Shown here one piece after another: positions 1-64,000 of a DNA stretch of 64,000 bases; position 1 is the stretch's first letter, and every line of letters begins with the position of its first letter. Below the pieces are notes generated by a model. The model was given only the letters and a program-made list of their open reading frames with translations. It was not told where the DNA came from and ran no database searches. A program made the translations under genes and the position numbers. Source of the DNA: Zobellia nedashkovskayae (GTDB lineage: Bacteria > Bacteroidota > Bacteroidia > Flavobacteriales > Flavobacteriaceae); NCBI RefSeq assembly GCF_015330125.1, contig NZ_JADDXR010000002.1, forward strand, positions 4,848,685-4,912,684. The letters run 5' to 3'.

Positions 1-2
1 TA

Positions 3-1130
3 CCAAGTTGGGCATTGGGCGCAGGTGGTACAAGGTTCGGACGTTTTGGATTTCAAGGAGAACCTTCAAGTCTAGAGTTAAAAATAGATGATGTTGGCTT
101 AATTCACTCACTCACTCAAAGTGCAGGAGCCATATCATTACACATACCTTGGGATGTACCTACAGATTACAATGCCATTAAAGATTTGGCAAACTCTCAT
201 AATATCCTATTTGACGCAGTCAACTCAAACACTTTTCAAAATCAAAAGAACAGTAAGGAGAGTTATAAGTTTGGCTCTTTAAGTAACACGAGTAAAGCTG
301 CTCGTGAACAGGCTGTAGCTCACAATATTGAAGTAGTTAAAATTGGAGAGAAATTAGGTTCAAAAAGCTTGACGGTCTGGTTGGCAGACGGCTCTAATTT
401 TCCTGGACAAACTAATTTTCAATCGGCTTTACAAAATACAGAAGATAGCTTAAAGGACATATACAAAACACTTCCGGAAGACTGGAAAATGTTTATAGAA
501 TATAAACCCTACGAACCTAATTTCTATAGTACGGTAATTCAGGATTGGGGAACTTCATTTATGCTAGCTAATGCTTGCGGAGAAAAAGCGTATACTTTAG
601 TAGATTTAGGACACCACCTTCCTAACACTAATATTGAACAAATAGTTTCCACCTTAATGTTAAAGGGAAAGCTAGGCGGATTCCATTTTAATGATAGTAA
701 ATATGGCGATGACGACCTTACCGTTGGTAGTATAAAGCCTTATGCTCTATTCTTAATTTTCAATGCTTTGGTTTATGGAATGGAAAACAATCCACAAAAC
801 CCTTATCCAGCTTGGATGATAGATGCCAGTCATAATATAAAAGACCCGTTAGAAGATTTAATCCAATCTTTAGAGGCCATACAGGAAGCGCACGCGAAAG
901 CATTGCTTGTTGACCAAGAATTATTAGCTAAGGCACAACTGAATCATGACGTTGTTAAATGTCAAGAGATTCTTCAAGATGCTTACCGCACAGATGTTAG
1001 ACCATTGTTGCAAAAAGCAAGGTTAAACAGCGGCGGGGCATTAAACCCAATTAACGCTTATAGATCTTTAAAGGTGAGAGAGAATTTAATAAAAGAAAGA
1101 GGTGCTAACTCCGTAGCATCCGGACTATAA
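3..1130 (+). CDS. RhaI-type L-rhamnose (sugar) isomerase, 5' truncated by window start
   Basis: Probably interconverts an aldose and ketose deoxy-sugar, most likely L-rhamnose and L-rhamnulose, in the cytoplasm. The reading frame is open to the window edge and begins with PSWALGAGGTRFGRF, which resembles the conserved N-terminal block of the TIM-barrel RhaI/Pseudomonas-type isomerases, so the true start lies upstream. About 376 residues are visible. Candidate metal-site segments are FIEYKPYEP, VDLGHH, GGFHFNDSKYGDDD and WMIDASHN, which supply the Glu, Asp and His ligands typical of the family. The FGGY kinase begins 10 bases after the stop, and an L-lactate dehydrogenase follows. That fits a route ending in L-lactaldehyde and L-lactate. 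An L-fucose or other 6-deoxy-sugar substrate is possible. The family call is firm; the substrate is inferred. Confidence 0.8.
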   Translation, partial: PSWALGAGGTRFGRFGFQGEPSSLELKIDDVGLIHSLTQSAGAISLHIPWDVPTDYNAIKDLANSHNILFDAVNSNTFQNQKNSKESYKFGSLSNTSKAAREQAVAHNIEVVKIGEKLGSKSLTVWLADGSNFPGQTNFQSALQNTEDSLKDIYKTLPEDWKMFIEYKPYEPNFYSTVIQDWGTSFMLANACGEKAYTLVDLGHHLPNTNIEQIVSTLMLKGKLGGFHFNDSKYGDDDLTVGSIKPYALFLIFNALVYGMENNPQNPYPAWMIDASHNIKDPLEDLIQSLEAIQEAHAKALLVDQELLAKAQLNHDVVKCQEILQDAYRTDVRPLLQKARLNSGGALNPINAYRSLKVRENLIKERGANSVASGL

Positions 1131-1140
1131 TTACATCATT

Positions 1141-2514
1141 ATGAAAGTTAAAGTAACGGCCGTATTTGATATTGGAAAGACGAACAAAAAGTTCTTTCTT
1201 TTTGATGAAAATTTTCAAGAAGTTCATCGAGAATATAATCGTTTCGAAGAAATTGAAGATGAGGACGGCTACCCTACTGAAAATCTTGCTGCTCTAGAAG
1301 TATGGGCTAAAGAGGTCTTTGATAACATGCTAGATTCTGAAAAGTATGAAATTATAGCTTTAAACTTTTCATGTTACGGAGCAAGCTGGGTACATATTGA
1401 TGAAAACGGAAAACCACTCACGCCACTTTACAACTATATGAAGCCGTTAAAAGATGATGTTTTTACTTCTTTTAATAAAGCTTACGGACCGGAGAAAGAA
1501 TTATCAAGAGTAACAGGCTCTCCTCAATTAGGTATGTTAAATACCGGTATGCACTTATATTGGTTAAAAAATTCCCAACCAGAAACTTTTAAAAAAATAA
1601 AATACTCCCTGCATCTACCTCAATACCTCAGCTATTTATTTACAGGTATTCCCGTAAGTGAATATACAAGTATTGGTTGTCATACCATGCTATGGGACTT
1701 TGAGAAAAAAGACTATCATTCATGGGTTTATCAAGAGGGGATTAATAAAAAATTACCCCCTATTGAATCGTCTAGAAAAACGACCCTCGTAAATTACAAG
1801 GGTAAAACAATTAAAATGGGTGTTGGAATCCACGATAGTTCTTCTGCCCTAATTCCGTATATCAGAAGTGTAACCAAACCGTTTTTGCTAATTTCTACGG
1901 GAACATGGAGCATTTCAATTAATCCGTTTAACGAAGGAATGCTTACTCCAGATGATATTGAGAACGACTCATTGTTCAATATGAGAATTGACGGTAGTCC
2001 GGTTAAAGTTTCCCGGTTGTTTTTAGGTAACGAATACAAACTTCAGGTAAAAGCGCTGTCTGACCATTTTAATGTGTCACCAGATACCCATAAAAAAGTG
2101 AAATTTAATCAAGATACTTTTTTTGAAATCAATAAAGATTTCACCCATATGTTTAAGTGGTCTAGTATGTCATCAGAAGACATGCCTAATGAGACCAAAA
2201 TACCCTATGATAAATTTGAGCATGCCTATCATCAGTTGATGTTGGAATTGGTTTTCCTTCAAGAAAAAAGTATTAGAGCGGCAATAGGAAATTCTGAAAT
2301 AAACCAACTTTATATTGATGGTGGTTTTAGTGACAATGAAATCTATATTCAATTGCTTTCCCAATTTATAGGGAATATGAAGCTTAGCACCACAGATTCT
2401 TCTTTGGGCTCTGCCTTAGGAGCCGCTATCGTTATTTCTGATATTGTATTAGAGTCTACATTTTTAGACAAAAACTACGCTGTTAAAAACCATCGTCCAT
2501 TTATCCTTAAATAA
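1141..2514 (+). CDS. FGGY-family carbohydrate kinase (probable rhamnulokinase)
   Basis: An ATP-dependent sugar kinase of 457 residues, a normal length for the FGGY family. The N-terminal phosphate-binding segment reads AVFDIGKTNKKFFLFD, and the C-terminal half has the adenosine-binding run YIDGGFSDN followed by SSLGSALGAA. GVGIHDSSSALIPY holds the aspartate expected at the catalytic position, and LISTGTWSI is the phosphate-2 loop. It sits 10 bases behind the sugar isomerase and 9 bases before the lactate dehydrogenase, so the three are almost certainly co-transcribed. The context suggests phosphorylation of L-rhamnulose, or of L-fuculose if the isomerase acts on fucose. The aldolase that would cleave the product is not in the window and may lie upstream. 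The family is clear; the substrate is inferred from neighbours. Confidence 0.82.
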   Translation: MKVKVTAVFDIGKTNKKFFLFDENFQEVHREYNRFEEIEDEDGYPTENLAALEVWAKEVFDNMLDSEKYEIIALNFSCYGASWVHIDENGKPLTPLYNYMKPLKDDVFTSFNKAYGPEKELSRVTGSPQLGMLNTGMHLYWLKNSQPETFKKIKYSLHLPQYLSYLFTGIPVSEYTSIGCHTMLWDFEKKDYHSWVYQEGINKKLPPIESSRKTTLVNYKGKTIKMGVGIHDSSSALIPYIRSVTKPFLLISTGTWSISINPFNEGMLTPDDIENDSLFNMRIDGSPVKVSRLFLGNEYKLQVKALSDHFNVSPDTHKKVKFNQDTFFEINKDFTHMFKWSSMSSEDMPNETKIPYDKFEHAYHQLMLELVFLQEKSIRAAIGNSEINQLYIDGGFSDNEIYIQLLSQFIGNMKLSTTDSSLGSALGAAIVISDIVLESTFLDKNYAVKNHRPFILK

Positions 2515-2523
2515 ACCAATGAT

Positions 2524-3672
2524 ATGACCAAGGAATTCAACCCGGCCTACCCTTCCATGGATGATTTGAGAAACAAAGCTATGAAGCGTATACCTAAATT
2601 CGCTTTTGAATACTTGGATGGTGGCTGTAATGAAGATGTTAGTATAACTAGAAATACTTCGGAAATACATGAAGTGCAACTACAACCTAGATATTTAAGA
2701 AACCAAGGTATTAGTTCTACAAAAACCAAAGTACTGGGTATGGAGTTTGATGCACCATTTGGCATTGCTCCTGTTGGTCTGCAAGGTTTAATGTGGCCCA
2801 ATTCTCCAGAGATTTTAGCTAAATCGGCTTTCAAAAATAACATCCCTTTTATTCTTAGTACAGTGACCACCATGAGCATTGAACGGGCAAGTGAATTGAC
2901 AGAGGGCAATGCGTGGTTCCAGTTGTACAACCCTGCTGAGGATGCTTTAAGAGATGATATTATCAATAGAGCGGAAGCTGCTGGGTGTCCAGTATTGGTA
3001 TTGCTTTGTGATGTACCCACTTTTGGATACAGGCCTAGAGATATTCGTAATGGATTGGCCTTACCCCCAAAAATGTCATTGACCAATATTTTACAGATTT
3101 TAGGCAAACCCACCTGGGCAATGAACACCTTAAAACATGGCCAACCCACCTTTGAAACATTAAAACCCTATACACCAGAAGGACTCAACTTAAAGCAATT
3201 AGGGCAGTTTATGGACAAGACTTTTTCTGGCAGATTAAACGAAGAACGTATAAAACCTATTCGTGATAAATGGAAAGGAAAATTAGTCCTCAAAGGAGTT
3301 GCCTCTGAACAAGATACCCAAGATGCCATTCGTATGGGATTTGATGGCATTATCGTTTCCAATCATGGCGGCAGACAATTAGATGCTGCCCAATCTACTA
3401 TAAACTCACTTTCTGAAATAACAGAAAAATATGGAGACCAGATAGAAATTATGATGGATAGTGGGTTACGCTCAGGACCGGACATTGCAAGAACTATGGC
3501 TAGCGGGGCTAAATTCACTTTTATGGGGCGTTCTTTTCTTTACGGTTGTGGTGCTCTAGGAGATAATGGTGGTGACCATACGATATCCATGTTAAAAACG
3601 CAGTTTAAACAGGTTATGGACCAGTTATGTTGTGAACGTGTCGAAGACTTACCAAATCACCTTATTAAATAA
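2524..3672 (+). CDS. FMN-dependent alpha-hydroxy-acid dehydrogenase (L-lactate dehydrogenase, LldD type)
   Basis: Oxidises an L-2-hydroxy acid, probably L-lactate to pyruvate, passing electrons from FMN to the respiratory chain. The 382 residues cover the whole family fold. Visible landmarks are the N-terminal FEYLDGGCNEDVS, the FMN-binding PFGIAPVGLQGLMWP, the FQLYNP strand, the LVLKGVAS lysine, and the catalytic VSNHGGRQLD, whose His and Arg bind the substrate. The MMDSGLRSGPDIART phosphate-binding loop follows. In rhamnose and fucose pathways cleavage of the ketose-1-phosphate releases L-lactaldehyde, which is oxidised to L-lactate, so this gene fits as the last step. It starts 9 bases after the kinase stop. 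A related substrate such as glycolate or mandelate cannot be excluded from sequence alone. Confidence 0.85.
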   Translation: MTKEFNPAYPSMDDLRNKAMKRIPKFAFEYLDGGCNEDVSITRNTSEIHEVQLQPRYLRNQGISSTKTKVLGMEFDAPFGIAPVGLQGLMWPNSPEILAKSAFKNNIPFILSTVTTMSIERASELTEGNAWFQLYNPAEDALRDDIINRAEAAGCPVLVLLCDVPTFGYRPRDIRNGLALPPKMSLTNILQILGKPTWAMNTLKHGQPTFETLKPYTPEGLNLKQLGQFMDKTFSGRLNEERIKPIRDKWKGKLVLKGVASEQDTQDAIRMGFDGIIVSNHGGRQLDAAQSTINSLSEITEKYGDQIEIMMDSGLRSGPDIARTMASGAKFTFMGRSFLYGCGALGDNGGDHTISMLKTQFKQVMDQLCCERVEDLPNHLIK

Positions 3673-3685
3673 ACTAACCACCTCT

Positions 3686-5104
3686 ATGAGCCAAAATCAT
3701 CACGAAGAAGAACTAATTGAAGAATTGGTCGGTGGCGAATATGAAAGAGAACCAATACCCACATCAAAACTAAAAAGCTGGAAAAGTTTTTTAGGGATGT
3801 ATGCTGGTGAGCATGCCGCGGGAACCGAATTTATGATTGGCCCATTATTTTTGACTGCTGGTGTCAGTGCTTTTGATTTAATTGTAGGTTTATTGATAGG
3901 AAATCTTCTTGCCGTATTAAGCTGGAGGTTTCTAACCGCAAAAATAGCCGTAGAAAATAGGTTGACACTTTACTATCAATTTGAAAAAATCTGTGGTAAA
4001 AAACTGGTTATTGGTTACAATCTGGCCAACGGCATATTATTCTGTTTTCTTGCTGGTGCCATGATAACGGTATCAGCCACAGCTGTTGGTATTCCCTTTG
4101 ATATGGAAATGCCAAAACTAACCGACACCACGCCTAATGGAGCAACCTGGGTGATTATTGTAGTACTTATAGGAGCTGTAATCTCACTGATTGCCTCAAA
4201 GGGATACGACACCGTATCTAAAGCAGCAAATTGGATGTCTCCCATAATCGTACTTGCTTTTTTGGCCTGTGGAATTGTTGCTTTAAATCAATTAGGAGTT
4301 AAGAGTTTTACGGATTTTTGGAATATATGGGGAGAAGGATCAGAACCCTTTCCCGGACAATTAAAATACACCTTTTGGCACGTAGTGATATGGTCATGGT
4401 TCGCTAATGCAGCTATGCACGTAGGTATGTCTGATTTATCAGTTTTCAGATTCGCGAAAACAGCCAATGCCGGATGGACTACCGCTGCAGGAATGTACGT
4501 AGGTCATTACATGGCGTGGATTGCCGCTGCACTACTCTATGCCGTCTATTTAAAGTCTCCTGAAGCGCAAGCTTTCCTATCCAATGGAGAAGCACCACCG
4601 GTAGCGCCAGGGCCTCTGGCAAACAATGCTATTGGAATATTTGGAATTATTGCGGTAGTCTTAGCAGGATGGACAACGGCAAATCCTACGATTTACAGAG
4701 CTGGATTAGCCTTTCAGGCCATTATGCCTAAACTGTCTACATTTTGGGTAACCATTATAGCGGGAACAGTAGCGACAATTGCCGGATTGTTTCCCGCTTT
4801 TGCCATGAAATTATTAGGCTTTGTTGCGCTCTACGGATTTATTCTAGCTCCTTTTGGTGCTGTTATCGTATTTGAGCACTTTTTCCATAAACAAGCGGGA
4901 ATCGTTAAAAACTATGCTGAAGTGGCAAATATTAAATTCAATAAGTCGGTGTTCTTGGCGTGGGCCATCAGTTTTGGATTGTTTTATTTTATTTCAATTC
5001 AATTTAATGTGTTTCTTTCTTTTGTAACCTTGCCAGCATGGTTATTATGTGGCGCTTTGTTTTTGGTTTTTAGTAAATATTTTCAGAAAAAACAAGCTGA
5101 TTAA
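3686..5104 (+). CDS. NCS1-family (purine/cytosine permease-like) membrane transporter
   Basis: An inner-membrane transporter of 472 residues with about twelve hydrophobic segments. The N-terminal region AGEHAAGTEFMIGPLFLTAG and the later WSWFANAAMHVGMSDLSVF and GWTTANPTIYRAG are typical of the NCS1 fold. I chose the ATG at 3686 because it lies just after the dehydrogenase stop; the frame opens further upstream at 3632, but that would overlap the previous gene by 41 bases. It is the last gene of the deoxy-sugar operon. NCS1 proteins normally carry nucleobases, hydantoins or vitamins, so a sugar-operon member is unexpected. It may carry the pathway sugar or an intermediate such as lactate, which is an inference from position only. 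It ends 17 bases from a convergent gene with no clear terminator between them. Confidence 0.7.
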   Translation: MSQNHHEEELIEELVGGEYEREPIPTSKLKSWKSFLGMYAGEHAAGTEFMIGPLFLTAGVSAFDLIVGLLIGNLLAVLSWRFLTAKIAVENRLTLYYQFEKICGKKLVIGYNLANGILFCFLAGAMITVSATAVGIPFDMEMPKLTDTTPNGATWVIIVVLIGAVISLIASKGYDTVSKAANWMSPIIVLAFLACGIVALNQLGVKSFTDFWNIWGEGSEPFPGQLKYTFWHVVIWSWFANAAMHVGMSDLSVFRFAKTANAGWTTAAGMYVGHYMAWIAAALLYAVYLKSPEAQAFLSNGEAPPVAPGPLANNAIGIFGIIAVVLAGWTTANPTIYRAGLAFQAIMPKLSTFWVTIIAGTVATIAGLFPAFAMKLLGFVALYGFILAPFGAVIVFEHFFHKQAGIVKNYAEVANIKFNKSVFLAWAISFGLFYFISIQFNVFLSFVTLPAWLLCGALFLVFSKYFQKKQAD

Positions 5105-5121
5105 AATTGAAAATCTTTTAA

Positions 5122-6108
5122 TTAATAATTTACATAAACTAGAGAAAAGTTGCCACCAGTAACTTCCGTAGTACTGTTGTCCGTAGTATCTATTCCTGTG
5201 AGGCTAAACTCTCCTTTTATTAGGGTTAATTGGGGTCCTACTTCCTTTGCAGTAATGACCAACATACCAGAGCTTTCATACGACACAAATTCATGATCAA
5301 TTTCATCATAGCGCGAAAGGACAACTGAATTAACGCTACTATCTGCATTAAAATTAAAGCTACCTTCTTCTGTTGTATCGTGATTTATCGATATGGATAT
5401 TAGGTGTTCGTTATCACTTAATTGGTTAAATGTTATGTCAGTACCACTAACAAAACCTCCAGCCTCAAAGCTACTTGTATTATACCAAGCTTCTCCACCT
5501 ATTTGTGCATGAGTTCCCAAATTTGCTATGCCCGGTTCCGTTTCAATATAACTGGCTATAAAACTTCCTTCCACTTCATGAGAGTCAGATTCTATGTCAT
5601 ACTCATCCTCATATAATTTTCCTGAGAATTGAACCTCAACCTTTTTATTAACTTCATCAATATTAACCAACTCAAACGTGAAAAAATTAGACGTGAAATA
5701 GGCAAAATTTCCTGATGAAGGAAAATCAAAATCGGTTGTGGAATATGAAGTTATTTTTCCTTGGTCGCCAAATGTATTGAATAGCAGATTAATGCTGTTC
5801 CCGTCTGACCCCGAAGCGGTGATGCTTAATGTATTTTCTACTTTTTGTCCAGTCCAATTGTCTATGCTTACTGTTTCTCCCTCGTAAACATAATTAAAAA
5901 AATCTTCCTCGGTAATCGCAACATTATCTTCAGAATCTTCTTCTTCAATTTCCTCTTCATCAATAACTTCATCATCTACAGATTCTTCATCTTCAATAAT
6001 TTCTTGATCCTCCACTACATTTTCTTCAAGGACAGAATCTATATCGTTAGAACAAGAGACAATAAAAAGAATCAAAAAAAAGTGGCAAACTAGCTTTATA
6101 TTTTTCAT
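5122..6108 (-). CDS. Lipoprotein of unknown function with acidic linker
   Basis: I do not recognise this protein. The ATG at 6108 gives a lipoprotein signal with lipobox IVSC and cysteine 19; an upstream in-frame ATG at 6165 would bury that signal. After the cysteine comes a low-complexity acidic stretch of about 45 residues that is almost all Glu, Asp, Ile and Val. This looks like a spacer lifting the folded part off the membrane. The remaining roughly 250 residues alternate short polar and hydrophobic strands (NTLSITASG, SINLLFNTFG, KKVEVQFSGKLY, SHEVEGSFIASY), which suggests a beta-rich domain. It lies at the outer membrane or cell surface by inference. It is convergent with the permease and is followed on the same strand, upstream, by a sulfatase 166 bases away. 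Confidence 0.6.
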   Translation of the reverse strand: MKNIKLVCHFFLILFIVSCSNDIDSVLEENVVEDQEIIEDEESVDDEVIDEEEIEEEDSEDNVAITEEDFFNYVYEGETVSIDNWTGQKVENTLSITASGSDGNSINLLFNTFGDQGKITSYSTTDFDFPSSGNFAYFTSNFFTFELVNIDEVNKKVEVQFSGKLYEDEYDIESDSHEVEGSFIASYIETEPGIANLGTHAQIGGEAWYNTSSFEAGGFVSGTDITFNQLSDNEHLISISINHDTTEEGSFNFNADSSVNSVVLSRYDEIDHEFVSYESSGMLVITAKEVGPQLTLIKGEFSLTGIDTTDNSTTEVTGGNFSLVYVNY

Positions 6109-6274
6109 AGGGACAGGTAAAGTTATTTTTAAATCTGGGTCGTTATCTGAACTATAACGCATCAAGGATTTTGGTATTGCTTTATCTGTTAATTTTCAAT
6201 CCAGTGTTTTAATTAAGTTCTTTATTGACATCTAACTTTACTACTTCCGTTTGTGAGCTCTCCTTTTAAGGGAA

Positions 6275-8029
6275 TTATAATTCTTTCTCTATTACTTTAC
6301 TTGGCACATAACCAATTCTATATGCTTGCGCCATAACCTTACTTCCTGACGGAATTTGAAATGGCTTTTGATAAATGCTCCATGCTTTTGGAATAACTCC
6401 TTTACTATCAATAATTTTATACCCCAATGATGCACCTTTAGTAGAACAATTCATTGTAATTACATTATCATTAGATTCCATTTTGGGGTCTGAAGTTATA
6501 GGCTGGCTGGCTGCTCCGTTCCATAATTTAGTAATCAAGTCTCTTTCTGGAAGGCTGGGGTCATCCCCTATCTCACTAAGCCACTCATCCATTTCCGTTC
6601 GTAACTCTTTTAGTTTTTTATCATAAGTAGAATCTTGGGCCAAATTGTTTACTTCGTACGGATCTGTCCTACAATCATATAATTCCTCGGGCTGCTTACT
6701 TTCCCTAAACCAAAGAGATTGTATGCTATCTAAACTACCTTCATCACGTAAGCGCAACAGCTCTTGCATAGTCGGTATTCTTTCTCTGTATTCAACCGGC
6801 AAATAATATCCTTGATTAGGTCTGTAGTTTCGTATATACTTAAATTGGTCATCACGCACAGCACGAATTGCATCAGAAAACCCATCAAAACGGTCTGCTG
6901 CACCATGAATATATTCTCGTTCTTTTTTAGCCTTGTATTCTCCTGAAAAAGCTTGCCCTTGCATGTACGCCGGCGGTTCAATTCCCACTAAAGAAAGAAG
7001 CGTGGGAGCAAAATCTACAAAACTGATTAAATCTTCATCCTTAGTTTCCGAATGTTGCATATGGGGGAATCTTATAATCATAGGCGTATTTAATCCTGAA
7101 TCATAAATTAAACGCTTCTCTCTAGGTAAAGGTCCTCCATGATCTCCGTAGAAAAAAACAATCGTATTCTCCAAAAGTCCATCTTCCTCCAACTGTTTCA
7201 ATACTGCCCCAACTTGCTTATCCATTTCAGCAATATTATTATATACCTTCCACATATCTCGTCGCACTAGAGGAGTATCCGGTAGATAAGGAGGAATAAA
7301 AAATTCTGTGTCTTTGGACAAATGTACTGGAGTTTCTTGTTCTGTTAGGTTACCCTTATCCCATGTATAGTTTCTATCTCCTGCATGATAATGTCTGATT
7401 TCTGAATTTTTAAATCCGTAGGGTTCAAATAAACCAGATTCGTGTGTCTGGTTAAAATTAAAAACCGAGAAAAATGGTTGATTTTCACCGCGATTTCTCC
7501 AATGTGCGTACGGGCTGCTTTCATCCCAAGCAGTTTTGGGAGCTTTAAATTGATAATCTTCTTTGTCATTATTAGAACAATAATATCCATTCATCCGCAG
7601 TAATTCACTTACCATACGAGTTTCTGACGGTGGAACAGCCCCATAAGATGGTAAGCCTGTAACCTCTGTATACGAAGTAGTTCGCATACCATTGGCGCCA
7701 ATACTCGTGGGATACATTCCCGAAGTAATCGCCGCTCTACTAGGAGCGCAAACTCCAGATGTTGAATACAAATTTGAATAAACTACACCTTCTTTAGCCA
7801 AGCGACTTAAATTGGGCGTCACAATTGTAGAATCTCCAAAAGAAGGAATGTAGGGTCCCATGTCTTCTGTAACCAACCACAAAATATTAGGCCGTTTGGG
7901 TAATTCTATTTCTGAAGAAACGGCAACTTCTTTTCCGACTTTTTTAGTTTTTGTTTGGCATCCATTTAAAAATATAAAAACAACACTAAAGGACAATAAA
8001 GTCCGCAAGAATGAGATATACTTGTTCAT
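6275..8029 (-). CDS. Family S1 formylglycine sulfatase, lipoprotein
   Basis: Removes sulfate esters, probably from a sulfated algal polysaccharide. The protein has 584 residues. Lipobox LNGC places the lipidated cysteine at 24, so it acts in the periplasm or at the surface. The catalytic signature is C94-A-P-S-R98; C94 would be matured to formylglycine. The metal-binding start WLVTEDMG, the later FYGDHGG and the C-terminal sub-domain (KYIRNYRPN, ELYDCRTDPYEVNNLA) are standard for S1 sulfatases. The C-terminal YKIIDSKG...KPFQIPSGSKVMAQAYRIGY resembles a chitobiase-like beta-sandwich tail. A TATATTTG -7 element lies at 8150-8157. A motif shared with two other genes lies about 153 nt upstream of the start. 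The sub-family and the sulfated substrate are not determinable here. Confidence 0.9.
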   Translation of the reverse strand: MNKYISFLRTLLSFSVVFIFLNGCQTKTKKVGKEVAVSSEIELPKRPNILWLVTEDMGPYIPSFGDSTIVTPNLSRLAKEGVVYSNLYSTSGVCAPSRAAITSGMYPTSIGANGMRTTSYTEVTGLPSYGAVPPSETRMVSELLRMNGYYCSNNDKEDYQFKAPKTAWDESSPYAHWRNRGENQPFFSVFNFNQTHESGLFEPYGFKNSEIRHYHAGDRNYTWDKGNLTEQETPVHLSKDTEFFIPPYLPDTPLVRRDMWKVYNNIAEMDKQVGAVLKQLEEDGLLENTIVFFYGDHGGPLPREKRLIYDSGLNTPMIIRFPHMQHSETKDEDLISFVDFAPTLLSLVGIEPPAYMQGQAFSGEYKAKKEREYIHGAADRFDGFSDAIRAVRDDQFKYIRNYRPNQGYYLPVEYRERIPTMQELLRLRDEGSLDSIQSLWFRESKQPEELYDCRTDPYEVNNLAQDSTYDKKLKELRTEMDEWLSEIGDDPSLPERDLITKLWNGAASQPITSDPKMESNDNVITMNCSTKGASLGYKIIDSKGVIPKAWSIYQKPFQIPSGSKVMAQAYRIGYVPSKVIEKEL

Positions 8030-8149
8030 TTTTTAGATTTTATTTTAATGCTTGGCTGTCTAAGACTAAAAAGTGGTATTTACTTCCTCCATTTTAATTG
8101 TTCACTGAATATAACCAATAAACTATTCAACATTATAACCCACCACAAC

Positions 8150-8157
8150 CAAATATA
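8150..8157 (-). promoter_or_regulatory. -7 promoter element of sulfatase 6275-8029
   Basis: The minus strand reads TATATTTG, an exact match to the Bacteroidota TAnnTTTG -7 consensus, 121 bases from the start codon. Confidence 0.6.
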
Positions 8158-8181
8158 ATTTCTCTATCTGTTTTACCTGTC

Positions 8182-8189
8182 CTGTACTG
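8182..8189 (-). promoter_or_regulatory. Candidate operator (CA[CG]TACAG motif, copy 1)
   Basis: The minus strand reads CAGTACAG followed by GACAGGTAAAAC. Copies occur upstream of the DUF5060 gene and the PVC cytochrome gene, at nearly the same distance from the start codon (153, 149 and 151 nt). The -7 element begins 25 bases downstream of the core here and in copy 3. The regulator is unknown. Confidence 0.4.
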
Positions 8190-8406
8190 TGCCGTAATAG
8201 TTTCTTTATAATTGTAAAATGTATTAAATTCCGTAGATTAAAAGAACTCGTTCTAAATACTTCATAGGCTGTCTATTATTGGATATTGTAAAATAAGACA
8301 AGCTGAATAAAGTACTTTTAAACAATTAAAAAAGAGACATTTGTCATATAATTTCTCTTAATAAAGACCTATTTTTAAACTTACATCAACCAATACCACA
8401 CTACAA

Positions 8407-10104
8407 ATGATCATATTGGGGCTTAACTATTATTTTCATGATTCAACGGCTTGTATAGTAAAAGACGGAAAACTAATAGCTGCAATTGAAGAAGAGCGAT
8501 TAAACAGAGATAAGCATACACAAGCCTTTCCTGTAATGGCCATTGATCGTTGTTTAAAATTGGCCGATTTATCATATGAAGATATTGATCATATTGCAGT
8601 TTCCATAAAACCAACCACCAATTGGAAACAGAAAGTGGTCTTTCTCTTAAAACATCTTGGTAGTTTTATGCCTTTTATTGGTCATTACCTAGTAAATGCC
8701 TATGCCAAACAACGCCGTTTTTGGATATGGTACAGGCAACATTTTAAAACAAAGGAAGAAGGTCCAAAGGTTCATTTTATAGAACACCATCTTACTCACG
8801 TGGCGGGTTCATTTTTTGTATCGCCTTACGAAGAGGCTGCTCTTTTGGGAATTGATGGTTCTGGTGAGTGGGCCACTTCTTGGTTAGGTTATGGAAAGAA
8901 CAATACGGTAACCCGTTTTGAACAAAGTTACTTTCCACATTCCTTGGGTTCTTTTTACGAAGCGGTTACCGAATTTTGTGGTTTTAGACCCAACTACGAT
9001 GAAGGAAAAACAATGGGATTGGCTCCTATGGGAAACCCCAATACTTTTATTAATGAAGTAAGAAAACTTGTTACCGTAGATAAAAGCGGGAAAATAAAAA
9101 TTGACCTAAGCTATTTTAACTATCAGCATATTGTCGGTAAAAGGTGTTCGGATAAATTCTATAAAACTTTTGGTAGGCCACGCATACACGGTGAAGAATT
9201 TGAACAACATCATATGGATGTAGCGGCTGCCTTTCAAAAAGTATTGGAAGAACGTCTATTGGAAATATGCGACATTCTATATCAGAAAACAAATGCTAAA
9301 TTTTTAGTACTCTCGGGCGGCGTTTCATTAAACAGCGTTGTAAACGGAAGGATTGTTAGGGAGAGTCCGTTTGAAGATATATACGTAATGCCCGCTGCAG
9401 GGGACAATGGTACAGCCATTGGAGCAGCCTATTACTTATATAATGGTATTTTGGGCAATCAGAGAAACTTTGTGCATGATGACCCCTACGTAGGAACAAG
9501 TTATACTAATGAAGAAATAAAAAAAGTCATTGACGGAGCTAAACTAGAAGCCGAGTACATAGACGATATCTGTCAAAAAACAGCTGATTTATTGGCAGAA
9601 GGAAATATTATAGGATGGTTTCAAGGTCCTATGGAGATTGGTCCCAGAGCATTAGGTAGCCGAAGTATTTTGGCAAACCCTGCCTTTCCGCAAATGAAAG
9701 ATAAAATCAATGCCGAAGTGAAATTTAGGGAAGCCTATAGGCCCTTTGCACCCTCTGCTCTTGTAGAATCATATAAAGATTTTTTTGATTTGAAAGTAGA
9801 AGCTCCTTTTATGCTTAAGGTTTGTAATGTTTTAGAAGATAAACAACATTTAATACCTTCCATTACACATGTTGATGGTAGTGCACGATTACAAACGGTA
9901 AAGAAAGAATTGCATCCCAGATATCATGAAGTAATTGAAAAGTTAGGAGAAAGAACCGGAATTCCCGTTGTGCTAAATACAAGTTTTAATATTCAAGGTG
10001 AACCTGTTGTAGAATCCCCAAAAGATGCGTTACGATGTTTTTATTCTACAGGATTAGATTACTTGGCAATAGGTAATTATCTATTGAGCAAGCGAAATAG
10101 TTGA
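8407..10104 (+). CDS. NodU/CmcH-family carbamoyltransferase
   Basis: Transfers a carbamoyl group from carbamoyl phosphate, through a carbamoyl-adenylate, to a hydroxyl of a sugar or other small molecule. The 565 residues are the usual length. The N-terminal Kae1-like domain begins MIILGLNYYFHDSTACIV and contains the metal-site run EHHLTH. Family blocks EALLGIDGSGEWATS, NYDEGKTMGLAPMG and LSGGVSLNSVVNGRI follow. The C-terminal domain holds GWFQGPMEIGPRALGSRSI, then FRPFAPSAL in the form YRPFAPSAL, and VVLNTSFNIQGEP. No other biosynthetic gene is adjacent, so its acceptor is unknown; surface polysaccharide or a small secondary metabolite are possibilities. It ends before a hairpin terminator and a convergent tRNA. 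Confidence 0.85.
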   Translation: MIILGLNYYFHDSTACIVKDGKLIAAIEEERLNRDKHTQAFPVMAIDRCLKLADLSYEDIDHIAVSIKPTTNWKQKVVFLLKHLGSFMPFIGHYLVNAYAKQRRFWIWYRQHFKTKEEGPKVHFIEHHLTHVAGSFFVSPYEEAALLGIDGSGEWATSWLGYGKNNTVTRFEQSYFPHSLGSFYEAVTEFCGFRPNYDEGKTMGLAPMGNPNTFINEVRKLVTVDKSGKIKIDLSYFNYQHIVGKRCSDKFYKTFGRPRIHGEEFEQHHMDVAAAFQKVLEERLLEICDILYQKTNAKFLVLSGGVSLNSVVNGRIVRESPFEDIYVMPAAGDNGTAIGAAYYLYNGILGNQRNFVHDDPYVGTSYTNEEIKKVIDGAKLEAEYIDDICQKTADLLAEGNIIGWFQGPMEIGPRALGSRSILANPAFPQMKDKINAEVKFREAYRPFAPSALVESYKDFFDLKVEAPFMLKVCNVLEDKQHLIPSITHVDGSARLQTVKKELHPRYHEVIEKLGERTGIPVVLNTSFNIQGEPVVESPKDALRCFYSTGLDYLAIGNYLLSKRNS

Positions 10105-10128
10105 TATCAAACGAATACAACAAAACAA

Positions 10129-10162
10129 AAAGCACTGTAAACTATTTAGTTAACAGTGCTTT
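10129..10162. terminator. Hairpin terminator after the carbamoyltransferase
   Basis: Inverted repeat AAAGCACTGT (10129-10138) and ACAGTGCTTT (10153-10162), 10 bp perfect arms with a 14-base loop. It lies between the carbamoyltransferase and the convergent tRNA and could serve both strands. Confidence 0.6.
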
Positions 10163-10185
10163 GGAACCACATTGAAAGTGATTAG

Positions 10186-10259
10186 TCGGGATGACAGGAT
10201 TTGAACCTGCGACCCCACGCCCCCCAGGCGTGTACGCTACCGGACTGCGCTACATCCCG
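10186..10259 (-). tRNA. tRNA-Pro (anticodon GGG)
   Basis: A 74-base cloverleaf on the minus strand. The acceptor stem is CGGGATG paired with CATCCCG, with A as discriminator base. The anticodon arm is CACGC-CTGGGGG-GCGTG, so the anticodon is GGG, reading CCC and CCU proline codons. The T arm contains GGTTCAAATCC. CCA is not encoded; the three bases after the discriminator read CTA, as is common in Bacteroidota. Confidence 0.95.
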
Positions 10260-10325
10260 AATTTGGATTGCAAAAATATAAAAGTTAGACAGATATTCTG
10301 TTATCTTTTTTGAAAAATACTAGAA

Positions 10326-11240
10326 CTACTTTAGACTCTCCATCCATCCAAATAAAAGCTCTGGCCAGGTTCTTAAATATGGGTCTTGTAACCCCAAAGC
10401 AAAACCGTGACCTCCTGTAGGAAACACGTGTAATGCAGCAGGAACCTTGTTTTCTACCAACGCCTTGTAAAATACCAAGCTATTTTCTACGGGAACAGAT
10501 GTATCATCAGTAGCATGCAGTAAAAAGGTAGGCGGCGTATTAGCCGATACTTGTTTCTCATTACTAAAACGATCAACTGCTCCTTGTTTAGGATTATCCC
10601 CCAATAAATTATTCTGAGAACCTTTGTGAGTAGATGATTGATTAAAAGTAATTACCGGGTAACATAACGTCAGAAAATCTGGTCTTGCGCTTAATTTATC
10701 TGCTTCATCAATTGGTGTATATACTTTTTCATTAAAATGAGTTCCTAATGTAGATGCCAAATGTCCACCCGCGGAAAAGCCCATAGCGCCAATTTTATTG
10801 GGGTCTATATTAAACTCTTCTGCTTTACTTCTCACTAACCGCAATGCACGTTGGGCGTCAATTAAAGGTACATCTTCTTGATTAGTCTGAGATACTGGTG
10901 ATGGTAAACGGTATTTGACTACAATACCGGCTATGCCCTTACTATTTAAGAATTTGGCTATGTCAATACCTTCCCAATCATAGGCTAAAATACGATATCC
11001 GCCTCCAGGGAAAATAACCATTGCTTGGCCAGTAGCATTCTTTTTTGAAGGCAAATACACCTCAATTGTTGGCTCTTGCACTTTACTAATGCGTAAAATA
11101 TCTTCTATTACATGCTCTTCTTTTTCATTAGATACTACGTGGTTAGGTATCTTGTCTTTTGGCCATAAAGGTATTATGGTGTCTTGTGAAAATACGTTTA
11201 CACTCATTGCAAATACCGTAAGGAATATGATTTTTTTCAT
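10326..11240 (-). CDS. Secreted alpha/beta-hydrolase, esterase/xylan-acetylesterase-like
   Basis: Probably a carbohydrate esterase or related carboxylesterase, exported to the periplasm. It has 304 residues, with an N-terminal signal peptide ending VFSQD near residue 19. The oxyanion region is VIFPGGGYRILAYDWEG and the nucleophile motif is GFSAGGH with Ser 156. The acid is likely the aspartate in LLHATDDTSVP and the histidine that of PTGGHGF, giving a complete triad in the right order. Its start is 15 bases from the stop of the dipeptidase gene, and the DUF5060 putative glycosidase precedes that, so the three form one minus-strand unit. Removal of acetyl or other acyl groups from a plant or algal glycan is a reasonable inference; the specific ester is not known. 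Confidence 0.8.
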   Translation of the reverse strand: MKKIIFLTVFAMSVNVFSQDTIIPLWPKDKIPNHVVSNEKEEHVIEDILRISKVQEPTIEVYLPSKKNATGQAMVIFPGGGYRILAYDWEGIDIAKFLNSKGIAGIVVKYRLPSPVSQTNQEDVPLIDAQRALRLVRSKAEEFNIDPNKIGAMGFSAGGHLASTLGTHFNEKVYTPIDEADKLSARPDFLTLCYPVITFNQSSTHKGSQNNLLGDNPKQGAVDRFSNEKQVSANTPPTFLLHATDDTSVPVENSLVFYKALVENKVPAALHVFPTGGHGFALGLQDPYLRTWPELLFGWMESLK

Positions 11241-11255
11241 CTTTAACTATTGTCA

Positions 11256-11978
11256 TTAATTACAATCCCATTTAAAATTTGCTATTGGATATTTGTGCGC
11301 GCCATCTAGATTATAATGCCACCATTCTGTTCTGGTAGACCAAAATCCATGTTTCTCCATCGTTTCTTTCAAGAGCTTTCTGTTTTCCAATATCTCTTTT
11401 GGTAAATCGAAATTATCATGGTAAGCCCGTTTTCCGAAAAAATCAAAATCGGTTCCCATATCCAATTCTTCGCCATCTAAAGACTCCAAAGTAATATCTA
11501 CAGCACCACCCTTGTTATGAATAGAGCCTTTTTTAGGATTGGCTACATATTGTGGATTAGGTACTATTTTCCACATTTTGTATTGTACCGAATTTGGTCG
11601 GTAACAATCAAAGAATTTTATACGTACGCCGCTTTTTTTGAAATCTTCATTCGCCTTTAATAATGCCTTTGCCGTTATTACACGTGTATAGCACTCCGGG
11701 CAATCGTAGACTTTTTCTTTAAGAAAATTATTTTTGGTAGCATATCGTAATTCATAACCAAAACCATCGCTAAAATCTGCCAAGCGAACAAATGTGGTGT
11801 CCGCCAATTTATCAAAAGTCTTAAATATTTTCTTAGGAACTTCCTTTTCTTTAACTACCGTATCTACTTGTTGTGTAGTTACACCTTCATTTTTCTCTAC
11901 ATTCTTTTCTGCTTTTGGCTTATCTCCACAAGACATGAAAAATACAAATAAGATAAGGGTACTATAAAAATTCCTCAT
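11256..11978 (-). CDS. VanX-like D-Ala-D-Ala dipeptidase (peptidase M15), lipoprotein
   Basis: A zinc dipeptidase of 240 residues predicted to cleave D-alanyl-D-alanine, normally in peptidoglycan recycling or turnover. The lipobox FMSC near residue 17 anchors it in the cell envelope. A lysine- and glutamate-rich linker of about 30 residues follows. The M15D core starts at LADFSDGFGYELRYATKNNF. The zinc site is visible as SIHNKGGAVDITL (His and Asp) and TEWWHYN (Glu and His), and the FFDCYRPNSVQ arginine is also present. Being exported, it is unlikely to be a vancomycin-resistance enzyme, and no VanA or VanH homologue is nearby. It sits between the DUF5060 glycosidase gene (90 bases upstream) and the esterase. 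Confidence 0.85.
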   Translation of the reverse strand: MRNFYSTLILFVFFMSCGDKPKAEKNVEKNEGVTTQQVDTVVKEKEVPKKIFKTFDKLADTTFVRLADFSDGFGYELRYATKNNFLKEKVYDCPECYTRVITAKALLKANEDFKKSGVRIKFFDCYRPNSVQYKMWKIVPNPQYVANPKKGSIHNKGGAVDITLESLDGEELDMGTDFDFFGKRAYHDNFDLPKEILENRKLLKETMEKHGFWSTRTEWWHYNLDGAHKYPIANFKWDCN

Positions 11979-12068
11979 AAAAAATAAATTATCTACCTGA
12001 CATGAGATATTGGTCAGGTTTTAGGGATATATTGATATAAAATCGATTTTCAATTTACATGCAAGATA

Positions 12069-13907
12069 TTACTTTCTTGCTATAACAATTACCCAATCTT
12101 TCTCTTTTTGCCCATTGTAAGCTGATAATTCCACACTATTAGGTTTGGTGATTTTCCAACCTTCATTTTGCTTATCAAACAGCATTCCTCCTGCTTTAGG
12201 GTCATAAAAAGCAATGGTAAAAGCACCATCGCCTATGGCAAGATCGGTATTTTCATTCTTTGGTAAATACACTACGTAAATTTCATCCTTTTTAGCAAAA
12301 CAGTACGCTTTATCGTTACTCAATAACTCGTCATGATTTTGCATTGTTTCATACGGCAAGTGGTCTTCAAAAAACTTCTTCGCATTATTGCTGATATCCC
12401 ACCAAGCATCACGCGCTCTAAAATCTTCTGCAGAGATATCATTATTGGGCACATCTTTACCACCAAAATACCAGGAAGTACCGGCCGCCCCGGACATTAG
12501 GCTTCCCCAAAGACTGCTGTGCATTACCATGTTATGATTATGATTGGCGGCAGTATCCGTAGTTACTCCAATATCCCAATGACCAATTTCATCAAGGTAA
12601 ACTACCCATGGTCTTTTTTTCTTTACAGATAAATCCAACCACTTCTTCACTTCCTTATGTACTTCTGTTGTATCGAACATTTGTAAAGAAGGAATTTCAA
12701 AATTACGGTACCCTAACATAGGTGTGAACGTTTCTTTTATAGGGTCTAGAGGTCTACCCTCTCTTCGTTCACCAGTAACACGGACATGATTATGAACCGC
12801 TATAGGATGTTTATAAGGGTCTATCTTACGAATGTAATCTGCATAATTCTTTAACTGCTCTGGGCTACGATTGGTTTCTTCCCCTAAATTCCAAACTATA
12901 CCCAAATGATGACCAAAACGAGCTACTAATTCTTTATAAAATAGTTTCCGTTCAAGTCCTAAATCACCCTTGTTCAAAACCGTATCATTTTCCGTTTCTT
13001 GAGTGAAAACGTTCATGGCCATTCCCAGTTTATCCATATGAGTAAAAACCGTTTCCCATTGATCTAGTTTACTAACATCATATCTTGTTTGCTCTTTAGG
13101 CGCAATCCAAGGCCATACATCATTTCCGTCTCCATTTTCGTTCATAACCAGAAAATAAAGACTATTCATTCCTTTGTTAGACAAATAATTAAGGGCTCCT
13201 ATGATTCCTTTTCCATTATTAAAGCCCCATACCGGATCATTATCCTTCCAATCATCAACATGTGATGGATATTCATGAAGGCCATCTTCTAATGTTGGCG
13301 TATCTGGACCTCCATTATCATATGTACCATCAAATTCCGAATAGGCCAAAAAGTTCTCAGGGCTACCCACTCCATTTTTTAAGAAAGGTTTTCCTGTTTC
13401 ACTTTGCTTCAGATAATGCGTGCCGTTATAGACGAGCATCCCTTTACTATAAAATCCATTTTCGGTTGAATCTATAGGCTGCACTTCAAAGTTTCCTTTT
13501 ATATCCCAAATACTTTTATTCTTTTTAGGTAGGGAAAATTGCTTGACGGCAATATTTTTCCCTTCCATTAAATAAGCTGTAAAATCCCATTTACCAGTTT
13601 TACCGGGAGAAAATTTTACTTGCCATTTATTTCCAGCTTCAGCACTAGAGTTGGCCGCATCGCCATCTGCAGCAAAATACCCGTGAACTGCATAGGTGGT
13701 ATCTTTATTTGAGAAGTTAACCAATAATGAATAGTCCAAAAACGGATTTATAGAATCCATTTCAGATACTTCTGGTCCGTTGAATGTTAAGGTGATGGGT
13801 TGCCATTTCTTTAAATTACCTTCAAGCAGATAATTCTTAGTACTTCCTTTTTTTGTACAAGAACCGAACACGAAAACAAGTGCACAGCTAAGCACAAAAA
13901 ACTTCAT
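12069..13907 (-). CDS. DUF5060 / putative TIM-barrel glycoside hydrolase, lipoprotein
   Basis: A 612-residue exported protein with domain order lipobox, DUF5060, TIM barrel, small beta domain. The ATG at 13907 puts lipobox FGSC near residue 17; the frame opens six codons earlier, but that would lengthen the signal needlessly. Residues about 25-110 form the Ig-like DUF5060 module (LTFNGPEVSEMDSINPFLDY, VKFSPGKTGKWDFTAYL). The central region has typical barrel strands: IGALNYLSNKGMNSLYFLVM, MNVFTQETENDT, GIVWNLGEETNRS and WVVYLDEIGHWD. The glutamates in LGEETN and LDEIGHW are candidate catalytic residues. The C-terminal part resembles the putative collagen-binding domain often attached to such proteins. 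The polysaccharide is unknown. A motif copy lies 149 nt upstream of the start. Confidence 0.7.
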   Translation of the reverse strand: MKFFVLSCALVFVFGSCTKKGSTKNYLLEGNLKKWQPITLTFNGPEVSEMDSINPFLDYSLLVNFSNKDTTYAVHGYFAADGDAANSSAEAGNKWQVKFSPGKTGKWDFTAYLMEGKNIAVKQFSLPKKNKSIWDIKGNFEVQPIDSTENGFYSKGMLVYNGTHYLKQSETGKPFLKNGVGSPENFLAYSEFDGTYDNGGPDTPTLEDGLHEYPSHVDDWKDNDPVWGFNNGKGIIGALNYLSNKGMNSLYFLVMNENGDGNDVWPWIAPKEQTRYDVSKLDQWETVFTHMDKLGMAMNVFTQETENDTVLNKGDLGLERKLFYKELVARFGHHLGIVWNLGEETNRSPEQLKNYADYIRKIDPYKHPIAVHNHVRVTGERREGRPLDPIKETFTPMLGYRNFEIPSLQMFDTTEVHKEVKKWLDLSVKKKRPWVVYLDEIGHWDIGVTTDTAANHNHNMVMHSSLWGSLMSGAAGTSWYFGGKDVPNNDISAEDFRARDAWWDISNNAKKFFEDHLPYETMQNHDELLSNDKAYCFAKKDEIYVVYLPKNENTDLAIGDGAFTIAFYDPKAGGMLFDKQNEGWKITKPNSVELSAYNGQKEKDWVIVIARK

Positions 13908-14055
13908 TGGTCTGTGGGAACACATAAGCAGTTATTTGGTTTTAAGCGACCATAAGGTAACAATATTTTTTATTAACAGGCTACATTTCTCAGTTCTATT
14001 AAGCAGAATAGAACCAATGTTTTTTTTCAATTTAACCACCTTACATCTTTAAGAT

Positions 14056-14063
14056 CTGTAGTG
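14056..14063 (-). promoter_or_regulatory. Candidate operator (CA[CG]TACAG motif, copy 2)
   Basis: The minus strand reads CACTACAG followed by ATCTTAAAG, 149 bases from the start codon of the DUF5060 gene. A TAAATTG element (14028-14034, minus strand) lies 22 bases further on. This is the weakest of the three copies because it needs a one-base gap to align downstream of the core. Confidence 0.3.
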
Positions 14064-14108
14064 CATACAACCTATTATAAAGCACCAATAAAATGATTAA
14101 AAAACAAA

Positions 14109-14136
14109 GGCCTTTACCTCAAAAAAGATAAAGGCC
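14109..14136 (-). terminator. Rho-independent terminator after the secreted isomerase
   Basis: Arms GGCCTTTA (14109-14116) and TAAAGGCC (14129-14136), followed on the minus strand by TTTGTTTTTT. It closes the minus-strand unit running from the sialate esterase to the isomerase and separates it from the DUF5060 unit. Confidence 0.7.
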
Positions 14137-14160
14137 CCTGCCATTAAAATTTGTACTAGA

Positions 14161-14982
14161 TTACTTTTCTAAGCTCTTTAAGTATTCTAAGCTTTGAGGT
14201 ACTTGTTCAACTACACTAGATGATTCATCTTCTATGAACATATACTCAATTCCCAATTCCTTAGCTTCGGCAACAATACCAGCAATATCTACTTGACCTT
14301 GACCCAGAACTACGTTAGTTTCATGATCTTCTTGTCCCGTATTATTCCCTTTTACTCCTTTTTCCATGTCCTTCAAGTGAAGTAAGGTGAATTTAGACTC
14401 ATATTTCTTCATCAACGCCAATGGATCTGCTCCACCGTGTTGTGCCCAAAAAACATCTAATTCAAAAGTATAGTCCGTTGCGTTTTTAACCATATAATCG
14501 AATAAGGTTCCATCTTCGTACGGACGAAATTCATAACCATGTGCATGGTATGCCAAAGTAATACCGTTCTCCTTCAATAATTTGCCGGCCTTATTAAATA
14601 CTTCCGAAGCATGTTGCGTCTCTTCCAAGTCCCATTTGTTATCATCATGAGGTACCCAAGCACACATAACATACTTGGCGCCATATGCTTTTGCATCTTC
14701 CACTACTTGCTTTGCATTTTTCTCTAAATCGCCAAACTTAGCTCCTACACTTACCACATCCAGACTATTCGATTTCAATAATTTCTTGAATTCATCTAGC
14801 GGCAATCCGTAAGTTTCGCCTCCTTCAATTTTCGTGATTCCCCAGCCTTTAATAGTCTCAAGTGTTCCGGGTACATCTGTCTTAAACTGATTTCGTAAAC
14901 TATAAAGCTGCAAACCCACTTCCTGTGCCGATAGCGATACCGTAAAAAGAGCTGCTACTATAAAAACATTAATTTTTTTCAT
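14161..14982 (-). CDS. Secreted sugar phosphate isomerase/epimerase-like TIM barrel
   Basis: An exported xylose-isomerase-like TIM barrel of 273 residues. The signal peptide runs to SLSAQE, near residue 19. The barrel starts with VGLQLYSLRNQF, and the metal-site strands are recognisable: ITKIEGGETYGL, LAYHAHGYEF, TFELDVFWAQHGG, LLHLKDME and EYMFIEDES. Exported members of this family are common in Bacteroidota next to Gfo/Idh/MocA and GMC proteins. Related enzymes are known to act on 3-keto-sugars, so conversion of an oxidised sugar in the periplasm is a reasonable inference. It follows the gluconate-dehydrogenase-like subunit by 49 bases in the same direction. No phosphate-binding feature forces a sugar phosphate as substrate. 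Confidence 0.75.
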   Translation of the reverse strand: MKKINVFIVAALFTVSLSAQEVGLQLYSLRNQFKTDVPGTLETIKGWGITKIEGGETYGLPLDEFKKLLKSNSLDVVSVGAKFGDLEKNAKQVVEDAKAYGAKYVMCAWVPHDDNKWDLEETQHASEVFNKAGKLLKENGITLAYHAHGYEFRPYEDGTLFDYMVKNATDYTFELDVFWAQHGGADPLALMKKYESKFTLLHLKDMEKGVKGNNTGQEDHETNVVLGQGQVDIAGIVAEAKELGIEYMFIEDESSSVVEQVPQSLEYLKSLEK

Positions 14983-15031
14983 TTCCTTATATTTTGATTA
15001 AAAGCGGATAGTTGTTCTAAACCAGGTTTAT

Positions 15032-15754
15032 CTATGTTAACAAATTTCCCTTCTCATCCCATTCAGCAATATCGTTCCTCTTACTTTGATCTACACATTT
15101 GGCAATCCATTCAGGATCATATGCTACACCATGTTTTTTGAGAACCTCATCTGGAACACCGTCCCAAACATTAGGCGAATTTCCTTTGTACCCCAAATCT
15201 GCAAGCCCCACTTTTGATGTGTAGTAACCTGTAACAACAAGATTACGCATCAATGCAAAAAATTGGATTTCTAGAGGTTGGTTATCCAAAGGTATCTCTA
15301 AATCTTGGTTACAGATGGTATCCAAAATCTGTTTCTGTTGTTCCAAGCTAGCGCCTTTAAACTCTATTTCATTATCTGAATTAGACCTGTGATCCAACCA
15401 CATTAGACCTCCCAATAACGTATTCTGCATATCGGGCATATCCTTACCAATAAACTCAATAAATGCAGGAACATCTGCTTCAATAGGGCCTCCGTGTGGT
15501 TCTTTTGGTGGAAGGATAACTGTGCTTAAAACGGCAATAGTTTCCATCTCATGTTCATTGAACAATTGCTCCGCATTCAATTTTTCTACGCGCTCCATTT
15601 CTTTAGGCGTCCTTCCATAATAATTGGTATCTGTAGTAATGGTAGTTTCTGGCACCACAGGTTCGTCTCCTTCGGTCTTACATCCGTGAAAGGCAAGTGC
15701 CGAAGCACCAGCTCCAAGAATCATGGTCTGTATACTCTTTCTTCTATCCATCAT
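15032..15754 (-). CDS. Gluconate 2-dehydrogenase subunit 3-like protein (small subunit of GMC dehydrogenase)
   Basis: A small partner protein of 240 residues for a membrane-associated GMC dehydrogenase. The N-terminus MMDRRKSIQTMILGAGAS has a twin-arginine-like pair before a hydrophobic stretch ending FHGC, so it may be Tat-exported and lipidated. The body (LNAEQLFNEHEMETIAVLSTVILPP, PAFIEFIGKDMPDMQ) is the gluconate-2-dehydrogenase subunit 3 fold. Its start codon overlaps the stop of the GMC gene by one base (TAATG), which indicates coupled translation and a stoichiometric complex. The same pairing occurs in bacterial glucoside 3-dehydrogenases and gluconate or sorbitol dehydrogenases. The small subunit is thought to help export of the flavoprotein, which has no signal peptide of its own. 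Confidence 0.8.
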   Translation of the reverse strand: MMDRRKSIQTMILGAGASALAFHGCKTEGDEPVVPETTITTDTNYYGRTPKEMERVEKLNAEQLFNEHEMETIAVLSTVILPPKEPHGGPIEADVPAFIEFIGKDMPDMQNTLLGGLMWLDHRSNSDNEIEFKGASLEQQKQILDTICNQDLEIPLDNQPLEIQFFALMRNLVVTGYYTSKVGLADLGYKGNSPNVWDGVPDEVLKKHGVAYDPEWIAKCVDQSKRNDIAEWDEKGNLLT

Positions 15755-17472
15755 TAGAGGTTTTGTTGTTTAAGTTGTTCAATAATATAGTCAGATGCTC
15801 TCCAAGAAAGTGCCAATATAGTCCAAGTACAGTTTTTGTCCGCTTGTGAAACGAAAGGACCTGCATCAACTATAAAAACATTGTCCACATCGTGCAATTG
15901 GTTGAACTTGTTGGTTACAGAAGTTTTGGGGTCATTACCCATACGGGTAGTTCCTACCTCATGGATAATTTCTCCTGGAGCATGAAGACCATAGTCCTTA
16001 TCCTTACCAGGTTTGTTCAAATAGATTCCGCCCATGTTATGGGAAATCTCTTCAAAAGTATCCTGCATATGCTTCGCTTGGCGAACTTCAATATCAGACC
16101 ATTTGTAGTTGAACTTTAAAACGGGAATACCATAATCGTCCACTGTAGTCGGGTCTATCTCACAGTAATTTTCCTTTACCGCTAAACCTTCTCCTCTACC
16201 GCCAAAACCTACTAATGCTCCGTAATACCGCTTAACGTCATCACGTAGTTTGTCTCCATAACCACCGGTTGGTTGCCCCACCAATTTATTGAAACTGTCC
16301 TGGTCAAAACCGAAGCCGTAATTAGGTTGCCCCATACCGCCCCAAACCTCAATATGGTATCCTCTAGGAAAACCTAAAGCTTTATTATCTCCCCACCAAG
16401 GTGAATAAACGTGCATACCCCCTACACCATCTTCGTTATAAGAAACATCACGATCCATTAAATCTGGTACGAAAGCCATACCACTACTACCTGTAGAATC
16501 ATGTAAATATTTACCAACAAGGTCACTACTGTTTCCTAGACCGTTAGGATGCTGCTTACTCTTACTATTTAAAAGAATACGTGCCGAACTACAAGCCGAG
16601 GCTGCCAGCACAACTACTTTAGCTTTTAGCTTGTACTCTTTTCTATCTTCTTTGTTGATGTACGAAACACCAGTTGCCTTACCTTCTGCATTGGTCGTCA
16701 CCTCTCGTACCATAGCATTTACGTAAATCTTTACTTGACCTCCGTTCTTCTGAGCAGGAAAAATCAAACAACTACCAGCGGAGAAATCCGCATATACAGA
16801 ACATGACCTTGAACATTGACCGCAATAGAAGCAAACCCCGCGCTCGTTATTGATACGTTTGGTAAGCATTGAAAGCCGACCAGGAATTACAGGAATACCT
16901 GATTTTTTAGCTCCTTTTATATAAAAAAGTTCGTGCAGCCTTGGTTTTGGAGGAGGAAGGAAAAAACCGTCCGGATCATTTTCTAGACCTTCGTTGGTAC
17001 CAAAGACCCCTATTAATTTATCTACTTTATCGTAATATGGTTTTACATCATCATAACCTATTGGCCAATCCTCACCATGACCATCACGTGTCTTTCCTTT
17101 AAAATCTTTTGGTCCAAATCGTAATGATATTCTTCCCCAGTGGTTCGTACGCCCACCTAGCATTCTAGAACGCCACCATTTAAAGGTTGTGCCTTCTGCA
17201 TGGGTATAGGGTTCACCATCCACCTCCCAGTCACCATAGGACATGTCCCACTCACCAAAAGCGCGCGTGGTACCCGCCCCACGACGTGGAGAATCGTAAG
17301 GGTTCTTTAATTGAGTCATTGTCTTCGGATCCGCAGGATCAAAGAAAGGTCCTGCTTCTACAACGGCTACTTTTAGACCAGCATCTGCCAATTGTTTTGT
17401 AGCCATACCTCCACCTGCCCCGGAGCCTACGATAATAACGTCGTACTCCTCAGGGTTTTCCTTTATTTGCAT
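15754..17472 (-). CDS. GMC-family FAD oxidoreductase (sugar dehydrogenase large subunit)
   Basis: A flavoprotein that oxidises a sugar or polyol hydroxyl. From the ATG at 17472 it has 572 residues; a start nine codons further upstream is possible but adds nothing recognisable. The FAD-binding loop is VIIVGSGAGGGMATKQLADAG. The GMC signature region is WWRSRMLGGRTNHWGR, and the substrate domain has a cysteine cluster (CFYCGQCSRSC), characteristic of gluconate-dehydrogenase-like members. The C-terminal VGTTRMGNDPKTSV and DAGPFVSQADKNCTWTILAL contain the conserved His/Asn region. It is coupled to the small subunit by a one-base overlap. The most likely activities are 3-oxidation of a glycoside or oxidation of a free sugar; the sequence does not decide between them. 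Confidence 0.85.
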   Translation of the reverse strand: MQIKENPEEYDVIIVGSGAGGGMATKQLADAGLKVAVVEAGPFFDPADPKTMTQLKNPYDSPRRGAGTTRAFGEWDMSYGDWEVDGEPYTHAEGTTFKWWRSRMLGGRTNHWGRISLRFGPKDFKGKTRDGHGEDWPIGYDDVKPYYDKVDKLIGVFGTNEGLENDPDGFFLPPPKPRLHELFYIKGAKKSGIPVIPGRLSMLTKRINNERGVCFYCGQCSRSCSVYADFSAGSCLIFPAQKNGGQVKIYVNAMVREVTTNAEGKATGVSYINKEDRKEYKLKAKVVVLAASACSSARILLNSKSKQHPNGLGNSSDLVGKYLHDSTGSSGMAFVPDLMDRDVSYNEDGVGGMHVYSPWWGDNKALGFPRGYHIEVWGGMGQPNYGFGFDQDSFNKLVGQPTGGYGDKLRDDVKRYYGALVGFGGRGEGLAVKENYCEIDPTTVDDYGIPVLKFNYKWSDIEVRQAKHMQDTFEEISHNMGGIYLNKPGKDKDYGLHAPGEIIHEVGTTRMGNDPKTSVTNKFNQLHDVDNVFIVDAGPFVSQADKNCTWTILALSWRASDYIIEQLKQQNL

Positions 17473-17563
17473 ATGTTGTTTGTTAATTTGTTTGCACAAT
17501 TTATAAATAAAAAGTGTATACCCACCTCTTTTTTAACACTGGGTTTTACAGGTATTATTACAA

Positions 17564-19675
17564 CTAGAAGTTTTTTAATTGTATAAGAGCTTCTTTTATA
17601 GTCTTTACCGGTAATTTACATGTGGTATTCTGACAAACATAGATAAATGTATTATCCTCCACATACCGATCTTTAAAAAGAGGCGCTTTACTCTCTACCT
17701 TACTTCCTACTATTAAAGCATTTGACAATTGAATTTCATTTAGAGCTTTCACCAAAATATCTGCGTCTTTGCCCACTACTGCAATTTCAAAATACGGATA
17801 AGTATTGTTCAACAAAAGTGCATTCCATTTTGAATAACTAGGTGCACTTTCAGTAATTACTGGCACCATTGCAGATAACATCAGCTTTGACTTTTTGGTG
17901 TAATCCGTATTATACTCCAAATGTCCCAATTGAAAAAGATTATTTGCCATGACAGCATTGGGTGAAGGAATTACACCATCATCCGTTTTTATTATTTTGG
18001 CGATGAGAGTATTTCCTTCATTATAATGGTACATACCAGATGCGTCATCTGCGAAATCTTGTTCTACGGTCTTATTTAATTCCTTGGCAAAATTGAGGTA
18101 TTCCTTATTTAAAGTGACTCCATAAAGCTGAAGCGAAGCATCTATCATGAAAGCATAATCCTCAATAAAACCTTCTTTACGCTGACTTCCTTTTTTATAA
18201 GTATGTACAAGCTTTACGTTTTGGAAAGAATTGGATTTTATAAAAGAAAAAACACTTTCTGCCTTTTCTAAAAATCTATCCTGACCAAAAGCCTTATAAG
18301 CATCTACCAGTCCATTAATCAAAAGAGCATTCCAAGATGTAATAATTTTATCATCACTTCGTGGGCGCACTCTTTTACTTCTTGCTTCTAACAGTTTTTT
18401 ATTCCATTCGGATTTTATAAAATTTAGCTTACTCTGCTCTATACCGTGCTCTTTTACGAACGTAGCATCGTCTCTCTTTCTGTGTAAAACATAATTTTCA
18501 TGCTCCCAAACTGCTCCTTTACTTATAGTATAATAGTCCGAAAAAAGTTCAAAACCATCTTCCAAAACCAACTTTAACTCTTCTTCTTTCCAAACATAGA
18601 ATTTACCCTCTTCCCCTTCACTATCCGCATCCAAAGCGGCATGGTAGCCTCCATTCTCATCTTTCATTTCCCTGTCTAGAAAATCTACAGTTTCCCAAAC
18701 CACATCTTTATACGCATCATCTTTAAAAATAGTATATGCTTTGGAATACAAACTTAATACCTGGGCATTGTCATAAAGCATTTTCTCAAAGTGTGGCACT
18801 TTCCAAAAGGGATCTGTACTGTACCTATAGAAACCACCACCTATCTGGTCATAAACACCACCCAAGGCCATTTTATCTAACGTGTTTTTAACATGATTCT
18901 TGGCTTTTTCGTCTTTTGCTAAATCGGCATAACTCAATAGAAAATCTAGATTGGTGGGAATCATAAATTTCTGAACGCCCTTTTCTCCACCTTCTTCTAA
19001 ATCCCAGTTCTGACTCCAATTTTCCACACTTGTATTTACGGCATCTTTGGTTATAGCATCAAAATCTTTTGCAGGTTCCACTAGGTTCGCCTCTGCAATT
19101 CCAGCTGCCACCATGTCCGAATATTCTTCTGCCTTTTTAGGGTCATTTTTATATAGCTCGCTTATTTTGGTCAGTACTTTTGTCCACTGATCTTTAGTAT
19201 GATAAGTCCCCCCGTAAAGAGGTTTTCCGTTGGGTAATGTAATGACATTTAAAGGCCACCCACCATTTCCTGAAATTAATTGCAATGCAGTCATATACAC
19301 TTGATCAACATCCGGACGTTCTTCACGATCTACTTTAATATTGATGAAGTTATCGTTCATGATTTTTGCGACCTCCTCGTTCTCAAAAGTTTCATCTTCC
19401 ATAACATGGCACCAATGGCATGAAGAATAACCAATACTCACCAACAACAATTTGTTTTCTTTTTTTGCTTCCTCTAATGCTTCTTGGCTCCACGCCCTCC
19501 AATTAACCGGGTTATGTGCATGTTGTAACAAGTACGGACTTGTCTCTTTTGCTAGGGCATTCGTGTATTTATGTGTTATCACTTCTTGCTCGGTTTTATT
19601 CTCATTGCATGAAACATTAAAAAACATGACAAGTATTATAAAACCAGTCAAAAATCTAGATAATATTAAGGTCAT
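17564..19675 (-). CDS. DUF255 / YyaL-like thioredoxin-domain protein, lipoprotein
   Basis: A 703-residue member of the DUF255 (YyaL, spermatogenesis-associated protein 20-like) family. The ATG at 19675 gives a signal with lipobox NVSC; the frame opens 14 codons earlier, but that masks the signal. The N-terminal thioredoxin-like domain contains SSCHWCHVM with C86 and C89, and the family block [14 protein letters not shown]. The rest is an (alpha/alpha)6-type region with [44 protein letters not shown] and [11 protein letters not shown], which resembles sugar epimerase and glycosidase toroids. The biochemical role of the family is not settled. It lies between the GMC gene and the sialate esterase. 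Most homologues are cytoplasmic, so the lipoprotein signal is notable. Confidence 0.85.
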
Positions 19676-19744
19676 AGTACACTTCTTATCCCACGAAATT
19701 ATATGAATACCGTGCATTGAAATTAAAAATTGATTACTTACTAA

Positions 19745-21133
19745 TTACTCACTTACAAATGCCGAGGCAGGTAAGCCGGCAGCATTAAAAAGATTGGGCT
19801 CTGCAATATTGTCCCACGCAAAACGGACATTTAAAGGCTCCTTAACTTCTTTTGAAGACAAAATAACCTTATCGTTCTTAATTATTGCTTTCGCGGGGTG
19901 GTATGCCCCATCAGGACCAGCAACTTCAAAATGGGTGACTTTTTTTCCTTTAGACATTAGTCCGGCTGAATGGTCAAAAACCACTTCAATCTTTTTTCCT
20001 TGCGGATGAATCTCCTTAAAAAGCGGACCGTAAACCTCTCCATCATAACTTTCATAGGTTTCTTTTAAGGCCAAATTAGCAAGGCGCAGACCTACATCCT
20101 GTTTATTGGTTGGATGAATATTATCTATAGTGGCAATATCACTTACGACTACCATACCAGAATTTGGTATCGTTTTCAGAATACGCCTCTGAGCATCTCT
20201 AATCAAGACCCCTTGCTCTGGTTCTTTATAGTTAAATGGAGCAATTTGAACATAATAAAATGGAAAATCGGTATTCCACGCGTCCCGCCAAGAATCTACC
20301 ATTTCAGAAAAAAGTTTGCCATAAACATCAGACCTATCTCTATTAGATTCCCCTTGGTACCAAATAGTTCCCGCAATCTTAAAAGGAGTGATAGCATGTA
20401 CCATTCCGTTGTATAACTGCGATGGAGAAACAGGACTCCATGGCGTTTCTTCGAGACTTTCGGCAGACTTTTTTAAATCTTCATTTTCATCAAAAACCGA
20501 TTTAGGTGTCCAAACTTCGGCTGGGGAACCGCCCCAAGCATTATCAATAAGTCCAATTGGAACATTTAATTCCCCTTGTAACCTTCTTGCAAAAAAATAA
20601 GCAACTGCACTAAAATCTTTCATAGTCTCAGGAGCACAAACTTCCCAAGTACCCGGTACATTCTCTTGAGGAAAACCTGAAGTACGTCTAGCAATTGTAA
20701 AAAATCTAATGGTAGGGTAATTGGCATTTTTAATCTCCTCTTCCGCATTATCAATACCTTTGTCAGTAGTTGCACTCCACTGCATATTAGATTGGCCAGA
20801 AGCTAACCAAACCTCACCAATCATAATATTTTTAAGTACTATCTCATTATCATTACCCTTAAAATTAATTTCATACGGACCACCAGCTTCGGGTGTATCT
20901 ACTTCAAGATTCCATTTGGCATCAATGGTTGTTTTTACTCTATATTCTTTATTATCCCAACTAGTAATAACGGTAACCTCCTCCCCTGTATTTCCCCATC
21001 CCCAAAGCAAAACTTTTTCATTTCGCTGCAATACCATATTGTTCGAGAATATGTTGGGAAGTTCAATCTGCGCCCATAAAGGTTGGCAAGCCAGTGTCAG
21101 TAAAAAAGCAACAATAAAAAATTTAGATTTCAT
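19745..21133 (-). CDS. Sialate O-acetylesterase-like SGNH carbohydrate esterase
   Basis: A secreted carbohydrate esterase of 462 residues. The ATG at 21133 opens a signal peptide ending PLWAQ near residue 22; the frame continues eight codons upstream with no better signal. The family hallmarks are the N-terminal beta domain (LPNIFSNNMVLQRNEKVLLWGWG), the nucleophile motif ASGQSNMQW, the block GLIDNAWGGSPAEVW, GTIWYQGESN and the C-terminal catalytic DNIHPTNKQDVGLRLA with the Asp and His. It removes acetyl groups from sugars. In Bacteroidota these enzymes occur in many glycan loci and are not limited to sialic acid. It heads the minus-strand unit that ends at the terminator near 14110. Confidence 0.88.
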   Translation of the reverse strand: MKSKFFIVAFLLTLACQPLWAQIELPNIFSNNMVLQRNEKVLLWGWGNTGEEVTVITSWDNKEYRVKTTIDAKWNLEVDTPEAGGPYEINFKGNDNEIVLKNIMIGEVWLASGQSNMQWSATTDKGIDNAEEEIKNANYPTIRFFTIARRTSGFPQENVPGTWEVCAPETMKDFSAVAYFFARRLQGELNVPIGLIDNAWGGSPAEVWTPKSVFDENEDLKKSAESLEETPWSPVSPSQLYNGMVHAITPFKIAGTIWYQGESNRDRSDVYGKLFSEMVDSWRDAWNTDFPFYYVQIAPFNYKEPEQGVLIRDAQRRILKTIPNSGMVVVSDIATIDNIHPTNKQDVGLRLANLALKETYESYDGEVYGPLFKEIHPQGKKIEVVFDHSAGLMSKGKKVTHFEVAGPDGAYHPAKAIIKNDKVILSSKEVKEPLNVRFAWDNIAEPNLFNAAGLPASAFVSE

Positions 21134-21253
21134 ATAAATGGATATTAGTTTGATCAAGATTTAAATATACCAAATTATTAAAGTACCCCAATACTATAGT
21201 GTTAATTGTAATGATTTAAATATCTTTAGGAAGCGAACAGAACAAAAAAACCG

Positions 21254-22630
21254 ATGCACAAAAAAATTAGCTCTATAACCAGAAGAAATTTCATTAAAGG
21301 GACCTCTAGTCTCATGGCGTTATCCACATTTGGAGCGTACGGCCTAGACTTTACAAATAGAGAAAAACCATTACGTGTAGGACTGATAGGAACGGGATGG
21401 TACGGTAAAAGTGACCTTTTTAGGCTTATCCAAGTAGCTAATGTTGAAGTAGTTTCCCTATGCGACGTAGATCAGCATATGTTAGAGGAAGCAGGGAAGC
21501 TAATCGCACTAAGGCAAAAATCAAAAAAAAAGCCCCGTCTCTACGCCGACTATAAAAAGATGCTTGCCGAAAAAGATTTGGATATCGTATTAGTAGGAAG
21601 CCCAGACCATTGGCATGCGCTACAAGGCATAGATGTATTGAAATCCGGAGCTCACCTCTATCTTCAAAAACCTATAAGTGTAGATGTTATGGAGGGAGAA
21701 GCTTTAGTCGCAGCTTCAAACAAATATGGAAAGGTGGTTCAAGTAGGTACTCAAAGAAAGAGTACACCTCATTTAGTAGAGGCTAAAAAGAATATCGTAG
21801 ATGGCGGTTTATTAGGCAAAATCTCTCATGTAGAAATTTGTTGCTATTATCATATGCGAGCCAACGGTAACCCTTCTGTTCAAGAAGTGCCCGATTTCTT
21901 CAATTATGATATGTGGACAGGCCCTGCCCCATTAAGACCATTTGACGGATTACCTCATAGAGGTTGGTGGCGTGCTTTTATGGAATATGGAAACGGAATA
22001 ATGGGAGATATGTGCGTTCATATGTTAGATACAGTGCGATGGATGCTGGATTTAGGATGGCCGAAGAGAATAAGTTCTACAGGCGGTATTTATGTTCAAA
22101 AAGATGCGAAATCCAACATTGCCGATACACAAACTGCCATTTTTGAATTTGATGAATTAGATTGCGTTTGGAACCACAGGTCCTGGGGAACATCCTCTGA
22201 CCCAGAATATCCATGGTCCTTTAAACTCTATGGAGAAAAGGGAACACTTTCTGGAGATGTTATGAAATATGATTTTGTTCCAATAGGCAAAGGCGAAAAA
22301 ATTCACGGAGATGTTATCTACGAAAGAGAAAAATACCCAGAAGATTTAACCGAAAAAGGTATTGAACTTCATGCCGCCCCTGCAACAAGAGCTCACATGT
22401 TAGATTTTTTATCGGCCATAGAAAATGGAACGCAACCAATAGCTAACATTCAACAAGCACATATATCCACTGCCAGTTGTATACTTGCCAATATGGCAAT
22501 GAAACTTGAAAGGCCTTTAGTCTACGACCAAAAACAAATGATAGTAGTGAATGACCCTGAAGCCACCAAATTGCTACAACGCAGTTATAGAGAAGGCTGG
22601 GAACATCCTCTTCCGGGGATGTTTAAATAA
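21254..22630 (+). CDS. Tat-exported Gfo/Idh/MocA-family oxidoreductase
   Basis: An NAD(P)-dependent oxidoreductase family protein of 458 residues. The N-terminus has a twin-arginine motif, TRRNFIKGTS, before a hydrophobic stretch, so it is exported folded with its cofactor. The Rossmann start is LRVGLIGTGWYGKSDLFRL, and the catalytic-type block is YLQKPISVDVMEGEALV followed by VVQVGTQRKS. GDMCVHMLDTVRWML is the conserved C-terminal histidine segment. Exported members with a tightly bound cofactor can act as periplasmic oxidoreductases or, in some cases, glycosidases using a redox mechanism. It lies divergent from the sialate esterase, with about 120 bases between them. Its substrate is unknown; the neighbouring GMC and isomerase genes suggest oxidised sugars. 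Confidence 0.82.
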   Translation: MHKKISSITRRNFIKGTSSLMALSTFGAYGLDFTNREKPLRVGLIGTGWYGKSDLFRLIQVANVEVVSLCDVDQHMLEEAGKLIALRQKSKKKPRLYADYKKMLAEKDLDIVLVGSPDHWHALQGIDVLKSGAHLYLQKPISVDVMEGEALVAASNKYGKVVQVGTQRKSTPHLVEAKKNIVDGGLLGKISHVEICCYYHMRANGNPSVQEVPDFFNYDMWTGPAPLRPFDGLPHRGWWRAFMEYGNGIMGDMCVHMLDTVRWMLDLGWPKRISSTGGIYVQKDAKSNIADTQTAIFEFDELDCVWNHRSWGTSSDPEYPWSFKLYGEKGTLSGDVMKYDFVPIGKGEKIHGDVIYEREKYPEDLTEKGIELHAAPATRAHMLDFLSAIENGTQPIANIQQAHISTASCILANMAMKLERPLVYDQKQMIVVNDPEATKLLQRSYREGWEHPLPGMFK

Positions 22631-22783
22631 ATACGAAATCGAGTTGATTTTTTACTAATTCAATTTTTGACATAAACCTAAGATCTTAATAAGGCTTTCT
22701 CAAAGTATGTACCTTACAACGATAATATCCTCATTTTTAAATAATTTTAAAGCTGATGTTACTCATGTAAGAATATAAATCGG

Positions 22784-22791
22784 CATCTTTG
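22784..22791 (+). promoter_or_regulatory. -7 promoter element of gmd-fcl
   Basis: CATCTTTG followed by CGC matches the TAnnTTTG consensus in seven of eight positions, 36 bases before the gmd start. The preceding 150 bases contain no gene. Confidence 0.5.
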
Positions 22792-22827
22792 CGCAAGTAA
22801 ATAAAAAAACCATTAGAACTCGGCATT

Positions 22828-23940
22828 ATGAAAAAATGTTTGATTACAGGAATTACAGGACAAGATGGAGCATACTTGGCTGAATTTTTATTAAAAAAAG
22901 GATATCAAGTTCACGGACTTAAAAGAAGATCCTCTCTTTTTAATACTGATCGAATTGACCACTTATATCAAGATCCACATGTTGAAGGTAGAAACCTTCA
23001 TCTTCACTACGGTGACATGACGGATAGTACCAACCTTATTCGCCTTATAAAGGAAATAGAACCGGACGAAATTTACAACTTGGCGGCAATGAGCCACGTT
23101 GCGGTATCTTTTGAGACTCCAGAATATACTGCAAACGCAGATGGTATAGGTACTTTACGTATTCTAGATGCTGTACGTCTTTTAGGTCTGGAGAAAAAAA
23201 CCAGAATCTATCAGGCTTCAACTTCTGAACTATACGGAAAGGTACAAGAAGTACCTCAATCGGAAACTACCCCGTTTTACCCTCGTAGCCCTTATGCTGT
23301 TGCAAAAATGTATGCCTATTGGATTACAGTAAACTATCGTGAGGCTTACGGAATGTATGCTTGTAACGGTATACTTTTTAACCATGAATCTCCTATTCGT
23401 GGGGAAACTTTTGTAACTCGTAAAATTACAAGAGCTGCTTCTAGAATTGCATTAGGTCTTCAAGACAAGATATACTTAGGTAACCTTGACGCTAAAAGAG
23501 ACTGGGGACACGCAAAAGATTACGTAAGAATGATGTGGATGATTCTTCAGGCCGATGAGGCAGAAGATTGGGTAATTGCCACTGGTAAAACCACCACTGT
23601 TCGTGATTTCGTAAAAATGAGTTTCGCCCATGCAGGTATAGAAGTTGCATTTAAAGGTGAAGGTGTCGATGAAGTAGGAACTGTAGTTTCTTGTAGCAAC
23701 CCTGATTACCAAGTAGAAATAGGAAAAGAAATTGTTTCTGTAGACCCAAGGTACTTTAGACCTACAGAAGTTGATTTACTTATTGGTGATCCAAGCAAAG
23801 CAAATAATAAATTAGGATGGATTCCTAAATACGATTTGAAAGATTTGATCGAAGATATGATGCAAAGCGATTTAAAATTGATGAAGAAAGACACTTACTT
23901 AAAAGAAGGTGGCTACAGAATCATGAACTATTTCGAATAG
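22828..23940 (+). CDS. gmd: GDP-mannose 4,6-dehydratase
   Basis: Converts GDP-D-mannose to GDP-4-keto-6-deoxy-D-mannose in the cytoplasm, the first step to GDP-L-fucose. The protein has 370 residues, the family length. The NADP-binding loop is [17 protein letters not shown]. The catalytic set is visible: the [11 protein letters not shown] serine/threonine-glutamate segment and [10 protein letters not shown] with the YxxxK pair. The signature [18 protein letters not shown] and [10 protein letters not shown] complete the family pattern. Only one base separates its stop from the fcl start, so they form a two-gene operon. GDP-L-fucose feeds surface polysaccharide or glycoprotein synthesis; no glycosyltransferase is adjacent. 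Confidence 0.97.
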
Positions 23941-23941
23941 T

Positions 23942-25027
23942 ATGAACAAGGACGCAAAAATTTATATTGCAGGACATAGGGGTCTTGTTGGTAGCGCCAT
24001 TCTTAAAAAGCTGAAAGCAGAGGGTTTTTCTAATTTTGTATTGAAAACCCATGCTGAACTTGATTTGATTGATGCTAGCGCTGTCGCTTCATTTTTTGCC
24101 GAAGAAAAACCTGAATACGTTTTTCTTGCTGCGGCTAAAGTGGGTGGTATTGTTGCCAATAACACCTATAGGGCAGATTTTATTTACGCTAACCTTATGA
24201 TTCAGAACAACATTGTTCACCATAGTTACGTGAACAATGTGAAAAAACTTCTGTTTTTGGGTAGTACTTGTATTTACCCAAAAGAGTGTCCGCAACCCAT
24301 GAAAGAAGATTATCTTCTTACTGACACTTTAGAATATACTAACGAACCATACGCTATCGCAAAGATTGCAGGTATTAAATTGTGCGAGAGCTACAATTTA
24401 CAATACGGAACAAATTTTATTTCCGTAATGCCTACCAACCTTTACGGTCCTAATGATAATTTCGATTTAGAGAAGTCGCATGTATTGCCTGCTCTAATTA
24501 GAAAAATGCACTTAGGTAGAGCGTTGGAAGCTCAAGATTGGGACAATGTTCGAAAAGATTTGAACGAACGTCCAATCGAAGGTGTAGATGGTAAATCTAG
24601 TGAATCTGATATCTATACAATTCTTGAGAAATACGGTGTAAAAAAGACCGGTGACAAGATGAGTGTGGAGATTTGGGGAAGCGGGAAGCCTATGCGTGAG
24701 TTTCTGTGGTCAGAAGATATGGCCGATGCATGTATTTTCATAATGAAAAGTAGAGATTTCAAGGACACCTATAATTCCGGTGAAAAAGAAATTCGTAATA
24801 CCCATATCAATATTGGTACAGGTAAGGATCTTTCCATTCGCGAATTAGCCGAATCAATCAAAAATATGGTTGGTTTTGAAGGTTCTTTAAATTTTAATGC
24901 TGATAAACCTGATGGCACAATGAAGAAATTGACAGATGTCTCTAAGCTTCATGGTCTAGGATGGAAACATAGTATTGACCTTAAAGAGGGTATAGAAAAG
25001 ATGTACAGTTGGTATCGTTCAAAATAA
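23942..25027 (+). CDS. fcl: GDP-L-fucose synthase
   Basis: A 3,5-epimerase/4-reductase that turns GDP-4-keto-6-deoxy-D-mannose into GDP-L-fucose with NADPH. The protein has 361 residues. The nucleotide-binding loop is [12 protein letters not shown]. The catalytic serine is in [19 protein letters not shown] and the YxxxK pair in [43 protein letters not shown] and the C-terminal [16 protein letters not shown] are family blocks. An insert of about 50 residues around position 200-240 ([16 protein letters not shown] and following) is longer than in the E. coli enzyme but is often seen in Bacteroidota. It follows gmd by one base and is closed by the strong hairpin 25 bases downstream. Confidence 0.96.
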
Positions 25028-25051
25028 TAACTGATAAATATTTTTTAAATA

Positions 25052-25087
25052 AAAATCCCGCTAAACTTAATTGTTTAGCGGGATTTT
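25052..25087. terminator. Strong bidirectional terminator between fcl and the convergent operon
   Basis: A perfect 15-bp inverted repeat: AAAATCCCGCTAAAC (25052-25066) and GTTTAGCGGGATTTT (25073-25087) with a 6-base loop. A- and T-runs at both ends allow it to stop both fcl and the convergent Gfo/Idh/MocA operon. Confidence 0.9.
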
Positions 25088-25116
25088 ATTTTGATAAAGA
25101 ATTTGAAACTACTTTT

Positions 25117-26268
25117 CTAAACTAATCCAGTGTCTTTCCAGCTTTTAGAATTGGCCGAGTTAATTACTGCTTCGCAAACTTTTTGAGTCATTAGAGCATT
25201 TTCAAAACTAGGCTCGCAAGGCTCTCCTGTTTCCAAACTTTTTAGAAAATCGGCTACTTGATGTACAAAAGAATGCTCGTACCCGATAGACGTACCTGGA
25301 ATCCACCACTTATCCATATAAGGTTGATCACTGTCTGTAATTAGTATTCTCTTCCATCCTCTAACTATAGCATCATCTGCATGGTCATACATTTCAAGAT
25401 AGTTCATATCATGCAAATCCCACCTCAGCGAAGCATGTTCTCCGTTTATCTCCAGCGTATTCAAAGCTTTATGACCACGAGCATAACGAGTAGCCTCAAA
25501 AAGACCTAAAGCTCCGTTCTCAAAGTGACAATGAAAAATACATGCGTCATCTATGGTCACTTTTTGAACTTCCCCAGTTCCTTGGTGTACGCGTTCCTTA
25601 ATAAAAGTCTCAGTAACTGCAGACACATCTTTTATTGCACCATTCAGCCACATGGCACTATCAATACAGTGTGCCAAAAGATCTCCCGTTACCCCAGAGC
25701 CTGCTGCTTCGGCATCCAAACGCCATAAAGCTTCACCGCCTTGTGGTAATTCAGGATTGATGGTCCAATCTTGTAAAAAGTTGGCCCTGTAATGGAATAT
25801 CTTGCCCAACTTACCCGAATCTACAATTTGCTTGATTAGTGTTACAGCTGGAATACGACGGTAATTATAAAATACGGTGTTGGCAACACCTGCTTTTTTA
25901 ATAGCATCCACCATAGGTTGCGCTTCTGCTACAGAGCGTGCCAATGGTTTTTCACATAGTACCATTTTACCTGCTTCTGCTGCGGCAATTGCAATATTGG
26001 CATGCATATCATTAGGAGTACAGATATCAACGGCATCAATATCGTCTCTGGCAATAACTGCTTTCCAATCTGTTTCATAAGATTCAAAACCCCATTGCTC
26101 AGCAAAAGCCTTCACTTTTTCCTCTGTCCTGGCACACACCGTTTTTAAGACCGGGCGATATTCAAGTTCAGGGAAAAAATCACCGCTACGCTTGTAGCCA
26201 TTTGTGTGCGTCCTCGCCATTAAACCAGTTCCTATCAATCCTATACGGAGTTCTTTTTTTTGTGCCAT
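25117..26268 (-). CDS. Cytoplasmic Gfo/Idh/MocA-family dehydrogenase
   Basis: An NAD(P)-dependent sugar or cyclitol dehydrogenase of 383 residues without signal peptide, so it acts in the cytoplasm. The Rossmann loop is [19 protein letters not shown]. The catalytic lysine lies in [15 protein letters not shown], and the substrate block is [28 protein letters not shown] carries the conserved Asp and His. It is the last gene of the seven-gene minus-strand operon; its start is 39 bases from the isomerase stop. Close relatives are usually annotated as myo-inositol or glucose-fructose type dehydrogenases, but this family is poor at predicting substrate. In context it would oxidise or reduce an intermediate passed on by the two isomerases. 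Confidence 0.85.
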
Positions 26269-26307
26269 TCTACTATAATTTTAAGTTTAAAAAATGTTCA
26301 TATTTGT

Positions 26308-27120
26308 TTATATCAAAGGCCTTAAGACCTCTTCTATGTAAATACCATCTTTTAAAGTAATCCCATCTGGATCTGTAATTGCAGCATCACATTCGTCCTC
26401 TACAATTATCCATCCTTCAAAATCGGTTTCCTTTAAATAAGATGTTATTCCTTTAAAATCAATAATACCATCACCCATTGCAGCCCATTTACCGTTATCG
26501 TACATATCTTTATAATGTACACAATTAACCAGTTCACGATACTGCTTTATAATAGGTAAAGGGTCCATACCGCCTTTGGCCATATGCCCCACATCTGGTG
26601 TGTATTTAACCACCTTACTATCCAGACCGTTCAACAAAATTTTATAATCCTCTTCTGTCCTATAGATAGAACCCATTGGAGAGTTTGGGTGATAAGAGCA
26701 TACCACGCCTTCCCCGGCCGCTCTGGTCGCAATTTCATTTACACAAGTCAACAAATTCTTTTGCCGCTCTTGTAGATGCTCACGATTTTGTCCAGGCATT
26801 TGTACTAGCAACAGTATGGCTTCTGGAAAATACTTCATGAACTCGATCCACTGATCCGCATTTCTTTTCTCCGCATCGGTTTCCTTTGGATTTCTCCAAT
26901 CTTCAACATGACATAGAACAGACAATTCAATATTATTTTTATCTAAAGTTTCTTTAAAAACTTTTGGATTTGCAAACCCGTTCATAAAACCTGTATCAGG
27001 CTCAATACCTTTGAATCCTGCTTTTGAGGTTACCTCTATTATATGGTTTAAATTATTTTTATATTTTTCCCCGGACATTGCCCAAGTATAGGTCTCGCAA
27101 CCAATTTTTATTTTTGACAT
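26308..27120 (-). CDS. Sugar phosphate isomerase/epimerase-like TIM barrel (IolE/IolI type)
   Basis: A cytoplasmic xylose-isomerase-like TIM barrel of 270 residues. I place the start at 27120 (MSKIKIGCETYTW); the frame opens 12 codons earlier with no homology-like sequence. Metal-site strands are FKGIEPDTGFM, VVCSYHPNSPMG, VVKYTPDVGHMAKGG, VNCVHYKDMYDNGKW and EGWIIVEDECDAA. It resembles inosose dehydratase or inosose isomerase relatives, and these are often mixed up in annotation. It lies between a cytoplasmic dehydrogenase and an alpha/beta hydrolase in one operon. Conversion of a keto-sugar or keto-cyclitol is the likely chemistry, by inference from family and neighbours. Confidence 0.78.
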   Translation of the reverse strand: MSKIKIGCETYTWAMSGEKYKNNLNHIIEVTSKAGFKGIEPDTGFMNGFANPKVFKETLDKNNIELSVLCHVEDWRNPKETDAEKRNADQWIEFMKYFPEAILLLVQMPGQNREHLQERQKNLLTCVNEIATRAAGEGVVCSYHPNSPMGSIYRTEEDYKILLNGLDSKVVKYTPDVGHMAKGGMDPLPIIKQYRELVNCVHYKDMYDNGKWAAMGDGIIDFKGITSYLKETDFEGWIIVEDECDAAITDPDGITLKDGIYIEEVLRPLI

Positions 27121-27207
27121 CGTTGTATTATTTTTAGTTAAGATTGGATTAGCCATTTATTCCAAAACGATATGGATTACCCGCAAACGTTCTGGCAATA
27201 ATCTAAC

Positions 27208-28014
27208 TTAATAGTTGGCTTTTAACCAGTTCAATACTCTTGGATTGAAATCATCCAATTTTTCCCAATGGAAAGCATGACCTGCATTATCATAAAGATG
27301 AAGTTCACTATTGGAAATCCCATCGGACACCTCACGTACCATCCATTCTGGCACGAACATATCTTGCTTACCTCCTATTACAAGTGTAGGCGATTTTATT
27401 TGTGATAATTGTGCTACCACATTGTGGTTGATACAGGCTTCCGCCTGAGCTTCCAATCCATGTAAGGGTTGTTGTATAGCTTCTAGAGCTGCTCCTTTTT
27501 GCCCGCTTACCAATCCTTCATATTCAGCATCATCATCAAAAGTAGGCTTGTCAAAAATTAACAACTGCATGAAATTCGCGAACTGCTCCGGTCTTAAATG
27601 TGCTTTTATATGCGTTATATGCCTAAAAATAGCTTCTCCTTTTCTATCGCAACTTGCCCAAGGGCACATTGCCACCATAGCTGAAACCTTTTCAGGATGT
27701 CTTATCGCCATCTCTAAAGCTATTGCTCCACCCATAGAGACACCAACAACGGCAGCATTAGGTATGCTCAAAGCTTCTAAAAGTGCTGCACTATCATCGG
27801 CCATTTCAGCCGTAGTATAAGGTCCTTCCGGCTTATCGGACAATCCTACCCCACGGTTATCAAAAAGAATACATTGGTATTCTTTTTCCCAATGAGACAC
27901 GTGCTTTTCCCAAACTGCCGATGCAGCTGTAATTCCCATAATCAAGAGTAAGGGTTTACCTTCTCCTCTTATTTCATAATATAACTGAACTCCGTTAACT
28001 GTAACAAATGACAT
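27208..28014 (-). CDS. Alpha/beta-fold hydrolase (lactonase/esterase-like)
   Basis: A soluble alpha/beta hydrolase of 268 residues. The oxyanion-side strand is PLLLIMGITAASAVWEKHV, the nucleophile elbow is VVGVSMGGAIALEMA, the acid lies in LVIGGKQDMFVPEW, and the histidine in NAGHAFHWEKLDDF, giving a full triad. The nearest familiar relatives are 3-oxoadipate enol-lactonase-like proteins. In this operon a lactonase role is plausible, because sugar dehydrogenases make lactones; this is inference. The start is 23 bases from the stop of the next upstream gene in the same direction. Confidence 0.78.
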   Translation of the reverse strand: MSFVTVNGVQLYYEIRGEGKPLLLIMGITAASAVWEKHVSHWEKEYQCILFDNRGVGLSDKPEGPYTTAEMADDSAALLEALSIPNAAVVGVSMGGAIALEMAIRHPEKVSAMVAMCPWASCDRKGEAIFRHITHIKAHLRPEQFANFMQLLIFDKPTFDDDAEYEGLVSGQKGAALEAIQQPLHGLEAQAEACINHNVVAQLSQIKSPTLVIGGKQDMFVPEWMVREVSDGISNSELHLYDNAGHAFHWEKLDDFNPRVLNWLKANY

Positions 28015-28037
28015 AGTTTATATTTTTCGTTTGTTAG

Positions 28038-29066
28038 TTAACTCCATCCATGTAATTCGCGAACCTTGATAAGGGTTGCCAAAATATCATTCCAAGTCTG
28101 TTGTTTCAGCATCACATCATTATCAAACATGCAACCATCCCAACAAATATGCTTAACAGCTTTTGTCAATTTTCCATCTCCATCTCTTAACCAGAATCCG
28201 GCATCGTTGGCAACATCTAATTTGCCATTAGGATCAGTGGCCAAGCAGTGACGGCCCGTTTTATCATGCGATCCAGTTCCATGAGCTGTACCATCATTCT
28301 GGGCAACATGAAAATCTATAGTCCAAGGTCTTAATGCATCTGTAACTGTTTTCAATCCAGCTTCCAAGGCTTTTCTATCCGACCAATCAAAATCCTTAGG
28401 CAGAATTCTATCCTCTGGCGCGTTATACCCCAATAGGTAAAGTAATGTATGAGACATATCTGCTTGAAAACCTATATTTGGTCTATCAACAGCTTCCAAG
28501 GTTTCTACCATAGCCTTCCAACTATGCATCCCTCCCCAACATATTTCTCCTTCTGCAGCTAATTTTTCATCATAATCGGCAGCTACATCGCAAGCCTCAC
28601 GAAACGTTTTAGCTATCAACTTGGTATTATTTACTGGATCTTTAGCCCATTCTTCTGGACTTGAAGCAGAATCAATTCTAATTACCCCATATTGTCTTAC
28701 GCCATGCTCTCGGAAAATCTTACCAAAATGACATGCTCTTTGCACCATAGCAACAAAGGTCTTACGATCCTCATCTGAACCTAAGGTGGGCCCGCCCCAA
28801 ATAGGTGCTACCAAAGTGCCAATGTTCAAATTTCGACCAGCGACTTTATCCGCCAGTCTTTTAATGTCATCATCAGAACTATGAATATCAACATGTGGAT
28901 CAAATAGCCCAATATCTATTCCGTCAAACTTAATACCGTTCACTTCTGCATTTGCAGTCATATCAAGCATCTGGTCAAATGAAATAGGCGGTTCTGAATC
29001 TGGTCCTTTACCTACGATACCAGGCCATGAGGCATTGTGGAGTTTTGGAAAAGCGTTGTCTTTCAT
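28038..29066 (-). CDS. Sugar phosphate isomerase/epimerase-like TIM barrel, second copy in operon
   Basis: A xylose-isomerase-like TIM barrel of 342 residues, longer than the other two in this window. It has no signal peptide. Recognisable strands are [75 protein letters not shown] and [15 protein letters not shown]. The His and Asp content of the strands agrees with a metal-dependent enzyme. It is not a close copy of the neighbouring 26308-27120 protein; the two share only the fold, so they probably catalyse different steps. It lies 91 bases downstream of the cupin gene and 23 bases upstream of the hydrolase. Confidence 0.75.
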
Positions 29067-29157
29067 ACTTCTGTTCTTTTAAATTAAACGTATCAACTTT
29101 TTAAATTTAGCATATTTTTAAACGTATAAAATACACTTGCTCTAAAATACGGTTTAT

Positions 29158-30369
29158 TTATAATTTAAGGTCAGGATTTTTAGGTCCAAAGTGTTTTAGC
29201 ATTACAATAGGGTCAGTTTTACTATGATTTACAATAGTAACACCTTCTTTTGCAGCTTTCTCAGTCACAAAATATTCATCATTGGTTAATTGTCCGTATC
29301 TAATAAGGGATGGTGTTTCAATATCCCAAACACCCATCTTACCATGCCCTTGCATCATGATCATTCCGTAACAGGCATTATCTTTTATGTTTACCGTTTG
29401 CCCTGGCAATACAGTTAATTCTTTAGCACTAAAGGCATCGGAGCGATAACATATCCATTTATCAACATACCCTTCTGCTTCCATTTTTTCAAGCGGTTTT
29501 ACGGGAACAGGTCTCATAAAACGTGTTTCCAACATATTCGGATCCGTATTCAACTCCCAATCTATTACCTCCATAAGCTGGTCAAAATCGCCCATTCTAT
29601 CTTCTGGGGTTCCGTTCCATAATAGTACTTCTGGAATAATAGCTTCGTTCACCAAAGACTGGTACATAGCAAAAACATCTGATGCTTTTTGTGGTTCATA
29701 GGTACACATACTACCTGGTGCATGAAGCATTCCTGGTGGTACATCCCAACCAGTTCCCGGCTCCAATCTAAAAGCTGATGAAAAGTTAGTAATCTTATTA
29801 TCTCCTTTTGTAAAATTCTTTAGACATTCTTTTATTTCGTCTTTGGTAGTCCCAGGCGTTATTCCAAAGAAAGTATATGGAAAATCGCCTCCATGATTGT
29901 TTACCTGAGGTGGGAAATAATACGCTTCCGGTTTTCCTTTTTGACCAATTTTAGCTGCATGCTCGTCATTATGGTGAATGTGATGTGGCAACGGCCCCAT
30001 GTTATCAAAAAACTTGGAATACATAGGCCAACTTTGATACTCGTCCCAAAGACGGTCACCAATAATTTCACCTTTCAATTCATCAATAACATCTTTTAAA
30101 AGAATCTGTATTTCTTTACCGTCTTCTTCTAGAACAACTGGACTTAAACCTTCATTCTTTCCCGTCAACGGACCATTTTCAGCGGGAGTAGTTGATGAAA
30201 ACCAACGTTCATCTATACCGCCACGTTCTCCACCCAAAACGTAATAATCGTCTGGGTGCAATTTTATTCTTCTACCCGGAACACAAAAAGAACGTGGTAC
30301 CCATGTTGGCGCCAAACGTAAAATTCCTTGCCCCTGCTCCAATGCTTTTTTAGCTGATGAATTTGCCAT
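29158..30369 (-). CDS. Cupin protein resembling class I phosphomannose isomerases
   Basis: A 403-residue two-cupin protein. The ATG at 30369 is the only ATG near the frame start; three codons further upstream there is only a TTG. Possible metal ligands are in PLPHHIHHNDEHAA, and the Glu in GKPEAYYFPP resembles the H-x-E pattern of phosphomannose isomerases. The block WDVPPGMLHAPGSMCTYEP carries the second histidine. A C-terminal cupin is visible at LTVLPGQTVNIKDNACYGMIMMQGHGKM. A sugar isomerase or epimerase role fits both the fold and the operon, but no substrate is implied. It starts 18 bases from the stop of the DUF4432 gene. Confidence 0.7.
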   Translation of the reverse strand: MANSSAKKALEQGQGILRLAPTWVPRSFCVPGRRIKLHPDDYYVLGGERGGIDERWFSSTTPAENGPLTGKNEGLSPVVLEEDGKEIQILLKDVIDELKGEIIGDRLWDEYQSWPMYSKFFDNMGPLPHHIHHNDEHAAKIGQKGKPEAYYFPPQVNNHGGDFPYTFFGITPGTTKDEIKECLKNFTKGDNKITNFSSAFRLEPGTGWDVPPGMLHAPGSMCTYEPQKASDVFAMYQSLVNEAIIPEVLLWNGTPEDRMGDFDQLMEVIDWELNTDPNMLETRFMRPVPVKPLEKMEAEGYVDKWICYRSDAFSAKELTVLPGQTVNIKDNACYGMIMMQGHGKMGVWDIETPSLIRYGQLTNDEYFVTEKAAKEGVTIVNHSKTDPIVMLKHFGPKNPDLKL

Positions 30370-30386
30370 ACTACTCAATATTTATT

Positions 30387-31457
30387 TTATAAAAAAGATG
30401 TTATAAATGATTTTATTTTTTCAGGTGATAGCACTTCTAATTCCAGTGAATAGCTCCTACTTTCATTTGGTTCCAACAAAATAAGAGTACCTTTTTCTCT
30501 TGCTCTTTTTTGTCCAATAGGTGGATTTGTTGCTGGTTCTAGGGCTGTCACATATTCATTTTTACCCCAATGCTGCCAATTAATCAACCAAGGCAATTGT
30601 TTTTTAGGAAAACGAAGTGCTACGGCTAAATTCAATTTTTCGTTATAGATGCCGCAATTGCAATTTCCTTCTGTATCCTCTTCTGTATCAATAAATGCCA
30701 CATCCTCACCCGTTCCGGAATGCGCCTCCATAGGCTCAGGGCATTTTCGAAAATTAACTTCTTCCTTAAACATTTTTTGTTTAGAATCCGGTGTCGGGGA
30801 TTCCCAATTTCCTTTCCAAAGTAAATCGGTGCCTTCATCTATTAAAGGCCAACCAAAATTCACATGATATAAAAGCATATGTGGCGCCTTTTGATTTCCA
30901 CGATTAATTACCTCATCGTGTATCCTAATTTTAGCTTCACCCAATTTACCAGAAATAGTTCGCTTCAATTCCAATACAGGCCCAAAAACTTGACTTTCTC
31001 GGATGATACCCGTTATGCTCATTTCCATTTTTCCTGCAGCTGGATCTGGTTGAACAATGGTGGTTATTTCTGCAGTTGTATTGCTAATAAGACCATGCAG
31101 GCCTCTTGTTCCGTGCTCATCTTCCTCTGGCCCACCCACATGCGAGAGTCCGCAGGTAGTTAAAAGTCCACCGCCAAAATTCCGTATCCAACTCATTCCC
31201 TTATCAGAAAATCGCTCGGGAGAAACAACTCCTGTTTGACTCAACCAAGCCAAACTATATTCATTATAAAAAGCATCTGCAATATCCATCCCACGGTCAA
31301 TAACAACCTTGTAACGAAGTCCAGTACCTGTATTAATCCACGCAATGCGTGTTCCACGCCCCAATCCATTATCCAAAACAGAAGTCTCAACACCACCCAC
31401 CTGAGTAGTGTTGCCTATTTTGTCTTTTCCGTTACGTATAAAATTTTCTGTGGACAT
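30387..31457 (-). CDS. DUF4432 aldose-1-epimerase-like protein
   Basis: A cytoplasmic protein of 356 residues in the galactose-mutarotase-like superfamily (DUF4432). Landmarks are VIDRGMDIADAFYNEYSLAWLS, FGGGLLTTCGLSHVGGP, HGTRGLHGLISNT, the histidine of MLLYHVNFGWPLIDEG, and the C-terminal TALEPATNPPIGQKRARE, where a glutamate may act as base. The family is thought to act on sugar anomers or to bind them; the actual reaction is not established. It lies between the PVC cytochrome gene (30-base gap) and the cupin. The context suggests anomer interconversion before or after oxidation. Confidence 0.78.
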   Translation of the reverse strand: MSTENFIRNGKDKIGNTTQVGGVETSVLDNGLGRGTRIAWINTGTGLRYKVVIDRGMDIADAFYNEYSLAWLSQTGVVSPERFSDKGMSWIRNFGGGLLTTCGLSHVGGPEEDEHGTRGLHGLISNTTAEITTIVQPDPAAGKMEMSITGIIRESQVFGPVLELKRTISGKLGEAKIRIHDEVINRGNQKAPHMLLYHVNFGWPLIDEGTDLLWKGNWESPTPDSKQKMFKEEVNFRKCPEPMEAHSGTGEDVAFIDTEEDTEGNCNCGIYNEKLNLAVALRFPKKQLPWLINWQHWGKNEYVTALEPATNPPIGQKRAREKGTLILLEPNESRSYSLELEVLSPEKIKSFITSFL

Positions 31458-31487
31458 TAATAATTTAATTCTGATCTTTTGACTTAT

Positions 31488-34178
31488 TTATTCTTTACTG
31501 AAAACCTCATTTTTTGCATCGCCACCAGAAATAAGGTACGCCAATAAATCCTTAACCTCATCATCACTCAAACGATTAATACTACCCGGTGGCATCAAGG
31601 AAACTGAAGACATCTTCATTTCCGTTACATCTTCCTTAGGAATAGTTCTTAGAATGTCCGGTGCATACGGATTCTGAGAAACTTTATAATCAGCTCCTTC
31701 TTCACTGATCAATCTACCTACTATAGAGTTTCCATCTTTTAAAGAGAAAACAGTTGTGTTATATTGGTCTGAAATAACATCACTTGGATTTATAATTGCC
31801 CTAAGAATATCTTCCGGCGAGAACCGTGTTCCGACTTGAGACAACTCTGGGCCTATGTTCTGACCTTCGCCACGCATACTGTGACAGGTGATACAATTGG
31901 TAGCCAAAAACATATTTCTACCCGTTTCAAAATTCTGGTTATTTAAACCATCAACTAACAAAGGTGCAATGTCTTTTTCTTCCCATCTCTTGCCTGGGCC
32001 TTTTGGTTGAACCGCACTCGAAGCCAATTCGTTTCCTGACTTACTTAGTAAAGAATCACCAGACATTTGATTGTAAAATTCCTTTTTATTTGCAACAACA
32101 TGGGTCAAGGCCTTTTTCCTAGCTTTATCTATGAAACCAATATAGCTGCGCCCAGCTTTAAATGAAAAGGCTTTGTAAAACCACTTAAAATATTTTTCCC
32201 TTAATTCCGGCGTCCAACCTGTTGTAGCATCCTGTAGAACCAGACCATAATAGGTATGCTGTGCCAAAGGCATATTTTTTAATGTTTCTGCGATATCCAT
32301 TCCGTATTGCGGATTTCTGAGAATTAAATCAGCTGCCTCCGTAGCCGTATTTGCCATTACAGAAGCGTTTTCTCCCTCTTCAGATTCCAATAAAGCAAGT
32401 GTTTTTGACACTACGGAAGCATCATCTACAAACACCAATGTTTTACTTAATAATTGATTCAGCACATCTGTATCTGCCGGATAATGAGCTGAAAGATATG
32501 AACTGACTTTTCTTTTAACATCAGCATTCGGTTTTCCGAATCGTGACAATGTAAGTTCGATAGCACGAACTAAGTCTACCTGATTTTGCTCAGAAAGGCT
32601 TACATAATCTATGTTAACGAGTGAATTAATTACTCTGCCCTGTTGACTTTTATCCCCCTGTCTTGCCAAAGCAACTGCTCCTTCTATTTTCCTTACTGCA
32701 TCAGTCTCTTTATATACCTTATCTTGCCAGCTACTCACCGGTTGATGCTCTACAGCAATACGAGCCGCATACTGAATAAACCGATCCTTACTATTTAAGT
32801 AAGGCCAAGCAAATTCCAATGCTCCATCTTGTGGTGCACCGTGATAAGTCTCTAGTTTTTTACGGATTTCATTTTCCGCTGTTTGTTCTAAATCCTTAAC
32901 ACTACCAGCTAATTCTTCTTGATTATTATAAAATACGCGGTACAAATCAGATTCTAACCTACGTCCGCCAGTCATAAAATATAGGGCTCCATCAGGTCCT
33001 ATAACGCCGTCCGTTAATGGCAGTGGAATGCCCGATAAAAATTCTTCCTTCTCGCCACGGTAAGATGAACCTTCGGTTTGCATCTCAATGGCATAAATAA
33101 TACCGAAACTCCAATCGAAAGCATATATACTATGTTGATATTTCTCAGGGAATTTAGACCCTCTTCCTGACAATACATTGGTTGGTGAACCTTGACCTAT
33201 ATTTAATACAGGAGGCAGATTATCAGGATACGCCGCAGACCATTTTCCGTTGCCCGTTCGCCATCCAAACTCGGCTCCACTGGTAACATGGCAGATTCGT
33301 GTTGGCCGATACCATGGCATACCCAAATCCCATTCCATATCCGAATCGTAAACAAACATATCTCCCAATTCATTAAATGCCAAATCGAACGGATTCCTAA
33401 AACCAGAAGCTATTAGTGCCCAGTTCTCTCCTTCTGGATTAAGTTTTGCCACCCATCCCCCTGGAGCTCCACGATCATTGGCGTGACCACGTGGGTCTTT
33501 AATTTGAGGAAAAAGATTATCATCTTTCCAATTACTAGGAAGATGGTATTCATCCATTTCCGGTAAATCTGTGTGGTTACCAGCAATTACGTAAAGCGAC
33601 TTACCATCAGGAGATAACACTATACTATGCGGACCATGCTCCCCCGCTCCATTCAAAGATTTTAGAAGTGTTATTTTATCATATTGATCATCATTATCTG
33701 TATCCTGTAAACGATAAAGCCCACTTGTCTTTTCAAATTCATCACTACCTGTATGGTTTACCATAACATATAGACTGTTAAAAGCATACAATAACCCTTG
33801 GGCATAGCCCATTTGTATAATTGAATCCGCAACCTGAGTACCGGTCTGAATTTTTAACTTTTCTATTTCTGGCACAAGGTTATCCGAACCTATTGGAGCA
33901 ACTTCCATACGGTACAATGTACCATACTGATCAGAAGTAATTAACCTACCCTTATTATCAAAAGTCATGGCAACCCAAGACCCCATGTTATTATCTCCGG
34001 GACTATATAAATGTTCCGCACTAAAACCTGGTTGCAGTTTAAGCTTTGCTATTTTAGGGTTTTCTGACTTAGCATTTGCACTTTCCTTTTTTGTATCGGT
34101 TGTACAGGAAGTTGCTAAAACTAAAACACAGGAGAGAAAGAGAAATAACTTATAAATTTTCAACGTTTTTATGGCCAT
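31488..34178 (-). CDS. PVC-type sugar dehydrogenase with HEAT-like region and cytochrome c domain, lipoprotein
   Basis: A large envelope protein of 896 residues. The ATG at 34178 opens a signal with lipobox ATSC; the frame continues 29 codons upstream but without a signal. The first half is a beta-propeller of the PQQ-dependent or PVC-type dehydrogenase kind (MTFDNKGRLITSDQYGTLYR, GAGEHGPHSIVLSPDGKSLYV, LIASGFRNPFDLAFNELGDMFVYDSDMEWD). A helical HEAT-like stretch follows. The C-terminus carries one covalent haem site, C762-I-T-C765-H766, with a following DEVKDLLAYL helix. It probably oxidises a sugar or passes electrons from another dehydrogenase. It heads the minus-strand operon, with a motif copy 151 nt upstream. 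The exact substrate is unknown. Confidence 0.8.
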   Translation of the reverse strand: MAIKTLKIYKLFLFLSCVLVLATSCTTDTKKESANAKSENPKIAKLKLQPGFSAEHLYSPGDNNMGSWVAMTFDNKGRLITSDQYGTLYRMEVAPIGSDNLVPEIEKLKIQTGTQVADSIIQMGYAQGLLYAFNSLYVMVNHTGSDEFEKTSGLYRLQDTDNDDQYDKITLLKSLNGAGEHGPHSIVLSPDGKSLYVIAGNHTDLPEMDEYHLPSNWKDDNLFPQIKDPRGHANDRGAPGGWVAKLNPEGENWALIASGFRNPFDLAFNELGDMFVYDSDMEWDLGMPWYRPTRICHVTSGAEFGWRTGNGKWSAAYPDNLPPVLNIGQGSPTNVLSGRGSKFPEKYQHSIYAFDWSFGIIYAIEMQTEGSSYRGEKEEFLSGIPLPLTDGVIGPDGALYFMTGGRRLESDLYRVFYNNQEELAGSVKDLEQTAENEIRKKLETYHGAPQDGALEFAWPYLNSKDRFIQYAARIAVEHQPVSSWQDKVYKETDAVRKIEGAVALARQGDKSQQGRVINSLVNIDYVSLSEQNQVDLVRAIELTLSRFGKPNADVKRKVSSYLSAHYPADTDVLNQLLSKTLVFVDDASVVSKTLALLESEEGENASVMANTATEAADLILRNPQYGMDIAETLKNMPLAQHTYYGLVLQDATTGWTPELREKYFKWFYKAFSFKAGRSYIGFIDKARKKALTHVVANKKEFYNQMSGDSLLSKSGNELASSAVQPKGPGKRWEEKDIAPLLVDGLNNQNFETGRNMFLATNCITCHSMRGEGQNIGPELSQVGTRFSPEDILRAIINPSDVISDQYNTTVFSLKDGNSIVGRLISEEGADYKVSQNPYAPDILRTIPKEDVTEMKMSSVSLMPPGSINRLSDDEVKDLLAYLISGGDAKNEVFSKE

Positions 34179-34652
34179 ATCTTCGTTTTGTTTTAATAGA
34201 AATACATTGGTCAAAACCAATAAATCCCCTATTCTGAGTTGGTTTGAATGAGAAGCATTAGTCATTTTTAATTAACAATCTATGCTTCTAAGTGTTTAAA
34301 ACTAATGAAGCATTTTTTGTTTACTATCCTGTAGTGTGCTGCTCAATTGGAGCTGAAAAAGTTAAAAAAGAGACTATTTAACTGAATATCATCCTCCTAG
34401 ACAAAAACGACATAACTTCTTAAATTTATCACCACTTTATTATGAGCTATTACTATAGTAATGAACCTTGGAATAATAGATTTAAATGTAATTTCAATCT
34501 ACACTATTCTATCTCTAAAAATTAATAATCATCAATAATTCAGGTAATTTTATATCTTTATAGAAATTTTCTTCTTATAAAAAAGAGATTTTCGAAATTT
34601 TGAGAAGCCTTCTTTTGACTTTTAAATCGAGGAAATAAAAAAGAAAGAGACT
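34179..34652. other. Divergent intergenic region between the cytochrome operon and the AraC gene
   Basis: A 474-base AT-rich stretch. It contains the third copy of the CA[CG]TACAG motif (34329-34336) and a TAGTTTTA -7-like element on the minus strand (34297-34304). On the side of the AraC gene I see only AT-rich sequence with a short palindrome, TTTCGAAA, near 34593. No small gene was found. Confidence 0.5.
34329..34336 (-). promoter_or_regulatory. Candidate operator (CA[CG]TACAG motif, copy 3)
   Basis: The minus strand reads CACTACAG followed by GATAGTAAAC, preceded by GCA. It lies 151 bases from the cytochrome gene start, and a TAGTTTTA element begins 25 bases downstream of the core, the same distance as at the sulfatase gene. 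Confidence 0.4.
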
Positions 34653-35537
34653 ATGAAGCTGACGTACAAACAAACCGAAAAACGACCTGAAAATTCCTTT
34701 TTAGCTCGACAAGATCGATTGCCCTGTATTGAACAGAATTGGCATTTTCATAAAGAATTAGAGTTAATCTACTTTATAAAAAGTAGTGGGACTCGTTATG
34801 TAGGAAACTCTATTGGAAGTTTTGCTCCTGGTGAATTGTATCTTATTGGCAGCAACATTCCACATCTGTTCAAAAATCATAAAGAGTATTACAATGACCA
34901 GCAAGAAGCTGAAGCTGTTAACCTAATTGTCATAAAATTTGAACCCGATTTTTTAGGAAGTGAGTTTCTAGATTTAACGGAATCAAAACGTTTAAAAAGT
35001 CTTATGCAACGTGCAGACCGAGGTGTAAAATTCTCTGCATCTGCAACATACATGGTTCACAATCTTATTTCCGGACTTGTTGGCGACCAGGGTTTATCTA
35101 GCATCGTAGGGCTTTTGAAAATTTTAGACACCTTATCTATGAGTGAAAATTATGAATCGCTATGCTCTGAAGTAATTGCCAATACTTACAACAGCAACGA
35201 AAAGGACAGAATGCGTAAAATCATAAATTTTCTTACCGAAAATTTTGAAAAGAAAATAGAATTAGAAGAAATTGCATCCATAGCGCATATGACTCCAAAT
35301 GCCTTCTGCAGGTATTTCAAAAAGAAAACCAGAAAATCTTTTACGCAGTACTTGAACGAAATTCGTTTACGCAATGCTTGTAAACTTTTAATAGAGGGAG
35401 AAATGCAAATTTCCACCGTTTGCTACCAATCCGGTTTTAATACGCTTACCAATTTTAACAGGCAATTTAAAGCCTTAATGAATATCACCCCAACAGAATA
35501 CATGCAAAAATACAATGAGCGGAAAGAGATGGTATAA
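34653..35537 (+). CDS. AraC-family transcriptional regulator
   Basis: A DNA-binding regulator of 294 residues with a sugar-sensing cupin in front and a double helix-turn-helix behind. The cupin half shows WHFHKELELIYFIKSSGTRYV and FAPGELYLIGSNIPHLF. The C-terminal 100 residues are the AraC domain: ELEEIASIAHMTPNAFCRYFKKKTRKSF for the first helix-turn-helix and ISTVCYQSGFNTLTNFNRQFKALMNITPTEYM for the second, with the conserved Gly-Phe. It is the only regulator in the window and lies directly upstream of the GntP transporter and the anhydro-galactose genes. The direct repeats at 35590, 37010 and 46377 are suitable targets for such a protein. Activation by a carrageenan-derived sugar is inferred. 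Confidence 0.9.
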   Translation: MKLTYKQTEKRPENSFLARQDRLPCIEQNWHFHKELELIYFIKSSGTRYVGNSIGSFAPGELYLIGSNIPHLFKNHKEYYNDQQEAEAVNLIVIKFEPDFLGSEFLDLTESKRLKSLMQRADRGVKFSASATYMVHNLISGLVGDQGLSSIVGLLKILDTLSMSENYESLCSEVIANTYNSNEKDRMRKIINFLTENFEKKIELEEIASIAHMTPNAFCRYFKKKTRKSFTQYLNEIRLRNACKLLIEGEMQISTVCYQSGFNTLTNFNRQFKALMNITPTEYMQKYNERKEMV

Positions 35538-35589
35538 GCCAAATTAAATGCTCTTGTCTCATGTTTGAGTTCTCTTAAAAATATAGGAA

Positions 35590-35619
35590 GGTTATAATAG
35601 TGCCTACAATGGTTAATAC
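35590..35619 (+). promoter_or_regulatory. Direct-repeat operator upstream of the GntP transporter
   Basis: Half-sites GGTTATAAT (35590) and GGTTAATAC (35611) start 21 bp apart, two helix turns. The middle reads AGTGCC, as at the GH127 site. An exact -7 element (TATTTTTG) begins 37 bp after the second half-site start. Confidence 0.65.
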
Positions 35620-35647
35620 ACGCATTTTTACGAAGGTATATTTCAAT

Positions 35648-35655
35648 TATTTTTG
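35648..35655 (+). promoter_or_regulatory. -7 promoter element of the GntP transporter
   Basis: TATTTTTG matches TAnnTTTG exactly and lies 38 bases before the GTG start codon. The operator ends where a -33 element would sit, as is usual for an AraC activator touching RNA polymerase. Confidence 0.6.
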
Positions 35656-35693
35656 TTTGGATAGCCTTACCGACCTAACTTTAATATGACCGC

Positions 35694-36995
35694 GTGACGA
35701 GCCTTTTATTCTTACTTCTTTGTATTGTTTTGCTCATTGTTGCGGTAACCGTATTTAAAGTACACCCAATTCCTGCATTACTTATTTCAGGATTGATTTT
35801 AGGGCTAACCACAGGTAGTTCTGTGGAATTGGTTACCGATAGTTTATTGAGCGGTTTTGGAAACACCCTAAAGTGGATTGGCCTTATTATTCTATTTGGC
35901 ACTTTATTGGGTGAAATTCTGGCTCAAACCGGTGGCGCAGATGTGATAGCTCTTACCATTATAAATTTATTCGGCACAAAGTATCTTCCATTGAGTGTGG
36001 CCGTAATCGGTTTTTTAATTGGTATACCCGTTTTTATGGATGTTGCCTATTTAACCTTATTACCAACCATATTCGTCCTTTCAAAAAAATCTGGCCATTC
36101 CGTTCTTACTTTAGGACTTTCTTTAGCTATTAGTCTTACGGTTGCTCACGCATTAATTCCACCAACACCCGGTCCACTTGCTGTTGCGGCCATTCTTGAG
36201 ATTAATATTGGAGACATGATTCCCATTAATATTGTGGTAGCCTTAGCAGCAATAGCTGGAGGTTTACTGTGGATAAAACTCAACAAGACAAACCTTGCCC
36301 TTAAATTACCCGAGACAACTATTGGTGAGGCATCAAAAGTAAAAGAGCTTACTGGTTTCAAAAGAATATTACCTTTTGCCGCTTTATTAGTACCTCTATT
36401 TCTGATGTCCATAGGCACTATTTTTCCATCGGAAAACGGATTTATCACATTTATTAAAAACCCAGTATGGGCACTTCTTATAGGTGTACTCTTCGCACTC
36501 CCTTTACTTCCTAGAAAAGATTTTTCTACCCGTTTGAATACATTCTTTAAAACTTCGGGAGAGAAATCAGCTATTGTCATTCTTATAACCGGTACGGGTG
36601 GTGCTTTCGGACAGGTAATTAAAGACACGGAAATAGTAGGTTCAATGTTTTCCGATGTAGGTGATATTGCAGCTATGGGTGTAGTTATTCCATTTTTATT
36701 GAGTTTTCTTTTTACTACAGTTACAGGATCAATTACAGTTTCACTTATCACTACGGCCTCTATTGTTGCTCCATTAGTTTCTAATGGCACCCTGCACCCA
36801 ACGTTTACCGCTGCGGCAATTGGTGCTGGTTCTCTTGGGATTATCCACGTAAACAGTAGCTTCTTTTGGTTGTTTAAAGAAGTACATGAGGTTTCTGTAT
36901 CACGGTTACTAAAATCTTTCAGCCTATTATCCGGTGTGGTGGCTTTAAGTGGAGGACTTCTTGTGCTGGCATTATATTATTTTAGCGAACTCTAA
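35694..36995 (+). CDS. GntP-family sugar-acid permease
   Basis: A proton-coupled permease of 433 residues in the inner membrane with about twelve to fourteen hydrophobic segments. The GTG at 35694 is used; the nearby ATG at 35686 runs into a stop after two codons. Family blocks are HPIPALLISGLILGLTTGSS, GILLGEILAQTGGAD in the form GTLLGEILAQTGGAD, PVFMDVAYLTLLPT, HALIPPTPGPLAVA and the late FLLSFLFTTVTGSITVSL. GntP proteins import gluconate and other sugar acids. Inside this cluster it may import a product of 3,6-anhydro-galactose oxidation or another acid from the algal galactan; that is inference. It is the first gene after the AraC regulator and has its own operator and -7 element. Confidence 0.87.
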   Translation: MTSLLFLLLCIVLLIVAVTVFKVHPIPALLISGLILGLTTGSSVELVTDSLLSGFGNTLKWIGLIILFGTLLGEILAQTGGADVIALTIINLFGTKYLPLSVAVIGFLIGIPVFMDVAYLTLLPTIFVLSKKSGHSVLTLGLSLAISLTVAHALIPPTPGPLAVAAILEINIGDMIPINIVVALAAIAGGLLWIKLNKTNLALKLPETTIGEASKVKELTGFKRILPFAALLVPLFLMSIGTIFPSENGFITFIKNPVWALLIGVLFALPLLPRKDFSTRLNTFFKTSGEKSAIVILITGTGGAFGQVIKDTEIVGSMFSDVGDIAAMGVVIPFLLSFLFTTVTGSITVSLITTASIVAPLVSNGTLHPTFTAAAIGAGSLGIIHVNSSFFWLFKEVHEVSVSRLLKSFSLLSGVVALSGGLLVLALYYFSEL

Positions 36996-37009
36996 GCTAC
37001 CCACAACTC

Positions 37010-37039
37010 GGTTAAAATAATGTCACACTAGGGTAAAAT
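37010..37039 (+). promoter_or_regulatory. Direct-repeat operator upstream of the RhaT-like transporter
   Basis: Half-sites GGTTAAAAT (37010) and GGGTAAAAT (37031), 21 bp apart. A TTTCTTTG -7-like element begins at 37068, exactly 37 bp after the second half-site start, as at the other two copies. Confidence 0.65.
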
Positions 37040-37067
37040 CCGAGAATCCAACTGCTTTATATTCAAT

Positions 37068-37075
37068 TTTCTTTG
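37068..37075 (+). promoter_or_regulatory. -7 promoter element of the RhaT-anhydrosugar unit
   Basis: TTTCTTTG differs from TAnnTTTG at one position and lies 69 bases before the RhaT start. Its place relative to the operator is identical to that at GntP and GH127. Confidence 0.5.
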
Positions 37076-37143
37076 TGTCACATGAGGATTTGAACACATC
37101 TATCTTCCATATTACTAATTCCAAAGAAAATAAAACAACACAT

Positions 37144-38151
37144 ATGGATACCTATCTATTGGCTATCGTTTTAATACTATTCGCTAGTTTCTTTCAAGGA
37201 ACTTTTGGATTAGGAATGAAGCACATTGCACCTTTAAAATGGGAAGCTTGGTGGTTAGTCCACGCATTTACGGCCATGATACTATTCCCAATTATCTGGG
37301 CATTAATAGTCATGCCAAACCTTTTTGAAATCATTTCTAAAACTGATAGCAACACTTTATTCTTAGCTGCTTTTTACGGCTTCCTTTGGGGTATTGGCGG
37401 TATTCTTTTTGGAGTTAGTGTGGAGAAAACGGGTATTTCTATTACCTATGGTATTGTTATGGGTCTTGCTGCATCAGTTGGTTCTATTATTCCTCTTTTT
37501 CAGATTGAAGGAGCGTTTGACCAACCGTCATTCCCCATCATAATGGTGGGCGTTGCCTTACTACTTGTGGGTGTTGCTATTACAGCGGTGGCAGGTGTCA
37601 AAAGAGACAAATTACATAGTAATTCCTCCACGACGACTAAATCTATAAAAATTGGAGTATTGATTGCCGTAGCATCAGGTGTGTTATCTGCCTTTTTAAA
37701 TGTTGGTTTTTCAAATGCAGCTCCGGTTGCAGCAATTGCCGTAAACGATTATGGTGTAGGTGCACAAAATGCTAGTTTAGCATCGTGGGTGGTCGTTTTA
37801 TTAGGTGCATTTGTTATGAACGGAGGTTATGCGCTCTACCTTTTCATCAAAAATAAATCATGGAATGCCTATTCAATCCCAAAAAAGGGCAAGGCCTTAA
37901 AATGGGCCATTGCTGCAGGTATTTTTTGGTTCGCAGCGCTTGGAGTCTATGGTCAAGGCGCAGCACTTATGGGTAACTTAGGTCCTGTAGTGGGGTGGCC
38001 AATTCTTTTGGGACTAGCCCTAATCATTAGTAATATCTGGGGATATAGAGAAGGAGAATGGAAAAATGCGGACAAGCCTTTTAAAATTTTATTAGCAGGC
38101 CTTGCCGTTCTGATCATCGCCATTTGTATTTTAGGATACGCCAATTACTAA
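37144..38151 (+). CDS. RhaT-family (L-rhamnose/H+ symporter-like) transporter
   Basis: An inner-membrane sugar-proton symporter of 335 residues with ten hydrophobic segments. I use the ATG at 37144 because the upstream extension to 37075 is polar and overlaps the promoter. RhaT-like landmarks are FASFFQGTFGLGMKH, WEAWWLVHAF, FYGFLWGIGGILFGVSVEKTGISITYGIVMG, SGVLSAFLNVGFSNAAPVA and the C-terminal GPVVGWPILLGLALIISNIWG. It is the first gene of the unit that encodes the anhydro-galactose pathway and lies more than 30 kb from the rhamnose-like genes at the window start. A role in uptake of 3,6-anhydro-galactose is therefore more likely than rhamnose uptake, by inference. Confidence 0.88.
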   Translation: MDTYLLAIVLILFASFFQGTFGLGMKHIAPLKWEAWWLVHAFTAMILFPIIWALIVMPNLFEIISKTDSNTLFLAAFYGFLWGIGGILFGVSVEKTGISITYGIVMGLAASVGSIIPLFQIEGAFDQPSFPIIMVGVALLLVGVAITAVAGVKRDKLHSNSSTTTKSIKIGVLIAVASGVLSAFLNVGFSNAAPVAAIAVNDYGVGAQNASLASWVVVLLGAFVMNGGYALYLFIKNKSWNAYSIPKKGKALKWAIAAGIFWFAALGVYGQGAALMGNLGPVVGWPILLGLALIISNIWGYREGEWKNADKPFKILLAGLAVLIIAICILGYANY

Positions 38152-38185
38152 ACCAACCATTAATTAAACTATAAGCACTTTTATT

Positions 38186-39352
38186 ATGAAAATCCAAAAG
38201 ATAGAGCCTTTTGTTATTACACATAAATTAGACACACCCTTCTATTTTTCGCAGTGGCAGTATGATACTCGTAAGATATGTATCGTGAAAATAACTTTAG
38301 ATGATGGCACATATGGTTGGGGAGAAGGGTATGGTCCTGCGGCGGTAATTAAATCCGGTATCGATTTTTTCACGCCTTTCCTCTTGGAAAAAAATGCTTT
38401 GGAGCATGAGACGCTGTGGCAAGAAATGTACAGGCGCTCTATGGACTACGCACGTAGCGGAGCATTTCAAGCTGCTATTAGTGCTATAGATGTTGCGTTG
38501 TGGGATATTAAGGGGAAGCTTTTAAACCAGCCCGTCTCCGTGTTATTAGGCGGTATTAAAAACCCGATTATAGAACCTTACGCCACTGGATTATATTTTA
38601 CCCGAAGCGAGAACCTTGAAGAGCTTTTGGTTGAAGAGGCGCTATTATACAAATCTCAAGGATTCAAAGCCACAAAAATGAAAGTAGGTCTAGGCATTCA
38701 GCAAGACCTAAAATATATTGCCGCAATTCGCAAAGCCATTGGGCCAGACATGAGTTTAATGATAGATTCCAATCATGCTTATTCTTATAAAGAGGCCATA
38801 GAACTGGCAAGAAAAGCTGAAAAATATGATATTTCTTGGTTTGAAGAACCAGTATCACCAGAGGATTATGACGGGTACCGCAGACTAAGAGAAAATACTA
38901 CTATACCTATTGCGGGTGGTGAATGCGAATATTTGAAATTTGGTTTTAAACGTCTTTTTGAGAATGATTGTGTAGATATAGCGCAACCTGATATTTGTGC
39001 AACGGGCGGATTAACGGAAGCCAAGCGAATTACGACTTTAGCACAAGCATACAACAAAGATGTTGTACCACATACTTGGGGAACATGGATTGCTATAAGT
39101 GCTGCAATTCATCTGGTTGCCAATTTAGATAAGAATCCAGGTAGAATGTACAACGATCTACCTACAATGGAATTGGACAGAACGGAAAATGCACTTCGTG
39201 ACGAGGTTACCCTTCACAATGTAAAACTCGAAAATGGACATCTAGAAGTACCGCGTACACCAGGCTTGGGCGTAGATGTTGACATGGACAAATTAGAATA
39301 CTATTTAGATAAAGAAATACATAAAGATGGAGCAGTTAAAATTCGGTCATAA
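38186..39352 (+). CDS. Enolase-superfamily cycloisomerase (probable 3,6-anhydro-galactonate cycloisomerase)
   Basis: A mandelate-racemase/muconate-lactonising enzyme of 388 residues. Catalytic features are K164-x-K166 (in TKMKVG), metal ligands D194, E220 and E246, and H296 in VPHTWGT. The expected reaction in this context is ring opening of 3,6-anhydro-D-galactonate to 2-keto-3-deoxy-D-galactonate in the cytoplasm. Enolase-superfamily members also include galactonate and other sugar-acid dehydratases, which give the same product and cannot be excluded by sequence. The gene overlaps the aldehyde dehydrogenase by 26 bases, and the kinase and aldolase that use its product follow, so the pathway assignment is strong even though the substrate is inferred. 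Confidence 0.82.
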   Translation: MKIQKIEPFVITHKLDTPFYFSQWQYDTRKICIVKITLDDGTYGWGEGYGPAAVIKSGIDFFTPFLLEKNALEHETLWQEMYRRSMDYARSGAFQAAISAIDVALWDIKGKLLNQPVSVLLGGIKNPIIEPYATGLYFTRSENLEELLVEEALLYKSQGFKATKMKVGLGIQQDLKYIAAIRKAIGPDMSLMIDSNHAYSYKEAIELARKAEKYDISWFEEPVSPEDYDGYRRLRENTTIPIAGGECEYLKFGFKRLFENDCVDIAQPDICATGGLTEAKRITTLAQAYNKDVVPHTWGTWIAISAAIHLVANLDKNPGRMYNDLPTMELDRTENALRDEVTLHNVKLENGHLEVPRTPGLGVDVDMDKLEYYLDKEIHKDGAVKIRS

Positions 39353-40769
39353 GAAATTATATATTGATGGTGCACTTGTAGAAGCCTCAAACAATAAAAC
39401 TTTTGAGGTTATTTGCCCAGCGGACGAAAAGCCCACTGCTACAATTGCTTGGGCTAGTTTAGAAGATACCAAAAGAGCTTTAAAAACTGCAGAATCAGGT
39501 TTTAAAACTTGGTCAAAACTTCCCATACAAGAGCGCCTAGATTGGATAGATAAGCTGAGAAATAAAATCATAGAGAATAGCGACTTGCTACGTGAAAGCA
39601 TCATGTATGAAATGGGCAAAACTTGGGAAGGCTCAGAAGAAGACCTTACCAGCATCACCAATTCTTTACAGTACTATTCTGAAGAAATATTGAAGCGAAA
39701 TGACATTCCTATTGAGGATAAAGAAGGTACTCATGAACACCATTTTGTATCACAACCTTTAGGCGTTGCAGTTGCTTTCCTAGCGTATAACTTTCCGTTG
39801 TTGAACTTAGGTTTTAAACTAGGGCCTGCGCTAGCCGCTGGCTCAAGTATCATTTTAAAACCTTCAGAATTTTCACCTTTATCGGCCTATATTATTGGAG
39901 AATTATGTGCTGAAATTAATTTCCCAAAAGGAGTAATAACTGTTCTTTGTGGGGATTTAAACGATGTGGGTATTCCTCTTTGCGAAAGTAAAATTCCAAG
40001 ACTGATTACCATGATCGGTTCTACGGAAACTGCGCAAAAGCTTATAGCACAAAGTACAAAAACATCCATAAAAAGATACAGCATGGAATGCGGCGGAAAT
40101 GCCCCGTTTATTGTTTGTAAGGATGCCGATTTAGAACTGGCCATAAATATTGGTACAGCTCTTAAAGTTGGTAACTCAGGACAAATCTGTGTAGCTCCTA
40201 ATCGTTTTTTCGTTCACGAATCGCTTATAGAAAAATTTGCGGCTGGCATGGTAGAAAAGTTTAAAGGAACTAAACTTGGGTTTGGGCGAGAGAACAAACC
40301 TGATATGGGTCCGTTGACCAACAAGCAATCGGTTATAAAAGTCCAAGGTATTGTAGATACAGCAGTTAAACAGGGTGGTAAATTACTATATGGCGGAAGT
40401 GCTTTAGAAGGTTCTGGCTATTATTTTGAACCTACGGTTATTACCTTCAACAAAAATGAAGTTGAAATTCTTCAACATGAAATTTTTGGTCCTGTAGCCC
40501 TCATTGTTCCATTTAAAACAAAAGAAGAGGTTATTGTACTGGCCAATAATACAGATGCGGGGCTAGCTTCTTACGTGTTTTCTAAGGATGAAGAAACGCT
40601 AGATTTCTTTGCCAACGCCCTAGAATTTGGAGAAGTACAGCTTAATGGTGTTAAATATGATATATACTTACCACATGGTGGTGTTAAAAACAGTGGTATA
40701 GGAGTGGATTGCTCTACTTATGCGCTAGATGATTATCTTGCCAAAAAAAGAGTAACCAAAGCTTTATAA
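39327..40769 (+). CDS. Aldehyde dehydrogenase (probable 3,6-anhydro-galactose dehydrogenase)
   Basis: An NAD(P)-dependent aldehyde dehydrogenase of 480 residues. The catalytic cysteine is C288 in NSGQICVAPNRF and the general base E254 in SMECGGNAPF. The cofactor region is FLAYNFPLLNLGFKLGPALAAG and IGSTETAQKL. The C-terminal GVKNSGIG closes the family pattern. In this cluster it should oxidise 3,6-anhydro-galactose, which exists as an aldehyde, to the acid. Its start lies inside the cycloisomerase gene (26 bp overlap), and its stop overlaps the start of the kinase by one base (TAATG), so the steps are translationally coupled. Succinate-semialdehyde-like specificity is the main alternative by sequence, but context disfavours it. 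Confidence 0.88.
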   Translation: MEQLKFGHKKLYIDGALVEASNNKTFEVICPADEKPTATIAWASLEDTKRALKTAESGFKTWSKLPIQERLDWIDKLRNKIIENSDLLRESIMYEMGKTWEGSEEDLTSITNSLQYYSEEILKRNDIPIEDKEGTHEHHFVSQPLGVAVAFLAYNFPLLNLGFKLGPALAAGSSIILKPSEFSPLSAYIIGELCAEINFPKGVITVLCGDLNDVGIPLCESKIPRLITMIGSTETAQKLIAQSTKTSIKRYSMECGGNAPFIVCKDADLELAINIGTALKVGNSGQICVAPNRFFVHESLIEKFAAGMVEKFKGTKLGFGRENKPDMGPLTNKQSVIKVQGIVDTAVKQGGKLLYGGSALEGSGYYFEPTVITFNKNEVEILQHEIFGPVALIVPFKTKEEVIVLANNTDAGLASYVFSKDEETLDFFANALEFGEVQLNGVKYDIYLPHGGVKNSGIGVDCSTYALDDYLAKKRVTKAL

Positions 40770-41728
40770 TGCCAATGAAACTACCAGAAAAATTTATTAG
40801 CTGCGATTGGGGTACCACCAATTTTCGGCTGCGTTTAATAGAAACGAAATCGCTCAAAATTCTCTCGGAACACTCGACAGATATGGGCATTAAAAAATGC
40901 TTTCAAGAATTTAAAGAACAATCTAGTGTTTCTCAAGACCAGTTTTTTGCGAAATACCTAAAACATCAAATCAAAAACCTAGACGGTAAAATCAGTAATG
41001 ATTATATTATAGTAGCATCCGGAATGCTCTCATCTTCAATAGGTATGCATGAGTTAAATTATGCAAATATGCCCTTAGCTTTTAATGGCAAGGACCTAAT
41101 AAGTAAGTACATTCCTTTTGATGATATGCCAGACCTGTTACTTGTTTCGGGTGCTAAAACAGATTCTGATGTGATGCGGGGGGAAGAAGTTCAGGCTATA
41201 GGTCTCGCTAAAGAGCTTGCTAAACACGAAAAGGGGATTTTATTATTACCAGGCACGCATTGCAAACACATTGCTTTTGAAACAGGTGTTTTTAAAGACT
41301 TTACCACGTATATGACCGGTGAACTTTTTGACACTATTAGCAAGCACACAATTTTATCGGCTTCGCTAACCCCGGCTGCGTGGGATGTTTCTTTTCAGGA
41401 TATTTTCTTGGAAGGGGTTAAAAAAGGACTAGCAGACCAACAGATGCAATCTTTATTCGCAATCCGGGCAAATACCCTAATTAATCAGGTTTCTGGAGAA
41501 CAAAACTTTTACTTTTTGTCCGGTCTTATGATTGGTGGTGAGTTGGCAAGTTTACAAAACCAGACCGGAACCATCTTTCTAGCGGCAAGTGGCATATACA
41601 GTATACTCTATAAGCTAGCCCTAGAATCATTTTTACCAACCGAACAAATCGTTTGCTTTGAGGAGCAAATTTTAGAAAAAGCATTACTAACAGGACAACA
41701 ACAAATATTACGGACTTATGCAGAATAA
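40769..41728 (+). CDS. dgoK: 2-keto-3-deoxygalactonate kinase (DgoK-like)
   Basis: Phosphorylates 2-keto-3-deoxy-D-galactonate at O-6 with ATP. The protein has 319 residues, close to DgoK length. The phosphate loop is FISCDWGTTNFRLRLIE, and family blocks are DMGIKKCFQEF, IIVASGMLSSSIGMHE, DLLLVSGAKTDSDVMRGEEVQAIG and the central ILLLPGTHCKHIAF. YFLSGLMIGGEL follows near the C-terminus. The start codon used here is at 40769; a second ATG two codons later is equally plausible. It overlaps the stop of the dehydrogenase by one base and the start of the aldolase by 11 bases. The set of four overlapping genes gives one pathway unit from anhydro-galactose to central metabolism. Confidence 0.88.
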   Translation: MPMKLPEKFISCDWGTTNFRLRLIETKSLKILSEHSTDMGIKKCFQEFKEQSSVSQDQFFAKYLKHQIKNLDGKISNDYIIVASGMLSSSIGMHELNYANMPLAFNGKDLISKYIPFDDMPDLLLVSGAKTDSDVMRGEEVQAIGLAKELAKHEKGILLLPGTHCKHIAFETGVFKDFTTYMTGELFDTISKHTILSASLTPAAWDVSFQDIFLEGVKKGLADQQMQSLFAIRANTLINQVSGEQNFYFLSGLMIGGELASLQNQTGTIFLAASGIYSILYKLALESFLPTEQIVCFEEQILEKALLTGQQQILRTYAE

Positions 41729-42365
41729 TACATTTTCATGGGATAAATATAACCAAAACCCAATAGTGGGAATCCTAAGAGGGCTAACAACAGAAGAGGT
41801 TCTTAAGATTATGCCTTCTTACGTAAAAACTGGTTTTTACACGATTGAAATTACCATGAACTCACCCAAGGTTGCTGAAACCATTGCAACTTTAGCCAAA
41901 GAGTATCCTGAGCTTAATGTAGGCGCTGGTACGGTTTGTACTATGGAAGATTTAAAAATTGCTTTAGATGCTGGCTCTCAATTTATCGTAACCCCAATTA
42001 TTGACGAGGAAGTAATTAAACATTGTGTAGCTAATAACATTCCTATTTTTCCAGGAGCATATACTCCTACTGAAATCCACAAAGCATGGTCTTGGGGTGC
42101 TTCTGCGGTAAAAGTCTTTCCGGCAACGCAGTTGGGGGTTCAATACATAAAAGACGTTTTGGCGCCACTTAATGAAATAAAACTTTTACCTACTGGTGGT
42201 GTTTCAGTAGACAATATAAAATCGTTTTTTGAAGCAGGAGCTGTTGGTGCCGGTTTGGCAAGTGCACTCTTCGATAAAAAGATGATTCGTGAAGGAAACT
42301 ATGCCGATTTGGAAAAGCATTTTATTAAGATGAAAAACGAGATTAAAGATTTCATAAAAGAGTAA
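41718..42365 (+). CDS. 2-dehydro-3-deoxy-6-phosphogalactonate (KDPGal) aldolase
   Basis: A class I aldolase of the KDPG/KHG family with 215 residues, the family length. The Schiff-base lysine is K132 in SAVKVFPAT, and the catalytic glutamate is E44 in TIEITMNSPK. Other blocks are PIVGILRGLT, VGAGTVCT, FIVTPIID, IFPGAYTPTEIHKAW and LLPTGGVSVDN, which also fix the phosphate. It cleaves 2-keto-3-deoxy-6-phosphogalactonate to pyruvate and glyceraldehyde 3-phosphate. The gluconate epimer cannot be excluded on sequence, but the DgoK-like kinase immediately before it points to the galactonate form. It starts 11 bases inside the kinase gene. Confidence 0.88.
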   Translation: MQNNTFSWDKYNQNPIVGILRGLTTEEVLKIMPSYVKTGFYTIEITMNSPKVAETIATLAKEYPELNVGAGTVCTMEDLKIALDAGSQFIVTPIIDEEVIKHCVANNIPIFPGAYTPTEIHKAWSWGASAVKVFPATQLGVQYIKDVLAPLNEIKLLPTGGVSVDNIKSFFEAGAVGAGLASALFDKKMIREGNYADLEKHFIKMKNEIKDFIKE

Positions 42366-42393
42366 AAATCATCAACATAATCAACTTTTTAAA

Positions 42394-44469
42394 ATGAAAA
42401 ACAATAGAAAAAAGGCTAAACAGAAGATCATATCTTTAGTTATAATTGGTCTGACTGTATTTAACGGTCTCGCTTTGGATACGTATAAATTAGACCCTAT
42501 TGTTTTGGAAAATGAAAAGTTGAATGTGAGTGTTGATTCTGAAACAGGATGCTTTTCTGTTACCGAAAAAACTTCTGGTCACGTTTGGAAATCGGACCCG
42601 TGGGAAAATGCCGCGGGTCTATTGACCATAATTGATTCCAAAGGAAAAAAACATACGGTTAACATTTCCAAAAGTAAAAAAATTGAAGTTTCAAAAAAGG
42701 CTAACAATACGGTATCTCTCAAATTTATAGACCCCGTTTTTGAAGATGGCTCCGTAGCTACAGGAGTTTCTATTGTTACAGAATTGAAACTAGACTCAAA
42801 AACAGCTTTATTAGATGTTGAAGTTATTGAGCGTAATGCCGGTAATTTTAAACTATCGGATTTACGTTATCCAGCACGGGCTTTCAGCTTAAAAACAGAT
42901 GAAGACAAGGGTGCTGCTGTAATTCCACAAAAGCAGGGAATTATTTGTCCGTCCTATATTTTTCCTATGAACGGAGGTCGTTTTTGTAAATGGGATGACG
43001 CCACTTACAATAATAAATCACAAGGCTCTTTGGAGTTGTTTAACAATGGAACAGGGCTTACGATGCCTTGGTGGGGAACGTACAATGAAAAATCTGCCGT
43101 AATAGGTATTGTAGATGAGTCAGCTCGTCCACATTTACAATATAATATCAATAATAATGGTCAATACCTTTTTAAAGGTGAAATGTCTACTTACCAACGT
43201 ATTGTTTTTCTTGACCCTATTTGGAAACTAGATGAGGAAAAAGGTAAAATGAGAATGAGTTATCATTTTATTCCCGGTGGTGATTATGTAGATATGGCAA
43301 AAGAATATCAAAAGGAGACTAAGGCCCGTGGGTATTTTGTTTCCTTAAAAGAAAAATTAAAAAGAAATCCGAATGTAGATAAACTTCCAGGAGCTATCTA
43401 TTTCGGAATCTACGGCGGCTATCCGCATTATGTGAACATGCCCGGAATGGCTTTCACTTTTGATGAATTAAAAAATACGATACAAACCATTCATGATGAT
43501 TTAAAAATTAATAAAGCTTTTGTTCATGCATGGGGAACTTTTTCAAATTTCGTACCGCACAACTCCCCTATCAGTGAAGCTTTAGGAGGGCCGGAAAAAT
43601 TAAAGGCTGCTGTTGATCTTGCTAAATCCTACGGGTATTTATACTCCTCATATCATGCCTATTCACCTATGCTAGAGAACGACCCTAATTTTACAACGGA
43701 CCTCATGCAGCGGGATGCCGAAGGAAACTTAATGAATACTGGTAGTCGTTGGGCGCGTGTAGACCCAAAATTTCAGAAAGGACTGGCTCAAGAAAACATT
43801 GAAAACGAAATTTCTTATTTAGGCCTAGAGGCCGATATTACGGATATTACCTTTGCCGCATACCGTGAAAATGGAAAAGAAGGCCGGATTGAGTTGGCTA
43901 AATATATAGACAGCTTTAATTTGGTAAATGGAACCGAACATGGTCAAGAACAGTGGATACCCTATTTTGATATGTTCGAAGGGATGACTTATTTAGAGGA
44001 CCGTCCACTTTCTGTAATCTCCCACCCCGCTCCGCTTTTTAATTTGGTGTATCATAAAGCCATAGCAAATTTCGGGAAGATTCAAGATCCGGATAATGAG
44101 GTTACCGCCAATGGCGATTTTAGAATTAAAGCCTTAAGAAGTATGTTATTTGGCCGAGGTACTACCATATTCTTTTCACCTTATGAATTTGAAGGCATGC
44201 GCCCTATGATAGAAATGGCTAGAGATTTGGTAAGCCCTATTCATAAAGAAACGTTCTATTCGGAATTAAAAAGCCATGAATATTTAAGTGCCGATTATAA
44301 AGTACAGAGAAGTCGCTTCTCCAGTGGCACCGAAGTAATTGCCAATTTAGGTCCGGTAGCACAAACAATTGAAGGTGGCGCTTCCATTCCCGGATATGGT
44401 TATAGTATTAAAATGAAAGATGGGAGTATAAAAACCGGTCATTTTCAAGTGAGTCTTCACATGGATTAA
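42394..44469 (+). CDS. GH129-like exo-glycosidase, probable 3,6-anhydro-D-galactosidase
   Basis: A 691-residue exported glycosidase. A signal peptide (VIIGLTVFNGLALD) ends near residue 29. An N-terminal beta-sandwich (residues about 35-330) precedes a TIM barrel. Blocks seen in GH129-type enzymes are YGGYPHYVN, AFVHAWGTFSNFVPHN, YLYSSYHAYSPM and RWARVDP. Candidate catalytic residues are D481 or D484 in EADITDIT and E515 or E519 in NGTEHGQEQW, by comparison with the Asp nucleophile and Glu acid of GH129. GH129 was founded on alpha-N-acetylgalactosaminidases. Members in carrageenan clusters were reported to remove non-reducing 3,6-anhydro-D-galactose. Position after the aldolase and before a sulfatase favours that activity. 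Confidence 0.75.
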   Translation: MKNNRKKAKQKIISLVIIGLTVFNGLALDTYKLDPIVLENEKLNVSVDSETGCFSVTEKTSGHVWKSDPWENAAGLLTIIDSKGKKHTVNISKSKKIEVSKKANNTVSLKFIDPVFEDGSVATGVSIVTELKLDSKTALLDVEVIERNAGNFKLSDLRYPARAFSLKTDEDKGAAVIPQKQGIICPSYIFPMNGGRFCKWDDATYNNKSQGSLELFNNGTGLTMPWWGTYNEKSAVIGIVDESARPHLQYNINNNGQYLFKGEMSTYQRIVFLDPIWKLDEEKGKMRMSYHFIPGGDYVDMAKEYQKETKARGYFVSLKEKLKRNPNVDKLPGAIYFGIYGGYPHYVNMPGMAFTFDELKNTIQTIHDDLKINKAFVHAWGTFSNFVPHNSPISEALGGPEKLKAAVDLAKSYGYLYSSYHAYSPMLENDPNFTTDLMQRDAEGNLMNTGSRWARVDPKFQKGLAQENIENEISYLGLEADITDITFAAYRENGKEGRIELAKYIDSFNLVNGTEHGQEQWIPYFDMFEGMTYLEDRPLSVISHPAPLFNLVYHKAIANFGKIQDPDNEVTANGDFRIKALRSMLFGRGTTIFFSPYEFEGMRPMIEMARDLVSPIHKETFYSELKSHEYLSADYKVQRSRFSSGTEVIANLGPVAQTIEGGASIPGYGYSIKMKDGSIKTGHFQVSLHMD

Positions 44470-44509
44470 TAGAAGGTTTCCAGCAAACAAATACAAAAGA
44501 CAGGTCATT

Positions 44510-46291
44510 ATGAAATATGTTGCAACAAAATTAAAATTAAATCAGACTAGATTTAGTTCAATTATATTCTCGTTTTGCCTTTGTACAGTTCTTTGCCATA
44601 ACACGCTCCTTACAGCACAAGACCGTCCTAACGTAGTTATTATGCTTACCGACGATCAAGGTTATGGCGACCTGGGTTCTCACGGCAACCCGTATTTAAA
44701 AACACCTAACATGGAAAAGATAGGAGAGGAAGGTCTTGAAATGACCCATTTTTTTTCCTATCCAAATTGTTCTGCTACTCGTGCAGCCATCTTAACGGGT
44801 CGGTATCCTTACCGTACAGGAGTTACAGGCGTTACGCAAGTAGATCACTTTATGAATACTTCAGAAGAAACCCTAGCCGAGATTTTGGCTAAAAACGGTT
44901 ACCGTACGGGAATTTTTGGAAAATGGCATTTGGGGGACAATGCACCAATGCGCCCAACAGACCAAGGTTTTCAAGAAGCCCTTGTACATAAAGGAGGTGG
45001 TATTGGCCAAGCTGCAGGACCCGTTGGCAATACCTATTTTGACCCAATCCTTGAACATAATAATCAATCAAAAAAATACGAAGGATATTGCGATGATATT
45101 TTTACGGATGCCGCTCTGGATTTTATGAGCGAGAAAAGTGACAAACCATTTTTTACATATTTAGCAACTAACCTACCACACTTTCCGCTGGAAGTGCCTG
45201 ATGAAAAAGCAGACCCTTATAGAAAAATAGGACTCCATGAAGACAATGCCAAAACTTACGGCATGATCGATAATATTGATGCCAGCGTAGGTCGCGTTTT
45301 AAAGCGGTTAAAACAATTAGGTATTGAAGACAATACAATAGTCATTTTCCTTTCGGATAATGGCCCCAGAAATAGACGTACAAAAAATGACGTTTATCCA
45401 GGAAGATGGGTAGCAAATTTACGAGGAACAAAAACAAGTGTTTACGAATGTGGTATCCGCGTTCCTTTCTTTGTTAAATGGCCAAAAAACATTGAAAAAG
45501 CGCAGCAGAACAGTACTATGGGTGCAGTAATAGATGTACTGCCCACAATCCTAGATGTTTGTAAAATTGAAGCTCCTGAGGATATTAAATTGGATGGTAA
45601 ATCCTTACTATCTCTTTGGAAAGGTGAACAAACGGACTTTGGAAATAGGGAGTTCATAACCCAAATGCATTATGGCCCAACGGTATTTAAATACATGCAT
45701 TTTGCCGTTCGAACCCAAAAATATAAATTGATAAGTCCGCATGATGACCCACACCATATTCTTTATCAACCTAAAGATGAAGAATTGAAAGAAGTACTCG
45801 CTAACCTAGAATTATACGACGTAGAAAATGACCCAACAGAACGTATAAACTTAGCCCAAAATCACCCTGAAATCGTAGAAGACCTTCTGGCACGTTATGA
45901 AAATTGGTTTGACGAGGTTACTGAAGAAAGAGATTCTAAAGGCATTCAACGTATTTATCTTGGCAGCAACACGCAACGCTCTACCAATCTATCTCATTTT
46001 GATTGGGGAGGCCCTAGAGTTCTATCCAAGAATGAACTGGGCCACTGGCGCGTAAAGACGGAAGCTGGTAGATACAACGTAAGTTTGGACCTTCCCGAAC
46101 TGGACCATGAAGGTGTAGCGCATTTGAAATACAATGACGTGCATTTAAAACTTCCAGTAAACAAAGACCAGAAAAAAATCACTTTTACAGATGTTGTACT
46201 TCCTGAAGGAAAAGGAAACTTCCATGCCTTTTTAAAAACAGAAAGATTAGCTACAGGCCCTTTATTTGTTGATGTTGAGCGTATTGATTAA
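44510..46291 (+). CDS. Family S1 sulfatase with CSATR signature, secreted
   Basis: A formylglycine sulfatase of 593 residues. A signal peptide ends near LLTAQ (residue 37). The catalytic signature reads C87-S-A-T-R91, the less common form with Ala in place of Pro, still within the accepted C-x-[PA]-[ST]-R pattern. Metal aspartates D48 and D49 lie in MLTDDQGYGD, and the blocks GKWHLGD, LSDNGP and ELYDVENDPTERINLA are present. A C-terminal beta-domain (DLPELDHEGVAHLKYN) follows. It sits between GH129 and GH127 genes, so it should act on a carrageenan sulfate ester. The candidates by analogy are the sub-families S1_7, S1_17 and S1_19, which I cannot separate here. Confidence 0.88.
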   Translation: MKYVATKLKLNQTRFSSIIFSFCLCTVLCHNTLLTAQDRPNVVIMLTDDQGYGDLGSHGNPYLKTPNMEKIGEEGLEMTHFFSYPNCSATRAAILTGRYPYRTGVTGVTQVDHFMNTSEETLAEILAKNGYRTGIFGKWHLGDNAPMRPTDQGFQEALVHKGGGIGQAAGPVGNTYFDPILEHNNQSKKYEGYCDDIFTDAALDFMSEKSDKPFFTYLATNLPHFPLEVPDEKADPYRKIGLHEDNAKTYGMIDNIDASVGRVLKRLKQLGIEDNTIVIFLSDNGPRNRRTKNDVYPGRWVANLRGTKTSVYECGIRVPFFVKWPKNIEKAQQNSTMGAVIDVLPTILDVCKIEAPEDIKLDGKSLLSLWKGEQTDFGNREFITQMHYGPTVFKYMHFAVRTQKYKLISPHDDPHHILYQPKDEELKEVLANLELYDVENDPTERINLAQNHPEIVEDLLARYENWFDEVTEERDSKGIQRIYLGSNTQRSTNLSHFDWGGPRVLSKNELGHWRVKTEAGRYNVSLDLPELDHEGVAHLKYNDVHLKLPVNKDQKKITFTDVVLPEGKGNFHAFLKTERLATGPLFVDVERID

Positions 46292-46376
46292 AATTTACAA
46301 GTTATAATTTCAATCGATTTTTACTTTATCAAATCACACTCAAGTACCACATTTTTTAGCATTCATTAGCAAACAA

Positions 46377-46406
46377 GGTTAAAATAGTGCCGTAACAGGA
46401 TAAAAT
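46377..46406 (+). promoter_or_regulatory. Direct-repeat operator upstream of the first GH127 gene
   Basis: Half-sites GGTTAAAAT (46377) and GGATAAAAT (46398), 21 bp apart, with AGTGCC between, as at the GntP copy. A TTTATTTG -7-like element begins at 46435, 37 bp after the second half-site start. Confidence 0.65.
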
Positions 46407-46434
46407 CTACAAATCACTGTTTCTCCTATTATCC

Positions 46435-46442
46435 TTTATTTG
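46435..46442 (+). promoter_or_regulatory. -7 promoter element of the GH127-MFS-GH127-sulfatase unit
   Basis: TTTATTTG differs from TAnnTTTG at one position, the same one as at RhaT, and is placed identically relative to the operator. Confidence 0.5.
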
Positions 46443-46542
46443 TATGCTACACTTTAATATAGCATTCGTTCTATGACCTAGACCTATTTACAAGACGAAT
46501 TCTAAACAACAAAACAGCGGTGTACTATATAAATATTGGATT

Positions 46543-48624
46543 ATGAAAAGAATAACCTTCTCCATTTGTATCTTATTAACCATTCTTTCTTGCAAACAAA
46601 GCACGCCTGAACAAAGCCTCAACGAGGATACAACAAAAACAAGAGACTATGCCGCCAGCCTGGATACAGGAAAGGGTGTCATCAATAATACAAACAGTCC
46701 GCATGTTAAATTGAAAAGTATTGACATTGGAGACTGCAGATGGACAGAAGGTTTCTGGGCTGAAAAATGGAAAGTTGCAGAAGAAACTATGATACCCCAT
46801 ATGGGCGTAATCCTAAAAGGAGATATAGGCCACGGTTATAATAATTTTAAAATAGCCGCCGGTCTCAAAGAAGGAGAACATAAAGGTTTTTGGTGGCATG
46901 ATGGCGATTTCTATAAATGGATGGAAGCCAAAATGTATATCTACGGTGTAAATAAAGATGAAAAAATTGTAGAGGAAATAGATGAAATCATAGATGTCAT
47001 TGCACAAGCGCAACAAGCAGACGGGTATTTATCTACACCTGCAATAATACGGGAAGACATTGAACCTTTTACAAATAGAAAATATCATGAGCTTTATAAT
47101 AGTGGGCATTTAATGACCAGTGCCTGTATTCATTACCGCCTTACAGGGAAGACCAATTTCCTAGATATTGCAGTAAAGCACGCAGATTATCTATATAAAA
47201 TTTTCTCACCCAAGCCAGACCACCTTAAACGCTTTGGCTTTAACCAAACGCAGATTATGGGCTTGGTAGAGCTATACCGTACCACTAAAGACAAGCGTTA
47301 TCTTGAGTTAGCTGAACAATTCATTAACATGCGTGGTACTTACAAAATTGAAGATGACGAAACCACGTTAGGTTATCCTATTGGTGATATGGTTCAGGAA
47401 CGCGTTCCGCTTCGTGAAGAAACAGAAGCTGTAGGTCATGCGGTACTGGCTCTTTATTTCTATGCTGGCGCTGCCGATGTATATGCTGAAACTGGCGAAA
47501 AAGAATTGATTGACGCACTAGAAAGGTTGTGGGACAACGTGACCAACAAAAAAATGTACATTACGGGAGCCATTGGTCAAACCCATTATGGCCGTTCTTC
47601 TCGTCTTGATAAAATTGAAGAAGGTTTTATTGATGAGTACATGATGCCTAACATGACTGCCTACAATGAAACTTGTGCCAACATCTGTAACTCCATGTTC
47701 AACTACCGCATGCTTACATTGACCGGAGATGCAAAACATGCTGATATTATGGAACTGGTATTACACAATAGCGGACTCTCAGGCATTAGTCTAGACGGAA
47801 AAAATTATTACTATTCCAATCCGCTTCGGAAAATTGAAGGCGCGCTAGATTATGAAAAAATGAACGTTGAGTTTCCGGAAAGACAGCCCTATCTTAAATG
47901 CTTTTGTTGTCCTCCAAACTTGGTACGTACCATTGCTAAATCTCCAGGTTGGGCATATAGCAAATCTGAAAACGGAATTGCAGTTAACCTATACGGAGCA
48001 AATGAATTGAACACTACCCTATTGGACGGTTCAACCATAAAACTCACCCAAAAAACAGACTACCCATGGGATGGTGCCGTTAAGATTACGGTTGATGAAT
48101 CCAAAGCCGATGCCTTTGATATTCTTCTTCGTATACCTAGTTGGGCAAAGGGTACCCAAATTTATGTAAATGGCACAAAAGCAGCCGAAGCCGTGCCTGG
48201 TACGTTTGCTAAAATTGAAAGAAAATGGGCAGCCGGTGATGAAATCACTATTGACATGCCAATGGAGACTAAATTCATTGAAGGACACCCACGCATTGAA
48301 GAAGTTCGTAACCAAGTTGCCTTAAAAAGAGGTCCAGTTGTGTACTGCATAGAGTCCGCAGATTTACCTGAAAAAACAGATATTACTAATGTTTATCTTT
48401 CTTCTGACAAAAAACTTATTCCTACCTCCAGACCAGACTTCTTAGGAGGTGTCACCACTTTAGAAGGCGAAATTTTAATTCGTAAAGACAAACTGGGGCA
48501 AATGTACCAAGAAGTGAGTGTACCGGAATTTAAATCTTTTAAAACCAATTTTATACCTTACTATGCTTGGAGCAACAGAGGCCAGGGAGAGATGACAGTT
48601 TTTCTTCCGGTAATCTGGAATTAG
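46543..48624 (+). CDS. GH127-family glycosidase, lipoprotein form
   Basis: An exo-glycosidase of 693 residues with an (alpha/alpha)6 barrel followed by beta domains. The lipobox TILSC places a lipidated cysteine at 17, and a linker of about 40 residues leads to the fold, which starts KSIDIGDCRWTEGFW. The GH127 zinc site is intact: E376-T-C378 in YNETCANIC and C455-C456 in CFCCPPN; in characterised GH127 enzymes one of these cysteines is the nucleophile. It is clearly paralogous to 50291-52261. GH127 enzymes include beta-L-arabinofuranosidases. Cluster context, with a GH129 and carrageenan-type genes, favours release of 3,6-anhydro-galactose. It is the first gene of a unit with its own operator. 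Confidence 0.85.
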   Translation: MKRITFSICILLTILSCKQSTPEQSLNEDTTKTRDYAASLDTGKGVINNTNSPHVKLKSIDIGDCRWTEGFWAEKWKVAEETMIPHMGVILKGDIGHGYNNFKIAAGLKEGEHKGFWWHDGDFYKWMEAKMYIYGVNKDEKIVEEIDEIIDVIAQAQQADGYLSTPAIIREDIEPFTNRKYHELYNSGHLMTSACIHYRLTGKTNFLDIAVKHADYLYKIFSPKPDHLKRFGFNQTQIMGLVELYRTTKDKRYLELAEQFINMRGTYKIEDDETTLGYPIGDMVQERVPLREETEAVGHAVLALYFYAGAADVYAETGEKELIDALERLWDNVTNKKMYITGAIGQTHYGRSSRLDKIEEGFIDEYMMPNMTAYNETCANICNSMFNYRMLTLTGDAKHADIMELVLHNSGLSGISLDGKNYYYSNPLRKIEGALDYEKMNVEFPERQPYLKCFCCPPNLVRTIAKSPGWAYSKSENGIAVNLYGANELNTTLLDGSTIKLTQKTDYPWDGAVKITVDESKADAFDILLRIPSWAKGTQIYVNGTKAAEAVPGTFAKIERKWAAGDEITIDMPMETKFIEGHPRIEEVRNQVALKRGPVVYCIESADLPEKTDITNVYLSSDKKLIPTSRPDFLGGVTTLEGEILIRKDKLGQMYQEVSVPEFKSFKTNFIPYYAWSNRGQGEMTVFLPVIWN

Positions 48625-48663
48625 CATTTATGATCGCTCATCACACCTTAATTTAAATAATTT

Positions 48664-50238
48664 ATGGGTTCCTATAAACAGAATGCATTTAAGTACGCAA
48701 CCATTGTAGCCATGGGCGGTTTTGTCTTCGGATTGGACGCTGCGCTAATATCGGGAACAGTGAAATTTATTACACAAGAATTTTCACTGTCGGAACTTGA
48801 ATTGGGTTCGGTAGTTGGCGCTCCGGCTATGGGCGTACTTTTAGCACTTGTTTTTGTAGGTTATGCTTGTAATAAATATGGTCGTAGAACCACCTTGATG
48901 ATTGCTGCGGCCCTTTATCTTGGTTCTGCCGTAGCTTCCGCATTAGCTCCTACATACGTCTCGTTGTTAGTAGCTCGCTTTATGGGTGGATTGGCTTTTA
49001 GTTCTATCTCTTTAGCATCCATGTATATTGGCGAAATAGCGCCTCCAAAATGGCGTGGCAAATTGGTTTCCATGACCCAAATTAACATCGTGGTAGGTTT
49101 ATCCGCTGCCTACTTCATCAACTATCTCATTTTAGGTTGGGCAAATACAGAAGCTCCATGGGTTCAAGAATGGGGACTAGACACGAACACATGGCGCTGG
49201 ATGTTGGGTACTGAAGTTATTTTTGCTCTCTTATGGTTTGTCCTACTCTTTTTTGTTCCTAGAAGTCCGGCTTGGTTATTATATAAAGGGCGTGAGTCAG
49301 AAGCCGTAAGCATGCTATCAAAAGTAACTCCTGAAACCGAAATTCAGGCCAAAATAATCCAAATGCGCTCTAGTCTTGAAAACAGTAATCAAGACCGCTC
49401 AATGCTTACTCAGTTAAAGGAAATTTTTGGTAAGCCAATGCGTGTCACCATGATTATTGCCATGACTATTGCTATCGCACAACAGGCTACTGGTATTAAT
49501 GCCATTCTTTTCTACGCACCTACCGTATTTGAGCAATTGGGTATAGGAACAGACGCTGCTTTTGCACAGGCCATTTATATTGGACTTACCAGTGTGGTGT
49601 TTACTGTTTTAGGTTTGTTATTGGTTGATAGAATAGGCCGTAGGCCTATGATTATCTGGGGCATGCTTTGGATAATCTTAAGTCTTGGTGTTTGCTATTA
49701 CGGATTTGAAACTGCCAATTATACCATTACTGAAACCGCTGTTTCCGAACTATCCTCTATTCCTAATTCAGTAAGATTAAACACCTTAGTGGACGTGCCT
49801 TTTGATAGCGATATAAGTTTTAAAACGGCGCTGATTGAAACCTTAGGAGAAACAGACGCCAGAGATTATTCCGGCCTACTTTTACAGAAAGCAGCCGATA
49901 TAAATGCGCTTCTTATTTTATTAGGCATACTCAGTTTTATTGGTGCCTTCCATTTTTCCATCGGTCCTGTTATGTGGGTCTTATTTTCAGAGATTTTTCC
50001 TATTTCACTGAGAGGTGTAGCCATTCCTTTTTTCACTTTGGTCACCAGCTTTGTGAGCTATTTGGTACAGAAATTTTTTCCATGGCAATTGGCCACCATG
50101 GGTATCAGTTCAACACTGTTATTTTATGCCATTGTCGTAAGCATTGGTTTGGTCATTCTTTATATCTATTTAAAAGAAACTAAAAACATGACCATAGAAG
50201 AAGTACAATTAGCATTAGCCACAAGACGGAAAACTTAA
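48664..50238 (+). CDS. MFS sugar-porter (XylE/GalP-like) transporter
   Basis: An inner-membrane sugar-proton symporter of 524 residues with twelve membrane segments. Sugar-porter signatures are GGFVFGLDAALISG in helix 1, NKYGRRTT after helix 2, PRSPAWLLYKGR after helix 6 (a PESPRWL variant), QQATGINAILFYAP in helix 7, DRIGRRPM after helix 8 and GPVMWVLFSEIFP in helix 10. A stretch of about 75 residues between helices 9 and 10 (NYTITETAVSELSSI and following) is longer than in XylE and may be exported. It lies between two GH127 paralogues, 39 bases after the first. It probably carries galactose, anhydro-galactose or a short oligosaccharide; the sequence does not say which. Confidence 0.9.
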   Translation: MGSYKQNAFKYATIVAMGGFVFGLDAALISGTVKFITQEFSLSELELGSVVGAPAMGVLLALVFVGYACNKYGRRTTLMIAAALYLGSAVASALAPTYVSLLVARFMGGLAFSSISLASMYIGEIAPPKWRGKLVSMTQINIVVGLSAAYFINYLILGWANTEAPWVQEWGLDTNTWRWMLGTEVIFALLWFVLLFFVPRSPAWLLYKGRESEAVSMLSKVTPETEIQAKIIQMRSSLENSNQDRSMLTQLKEIFGKPMRVTMIIAMTIAIAQQATGINAILFYAPTVFEQLGIGTDAAFAQAIYIGLTSVVFTVLGLLLVDRIGRRPMIIWGMLWIILSLGVCYYGFETANYTITETAVSELSSIPNSVRLNTLVDVPFDSDISFKTALIETLGETDARDYSGLLLQKAADINALLILLGILSFIGAFHFSIGPVMWVLFSEIFPISLRGVAIPFFTLVTSFVSYLVQKFFPWQLATMGISSTLLFYAIVVSIGLVILYIYLKETKNMTIEEVQLALATRRKT

Positions 50239-50290
50239 TAGATATACTACATCCATATAAATAGATTTCTTTTCCAATAACACAGTACAG

Positions 50291-52261
50291 ATGAAACAAG
50301 CTACTCCTGCAAATACAAACAGCCCATATACCCAACTTACAAGTATGAACATTGGCGATTGCCAATGGACCACTGGTTTCTGGGCCGATAAATTTGAACT
50401 TTGTGCAAATGCCATGGTACCTTACATGGGTGATGTATTATGTGGAGATGTGGGCCATGCACTTAATAATTTTAAAATAGCCGCAGGTGTAAAAGAAGGT
50501 AAACACCAAGGCATGTTTTGGCATGATGGGGATTTCTATAAATTCATGGAAGCTAAAATTTACGTTTACGCCCACACAAAAAACAACGAACTTCTTACTG
50601 AATTAGATGAGTACATAGCCATAATTGGCAAGGCACAAGAAAGTGACGGATACCTTCAAACTCAAATTCAGCTGAGAGACGGTGTAGACCGATACGAAAA
50701 TCGTAAGTACCATGAAATGTATAATACTGGGCACTTACTAATAAGTGCTTGCATTCATTTTAATGTTACTGGACAGCGAAATTTTCTAGACATCGCTATT
50801 AAGCATGCGGACCTACTGTACACTACTTTTATGTCCTACACCAAACACTTTGGTCGCTTTGGTTTTAACCAAACACAGATAATGGGCTTGGTAGAATTGT
50901 ACCGTACGCTGGGCGATAAGAAATATTTACAGCTTGCTGAAAAATTTATTGATAATCGTGGAAAATACGAAGTAAAACATCATGCTACTACTGAAGGATA
51001 CCCTATTGGCGACATGGTACAAGAACGTACTCCTTTACGAGAATCTAATGAAGCGGTAGGCCATGCCGTGCTTGCCTTGTATTACTATGCAGGTGCTGCG
51101 GATGTCTATGCCGAAACAGGAGAAAAAGCGCTGCTTAATGCACTGGACCGTCTATGGGAAAACGTGACAACTAAAAAAATGTACGTTACCGGTGCCGTAG
51201 GCCAAGCCCATTATGGTGCTTCGGTAAATCGGGATATGATAGAAGAAGGCTTTATTGACGCCTATATGATGCCTAACATGACCGCTTATAATGAAACGTG
51301 TGCCAACCTTTGTAATGCCATGTTCAGCTATCGCATGCTGAATCTGCACGGAGAGGCGAAATATGCAGATATTGTTGAACTGGTTCTTTACAATAGTGCA
51401 CTATCCGGTATTAGCGTTACAGGTAAAGAATACTTTTACGCAAACCCATTGCGGATGCTCAACAATACCAGAGACTACAATGCACATGAAAATGTAACCG
51501 AAACACCTAACAGAGAGCCTTACCTGAGCTGTTTCTGCTGTCCTCCAAATTTGGTGCGTACCATTGCTACAGTTTCGGAATGGGCATACAGTCTTTCTGA
51601 AAACGGATTTACCGTAAATCTATACGGTGCCAATACATTGAACTCGCACCTAAAAGATGGTTCTCACATTAAAGTCTCACAAGAAACCGCATACCCATGG
51701 CAAGGGAAAGTAAAATTAAATATTGAAGAATGTAAAGCAGGTGCTTTTGCAATTAGTCTGCGTATTCCAAAATGGGCCAAAAACTCCAAACTAACACTCA
51801 ACGGAGAAGAATTATCCAAATCCTTAGAACCAGGAAGCTTTGTCAAAATTGAACGAAAATGGAAAAAAGAAGATGTACTCGTTCTTGATATGCCAATGGA
51901 GGTTGAGTTTATAGAAGGCCACCCAAGAATTGAAGAAGTACGAAACCAAATAGCCGTAAAACGCGGACCAATTGTTTACTGTATTGAGTCACCAGATTTA
52001 CCAAAAAACACTGATATTCTAGATGTTTATTTTAATGGGAATAAAAGCTTGAAACCAACTTACCATTCTGATTTTTTAGGAGGAATAACTACACTAGAAG
52101 GAGAAATATTAATACGAAAAGATAAAGGCGAAGGCATTTACAGGGCAGTCCAAAAACCTAAATGGACGCCACATAAAACTCAACTTGTACCCTATTTTGC
52201 TTGGAGCAATAGAGGACAGGCAGAAATGACCGTTTTCATGCCGGTAGTCTGGAATGATTAG
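50291..52261 (+). CDS. GH127-family glycosidase, cytoplasmic form
   Basis: A glycosidase of 656 residues closely paralogous to 46543-48624, sharing nearly all blocks (FGFNQTQIMGLVELYRT, GYPIGDMVQERTPLRE, GFIDAYMMPNMTAYNETCAN). It has no signal peptide: the start MKQATPANTNSPYTQ leads straight to TSMNIGDCQWTTGFW, and no upstream in-frame ATG exists before the preceding gene. The zinc and catalytic cysteine set is E335-T-C337 and C416-C417 in SCFCCPPN, all conserved. It starts 52 bases after the MFS gene. A division of labour is suggested: the lipoprotein paralogue trims outside the inner membrane and this one trims imported oligosaccharide. Substrate as for its paralogue. Confidence 0.85.
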   Translation: MKQATPANTNSPYTQLTSMNIGDCQWTTGFWADKFELCANAMVPYMGDVLCGDVGHALNNFKIAAGVKEGKHQGMFWHDGDFYKFMEAKIYVYAHTKNNELLTELDEYIAIIGKAQESDGYLQTQIQLRDGVDRYENRKYHEMYNTGHLLISACIHFNVTGQRNFLDIAIKHADLLYTTFMSYTKHFGRFGFNQTQIMGLVELYRTLGDKKYLQLAEKFIDNRGKYEVKHHATTEGYPIGDMVQERTPLRESNEAVGHAVLALYYYAGAADVYAETGEKALLNALDRLWENVTTKKMYVTGAVGQAHYGASVNRDMIEEGFIDAYMMPNMTAYNETCANLCNAMFSYRMLNLHGEAKYADIVELVLYNSALSGISVTGKEYFYANPLRMLNNTRDYNAHENVTETPNREPYLSCFCCPPNLVRTIATVSEWAYSLSENGFTVNLYGANTLNSHLKDGSHIKVSQETAYPWQGKVKLNIEECKAGAFAISLRIPKWAKNSKLTLNGEELSKSLEPGSFVKIERKWKKEDVLVLDMPMEVEFIEGHPRIEEVRNQIAVKRGPIVYCIESPDLPKNTDILDVYFNGNKSLKPTYHSDFLGGITTLEGEILIRKDKGEGIYRAVQKPKWTPHKTQLVPYFAWSNRGQAEMTVFMPVVWND

Positions 52262-52335
52262 GACAAAATATTAAAGAAAACGGCATTAAATAAACTGAAA
52301 AATCAAAAACATCACTTTTAACAAAACTAATAACT

Positions 52336-53817
52336 ATGGCAATTCACTTTAATCATTTTAAACTATTTCTATTCGGCGCAATCTTGTCTGTAACGACCAT
52401 CGGACTAGGGCAAGAAACGCGTCCTAATATCCTTGTTGTTCTATGCGACGACCTCGGTTATGCTGATGTTGGTTTTAACGGCTCTACGGATATTACAACA
52501 CCGGAACTTGATAAATTAGCTCAGAACGGTTCAATATTTACTTCCGCCTATGTTGCTCATCCTTTCTGCGGTCCAAGCCGATCTGCAATAATGACCGGCA
52601 GATACCCTCACTTAACTGGTACCGCTTACAACCTGTTTCACAACAGTAGTGAAAATGACGACGATAATATGGGTATTCCTGTAGAGGAGACTTATATGGC
52701 CAAAGTCTTGCAAAAAGCAGGATATTACACCAGCGCTATTGGAAAGTGGCATCTAGGATCAGCTCCAAAATTTCACCCTAACAAAAGAGGGTTCGATAAT
52801 TTTTATGGATTTTTAGGCGGAGGTCACGATTATTTTCCAAATGAATATAACAAGACCTACGATGTTCAAATGCAATCTGGGAATAAGAATATTAGAGATT
52901 ATGTATTTCCAATGGAGCATAACGGGAAACCTGCCAACGAAACAGAATATATAACCGATGGCTTTTCTCGCGAGGCTAGCAATGATATTAAAATAGCCGC
53001 TAAAAAGAAACAACCTTTCTTTATTTACCTTGCCTACAATGCACCACACGTACCACTTCAAGCCAAGGCTGAAGACATTGCTAAGTTTTCCAATATAGAA
53101 GACAAAGACCGAAGAACCTACGCTGCCATGGTTTATGCAGTAGACCGCGGTGTTGGAAAAATTGTAGAGACTTTAAAAGAAACGAACCAGTTAGATAATA
53201 CCTTGATCGTTTTCTTAAGCGACAATGGAGGAAACTTTGATCATGGTGCTAGTAACTATCCTTTAAAAGGAACTAAAGGTGATACTTGGGAAGGTGGTTA
53301 CCGGGTACCTATGTTTTTTCATTGGCCAAAAAAAATCAAAAAAGAACAGCGTTTTGATTTCCCTGTTACTGCACTTGACCTCTACCCTACTTTTACCATT
53401 CTTGCTGAAGCGAAACTTCCAGAAGACAAGAAACTTGATGGCAAAAACATTATGGATGATGTATTACAAAATACAGAACCCTACAAAGATGATTTGATTT
53501 ATTCTTTGCGATACCGTGAAGGTTACAATGATGTGGGTGCAAGACTAGGCGATTGGAAAATTACCAGAATGGGTAATGAACCTTGGAACCTGCATAACAT
53601 AACAGAGGACATAGGTGAAAAGAAAAACCTAGCAGGCCGTTACCCAGAACGTTTAAAGGATATGATAGCCAGAACCGAAGAATGGACAAAGAGCTTTGTA
53701 AAGCCTTTATGGTACTATTCGGTAAAGGATAAAGAGTTATGGGAGAATGGTCAAATGCCAGATTACGATGCTACTTTTGAAGTAGACAAACTAGTTGATA
53801 GTCCTTATCAGAAATAA
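52336..53817 (+). CDS. Family S1 sulfatase with CGPSR signature, secreted
   Basis: A formylglycine sulfatase of 493 residues. A signal peptide ends near TIGLGQ (residue 26). The signature is C78-G-P-S-R82, with C78 converted to formylglycine. Metal aspartates are in LVVLCDDLGYADV and the blocks GKWHLGS, NAPHVPLQ, VFLSDNGGNFDHG and NLHNITEDIGEKKNLAG fit the family. It differs from the other sulfatase of the cluster in signature and length, so a different sulfate position is likely. It is the last gene of the AraC-linked cluster and is closed by a strong hairpin 20 bases downstream. Substrate is inferred to be a carrageenan fragment. Confidence 0.9.
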   Translation: MAIHFNHFKLFLFGAILSVTTIGLGQETRPNILVVLCDDLGYADVGFNGSTDITTPELDKLAQNGSIFTSAYVAHPFCGPSRSAIMTGRYPHLTGTAYNLFHNSSENDDDNMGIPVEETYMAKVLQKAGYYTSAIGKWHLGSAPKFHPNKRGFDNFYGFLGGGHDYFPNEYNKTYDVQMQSGNKNIRDYVFPMEHNGKPANETEYITDGFSREASNDIKIAAKKKQPFFIYLAYNAPHVPLQAKAEDIAKFSNIEDKDRRTYAAMVYAVDRGVGKIVETLKETNQLDNTLIVFLSDNGGNFDHGASNYPLKGTKGDTWEGGYRVPMFFHWPKKIKKEQRFDFPVTALDLYPTFTILAEAKLPEDKKLDGKNIMDDVLQNTEPYKDDLIYSLRYREGYNDVGARLGDWKITRMGNEPWNLHNITEDIGEKKNLAGRYPERLKDMIARTEEWTKSFVKPLWYYSVKDKELWENGQMPDYDATFEVDKLVDSPYQK

Positions 53818-53836
53818 GCGCTATAGTCACTAAATA

Positions 53837-53866
53837 AAAAGAGCCCCGTATGTACGGGGCTCTTTT
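53837..53866. terminator. Bidirectional terminator between the sulfatase and rny
   Basis: A perfect 14-bp inverted repeat: AAAAGAGCCCCGTA (53837-53850) and TACGGGGCTCTTTT (53853-53866). It has T-runs on both strands, ending the carrageenan-type cluster from one side and rny from the other. Confidence 0.9.
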
Positions 53867-53888
53867 GTTTTATAAAGAATATTGTATT

Positions 53889-55457
53889 CTATTTTGCTAC
53901 GTTCACTGAACGGGTTTCCCTAATTACGGTAACTTTTACCTGTCCAGGATAGGTCATATCTGTCTGTATTTTCTGTGAAATCTCAAAAGACAACTGAGCC
54001 GCTTTCTCATCATTAACTTTTTCACTTTCAACAATTACCCTTAGTTCACGTCCTGCTTGAATAGCGTAGGCCTTTTGAACTCCTCCAAAACTGAAAGCAA
54101 CCTCTTCAAGGTCTTTAAGACGTTGAATGTATGAATCCAACACTTGTCTACGTGCTCCTGGTCTTGCTCCGCTAATAGCATCACACACCTGAACGATTGG
54201 CGCAATAAGTGTCTTCATTTCTATTTCATCGTGGTGAGCACCAATGGCGTTACATACGTCTGGTTTTTCACCATACTTCTCAGCCCACTGCATACCTAAA
54301 ATAGCATGTGGTGTTTCTACCTCAGCTTCAGTATTTGGAACTTTACCTATATCGTGTAAAAGTCCTGCTCGTTTAGCCAACTTAGGGTTTAGTCCAAGCT
54401 CTGCTGCCATTACCCCACATAATTTAGCAACCTCTCTGGAGTGTTGTAATAAGTTTTGTCCGTAAGAAGAACGGTATTTCATTCGGCCAATGGCACGAAC
54501 CAATTCTGGATGCAAACCATGAACACCTAAATCAATAACGGTACGTTTCCCTACCTCTACGATTTCTTGTTCTATTTGATTCTCTGTCTTTTTAACTATT
54601 TCCTCTATACGTGCCGGGTGTATTCTACCGTCCGTTACTAGCTTGTGCAAAGAAAGCCTTGCAACTTCACGACGAACAGAATCAAAACAAGAAAGAATAA
54701 TAGCTTCTGGCGTGTCATCTACAATAATTTCAACACCTGTAGCTGCTTCTAAAGCACGGATATTTCTACCCTCTCTACCAATGATCCTACCTTTAACATC
54801 ATCAGATTCCAAGTTAAAAACAGATACACAGTTTTCTACCGCTTCTTCTGTTCCTATACGTTGAATTGTATTTATAATGATTTTCTTGGCTTCTTGTTGA
54901 GCGGTTAATTTAGCCTCCTCTACCGTAGTTTGGATATAGGCCATTGCATCTGTCTTTGCCGTTTCTTTAAGCGACTCCATCAATTGCCCTTTTGCATCAT
55001 CTGCTGAAAGACCAGAGATAACTTCTAGCTGCTGTACTTGGTTTTTGTGAAGCTTTTCTAGTTCACTTTGCTTCTTTTCAAGAAACTCTTCTTTATGGGT
55101 AACTTCTTTTAACTTACCGTCAAGTTGGATGTTGAGTTTTTTGCTTTTTGCCAATTCATTGCTAACCTGAGACTCTTTATCACGAGTACGTTTTTCGGCC
55201 TCACCAATTTTCTTGTCTTTATTAACAATGACTTTTTCGTGCTCCGCCTTTAACTCTAGAAACTTTTCTTTGGCCTGAAAAATTTTGTCTTTCTTAATGT
55301 TTTCTCCTTCCGATTTGGCGGAACTGATTATCGTATTCGCCTCGCTTTTGGCATTGGAAAGGGTTTTTGATGCTTTTCCCTTTTCCATAAATTTTGCGAT
55401 GGCAAATCCAATCGCAAGGCCGACGATGCCGGCTATTATAAGTGTTGCACTATCCAT
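53889..55457 (-). CDS. rny: Ribonuclease Y
   Basis: A membrane-anchored endoribonuclease that starts mRNA decay. The 522 residues follow the standard order: an N-terminal membrane helix ([19 protein letters not shown]), a long coiled coil rich in Lys and Glu (residues about 25-170), a KH domain with [11 protein letters not shown], and an HD domain. The catalytic HD pair is H368-D369 in [10 protein letters not shown], with the second histidine set in [10 protein letters not shown]. The C-terminal [18 protein letters not shown] is the family end. Length and spacing show no truncation. It is transcribed away from zapA, with the 6S-like RNA between them. Confidence 0.97.
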
Positions 55458-55547
55458 ATATCTAACAATTTAGGTTTGAACGTGCTTAAGAACTTAGAGC
55501 TGTACATGAAAAATGTTGTACCGACCACAGTTGCTCAAACAAATCCA

Positions 55548-55648
55548 TAAAAAAAGCCCACATCAGAGAAGTTTTGTACAAACTCCAATAAACAGGTTTA
55601 GGGCTACAAGACTGATCAAGAATCCCTATACGAGTAGGGCCCGCTTTT
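55548..55648 (-). ncRNA. 6S-Flavo-like regulatory RNA
   Basis: A candidate 6S RNA of about 100 nt, the size of the Rfam 6S-Flavo family. On the minus strand a promoter-like TAGATTG (55650-55656) is followed by AAAAGCGGGCCC. The RNA contains a hairpin CCCTA-CTCGTA-TAGGG, a long-range pairing ATCAG with CTGAT, and a closing GCCC with GGGC pair. It ends GGGC followed by seven T, a rho-independent end. It binds RNA polymerase in other bacteria. The place between zapA and rny is the usual one in flavobacteria, as I recall, and the exact ends are estimates. Confidence 0.6.
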
Positions 55649-55649
55649 A

Positions 55650-55656
55650 CAATCTA
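55650..55656 (-). promoter_or_regulatory. -7 promoter element of the 6S-Flavo-like RNA
   Basis: The minus strand reads TAGATTG, one base short of TAnnTTTG, with TTTTG (55674-55678) about 18 bases upstream in the -33 position. Confidence 0.45.
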
Positions 55657-55745
55657 CACTCACCCTTTTTAAACAAAATAAATGTTGAGTTTGTCAAAAG
55701 GTAATACCAATGTGGGCAGTAACTTATGTATTTTAAAGAACGTAT

Positions 55746-56042
55746 TTATTTTATACCAAGCTTTGAAGTAACCAAATCATCTAACGCTTTTAGGCGTTCA
55801 GTTGCATTTAAGGTTCCTTCGGATTGATCAATACCACGCTGCTCTATTTTAGATGCAAATTGTAAGGCACACATGGCCAAAACATCTTGTTTATCCCGCA
55901 CCGCGTAACTCTGTTCAAACTTTTTTGCCAATTGCTCAATGTTCTTCGCTGCCTTTCGCAAGCCTTCTTCTTGGCTTGGATCGATAGTCAAAGGATACAC
56001 CCTATCCGCTATGGAAAGCTTAATTTTTAGCTTTTCTGACAT
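55746..56042 (-). CDS. zapA: Cell division protein ZapA
   Basis: A 98-residue ZapA-like protein that promotes bundling of FtsZ at the division ring. The N-terminal domain (LKIKLSIADRVYPLTIDPSQEEGLRKAAKNIEQLAKKFEQ) is characteristic and the C-terminal half is a coiled coil (DVLAMCALQFASKIEQR). It starts 15 bases after the stop of an upstream coiled-coil gene, forming a two-gene unit. The 6S-Flavo-like RNA lies about 100 bases downstream on the same strand. It is a normal length for the family in Bacteroidota. Confidence 0.9.
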   Translation of the reverse strand: MSEKLKIKLSIADRVYPLTIDPSQEEGLRKAAKNIEQLAKKFEQSYAVRDKQDVLAMCALQFASKIEQRGIDQSEGTLNATERLKALDDLVTSKLGIK

Positions 56043-56057
56043 TTTATCTTTTGAACA

Positions 56058-56348
56058 TTATTCTGAAAGTTGCGCTATGCAATAGTCCAACTCCCTGATC
56101 AATGTATTTATTTTAAGCTTAGCTTCAGTTTTATTTGTATTACTGCCAAGCATTGAGTTTGCGAGCTTCAACGAGTTGTATTTCTCTTCCCACATAGAAA
56201 CGGAATCCAACACTTTGCCCTTGTCCTCTTTAATTTCATTAAGCTCCTCTTGCAATCTAGTGTTGGATTGGTGAAGCACCTCCAACTTATGCAAAAGCTT
56301 GCTTATTTTATTCTCTAAAGAGTCTACGACTTTGACTAATTCACTCAT
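56058..56348 (-). CDS. Small coiled-coil protein paired with ZapA
   Basis: I do not recognise a named family. The 96 residues are almost entirely one coiled coil (LENKISKLLHKLEVLHQSNTRLQEELNEI), with a short C-terminal segment KINTLIRELDYCIAQLSE. No signal or membrane segment. It lies 15 bases upstream of zapA in the same direction, and this pair is common in flavobacteria. The length and coil resemble ZapB-like division factors, but no sequence similarity is claimed. A role at the division ring with ZapA is inferred from neighbourhood. Confidence 0.75.
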   Translation of the reverse strand: MSELVKVVDSLENKISKLLHKLEVLHQSNTRLQEELNEIKEDKGKVLDSVSMWEEKYNSLKLANSMLGSNTNKTEAKLKINTLIRELDYCIAQLSE

Positions 56349-56541
56349 AAATCAAACGCAATGCATTTTACACAAAGTTAACATACCTGCCATTACTTAG
56401 CAATACTTTTTTGAATTATTCTTCAAGTAATACTTTAAGGCCTTAAATAACGTTGGTTAAAGAAGATGTGTCATTTTTCGTGCTAGATATTTTCAAGAAT
56501 TCAAACCGTTTGGCTAATTTCGTATCACTGTCCAAAAAATT

Positions 56542-58233
56542 ATGAGAAAACTTTTTGTAGGCTTTTTATTATTCATAACCGCTATTGGTATCGCCCAAGA
56601 GAAATATCCGCAGGATGCGTTTAGATCTCCGGTAGACATTCCGCTAGTTCTTGCGGGTACATTTGGCGAACTGCGTTCAAACCATTTTCACTCTGGTATT
56701 GATATTAAAACCGAGCAACGTGAAGGACTGCCCATCTACGCCATTGCAGACGGTAGCGTTACCCGTGTTAAAGTCTCTCATTGGGGCTACGGAAAAGTAC
56801 TATACATTGCACATCCAAATGGCTACACCTCTGTTTACGGGCATCTTCAGAAATTTGCACCTAAAATTCAAGAATTTGTAAAAAAGCTACAGTACAAGAA
56901 AAAATTATACGAGGTTGAAGATTTTCCTGAATATGCCGAAATAAAAGTTGAAAAAGGGGAAATTATCGCCTACGGCGGAAATACCGGAGGATCTTCTGGC
57001 CCGCACCTTCATTTTGAAATTAGAAGCAGTATCTCGGAAAAACCTACAAACCCTCTACTCTACGGTTTTGATGTTAGAGATGCTACAAATCCTACATTAC
57101 AGAAAATATACGGTTTCCCTTTATCTGATGATGCCCAAATCAATCAGAATAAAAATACTACCGCAATTAATTTTACCAGACAAAAAGATGGAACTTTTTT
57201 AGCAGACCCCGTTTATGCCACCGGAACCATAGGACTTGGTTTTATTGGTTTTGACCGTCAAGATCTTGCCGCCAACCATAATGGTCTATATTCCGTGCAA
57301 CAACTGGTGAACGGAAAAGTTTATACTGATTATGACCTAGAGTCCTTCTCTTTTGGCGAAACTAGGTATATCAACACTTTAATAGATTATTACTACTATG
57401 GCAAATATCGCCAGCGAATTCAATTGCTCTATAAGTCACCCGGGAATAGGTTAAGTATCTATAACAAACTTGAAAATGATGGTAAAATAGTGGTTCGTGA
57501 AGGACTGAGCTACAAAGTAGAATTATTGATAAAAGATTATGCGGGTAATTTAACGAAAGCCATCATACCTGTAGAGGGCAAAAAAGAACCTGTAAAAGTT
57601 GAAAAGGACGAAAAAAAGACGGAAAACTATGTGATTGCCAAAAAACCGAACAATTACGATTTAGGTGCTGCAAAAGTATATTTTCCTTCAAATACCTTTT
57701 ATGATGATTTTTACATTGATTTGAAGAAAGATGATGATACCGTTAAGATACATAATTCCCGTGTTGCCGCTCACCGCAATTTCACCATTACTTTTGATGT
57801 ATCTAAATACACCGAAGCCGAAAAGAAGCAAATGTTCATAGCACGTCTTAATAGCCGCTTACGACCATCTCATGCATCTACATATAAGCGTGGTACTACT
57901 TTTACCACGAGAACAAGGAATTTAGGTACCTACACTTTGGCAAAAGATACGATTGCCCCAAAAATTTCAACTAAGAACTTCAAGGATAAACAATGGTTGA
58001 ACAACTACCATTACCTTAGCGTACGTATTACCGATGACCTAAGCGGTATAGATACCTATTCTGCCACGATAAACGGGGAATGGATTCTTATGGAGTATGA
58101 GCCCAAGACCAACACACTTACCTATAATTTTGACGATGTTATTCTTGACAAAAAAGAATGCAAACTTGAAGTTACCGTAACCGACAATGTTGGCAATACA
58201 AACACTATGACCAGTACTTTTTACAGAAAATGA
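56542..58233 (+). CDS. Secreted M23-family metallopeptidase (LytM-like)
   Basis: A peptidoglycan hydrolase or its activator of 563 residues. A signal peptide ends at GIAQE near residue 19. The peptidase domain occupies residues about 30-180 at the front: HFHSGIDI supplies H50 and D54, and GPHLHFEIR supplies H155 and H157, so all zinc and catalytic residues are present. The long C-terminal part is beta-rich (YPL-type strands such as FTITFDVSKYT and YHYLSVRITDDLSGIDTYSATINGEW) and resembles Ig-like domains. It is followed by a TonB-dependent receptor with a mini-ORF overlap. A -7-like TAATTTCG at 56517-56524 lies 18 bases before the start. Confidence 0.9.
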   Translation: MRKLFVGFLLFITAIGIAQEKYPQDAFRSPVDIPLVLAGTFGELRSNHFHSGIDIKTEQREGLPIYAIADGSVTRVKVSHWGYGKVLYIAHPNGYTSVYGHLQKFAPKIQEFVKKLQYKKKLYEVEDFPEYAEIKVEKGEIIAYGGNTGGSSGPHLHFEIRSSISEKPTNPLLYGFDVRDATNPTLQKIYGFPLSDDAQINQNKNTTAINFTRQKDGTFLADPVYATGTIGLGFIGFDRQDLAANHNGLYSVQQLVNGKVYTDYDLESFSFGETRYINTLIDYYYYGKYRQRIQLLYKSPGNRLSIYNKLENDGKIVVREGLSYKVELLIKDYAGNLTKAIIPVEGKKEPVKVEKDEKKTENYVIAKKPNNYDLGAAKVYFPSNTFYDDFYIDLKKDDDTVKIHNSRVAAHRNFTITFDVSKYTEAEKKQMFIARLNSRLRPSHASTYKRGTTFTTRTRNLGTYTLAKDTIAPKISTKNFKDKQWLNNYHYLSVRITDDLSGIDTYSATINGEWILMEYEPKTNTLTYNFDDVILDKKECKLEVTVTDNVGNTNTMTSTFYRK

Positions 58234-58240
58234 CACCTCT

Positions 58241-60709
58241 TTGAAGTGCACTAGACTTATTCTGCTTTTTGTACTATTCGGTTTTACGCTTCACGTAAGT
58301 GCACAGACCGCTACCCTTACCGGCATTGTTCTGAACAACGAAAATAAACCTTTACAAGAGGTAAATATTACCATTGGGTCAATTGGCACATTTTCAGACG
58401 AAAACGGATTTTACTCACTTCAAGTAACCGCCGACGAAGTCATTACCGTAACTTTTTCTCATTTAGGTCTTAAGAATGTGGTTTTAGAAAATCTAATTCT
58501 CAACACCAACGAAGTTTTTGAATTCAATCCCGTTCTTAGTACGGATACCATACAAATTGCTGGAGTAACCATTACGCCTACAGGTAATAAAACCGTTGCC
58601 GGAATCATCACTGTTAGTCCAGAAATCGTACGTACTATTCCAGGTGCAAATGCGGGTGTGGAAAATATTCTAAAACTATTACCCGGTGTTTCTTCAAGCA
58701 ATGAATTAAGTACCCAATACAACGTAAGAGGCGGCAATTACGATGAAAACCTTGTTTATGTAAATGAAATTGAAGTATATCGTCCTTTTCTAGTTCGCTC
58801 TGCCCAACAAGAAGGAATGAGCTTTGTGAATAGTGATATGGTTCAAAATGTCCGGTTCTCTTCGGGAGGGTTTCAAGCCAAATATGGAGACAAGCTTTCC
58901 TCTGTACTGGATATCACCTATAAAAAACCTTCGGAAACGGGCGTACAAATAGACCTTAGCTTTTTAGGAGCAAGCGCCACGGTAGAAACAGTTTCAAAAA
59001 ATAAAAAGTTAAGTACCATAAGTGGGGTGCGTTATAGGAATAATGGTTTACTCGTTAATAGCCAACAGACCAACACCAACTTCAACCCTACTTTTGCAGA
59101 TGCCCAGACTTTTACGACCTATCGCTTTTCGAACAAATTCCATCTAGATTTTTTAGGTAACATTTCTATCAACGATTACCAAAACGAACCTCTAAAAAGG
59201 CAAACTAATTTTGGAACCATTTCAGAACCAAAATCTCTTGTGGTCTTTTATCAAGGTGAAGAAAACAACAGATACAATACAGTTCTAGGAGCCTTAAAGG
59301 GCAACTATTTTTTAAATGAGAATACAAGCTTAAAACTTATAGCCTCACTTTACCACACTACAGAAGAAGAATACTCAGATGTTATTGCCCAGTATGCTTT
59401 GGGTAGTGTTGATAATGATTTATCCAGTGATTCTTTTGGCAGTGCAACCAACCTACGTGGAATCGGGATGCAATTTAACCGAGCTAGAAATGAACTGGAT
59501 GCTTTAATTTTCAATATATCACATAAAGGAAATCATACTTCTGGAAACAAAGTGGTAGAATGGGGTTTAAAATATACCCATGAAGATATTCGTGATCAAT
59601 TACGAGAATCAGAATTTATAGACTCTGTCGGTTTTTTTGTTCGCCCACCTTTACCTGAATTCAGTAATAATCAACCCGAAGAGCCTTTTGAGTCCCCCCT
59701 TGTTGCCTATGACGGTATAAATGCAATAAATTTTGTAAAAACCGACCGGTTTTCTGGATTTGTTCAATTTAGTAACCGATTAAATATAGCATCGCATGAC
59801 CTTTACTATAATCTTGGAATTCGCGCGCAACATTGGTCCGTAACGGGCAAGGGCATTAAAACCTCATCACAGACAGTAGTTAGTCCGCGTGGGCAGGTAT
59901 CCTTAAAACCAAACTGGAAGAGAGACATGCTTTTCAGACTTTCTGGCGGTCTTTATCACCAACCTCCTTTTTATCGTGAGTTGAGAGATCAAACGGGTAC
60001 TATAAATCCAGATGTAAAAGCACAAGAATCTATTCACCTGGTTTTGGGAAATGAGTATTCTTTTAACCTATGGGAACGTCCGTTTACACTAATGAGCGAA
60101 GTGTACTACAAGAAACTTAATAACGTTAACACCTATACACTAGAAGACGTACGCATACGATACGTGGCCAACAATGACGCTAAAGCCTATGTATATGGAG
60201 CCGATTTACGATTGAACGGAGCCTTCGTTCCCGGAACCGAATCTTGGGTAAGTATTGGATTTTTAAAGACTGAAGAAAATAGCAATAACCGTGGATATAT
60301 TGCCAGACCTTCTGATCAACGTTTAAAATTTGGCATTTTATTCCAAGATTATATTCCTGAATTCCCAAATTTTAAGATGTATCTTAACTTGGTTTACAAC
60401 ACAGGTGTGCCTGGAGGGTCACCAAATTATGCAGATCCTTACATATATAACACAAGATTACGTGATTATAAGCGTGCGGATTTAGGAATTTCCCATATTT
60501 TTGTTGGAGGAAACAGAACCTATCAAAAAAACCATTGGTTGCACAGATTTAAAGAACTGAGCGCAGGATTGGAGATATTTAATTTGTTCAATAATCAAAA
60601 TTCAATTACAAATACATGGGTGAGGGATGTTGATAGTAAACAACAATTTGCTGTTCCTAATTTCATGACAAGTCGTGTGCTAAACGTAAGGGTACGCATG
60701 CGCTTTTAG
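58241..60709 (+). CDS. TonB-dependent receptor with carboxypeptidase-like regulatory domain
   Basis: An outer-membrane receptor of 822 residues, starting at TTG 58241; no in-frame ATG follows the previous in-frame stop (TGA at 58208) before the signal peptide. The signal ends HVSAQ. A CarboxypepD-like beta domain (TLTGIVLNNENKPLQEVNITIGSIGTFSD) precedes the plug (GANAGVENILKLLPGVSSSNELSTQYNVRGGNYDENLVYVN) and the 22-strand barrel ending VLNVRVRMRF. No SusD gene accompanies it, so it is a general TonB receptor of unknown ligand. The frame is coupled to the M23 gene by a four-codon mini-ORF. A missing base could instead join the ATG at 58230 to this frame. Confidence 0.88.
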   Translation: MKCTRLILLFVLFGFTLHVSAQTATLTGIVLNNENKPLQEVNITIGSIGTFSDENGFYSLQVTADEVITVTFSHLGLKNVVLENLILNTNEVFEFNPVLSTDTIQIAGVTITPTGNKTVAGIITVSPEIVRTIPGANAGVENILKLLPGVSSSNELSTQYNVRGGNYDENLVYVNEIEVYRPFLVRSAQQEGMSFVNSDMVQNVRFSSGGFQAKYGDKLSSVLDITYKKPSETGVQIDLSFLGASATVETVSKNKKLSTISGVRYRNNGLLVNSQQTNTNFNPTFADAQTFTTYRFSNKFHLDFLGNISINDYQNEPLKRQTNFGTISEPKSLVVFYQGEENNRYNTVLGALKGNYFLNENTSLKLIASLYHTTEEEYSDVIAQYALGSVDNDLSSDSFGSATNLRGIGMQFNRARNELDALIFNISHKGNHTSGNKVVEWGLKYTHEDIRDQLRESEFIDSVGFFVRPPLPEFSNNQPEEPFESPLVAYDGINAINFVKTDRFSGFVQFSNRLNIASHDLYYNLGIRAQHWSVTGKGIKTSSQTVVSPRGQVSLKPNWKRDMLFRLSGGLYHQPPFYRELRDQTGTINPDVKAQESIHLVLGNEYSFNLWERPFTLMSEVYYKKLNNVNTYTLEDVRIRYVANNDAKAYVYGADLRLNGAFVPGTESWVSIGFLKTEENSNNRGYIARPSDQRLKFGILFQDYIPEFPNFKMYLNLVYNTGVPGGSPNYADPYIYNTRLRDYKRADLGISHIFVGGNRTYQKNHWLHRFKELSAGLEIFNLFNNQNSITNTWVRDVDSKQQFAVPNFMTSRVLNVRVRMRF

Positions 60710-60720
60710 AAGACATACCA

Positions 60721-61374
60721 ATGAAGAAGATTTTTATTGCCGCACTCCTTTTGACCACCGTTTTGGTAAACGCCCAAAAGAACATTTACGAAAGTGATAA
60801 GTTTGATGCCCTAAGCGATACACACGAAGTATTGGCTATTATTCCTTTTTTAGCTAATCTTGAACTTAAAGATGATATTTCTCACGCAGAGCTTAATACC
60901 CTTGAGCAAAAAGAAGGTTATGCGGTGCAGAATGCACTAGAAACTTATTTTTCTCAAAGAAAGAAGAAAAAGAAGTTCTCTGTTGAGTTTCAAGATGTAA
61001 AGAACACCAACGCCATCCTAACTCAAAACAAAATTGATTATAATAATATTGATGTTTATACCACTAAGCAACTTAGTGAAATTTTAGGGGTAGACGGGAT
61101 TATTAGTGGAAATATGGATTTGAACGTTCTTCTTTCAAAAGGTATTCCTACGGAATTTAGTTTTATGGATTATTTTTCAGGAGATGCCAATTATGGCCGT
61201 ATAGGCGTAAAAATTAGTGACGGCACTTCCGGGAAGCTACTCTGGAAATACGAAAAGAAAATCAATAAAAAATCAGGAAAGAATACAACGGACCTAATTG
61301 ACCGCATGATGAAATTAGCGGCACGTAAGTTTCCTTATGACAGGGAAAAACGAAAAGACAGAAAAGAAAAATAA
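60721..61374 (+). CDS. Secreted protein of unknown function
   Basis: I do not recognise a named family with certainty. It has 217 residues with a signal peptide ending NAQKN near residue 19. The region EVLAIIPFLANLELKDD and EKEGYAVQNALETYF, followed by a lysine-rich stretch SQRKKKKKFSVEFQDVKNTNAIL, then LSEILGVDGIISGNMDLNVL and GVKISDGTSGKLLWKYEKKIN, resembles the alpha-beta domain of secreted lipoprotein-assembly proteins in which a short-lived beta-strand repeat binds a partner. That is a fold-level impression only. It is 11 bases after the TonB receptor and so likely co-expressed. It ends at a small hairpin. Confidence 0.6.
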   Translation: MKKIFIAALLLTTVLVNAQKNIYESDKFDALSDTHEVLAIIPFLANLELKDDISHAELNTLEQKEGYAVQNALETYFSQRKKKKKFSVEFQDVKNTNAILTQNKIDYNNIDVYTTKQLSEILGVDGIISGNMDLNVLLSKGIPTEFSFMDYFSGDANYGRIGVKISDGTSGKLLWKYEKKINKKSGKNTTDLIDRMMKLAARKFPYDREKRKDRKEK

Positions 61375-61380
61375 ATAATG

Positions 61381-61406
61381 AAACTCCCTTAAAATAGAGG
61401 GAGTTT
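61381..61406. terminator. Small hairpin terminator between convergent genes
   Basis: Arms AAACTCCCT (61381-61389) and AGGGAGTTT (61398-61406) with an 8-base loop. It lies between the secreted protein and the convergent cysteine desulfurase and touches the stop codon of the latter. Confidence 0.7.
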
Positions 61407-62554
61407 TATTTTTCTACAAATTCCTTAAGTGCCTGAACAGTATAATCCAACTCCTCCTTGGTGTTGTACTTTGAAAAAGAAAACCTAACCGAAGGCTTTT
61501 TAAGCTCATCTGCCGATAATATTTCTGTTAGTACATGAGAACCTAAGTCGCTTCCAGATTGGCAAGCACTTCCTTTTGAACAAGCTATTCCTTTCATGTC
61601 TAAATGAAACAATAACATAAGTGCTTTCTGTGGATCTATGGGCAAACAAACATTTACCAAAGTAAACGTACTTTTATCCAAGTCTCCGGAATGACCATTA
61701 AACTTGGCCGCAGGAATTTCTTCCTTAATCCTATCTATAAAATAAGATTTCAGTTCCGTAACATAAGCCGTTTCAGCATCCAAATTATCGTAAGCTTCTA
61801 CAAATGCAGTTTCCAACCCTACAATATTATGGAAAGATTCTGTTCCCGCCCGATGACCACGTTCTTGAGAACCACCTGATATAAAAGGCTTTAAACCTGA
61901 ATTTTTCTTAATATAAGCAAAACCTATTCCTTTAGGACCGTGAAATTTATGTGCGGCAGCAGTAAGAAAATCTACAGGAACTTCTTTTACGTCCCATGTA
62001 TAATGCCCTATGGACTGCACCGTATCCGAATGAAAAAGAGCTCCGTTTACATGACAAAGCTCACAAACTTTAGCAATATCAATTTTATTACCTATTTCAT
62101 TGTTCACATGCATTAAGCTCACCAACTTCTTAGAATCATCTTGTTGCAACAAAACTTCTAAGTTTTCTAAATCTGGATTACCCAATTCATCTAAATTCAC
62201 ATATAATATGTTGGTTCCTTTTTCACTAGCTAAATCTTCAACTGTATGAAGAACAGCATGATGTTCAATTTTAGAGGTGATAATAGTTTTTACATTAAGG
62301 TCGCGCACAGCACAACGCAAAATCATGTTATCAGCCTCAGTACCACCAGAAGTGAAAATAATTTCCGTCGGGTGGGCGTTCATATATTTAGCAATCGTTT
62401 TTCTAGCACTTTCTACACCAGTCTTTGCCGAGCGTCCATAACTATGGGTTGAAGATGGGTTGCCATAAAAATTGGCTAGTGCATCTTGCATCTTTACAAT
62501 CACATTTTCACGTACTTGTGTAGTGGCCGCATTATCTAAATAAACCTTTTCCAT
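61406..62554 (-). CDS. Cysteine desulfurase (NifS/IscS family)
   Basis: A PLP enzyme of 382 residues that removes sulfur from cysteine for Fe-S clusters or other sulfur carriers. The start at 62554 (MEKVYLDNAATTQV) is chosen over one five codons upstream because it matches the family N-terminus. The PLP-binding lysine is in AAAHKFHGPKGIG, and HVNNEIGNKID holds further cofactor contacts. The active cysteine is in CSKGSACQSGSD, and the SSTHSYGR loop is present. It lies alone; no IscU or SufE is adjacent. The NifS/IscS type is clear but the sub-type (IscS or SufS) is not. Confidence 0.92.
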   Translation of the reverse strand: MEKVYLDNAATTQVRENVIVKMQDALANFYGNPSSTHSYGRSAKTGVESARKTIAKYMNAHPTEIIFTSGGTEADNMILRCAVRDLNVKTIITSKIEHHAVLHTVEDLASEKGTNILYVNLDELGNPDLENLEVLLQQDDSKKLVSLMHVNNEIGNKIDIAKVCELCHVNGALFHSDTVQSIGHYTWDVKEVPVDFLTAAAHKFHGPKGIGFAYIKKNSGLKPFISGGSQERGHRAGTESFHNIVGLETAFVEAYDNLDAETAYVTELKSYFIDRIKEEIPAAKFNGHSGDLDKSTFTLVNVCLPIDPQKALMLLFHLDMKGIACSKGSACQSGSDLGSHVLTEILSADELKKPSVRFSFSKYNTKEELDYTVQALKEFVEK

Positions 62555-62644
62555 TACCAAAAAATTCAATTAAGAACCTCCAAAATTAGCGGAATTAAAG
62601 TTAATTCTTCCCTAATTCAGAATAAACTTCTCCTTTATTTCCTT

Positions 62645-62652
62645 TAAATTTG
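62645..62652 (+). promoter_or_regulatory. -7 promoter element of a near-leaderless gene
   Basis: TAAATTTG matches the TAnnTTTG consensus exactly, and the ATG begins only 5 bases after it. With a usual start of transcription 5 to 7 bases downstream, the mRNA would begin at or near the AUG. Confidence 0.5.
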
Positions 62653-62656
62653 ACAC

Positions 62657-63670
62657 ATGAAGAAAACGCTACTTTTAGGTATCCTAATACTTTTATTTGC
62701 CTGTGACGATGGCGACCTCCAAATTGAAAATGTAGATTTTGAATTAATTGCCCTTGAATCTTGTGGCGATGAGGAAGATCCTTTGGATACTACCTTTTTC
62801 TTTAAAACAGATGATGATGATGCATACTTATTGGAGTTAGAGAGTGGGTTATTGTTTAACCAAACTTCTACAGAGGGAGCTTTAACGAGTACATTAGGAG
62901 GCTCTTCCGATTTAATTTATCGTTTCTTTTCCGATGAAGTTTCCTCAGATTATTTTTGTTCCACTATTCCTGCGACAGAGCCTACAGTCCTAAGCGAATC
63001 TACTGCTGCGGCAGGGGATGTTGCTATAAACACAAAAGTGACTGCAGTATCCAAAGATGTTAAAACTTATTCCCATACCATTCTAATTAGCGGTCTAGTG
63101 CTAACCAATGAGCAAAACGAGAGTATTACAGATACCTCTTCTTTTACTTATGGAACTTTCAAAACCACTACACCTACGAGTCAAAATCTAGAGATTCCGT
63201 TTTCTAATTATGGCTCCATTGTAAGTACTTCCGAATGTGACAGTGAAATTGTTGCCGGTAGCATAAGATTCTTCAAAAAGATAAATGACGAATACATCTC
63301 TTTAGATGTCCCATTGTCAGTTTTAGTGAACGAAGCTACCGTAGTAGATGAACCTAGAACATCAACCTTAGAAAACGGAGAGTTTAATTACACCATATTA
63401 GACGTAGTTGTAACGGATGATATGATATGTACCTCAGCTGCACTTTCAGAAGAAATCATAAGTTCCAATTTTGTTTCTTCAGGAGGAACTATAAATGTGG
63501 TCACTGAAGCTAGTGAACCTGATGCTGCTGGATCAATTACCTATGCTCACACCATTTCTCTTGAAAACACTGTACTTGTCCTTAAAGCGCAGAATGATGA
63601 TGAGACCGATGTGACTCTTACGGCAATTGACAGCTTTATTATTGGTACGTATACTACAGTAGGCAATTAA
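62657..63670 (+). CDS. Lipoprotein of unknown function
   Basis: I do not recognise this protein. It has 337 residues with a lipobox LFAC and cysteine 16. Cysteine pairs follow (ESCGDEEDP near residue 38, YFCSTIPA near 103, STSECDSEI near 198, MICTSAA near 262), suggesting disulfides or two related domains. Two halves share a pattern: VSSDYFCSTIPATEPTV with SHTILISGLVLT, and DDMICTSAALSEEI with AHTISLENTVLVL, so an internal duplication is likely. No signal of enzyme activity was seen. It ends with a stop codon shared with the convergent gene. Confidence 0.6.
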   Translation: MKKTLLLGILILLFACDDGDLQIENVDFELIALESCGDEEDPLDTTFFFKTDDDDAYLLELESGLLFNQTSTEGALTSTLGGSSDLIYRFFSDEVSSDYFCSTIPATEPTVLSESTAAAGDVAINTKVTAVSKDVKTYSHTILISGLVLTNEQNESITDTSSFTYGTFKTTTPTSQNLEIPFSNYGSIVSTSECDSEIVAGSIRFFKKINDEYISLDVPLSVLVNEATVVDEPRTSTLENGEFNYTILDVVVTDDMICTSAALSEEIISSNFVSSGGTINVVTEASEPDAAGSITYAHTISLENTVLVLKAQNDDETDVTLTAIDSFIIGTYTTVGN

Positions 63671-64000
63671 GCATTCTGATAAATATATACTTCGGTTGCT
63701 CCAAGACCATATTTCTGGTAGTCGGCATCGTAGTATTTTACGTTTTCGTAGCGTCTAAAGAGGTAGTATAGTTCTTCTTTGAGTATACCTTCTCCTACAC
63801 CATGAATAAAAACCACTTTTTGGATACGCTTTCTCACGGCAAAATCTAATTGACGTCTTGCGGTATCTAACTGAAGGTTTAGCATCTCATGATTGCTCAT
63901 ACCTTTATTAGACTTCGTCAATTGATGTATGTGCAAATCTACTTCCATTTTAGGAGCATTGCGCTCTTTGGGTTTCATTACCTGTGTTCTCCTTTTCTTT
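63667..64000 (-). CDS. Smr-domain protein (DUF2027-type), 5' end cut by window edge
   Basis: The C-terminal part of a protein with an Smr nuclease-like domain. The visible 111 residues are open to the window end, with KKRRTQVMKPKERN at the edge, so the true start is outside. The Smr hallmarks are MEVDLHIHQL and VFIHGVGEGILKEEL; the H-G-x-G loop is intact, with the family's GLGATEVYI end. Proteins with this C-terminus (DUF2027 plus Smr) are found in Bacteroidota but their role is not settled; Smr domains cut or bind nucleic acids in MutS2. It is convergent with the lipoprotein gene, with stop codons overlapping. Confidence 0.82.
   Translation of the reverse strand, partial: KKRRTQVMKPKERNAPKMEVDLHIHQLTKSNKGMSNHEMLNLQLDTARRQLDFAVRKRIQKVVFIHGVGEGILKEELYYLFRRYENVKYYDADYQKYGLGATEVYIYQNA

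Follow-up and report, generated by a model that had tools for sequence, protein, structure and literature searches.

The direct half-sites araI1-I2 of Escherichia coli AraC lie 21 bp apart and end at the −35 region. Likewise, two direct repeats two helix turns apart have been predicted for AraC-family rhamnose regulators in Bacillales, Bacteroides and Enterococcus (PMC3870299), and direct repeats with a 21-bp period for Bacteroides hybrid two-component systems with AraC-type DNA-binding domains (PMC3878776); these are other regulators with other sequences, and the passages on these sites state no fixed distance to a −7 box. The closest described system is the carrageenan regulon of Zobellia galactanivorans, of which CgrA is the known positive regulator and D-AnG the proposed effector, and which includes a distant susCD pair and a distant S1_7 sulfatase (PMC5698469). 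Main-text passages of that paper that deal with binding sites, motifs or promoters assign CgrA no DNA site, and we found no published one. Here we analysed a 64,000-nucleotide stretch of the Zobellia nedashkovskayae genome (the window), which shares the regulator, the locus order and the distant targets of that regulon, and whose repeated motif, judged from sequence comparisons, is very probably the site of CgrA. The features of the locus are as follows.

34653..35537, forward strand: cgrA, AraC-type regulator of 294 aa (HTH_18, 1.7e-21; orthologues; locus order), the predicted binder of the three sites
35590..35619, forward strand: candidate operator 1 (GntP promoter), half-sites at 35590 and 35611; weak, matrix score 28.0
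35648..35655, forward strand: −7 box TATTTTTG of GntP; predicted transcription start about 35660
35694..36995, forward strand: GntP-family permease at the ZGAL_3158 position (PF02447, 1.2e-80)
37010..37039, forward strand: candidate operator 2 (RhaT-dau promoter), half-sites at 37010 and 37031; matrix score 61.4
37068..37075, forward strand: −7 box TTTCTTTG; predicted transcription start about 37080
37144..38151, forward strand: RhaT-like sugar/H+ symporter at the ZGAL_3157 position, first gene of the dau operon (PF06379, 1e-21, on the longer ORF from 37075)
38186..39352, forward strand: DauB, 3,6-anhydro-D-galactonate cycloisomerase (best PDB match 5olc, 823 bits, residues 2-388)
39327..42365, forward strand: DauA, DauC and DauD, that is dehydrogenase, kinase and aldolase (PF00171, PF05035, PF01081 and gene order)
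42394..44469, forward strand: DagB, GH129-like anhydrogalactosidase (PDB 5opq, full length, 1443 bits)
44510..46291, forward strand: sulfatase at the cgsC position (PF00884, 9.3e-58)
46377..46406, forward strand: candidate operator 3 (dagA3 promoter), half-sites at 46377 and 46398; matrix score 52.9
46435..46442, forward strand: −7 box TTTATTTG; predicted transcription start about 46447
46543..53817, forward strand: second operon, GH127 (DagA3), MFS transporter, GH127 and S1_19 sulfatase (Pfam)

Together with the genes around it, the AraC gene corresponds to the Z. galactanivorans carrageenan locus already characterised, which identifies the protein as CgrA. The gene order is that of ZGAL_3145-3159, the dau/dag carrageenan locus has cgrA at its end, and the PDB records 5olc and 5opq, both from Z. 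galactanivorans, are ZGAL_3156 and ZGAL_3152, respectively. A rhamnose or arabinose regulon, hinted at by the names RhaT and GH127, was excluded by these matches of DauB and DagB to Z. galactanivorans enzymes. The sulfatase at 52336-53817 matched PDB 9hh3 ('Sulfatase, family S1-19', 1001 bits), and the PDB search with that at the cgsC position returned no close match (best 186 bits). ATG 37144 is the most likely start codon of the RhaT-like gene; the −7 box overlaps the longer reading frame that opens at GTG 37075. CgrA carries the C-terminal double helix-turn-helix of the AraC family (PF12833, 1.7e-21; PF00165, 3.4e-10), the helices of which have a pLDDT of about 60-80 in the AlphaFold2 model; in residues 1-206, the part in which AraC-family activators would carry a sugar-binding cupin domain, a Pfam search found no domain, and there the model has strands at 35-96 with pLDDT mostly below 50 (51.9 overall). 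Ten further CgrA orthologues with 69-96% identity were found in 397 genomes of the family, the remaining matches among those listed having at most 43% identity.

The preliminary description had reported, at three promoters, two half-sites 21 bp apart followed by a T[AT]TnTTTG element, and had assigned them to the only AraC gene of the window. On re-examination the pairs 35590/35611, 37010/37031 and 46377/46398 were exact, direct and spaced as in AraC-type operators, TATTTTTG, TTTCTTTG and TTTATTTG each began exactly 37 bp past the start of the second half-site, and AGTGCC was common to sites 1 and 3; the second half-site at 35611 is a loose match. Of the 46 ORFs of 150 aa or longer, the Pfam scan covered 44, and the gene at 34653-35537 was the sole AraC gene among these; the other two ORFs, 2547-3149(−) and 36146-36790(−), are antisense inside larger ORFs. 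With criteria fitted to that description (first half-site with at most one mismatch to GGTTAAAAT, second with at most three, T[AT]TnTTTG at +58), exactly three sites were found in the window and none in 150 first-order Markov windows. Supportively, with a matrix built without the window, the training set of which included two other loci from the same genome, just the three sites scored above 6 (61.4, 52.9 and 28.0), and the top score in six Markov windows was 0.2. The three-site pattern is therefore real and not due to chance. Its general form is GGnTAAAATARTG, 8 unconserved bp, RGnTAAAWT, a 28-bp spacer and TWnnTTTG, the two direct repeats starting 21 bp apart.

Conservation of the half-sites and the fixed spacing in relatives, which the preliminary description had named as a check, was borne out. 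The pattern drawn from the window alone occurred in 9 of the 11 genomes with a CgrA orthologue (the strict pattern being absent from two) versus 4 of the 386 without one (Fisher 6e-14, uncorrected for kinship), and the reversed-pattern control gave 0 of 397. A refined pattern matched all 33 named CgrA genomes, with one reversed-control match; it was tuned on the 11 genomes, nine of which are among the 33, orthologous sites are not independent of each other, and some of its three-mismatch matches are distant from cgrA or on a different contig. As to rigidity, when sites in the 33 cgrA loci were located without the −7 box, TTTG was in the +58 frame at 35 of 42 distinct sites and at none at +57 or +59 (49 of 60 with up to three mismatches allowed); another count gave 56 of 63, in a set including loci fetched for carrying the composite site. 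The pattern without the −7 box was noisy, with 39 matches versus 12 reversed in the 11 CgrA genomes and 22 versus 20 in 22 other genomes. As for the four matches in genomes lacking CgrA, those at L157 and L163 each have a DHDPS-family gene on one side and a divergent cupin-AraC gene on the other and look like sites of relatives, that at L155 precedes a sulfatase, and that at L162 precedes a small secretion-tail protein in a stretch that has a cupin-AraC gene at its edge.

Next, the placement of sites in the 33 cgrA loci was scored, with scores that here and in the promoter comparison below are partly circular because many scored sites trained the matrix. A site above 15 preceded RhaT in 23/23 and GntP in 16/24 (absent in 8/24), but dauA in 0/28, dauC in 0/23 and dauD in 0/23; dauB was preceded by one in 5/28, all five in loci without a detected RhaT. 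No above-threshold site was present in the cgrA loci at 9/11 DagA3-like genes and 3/11 SusC homologues. Two more sites were found far away in this genome, before an S1_7-like sulfatase with a LacI gene nearby and before a susCD pair with a PAS kinase and a receiver protein nearby, giving five composite sites in 4.94 Mb, every one preceding carrageenan-type genes. The pattern without the −7 box gave 10 matches in this genome (reversed control 5); six extra three-mismatch matches were taken as noise. We infer that the regulon comprises GntP, RhaT-dauBACD, dagA3-MFS-GH127-S1_19, the distant S1_7-like sulfatase and the distant susCD. Both the correspondence of the protein to the described CgrA and the extension to two distant promoters go beyond the preliminary description.

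In Z. galactanivorans, the genes 3145-3150, 3155-3158, 181, 3580 and 3581 are induced by D-AnG, while cgrA, the carrageenase genes 236, 1973 and 4265 and the listed 3629-3638 genes are not (PMC5698469, Table 1 for the induced genes). By orthology and gene order, on which this match to the RNA-seq data rests, the five promoters agree with the D-AnG-induced genes except for ZGAL_3151-3154, for which carrageenan acts as an inducer and D-AnG does not (PMC5698469). Their counterparts here come after dauA and have no separate site, and transcription of one operon from the RhaT promoter leaves this behaviour unexplained. Deletion of cgrA causes a lag and reduced growth on carrageenan and not loss of growth (PMC5698469), so other inputs exist.

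The promoters differ in composition: those of GntP pair weak operators with TA-type −7 boxes, and the others mostly pair strong operators, as scored by a matrix weighted toward TT-type promoters, with TT-type boxes. TA was found in 19/19 GntP promoters having TTTG versus 3/66 others. The weak operator and consensus TA box of GntP predict a higher basal level and smaller induction, and most other promoters would be tight and strongly induced. The reported D-AnG log2 inductions are 4.1 for GntP, 7.0 for 3157 and 7.1 for 3150, but cgtA is induced just 2^4.3, about the GntP level (PMC5698469), which speaks against a simple two-class reading. Weak operator with TA box versus strong operator with TT box is a quantitative prediction testable with reporters.

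Taken from sequence and published phenotypes, the motif is in all likelihood the operator of CgrA, acting as an AraC-family activator of carrageenan use. With the −7 box TAnnTTTG set at −12 to −5, following F. psychrophilum, the operator would span about −70 to −33, so that the second half-site would abut the −33 region in a Class II manner, as placed from the −7 box only. In the proposed mechanism, intracellular 3,6-anhydro-D-galactose or one of its products would trigger a CgrA dimer on both half-sites along a single DNA face, which would contact and recruit RNA polymerase to start transcription at core promoters in which the −7 box mostly departs from consensus, with TT in place of TA. The gene cgrA itself would stand outside the control of its own operator; autoregulation was excluded, as no site above 15 was present within 420 bp before the gene in 33/33 loci (maximum 8). 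Site sequence, core promoter and the lack of a site at cgrA distinguish this arrangement from araI1-I2. The earlier proposal that the AraC protein activates the three units is supported by co-occurrence of the sites with CgrA, nearness to cgrA, the AraC-type 21-bp geometry, like geometry by some related AraC genes, the published induction and the cgrA mutant phenotype; the activation would probably be direct.

Could the sites serve something other than CgrA? They might bind another regulator that travels with the carrageenan genes, CgrA acting indirectly; the merely slowed growth of the cgrA deletion (PMC5698469) and the LacI and PAS kinase-receiver genes near the distant sites would fit this, but the LacI and PAS genes each adjoin one site only, cgrA is counted as part of the core system in carrageenan loci of Bacteroidetes (PMC5698469), 21-bp direct repeats are predicted for other AraC-type regulators too, and 18 of 47 distant AraC loci have their best match of the same geometry (>5) no further than 250 bp upstream of the AraC gene, which makes such a regulator improbable. 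That the motif is an AT-rich core-promoter or upstream element of ordinary sigma-A promoters, with no specific regulator, is suggested by the flavobacterial TAnnTTTG type of the −7 box and the AT-rich repeats, but is very improbable given the restriction of the five composite sites to carrageenan-type genes and the lack of any site in 382 of 386 CgrA-less genomes. Chance likeness of AT-rich intergenic DNA might be entertained from three window copies, one with the loose half-site at 35611; it is scarcely credible, being already refuted by the conservation in all 33 CgrA genomes and by the empty simulated windows.

As the operator of CgrA, the motif would supply a candidate for the missing cis-element of the published regulon, explain how a carrageenan locus that has no susCD pair itself is switched on jointly with a distant pair, and give a sequence rule by which marine flavobacteria can be searched for carrageenan-use genes. 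Regulon prediction for other Bacteroidota regulators may also become feasible from the geometry shared by related AraC loci. We lean slightly toward the view that the layout (GGnTAA.AT repeat, 21-bp period, −7 box 58 bp from the first half-site start) is an operator-promoter grammar shared by a large Bacteroidota AraC clade with the recognition helix PNAFCRYF, in which position 12, G in CgrA sites and mostly A elsewhere, would help to separate paralogues, and operator versus −7 strength would set basal level and fold induction; if true, the regulons of many orphan AraC regulators would be readable from sequence. At 66 related AraC loci, the exact geometry scored above 5 in 26 and above 10 in 19, the other 40 not exceeding 5; shifting the repeat spacing by 1 to 5 bases left 0-7 loci above 5, and moving the −7 box with the repeat spacing kept left 2-16, the highest one base away. 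Among 47 larger, distant AraC loci, 23 scored above 5; in 18 of these the match lay no more than 250 bp upstream of the AraC gene, and 16 of the 18 matches point away from that gene. With L124, whose reading frame is broken, left out, 20 of 46 loci carrying the PNAFCRYF string scored above 5 within 600 bp of the AraC gene.

The three composite sites of the preliminary description, each consisting of two direct half-sites and a -7 box, were re-inspected in the window, and their positions and 21-bp and 37-bp spacings proved exact. The sites precede the GntP gene, the RhaT-dau operon and the GH127 (DagA3) operon; in all three the half-sites start 21 bp apart, and the -7 boxes TATTTTTG, TTTCTTTG and TTTATTTG start 37 bp past the start of the second half-site and 58 bp past that of the first. 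Under criteria fitted to that description, the window held three sites versus none in 150 Markov-simulated windows. A matrix trained without the window, two of whose training loci still came from the window's own genome, recovered the same three sites, and no other window position scored >6.

The sites lie in a locus of the following order, in a genome of 4.94 Mb:

34653..35537, forward strand: cgrA, AraC-type regulator gene
then, in order: GntP, RhaT-like, DauB, DauA, DauC, DauD, DagB, sulfatase, GH127, MFS, GH127, S1_19 sulfatase

The nearest CgrA sequences, at 98% identity, are those of Zobellia amurskyensis and Z. barbeyronii, and the structure matches of DagB (5opq) and DauB (5olc) are both from Z. 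galactanivorans, these codes being named in the available text of the Z. galactanivorans carrageenan paper (PMC5698469). The locus is the counterpart of the carrageenan locus ZGAL_3145-3159 as given there; the Z. galactanivorans locus has fifteen genes, two more than the present one. The AraC gene of the Z. galactanivorans locus is cgrA, and, according to the same text, its deletion both delays and reduces growth on carrageenans.

A search of relatives, which the preliminary description had proposed as a check, indicated that the motif is kept together with cgrA. CgrA-like proteins at 69-100% identity were present in 11 of 397 genomes of the family, the window's genome counted, and beyond these the matches listed reached at most 43% identity. 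A 66-base pattern drawn solely from the three window sites, with ≤3 mismatches allowed, occurred in 9/11 CgrA genomes versus 4/386 other family genomes, and its reversed control in 0/397. Without the -7 box, 10 of the 11 CgrA genomes contained the motif, at 39 places in total (27 with ≤2 mismatches; reversed pattern, 12), and 22 selected CgrA-less genomes gave 22 places (4 with ≤2 mismatches; reversed, 20). A related-locus search yielded 80 loci, 33 of them with CgrA orthologues at 59-98% identity, in Zobellia, Cellulophaga, Maribacter, Arenibacter, Pseudozobellia, Ulvibacterium, Pricia, Kriegella, Flavobacterium, Aquimarina and others. A refined composite pattern, tuned on the 11 CgrA genomes, 9 of which are among the 33, matched in 33/33 genomes with a CgrA orthologue, and its reversed form matched once. 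The distance from operator to -7 box is rigid: when the box was ignored in searching these 33 loci, TTTG stood in the +58 frame, counted from the first half-site start, at 35 of 42 distinct sites with ≤2 mismatches and at none in the +57 or +59 frame (at ≤3 mismatches, 49/60, 0 and 2, respectively).

Within the 33 cgrA loci, a site scoring >15 preceded RhaT in 23/23, GntP in 16/24, a SusC homologue in 8/11 and DagA3-like genes in 2/11. It preceded dauB in 5/28, each time in a locus without detected RhaT; in a sixth such locus (L097) no site above 15 stood before dauB. No site above this score was found before cgrA (0/33), dauA (0/28), dauC (0/23) or dauD (0/23). DagB and the next sulfatase (42394-46291) are without a site of their own; in the text available, the corresponding Z. 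galactanivorans genes are induced by carrageenan and not by 3,6-anhydro-D-galactose (D-AnG). This genome carries two further sites beyond the window, one before a susC-susD pair and one before a sulfatase gene, where the -7 box ends 75 bp ahead of the start codon. The best PDB match of this sulfatase is 6hhm, which we take to be of family S1_7.

Table 1 of PMC5698469, in the part available, gives as D-AnG-induced the ZGAL_ genes 3158, 3157-3155, 3150-3145, 181 and 3581-3580, and as not induced, among others, cgrA and the carrageenase genes 236, 1973 and 4265. The five promoters of this genome correspond to the D-AnG-induced genes, except for 3151-3154, which there lie downstream of dauA in the same direction and show no D-AnG induction; to account for this, an internal stop or separate control would be needed.

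When operator positions only were scored, two promoter classes were found. GntP promoters have weak operators (median score 17.2) and TA in the -7 box in 19/19 with TTTG, 1 of the 20 lacking TTTG; the other promoters have stronger operators (medians 27-39), with TA in 3/66 with TTTG and in 8 of all 75. The reported log2 inductions (PMC5698469, text available) fit well on kappa-carrageenan, at 4.3 for GntP versus 8.1-9.6 for 3157, 3150, 181 and 3581, and partially on D-AnG, at 4.1 versus 7.0, 7.1, 5.1 and 4.3, respectively.

The sequences establish the sites with their spacing, conservation, assignment to genes and joint occurrence with cgrA; we infer that CgrA binds these sites, answers to an effector and contacts RNA polymerase. 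The flavobacterial -7 box is placed at -12 to -5 in the accessible text of PMC9723704, so the operator would span about -70 to -33, and a CgrA dimer would sit against the -33 region in the manner of a class II activator. The preliminary description knew of no published account of the motif, and likewise none was found in the open-access literature, main texts only, on cgrA, carrageenan or Zobellia regulation or Bacteroidetes direct repeats; the operator is absent from the available text of PMC5613140, PMC12125979 and PMC7366714. Since 21-bp direct-repeat AraC-type operators are predicted in Bacteroides (PMC3878776 and PMC3870299, as far as available), the kind is known and the CgrA-type operator is new within it.

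Related AraC loci point to a common layout with paralogue-specific bases, as judged by sequence comparison. Among 66 loci that encode more distant AraC proteins, preselected for a shared helix by the locus-finding peptide patterns PNAFCRYF and T[IV]CYQSGF, the CgrA matrix at exact geometry scored >5 in 26 and >10 in 19, versus >5 in 0-7 loci at other repeat spacings and in 2-16 when the -7 box alone was moved. Close to the AraC gene, it scored >5 in 20/46 related loci. In 25 related-AraC sites, position 12 was A in 15 and G in 5, compared with G in 53/54 CgrA cores, and the second base of the -7 box was A in 19. Two of the four CgrA-less matches to the 66-base pattern (L157 and L163, in genomes G231 and G056) precede a DHDPS-family gene, from which a cupin-AraC gene diverges; a likely aldehyde dehydrogenase gene, judged by eye, follows the DHDPS-family gene.

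At the distant sites, a LacI-family regulator gene (L011:6824-7855) lies directly upstream of the S1_7-like sulfatase and adjoins a divergent operon of kinase, TIM-barrel and transaldolase genes. The susCD pair behind the other CgrA-type promoter is of two types in Zobellia (L216:2856-7850; L225, L226, L229, L231). Identity to Z. barbeyronii is 93% between site and start codon, 88% over the first 100 aa of SusC, 40-74% over the remaining SusC and 56% for SusD; identity to Z. uliginosa C3R17 is 81% between site and start codon, 96% for SusC and 92% for SusD. From these alignments, it looks like susCD alleles were swapped behind a retained promoter. Just upstream of the pair, on the same strand, are genes for a histidine kinase with a PAS domain and for a protein with a receiver domain (L216:8413-10957).
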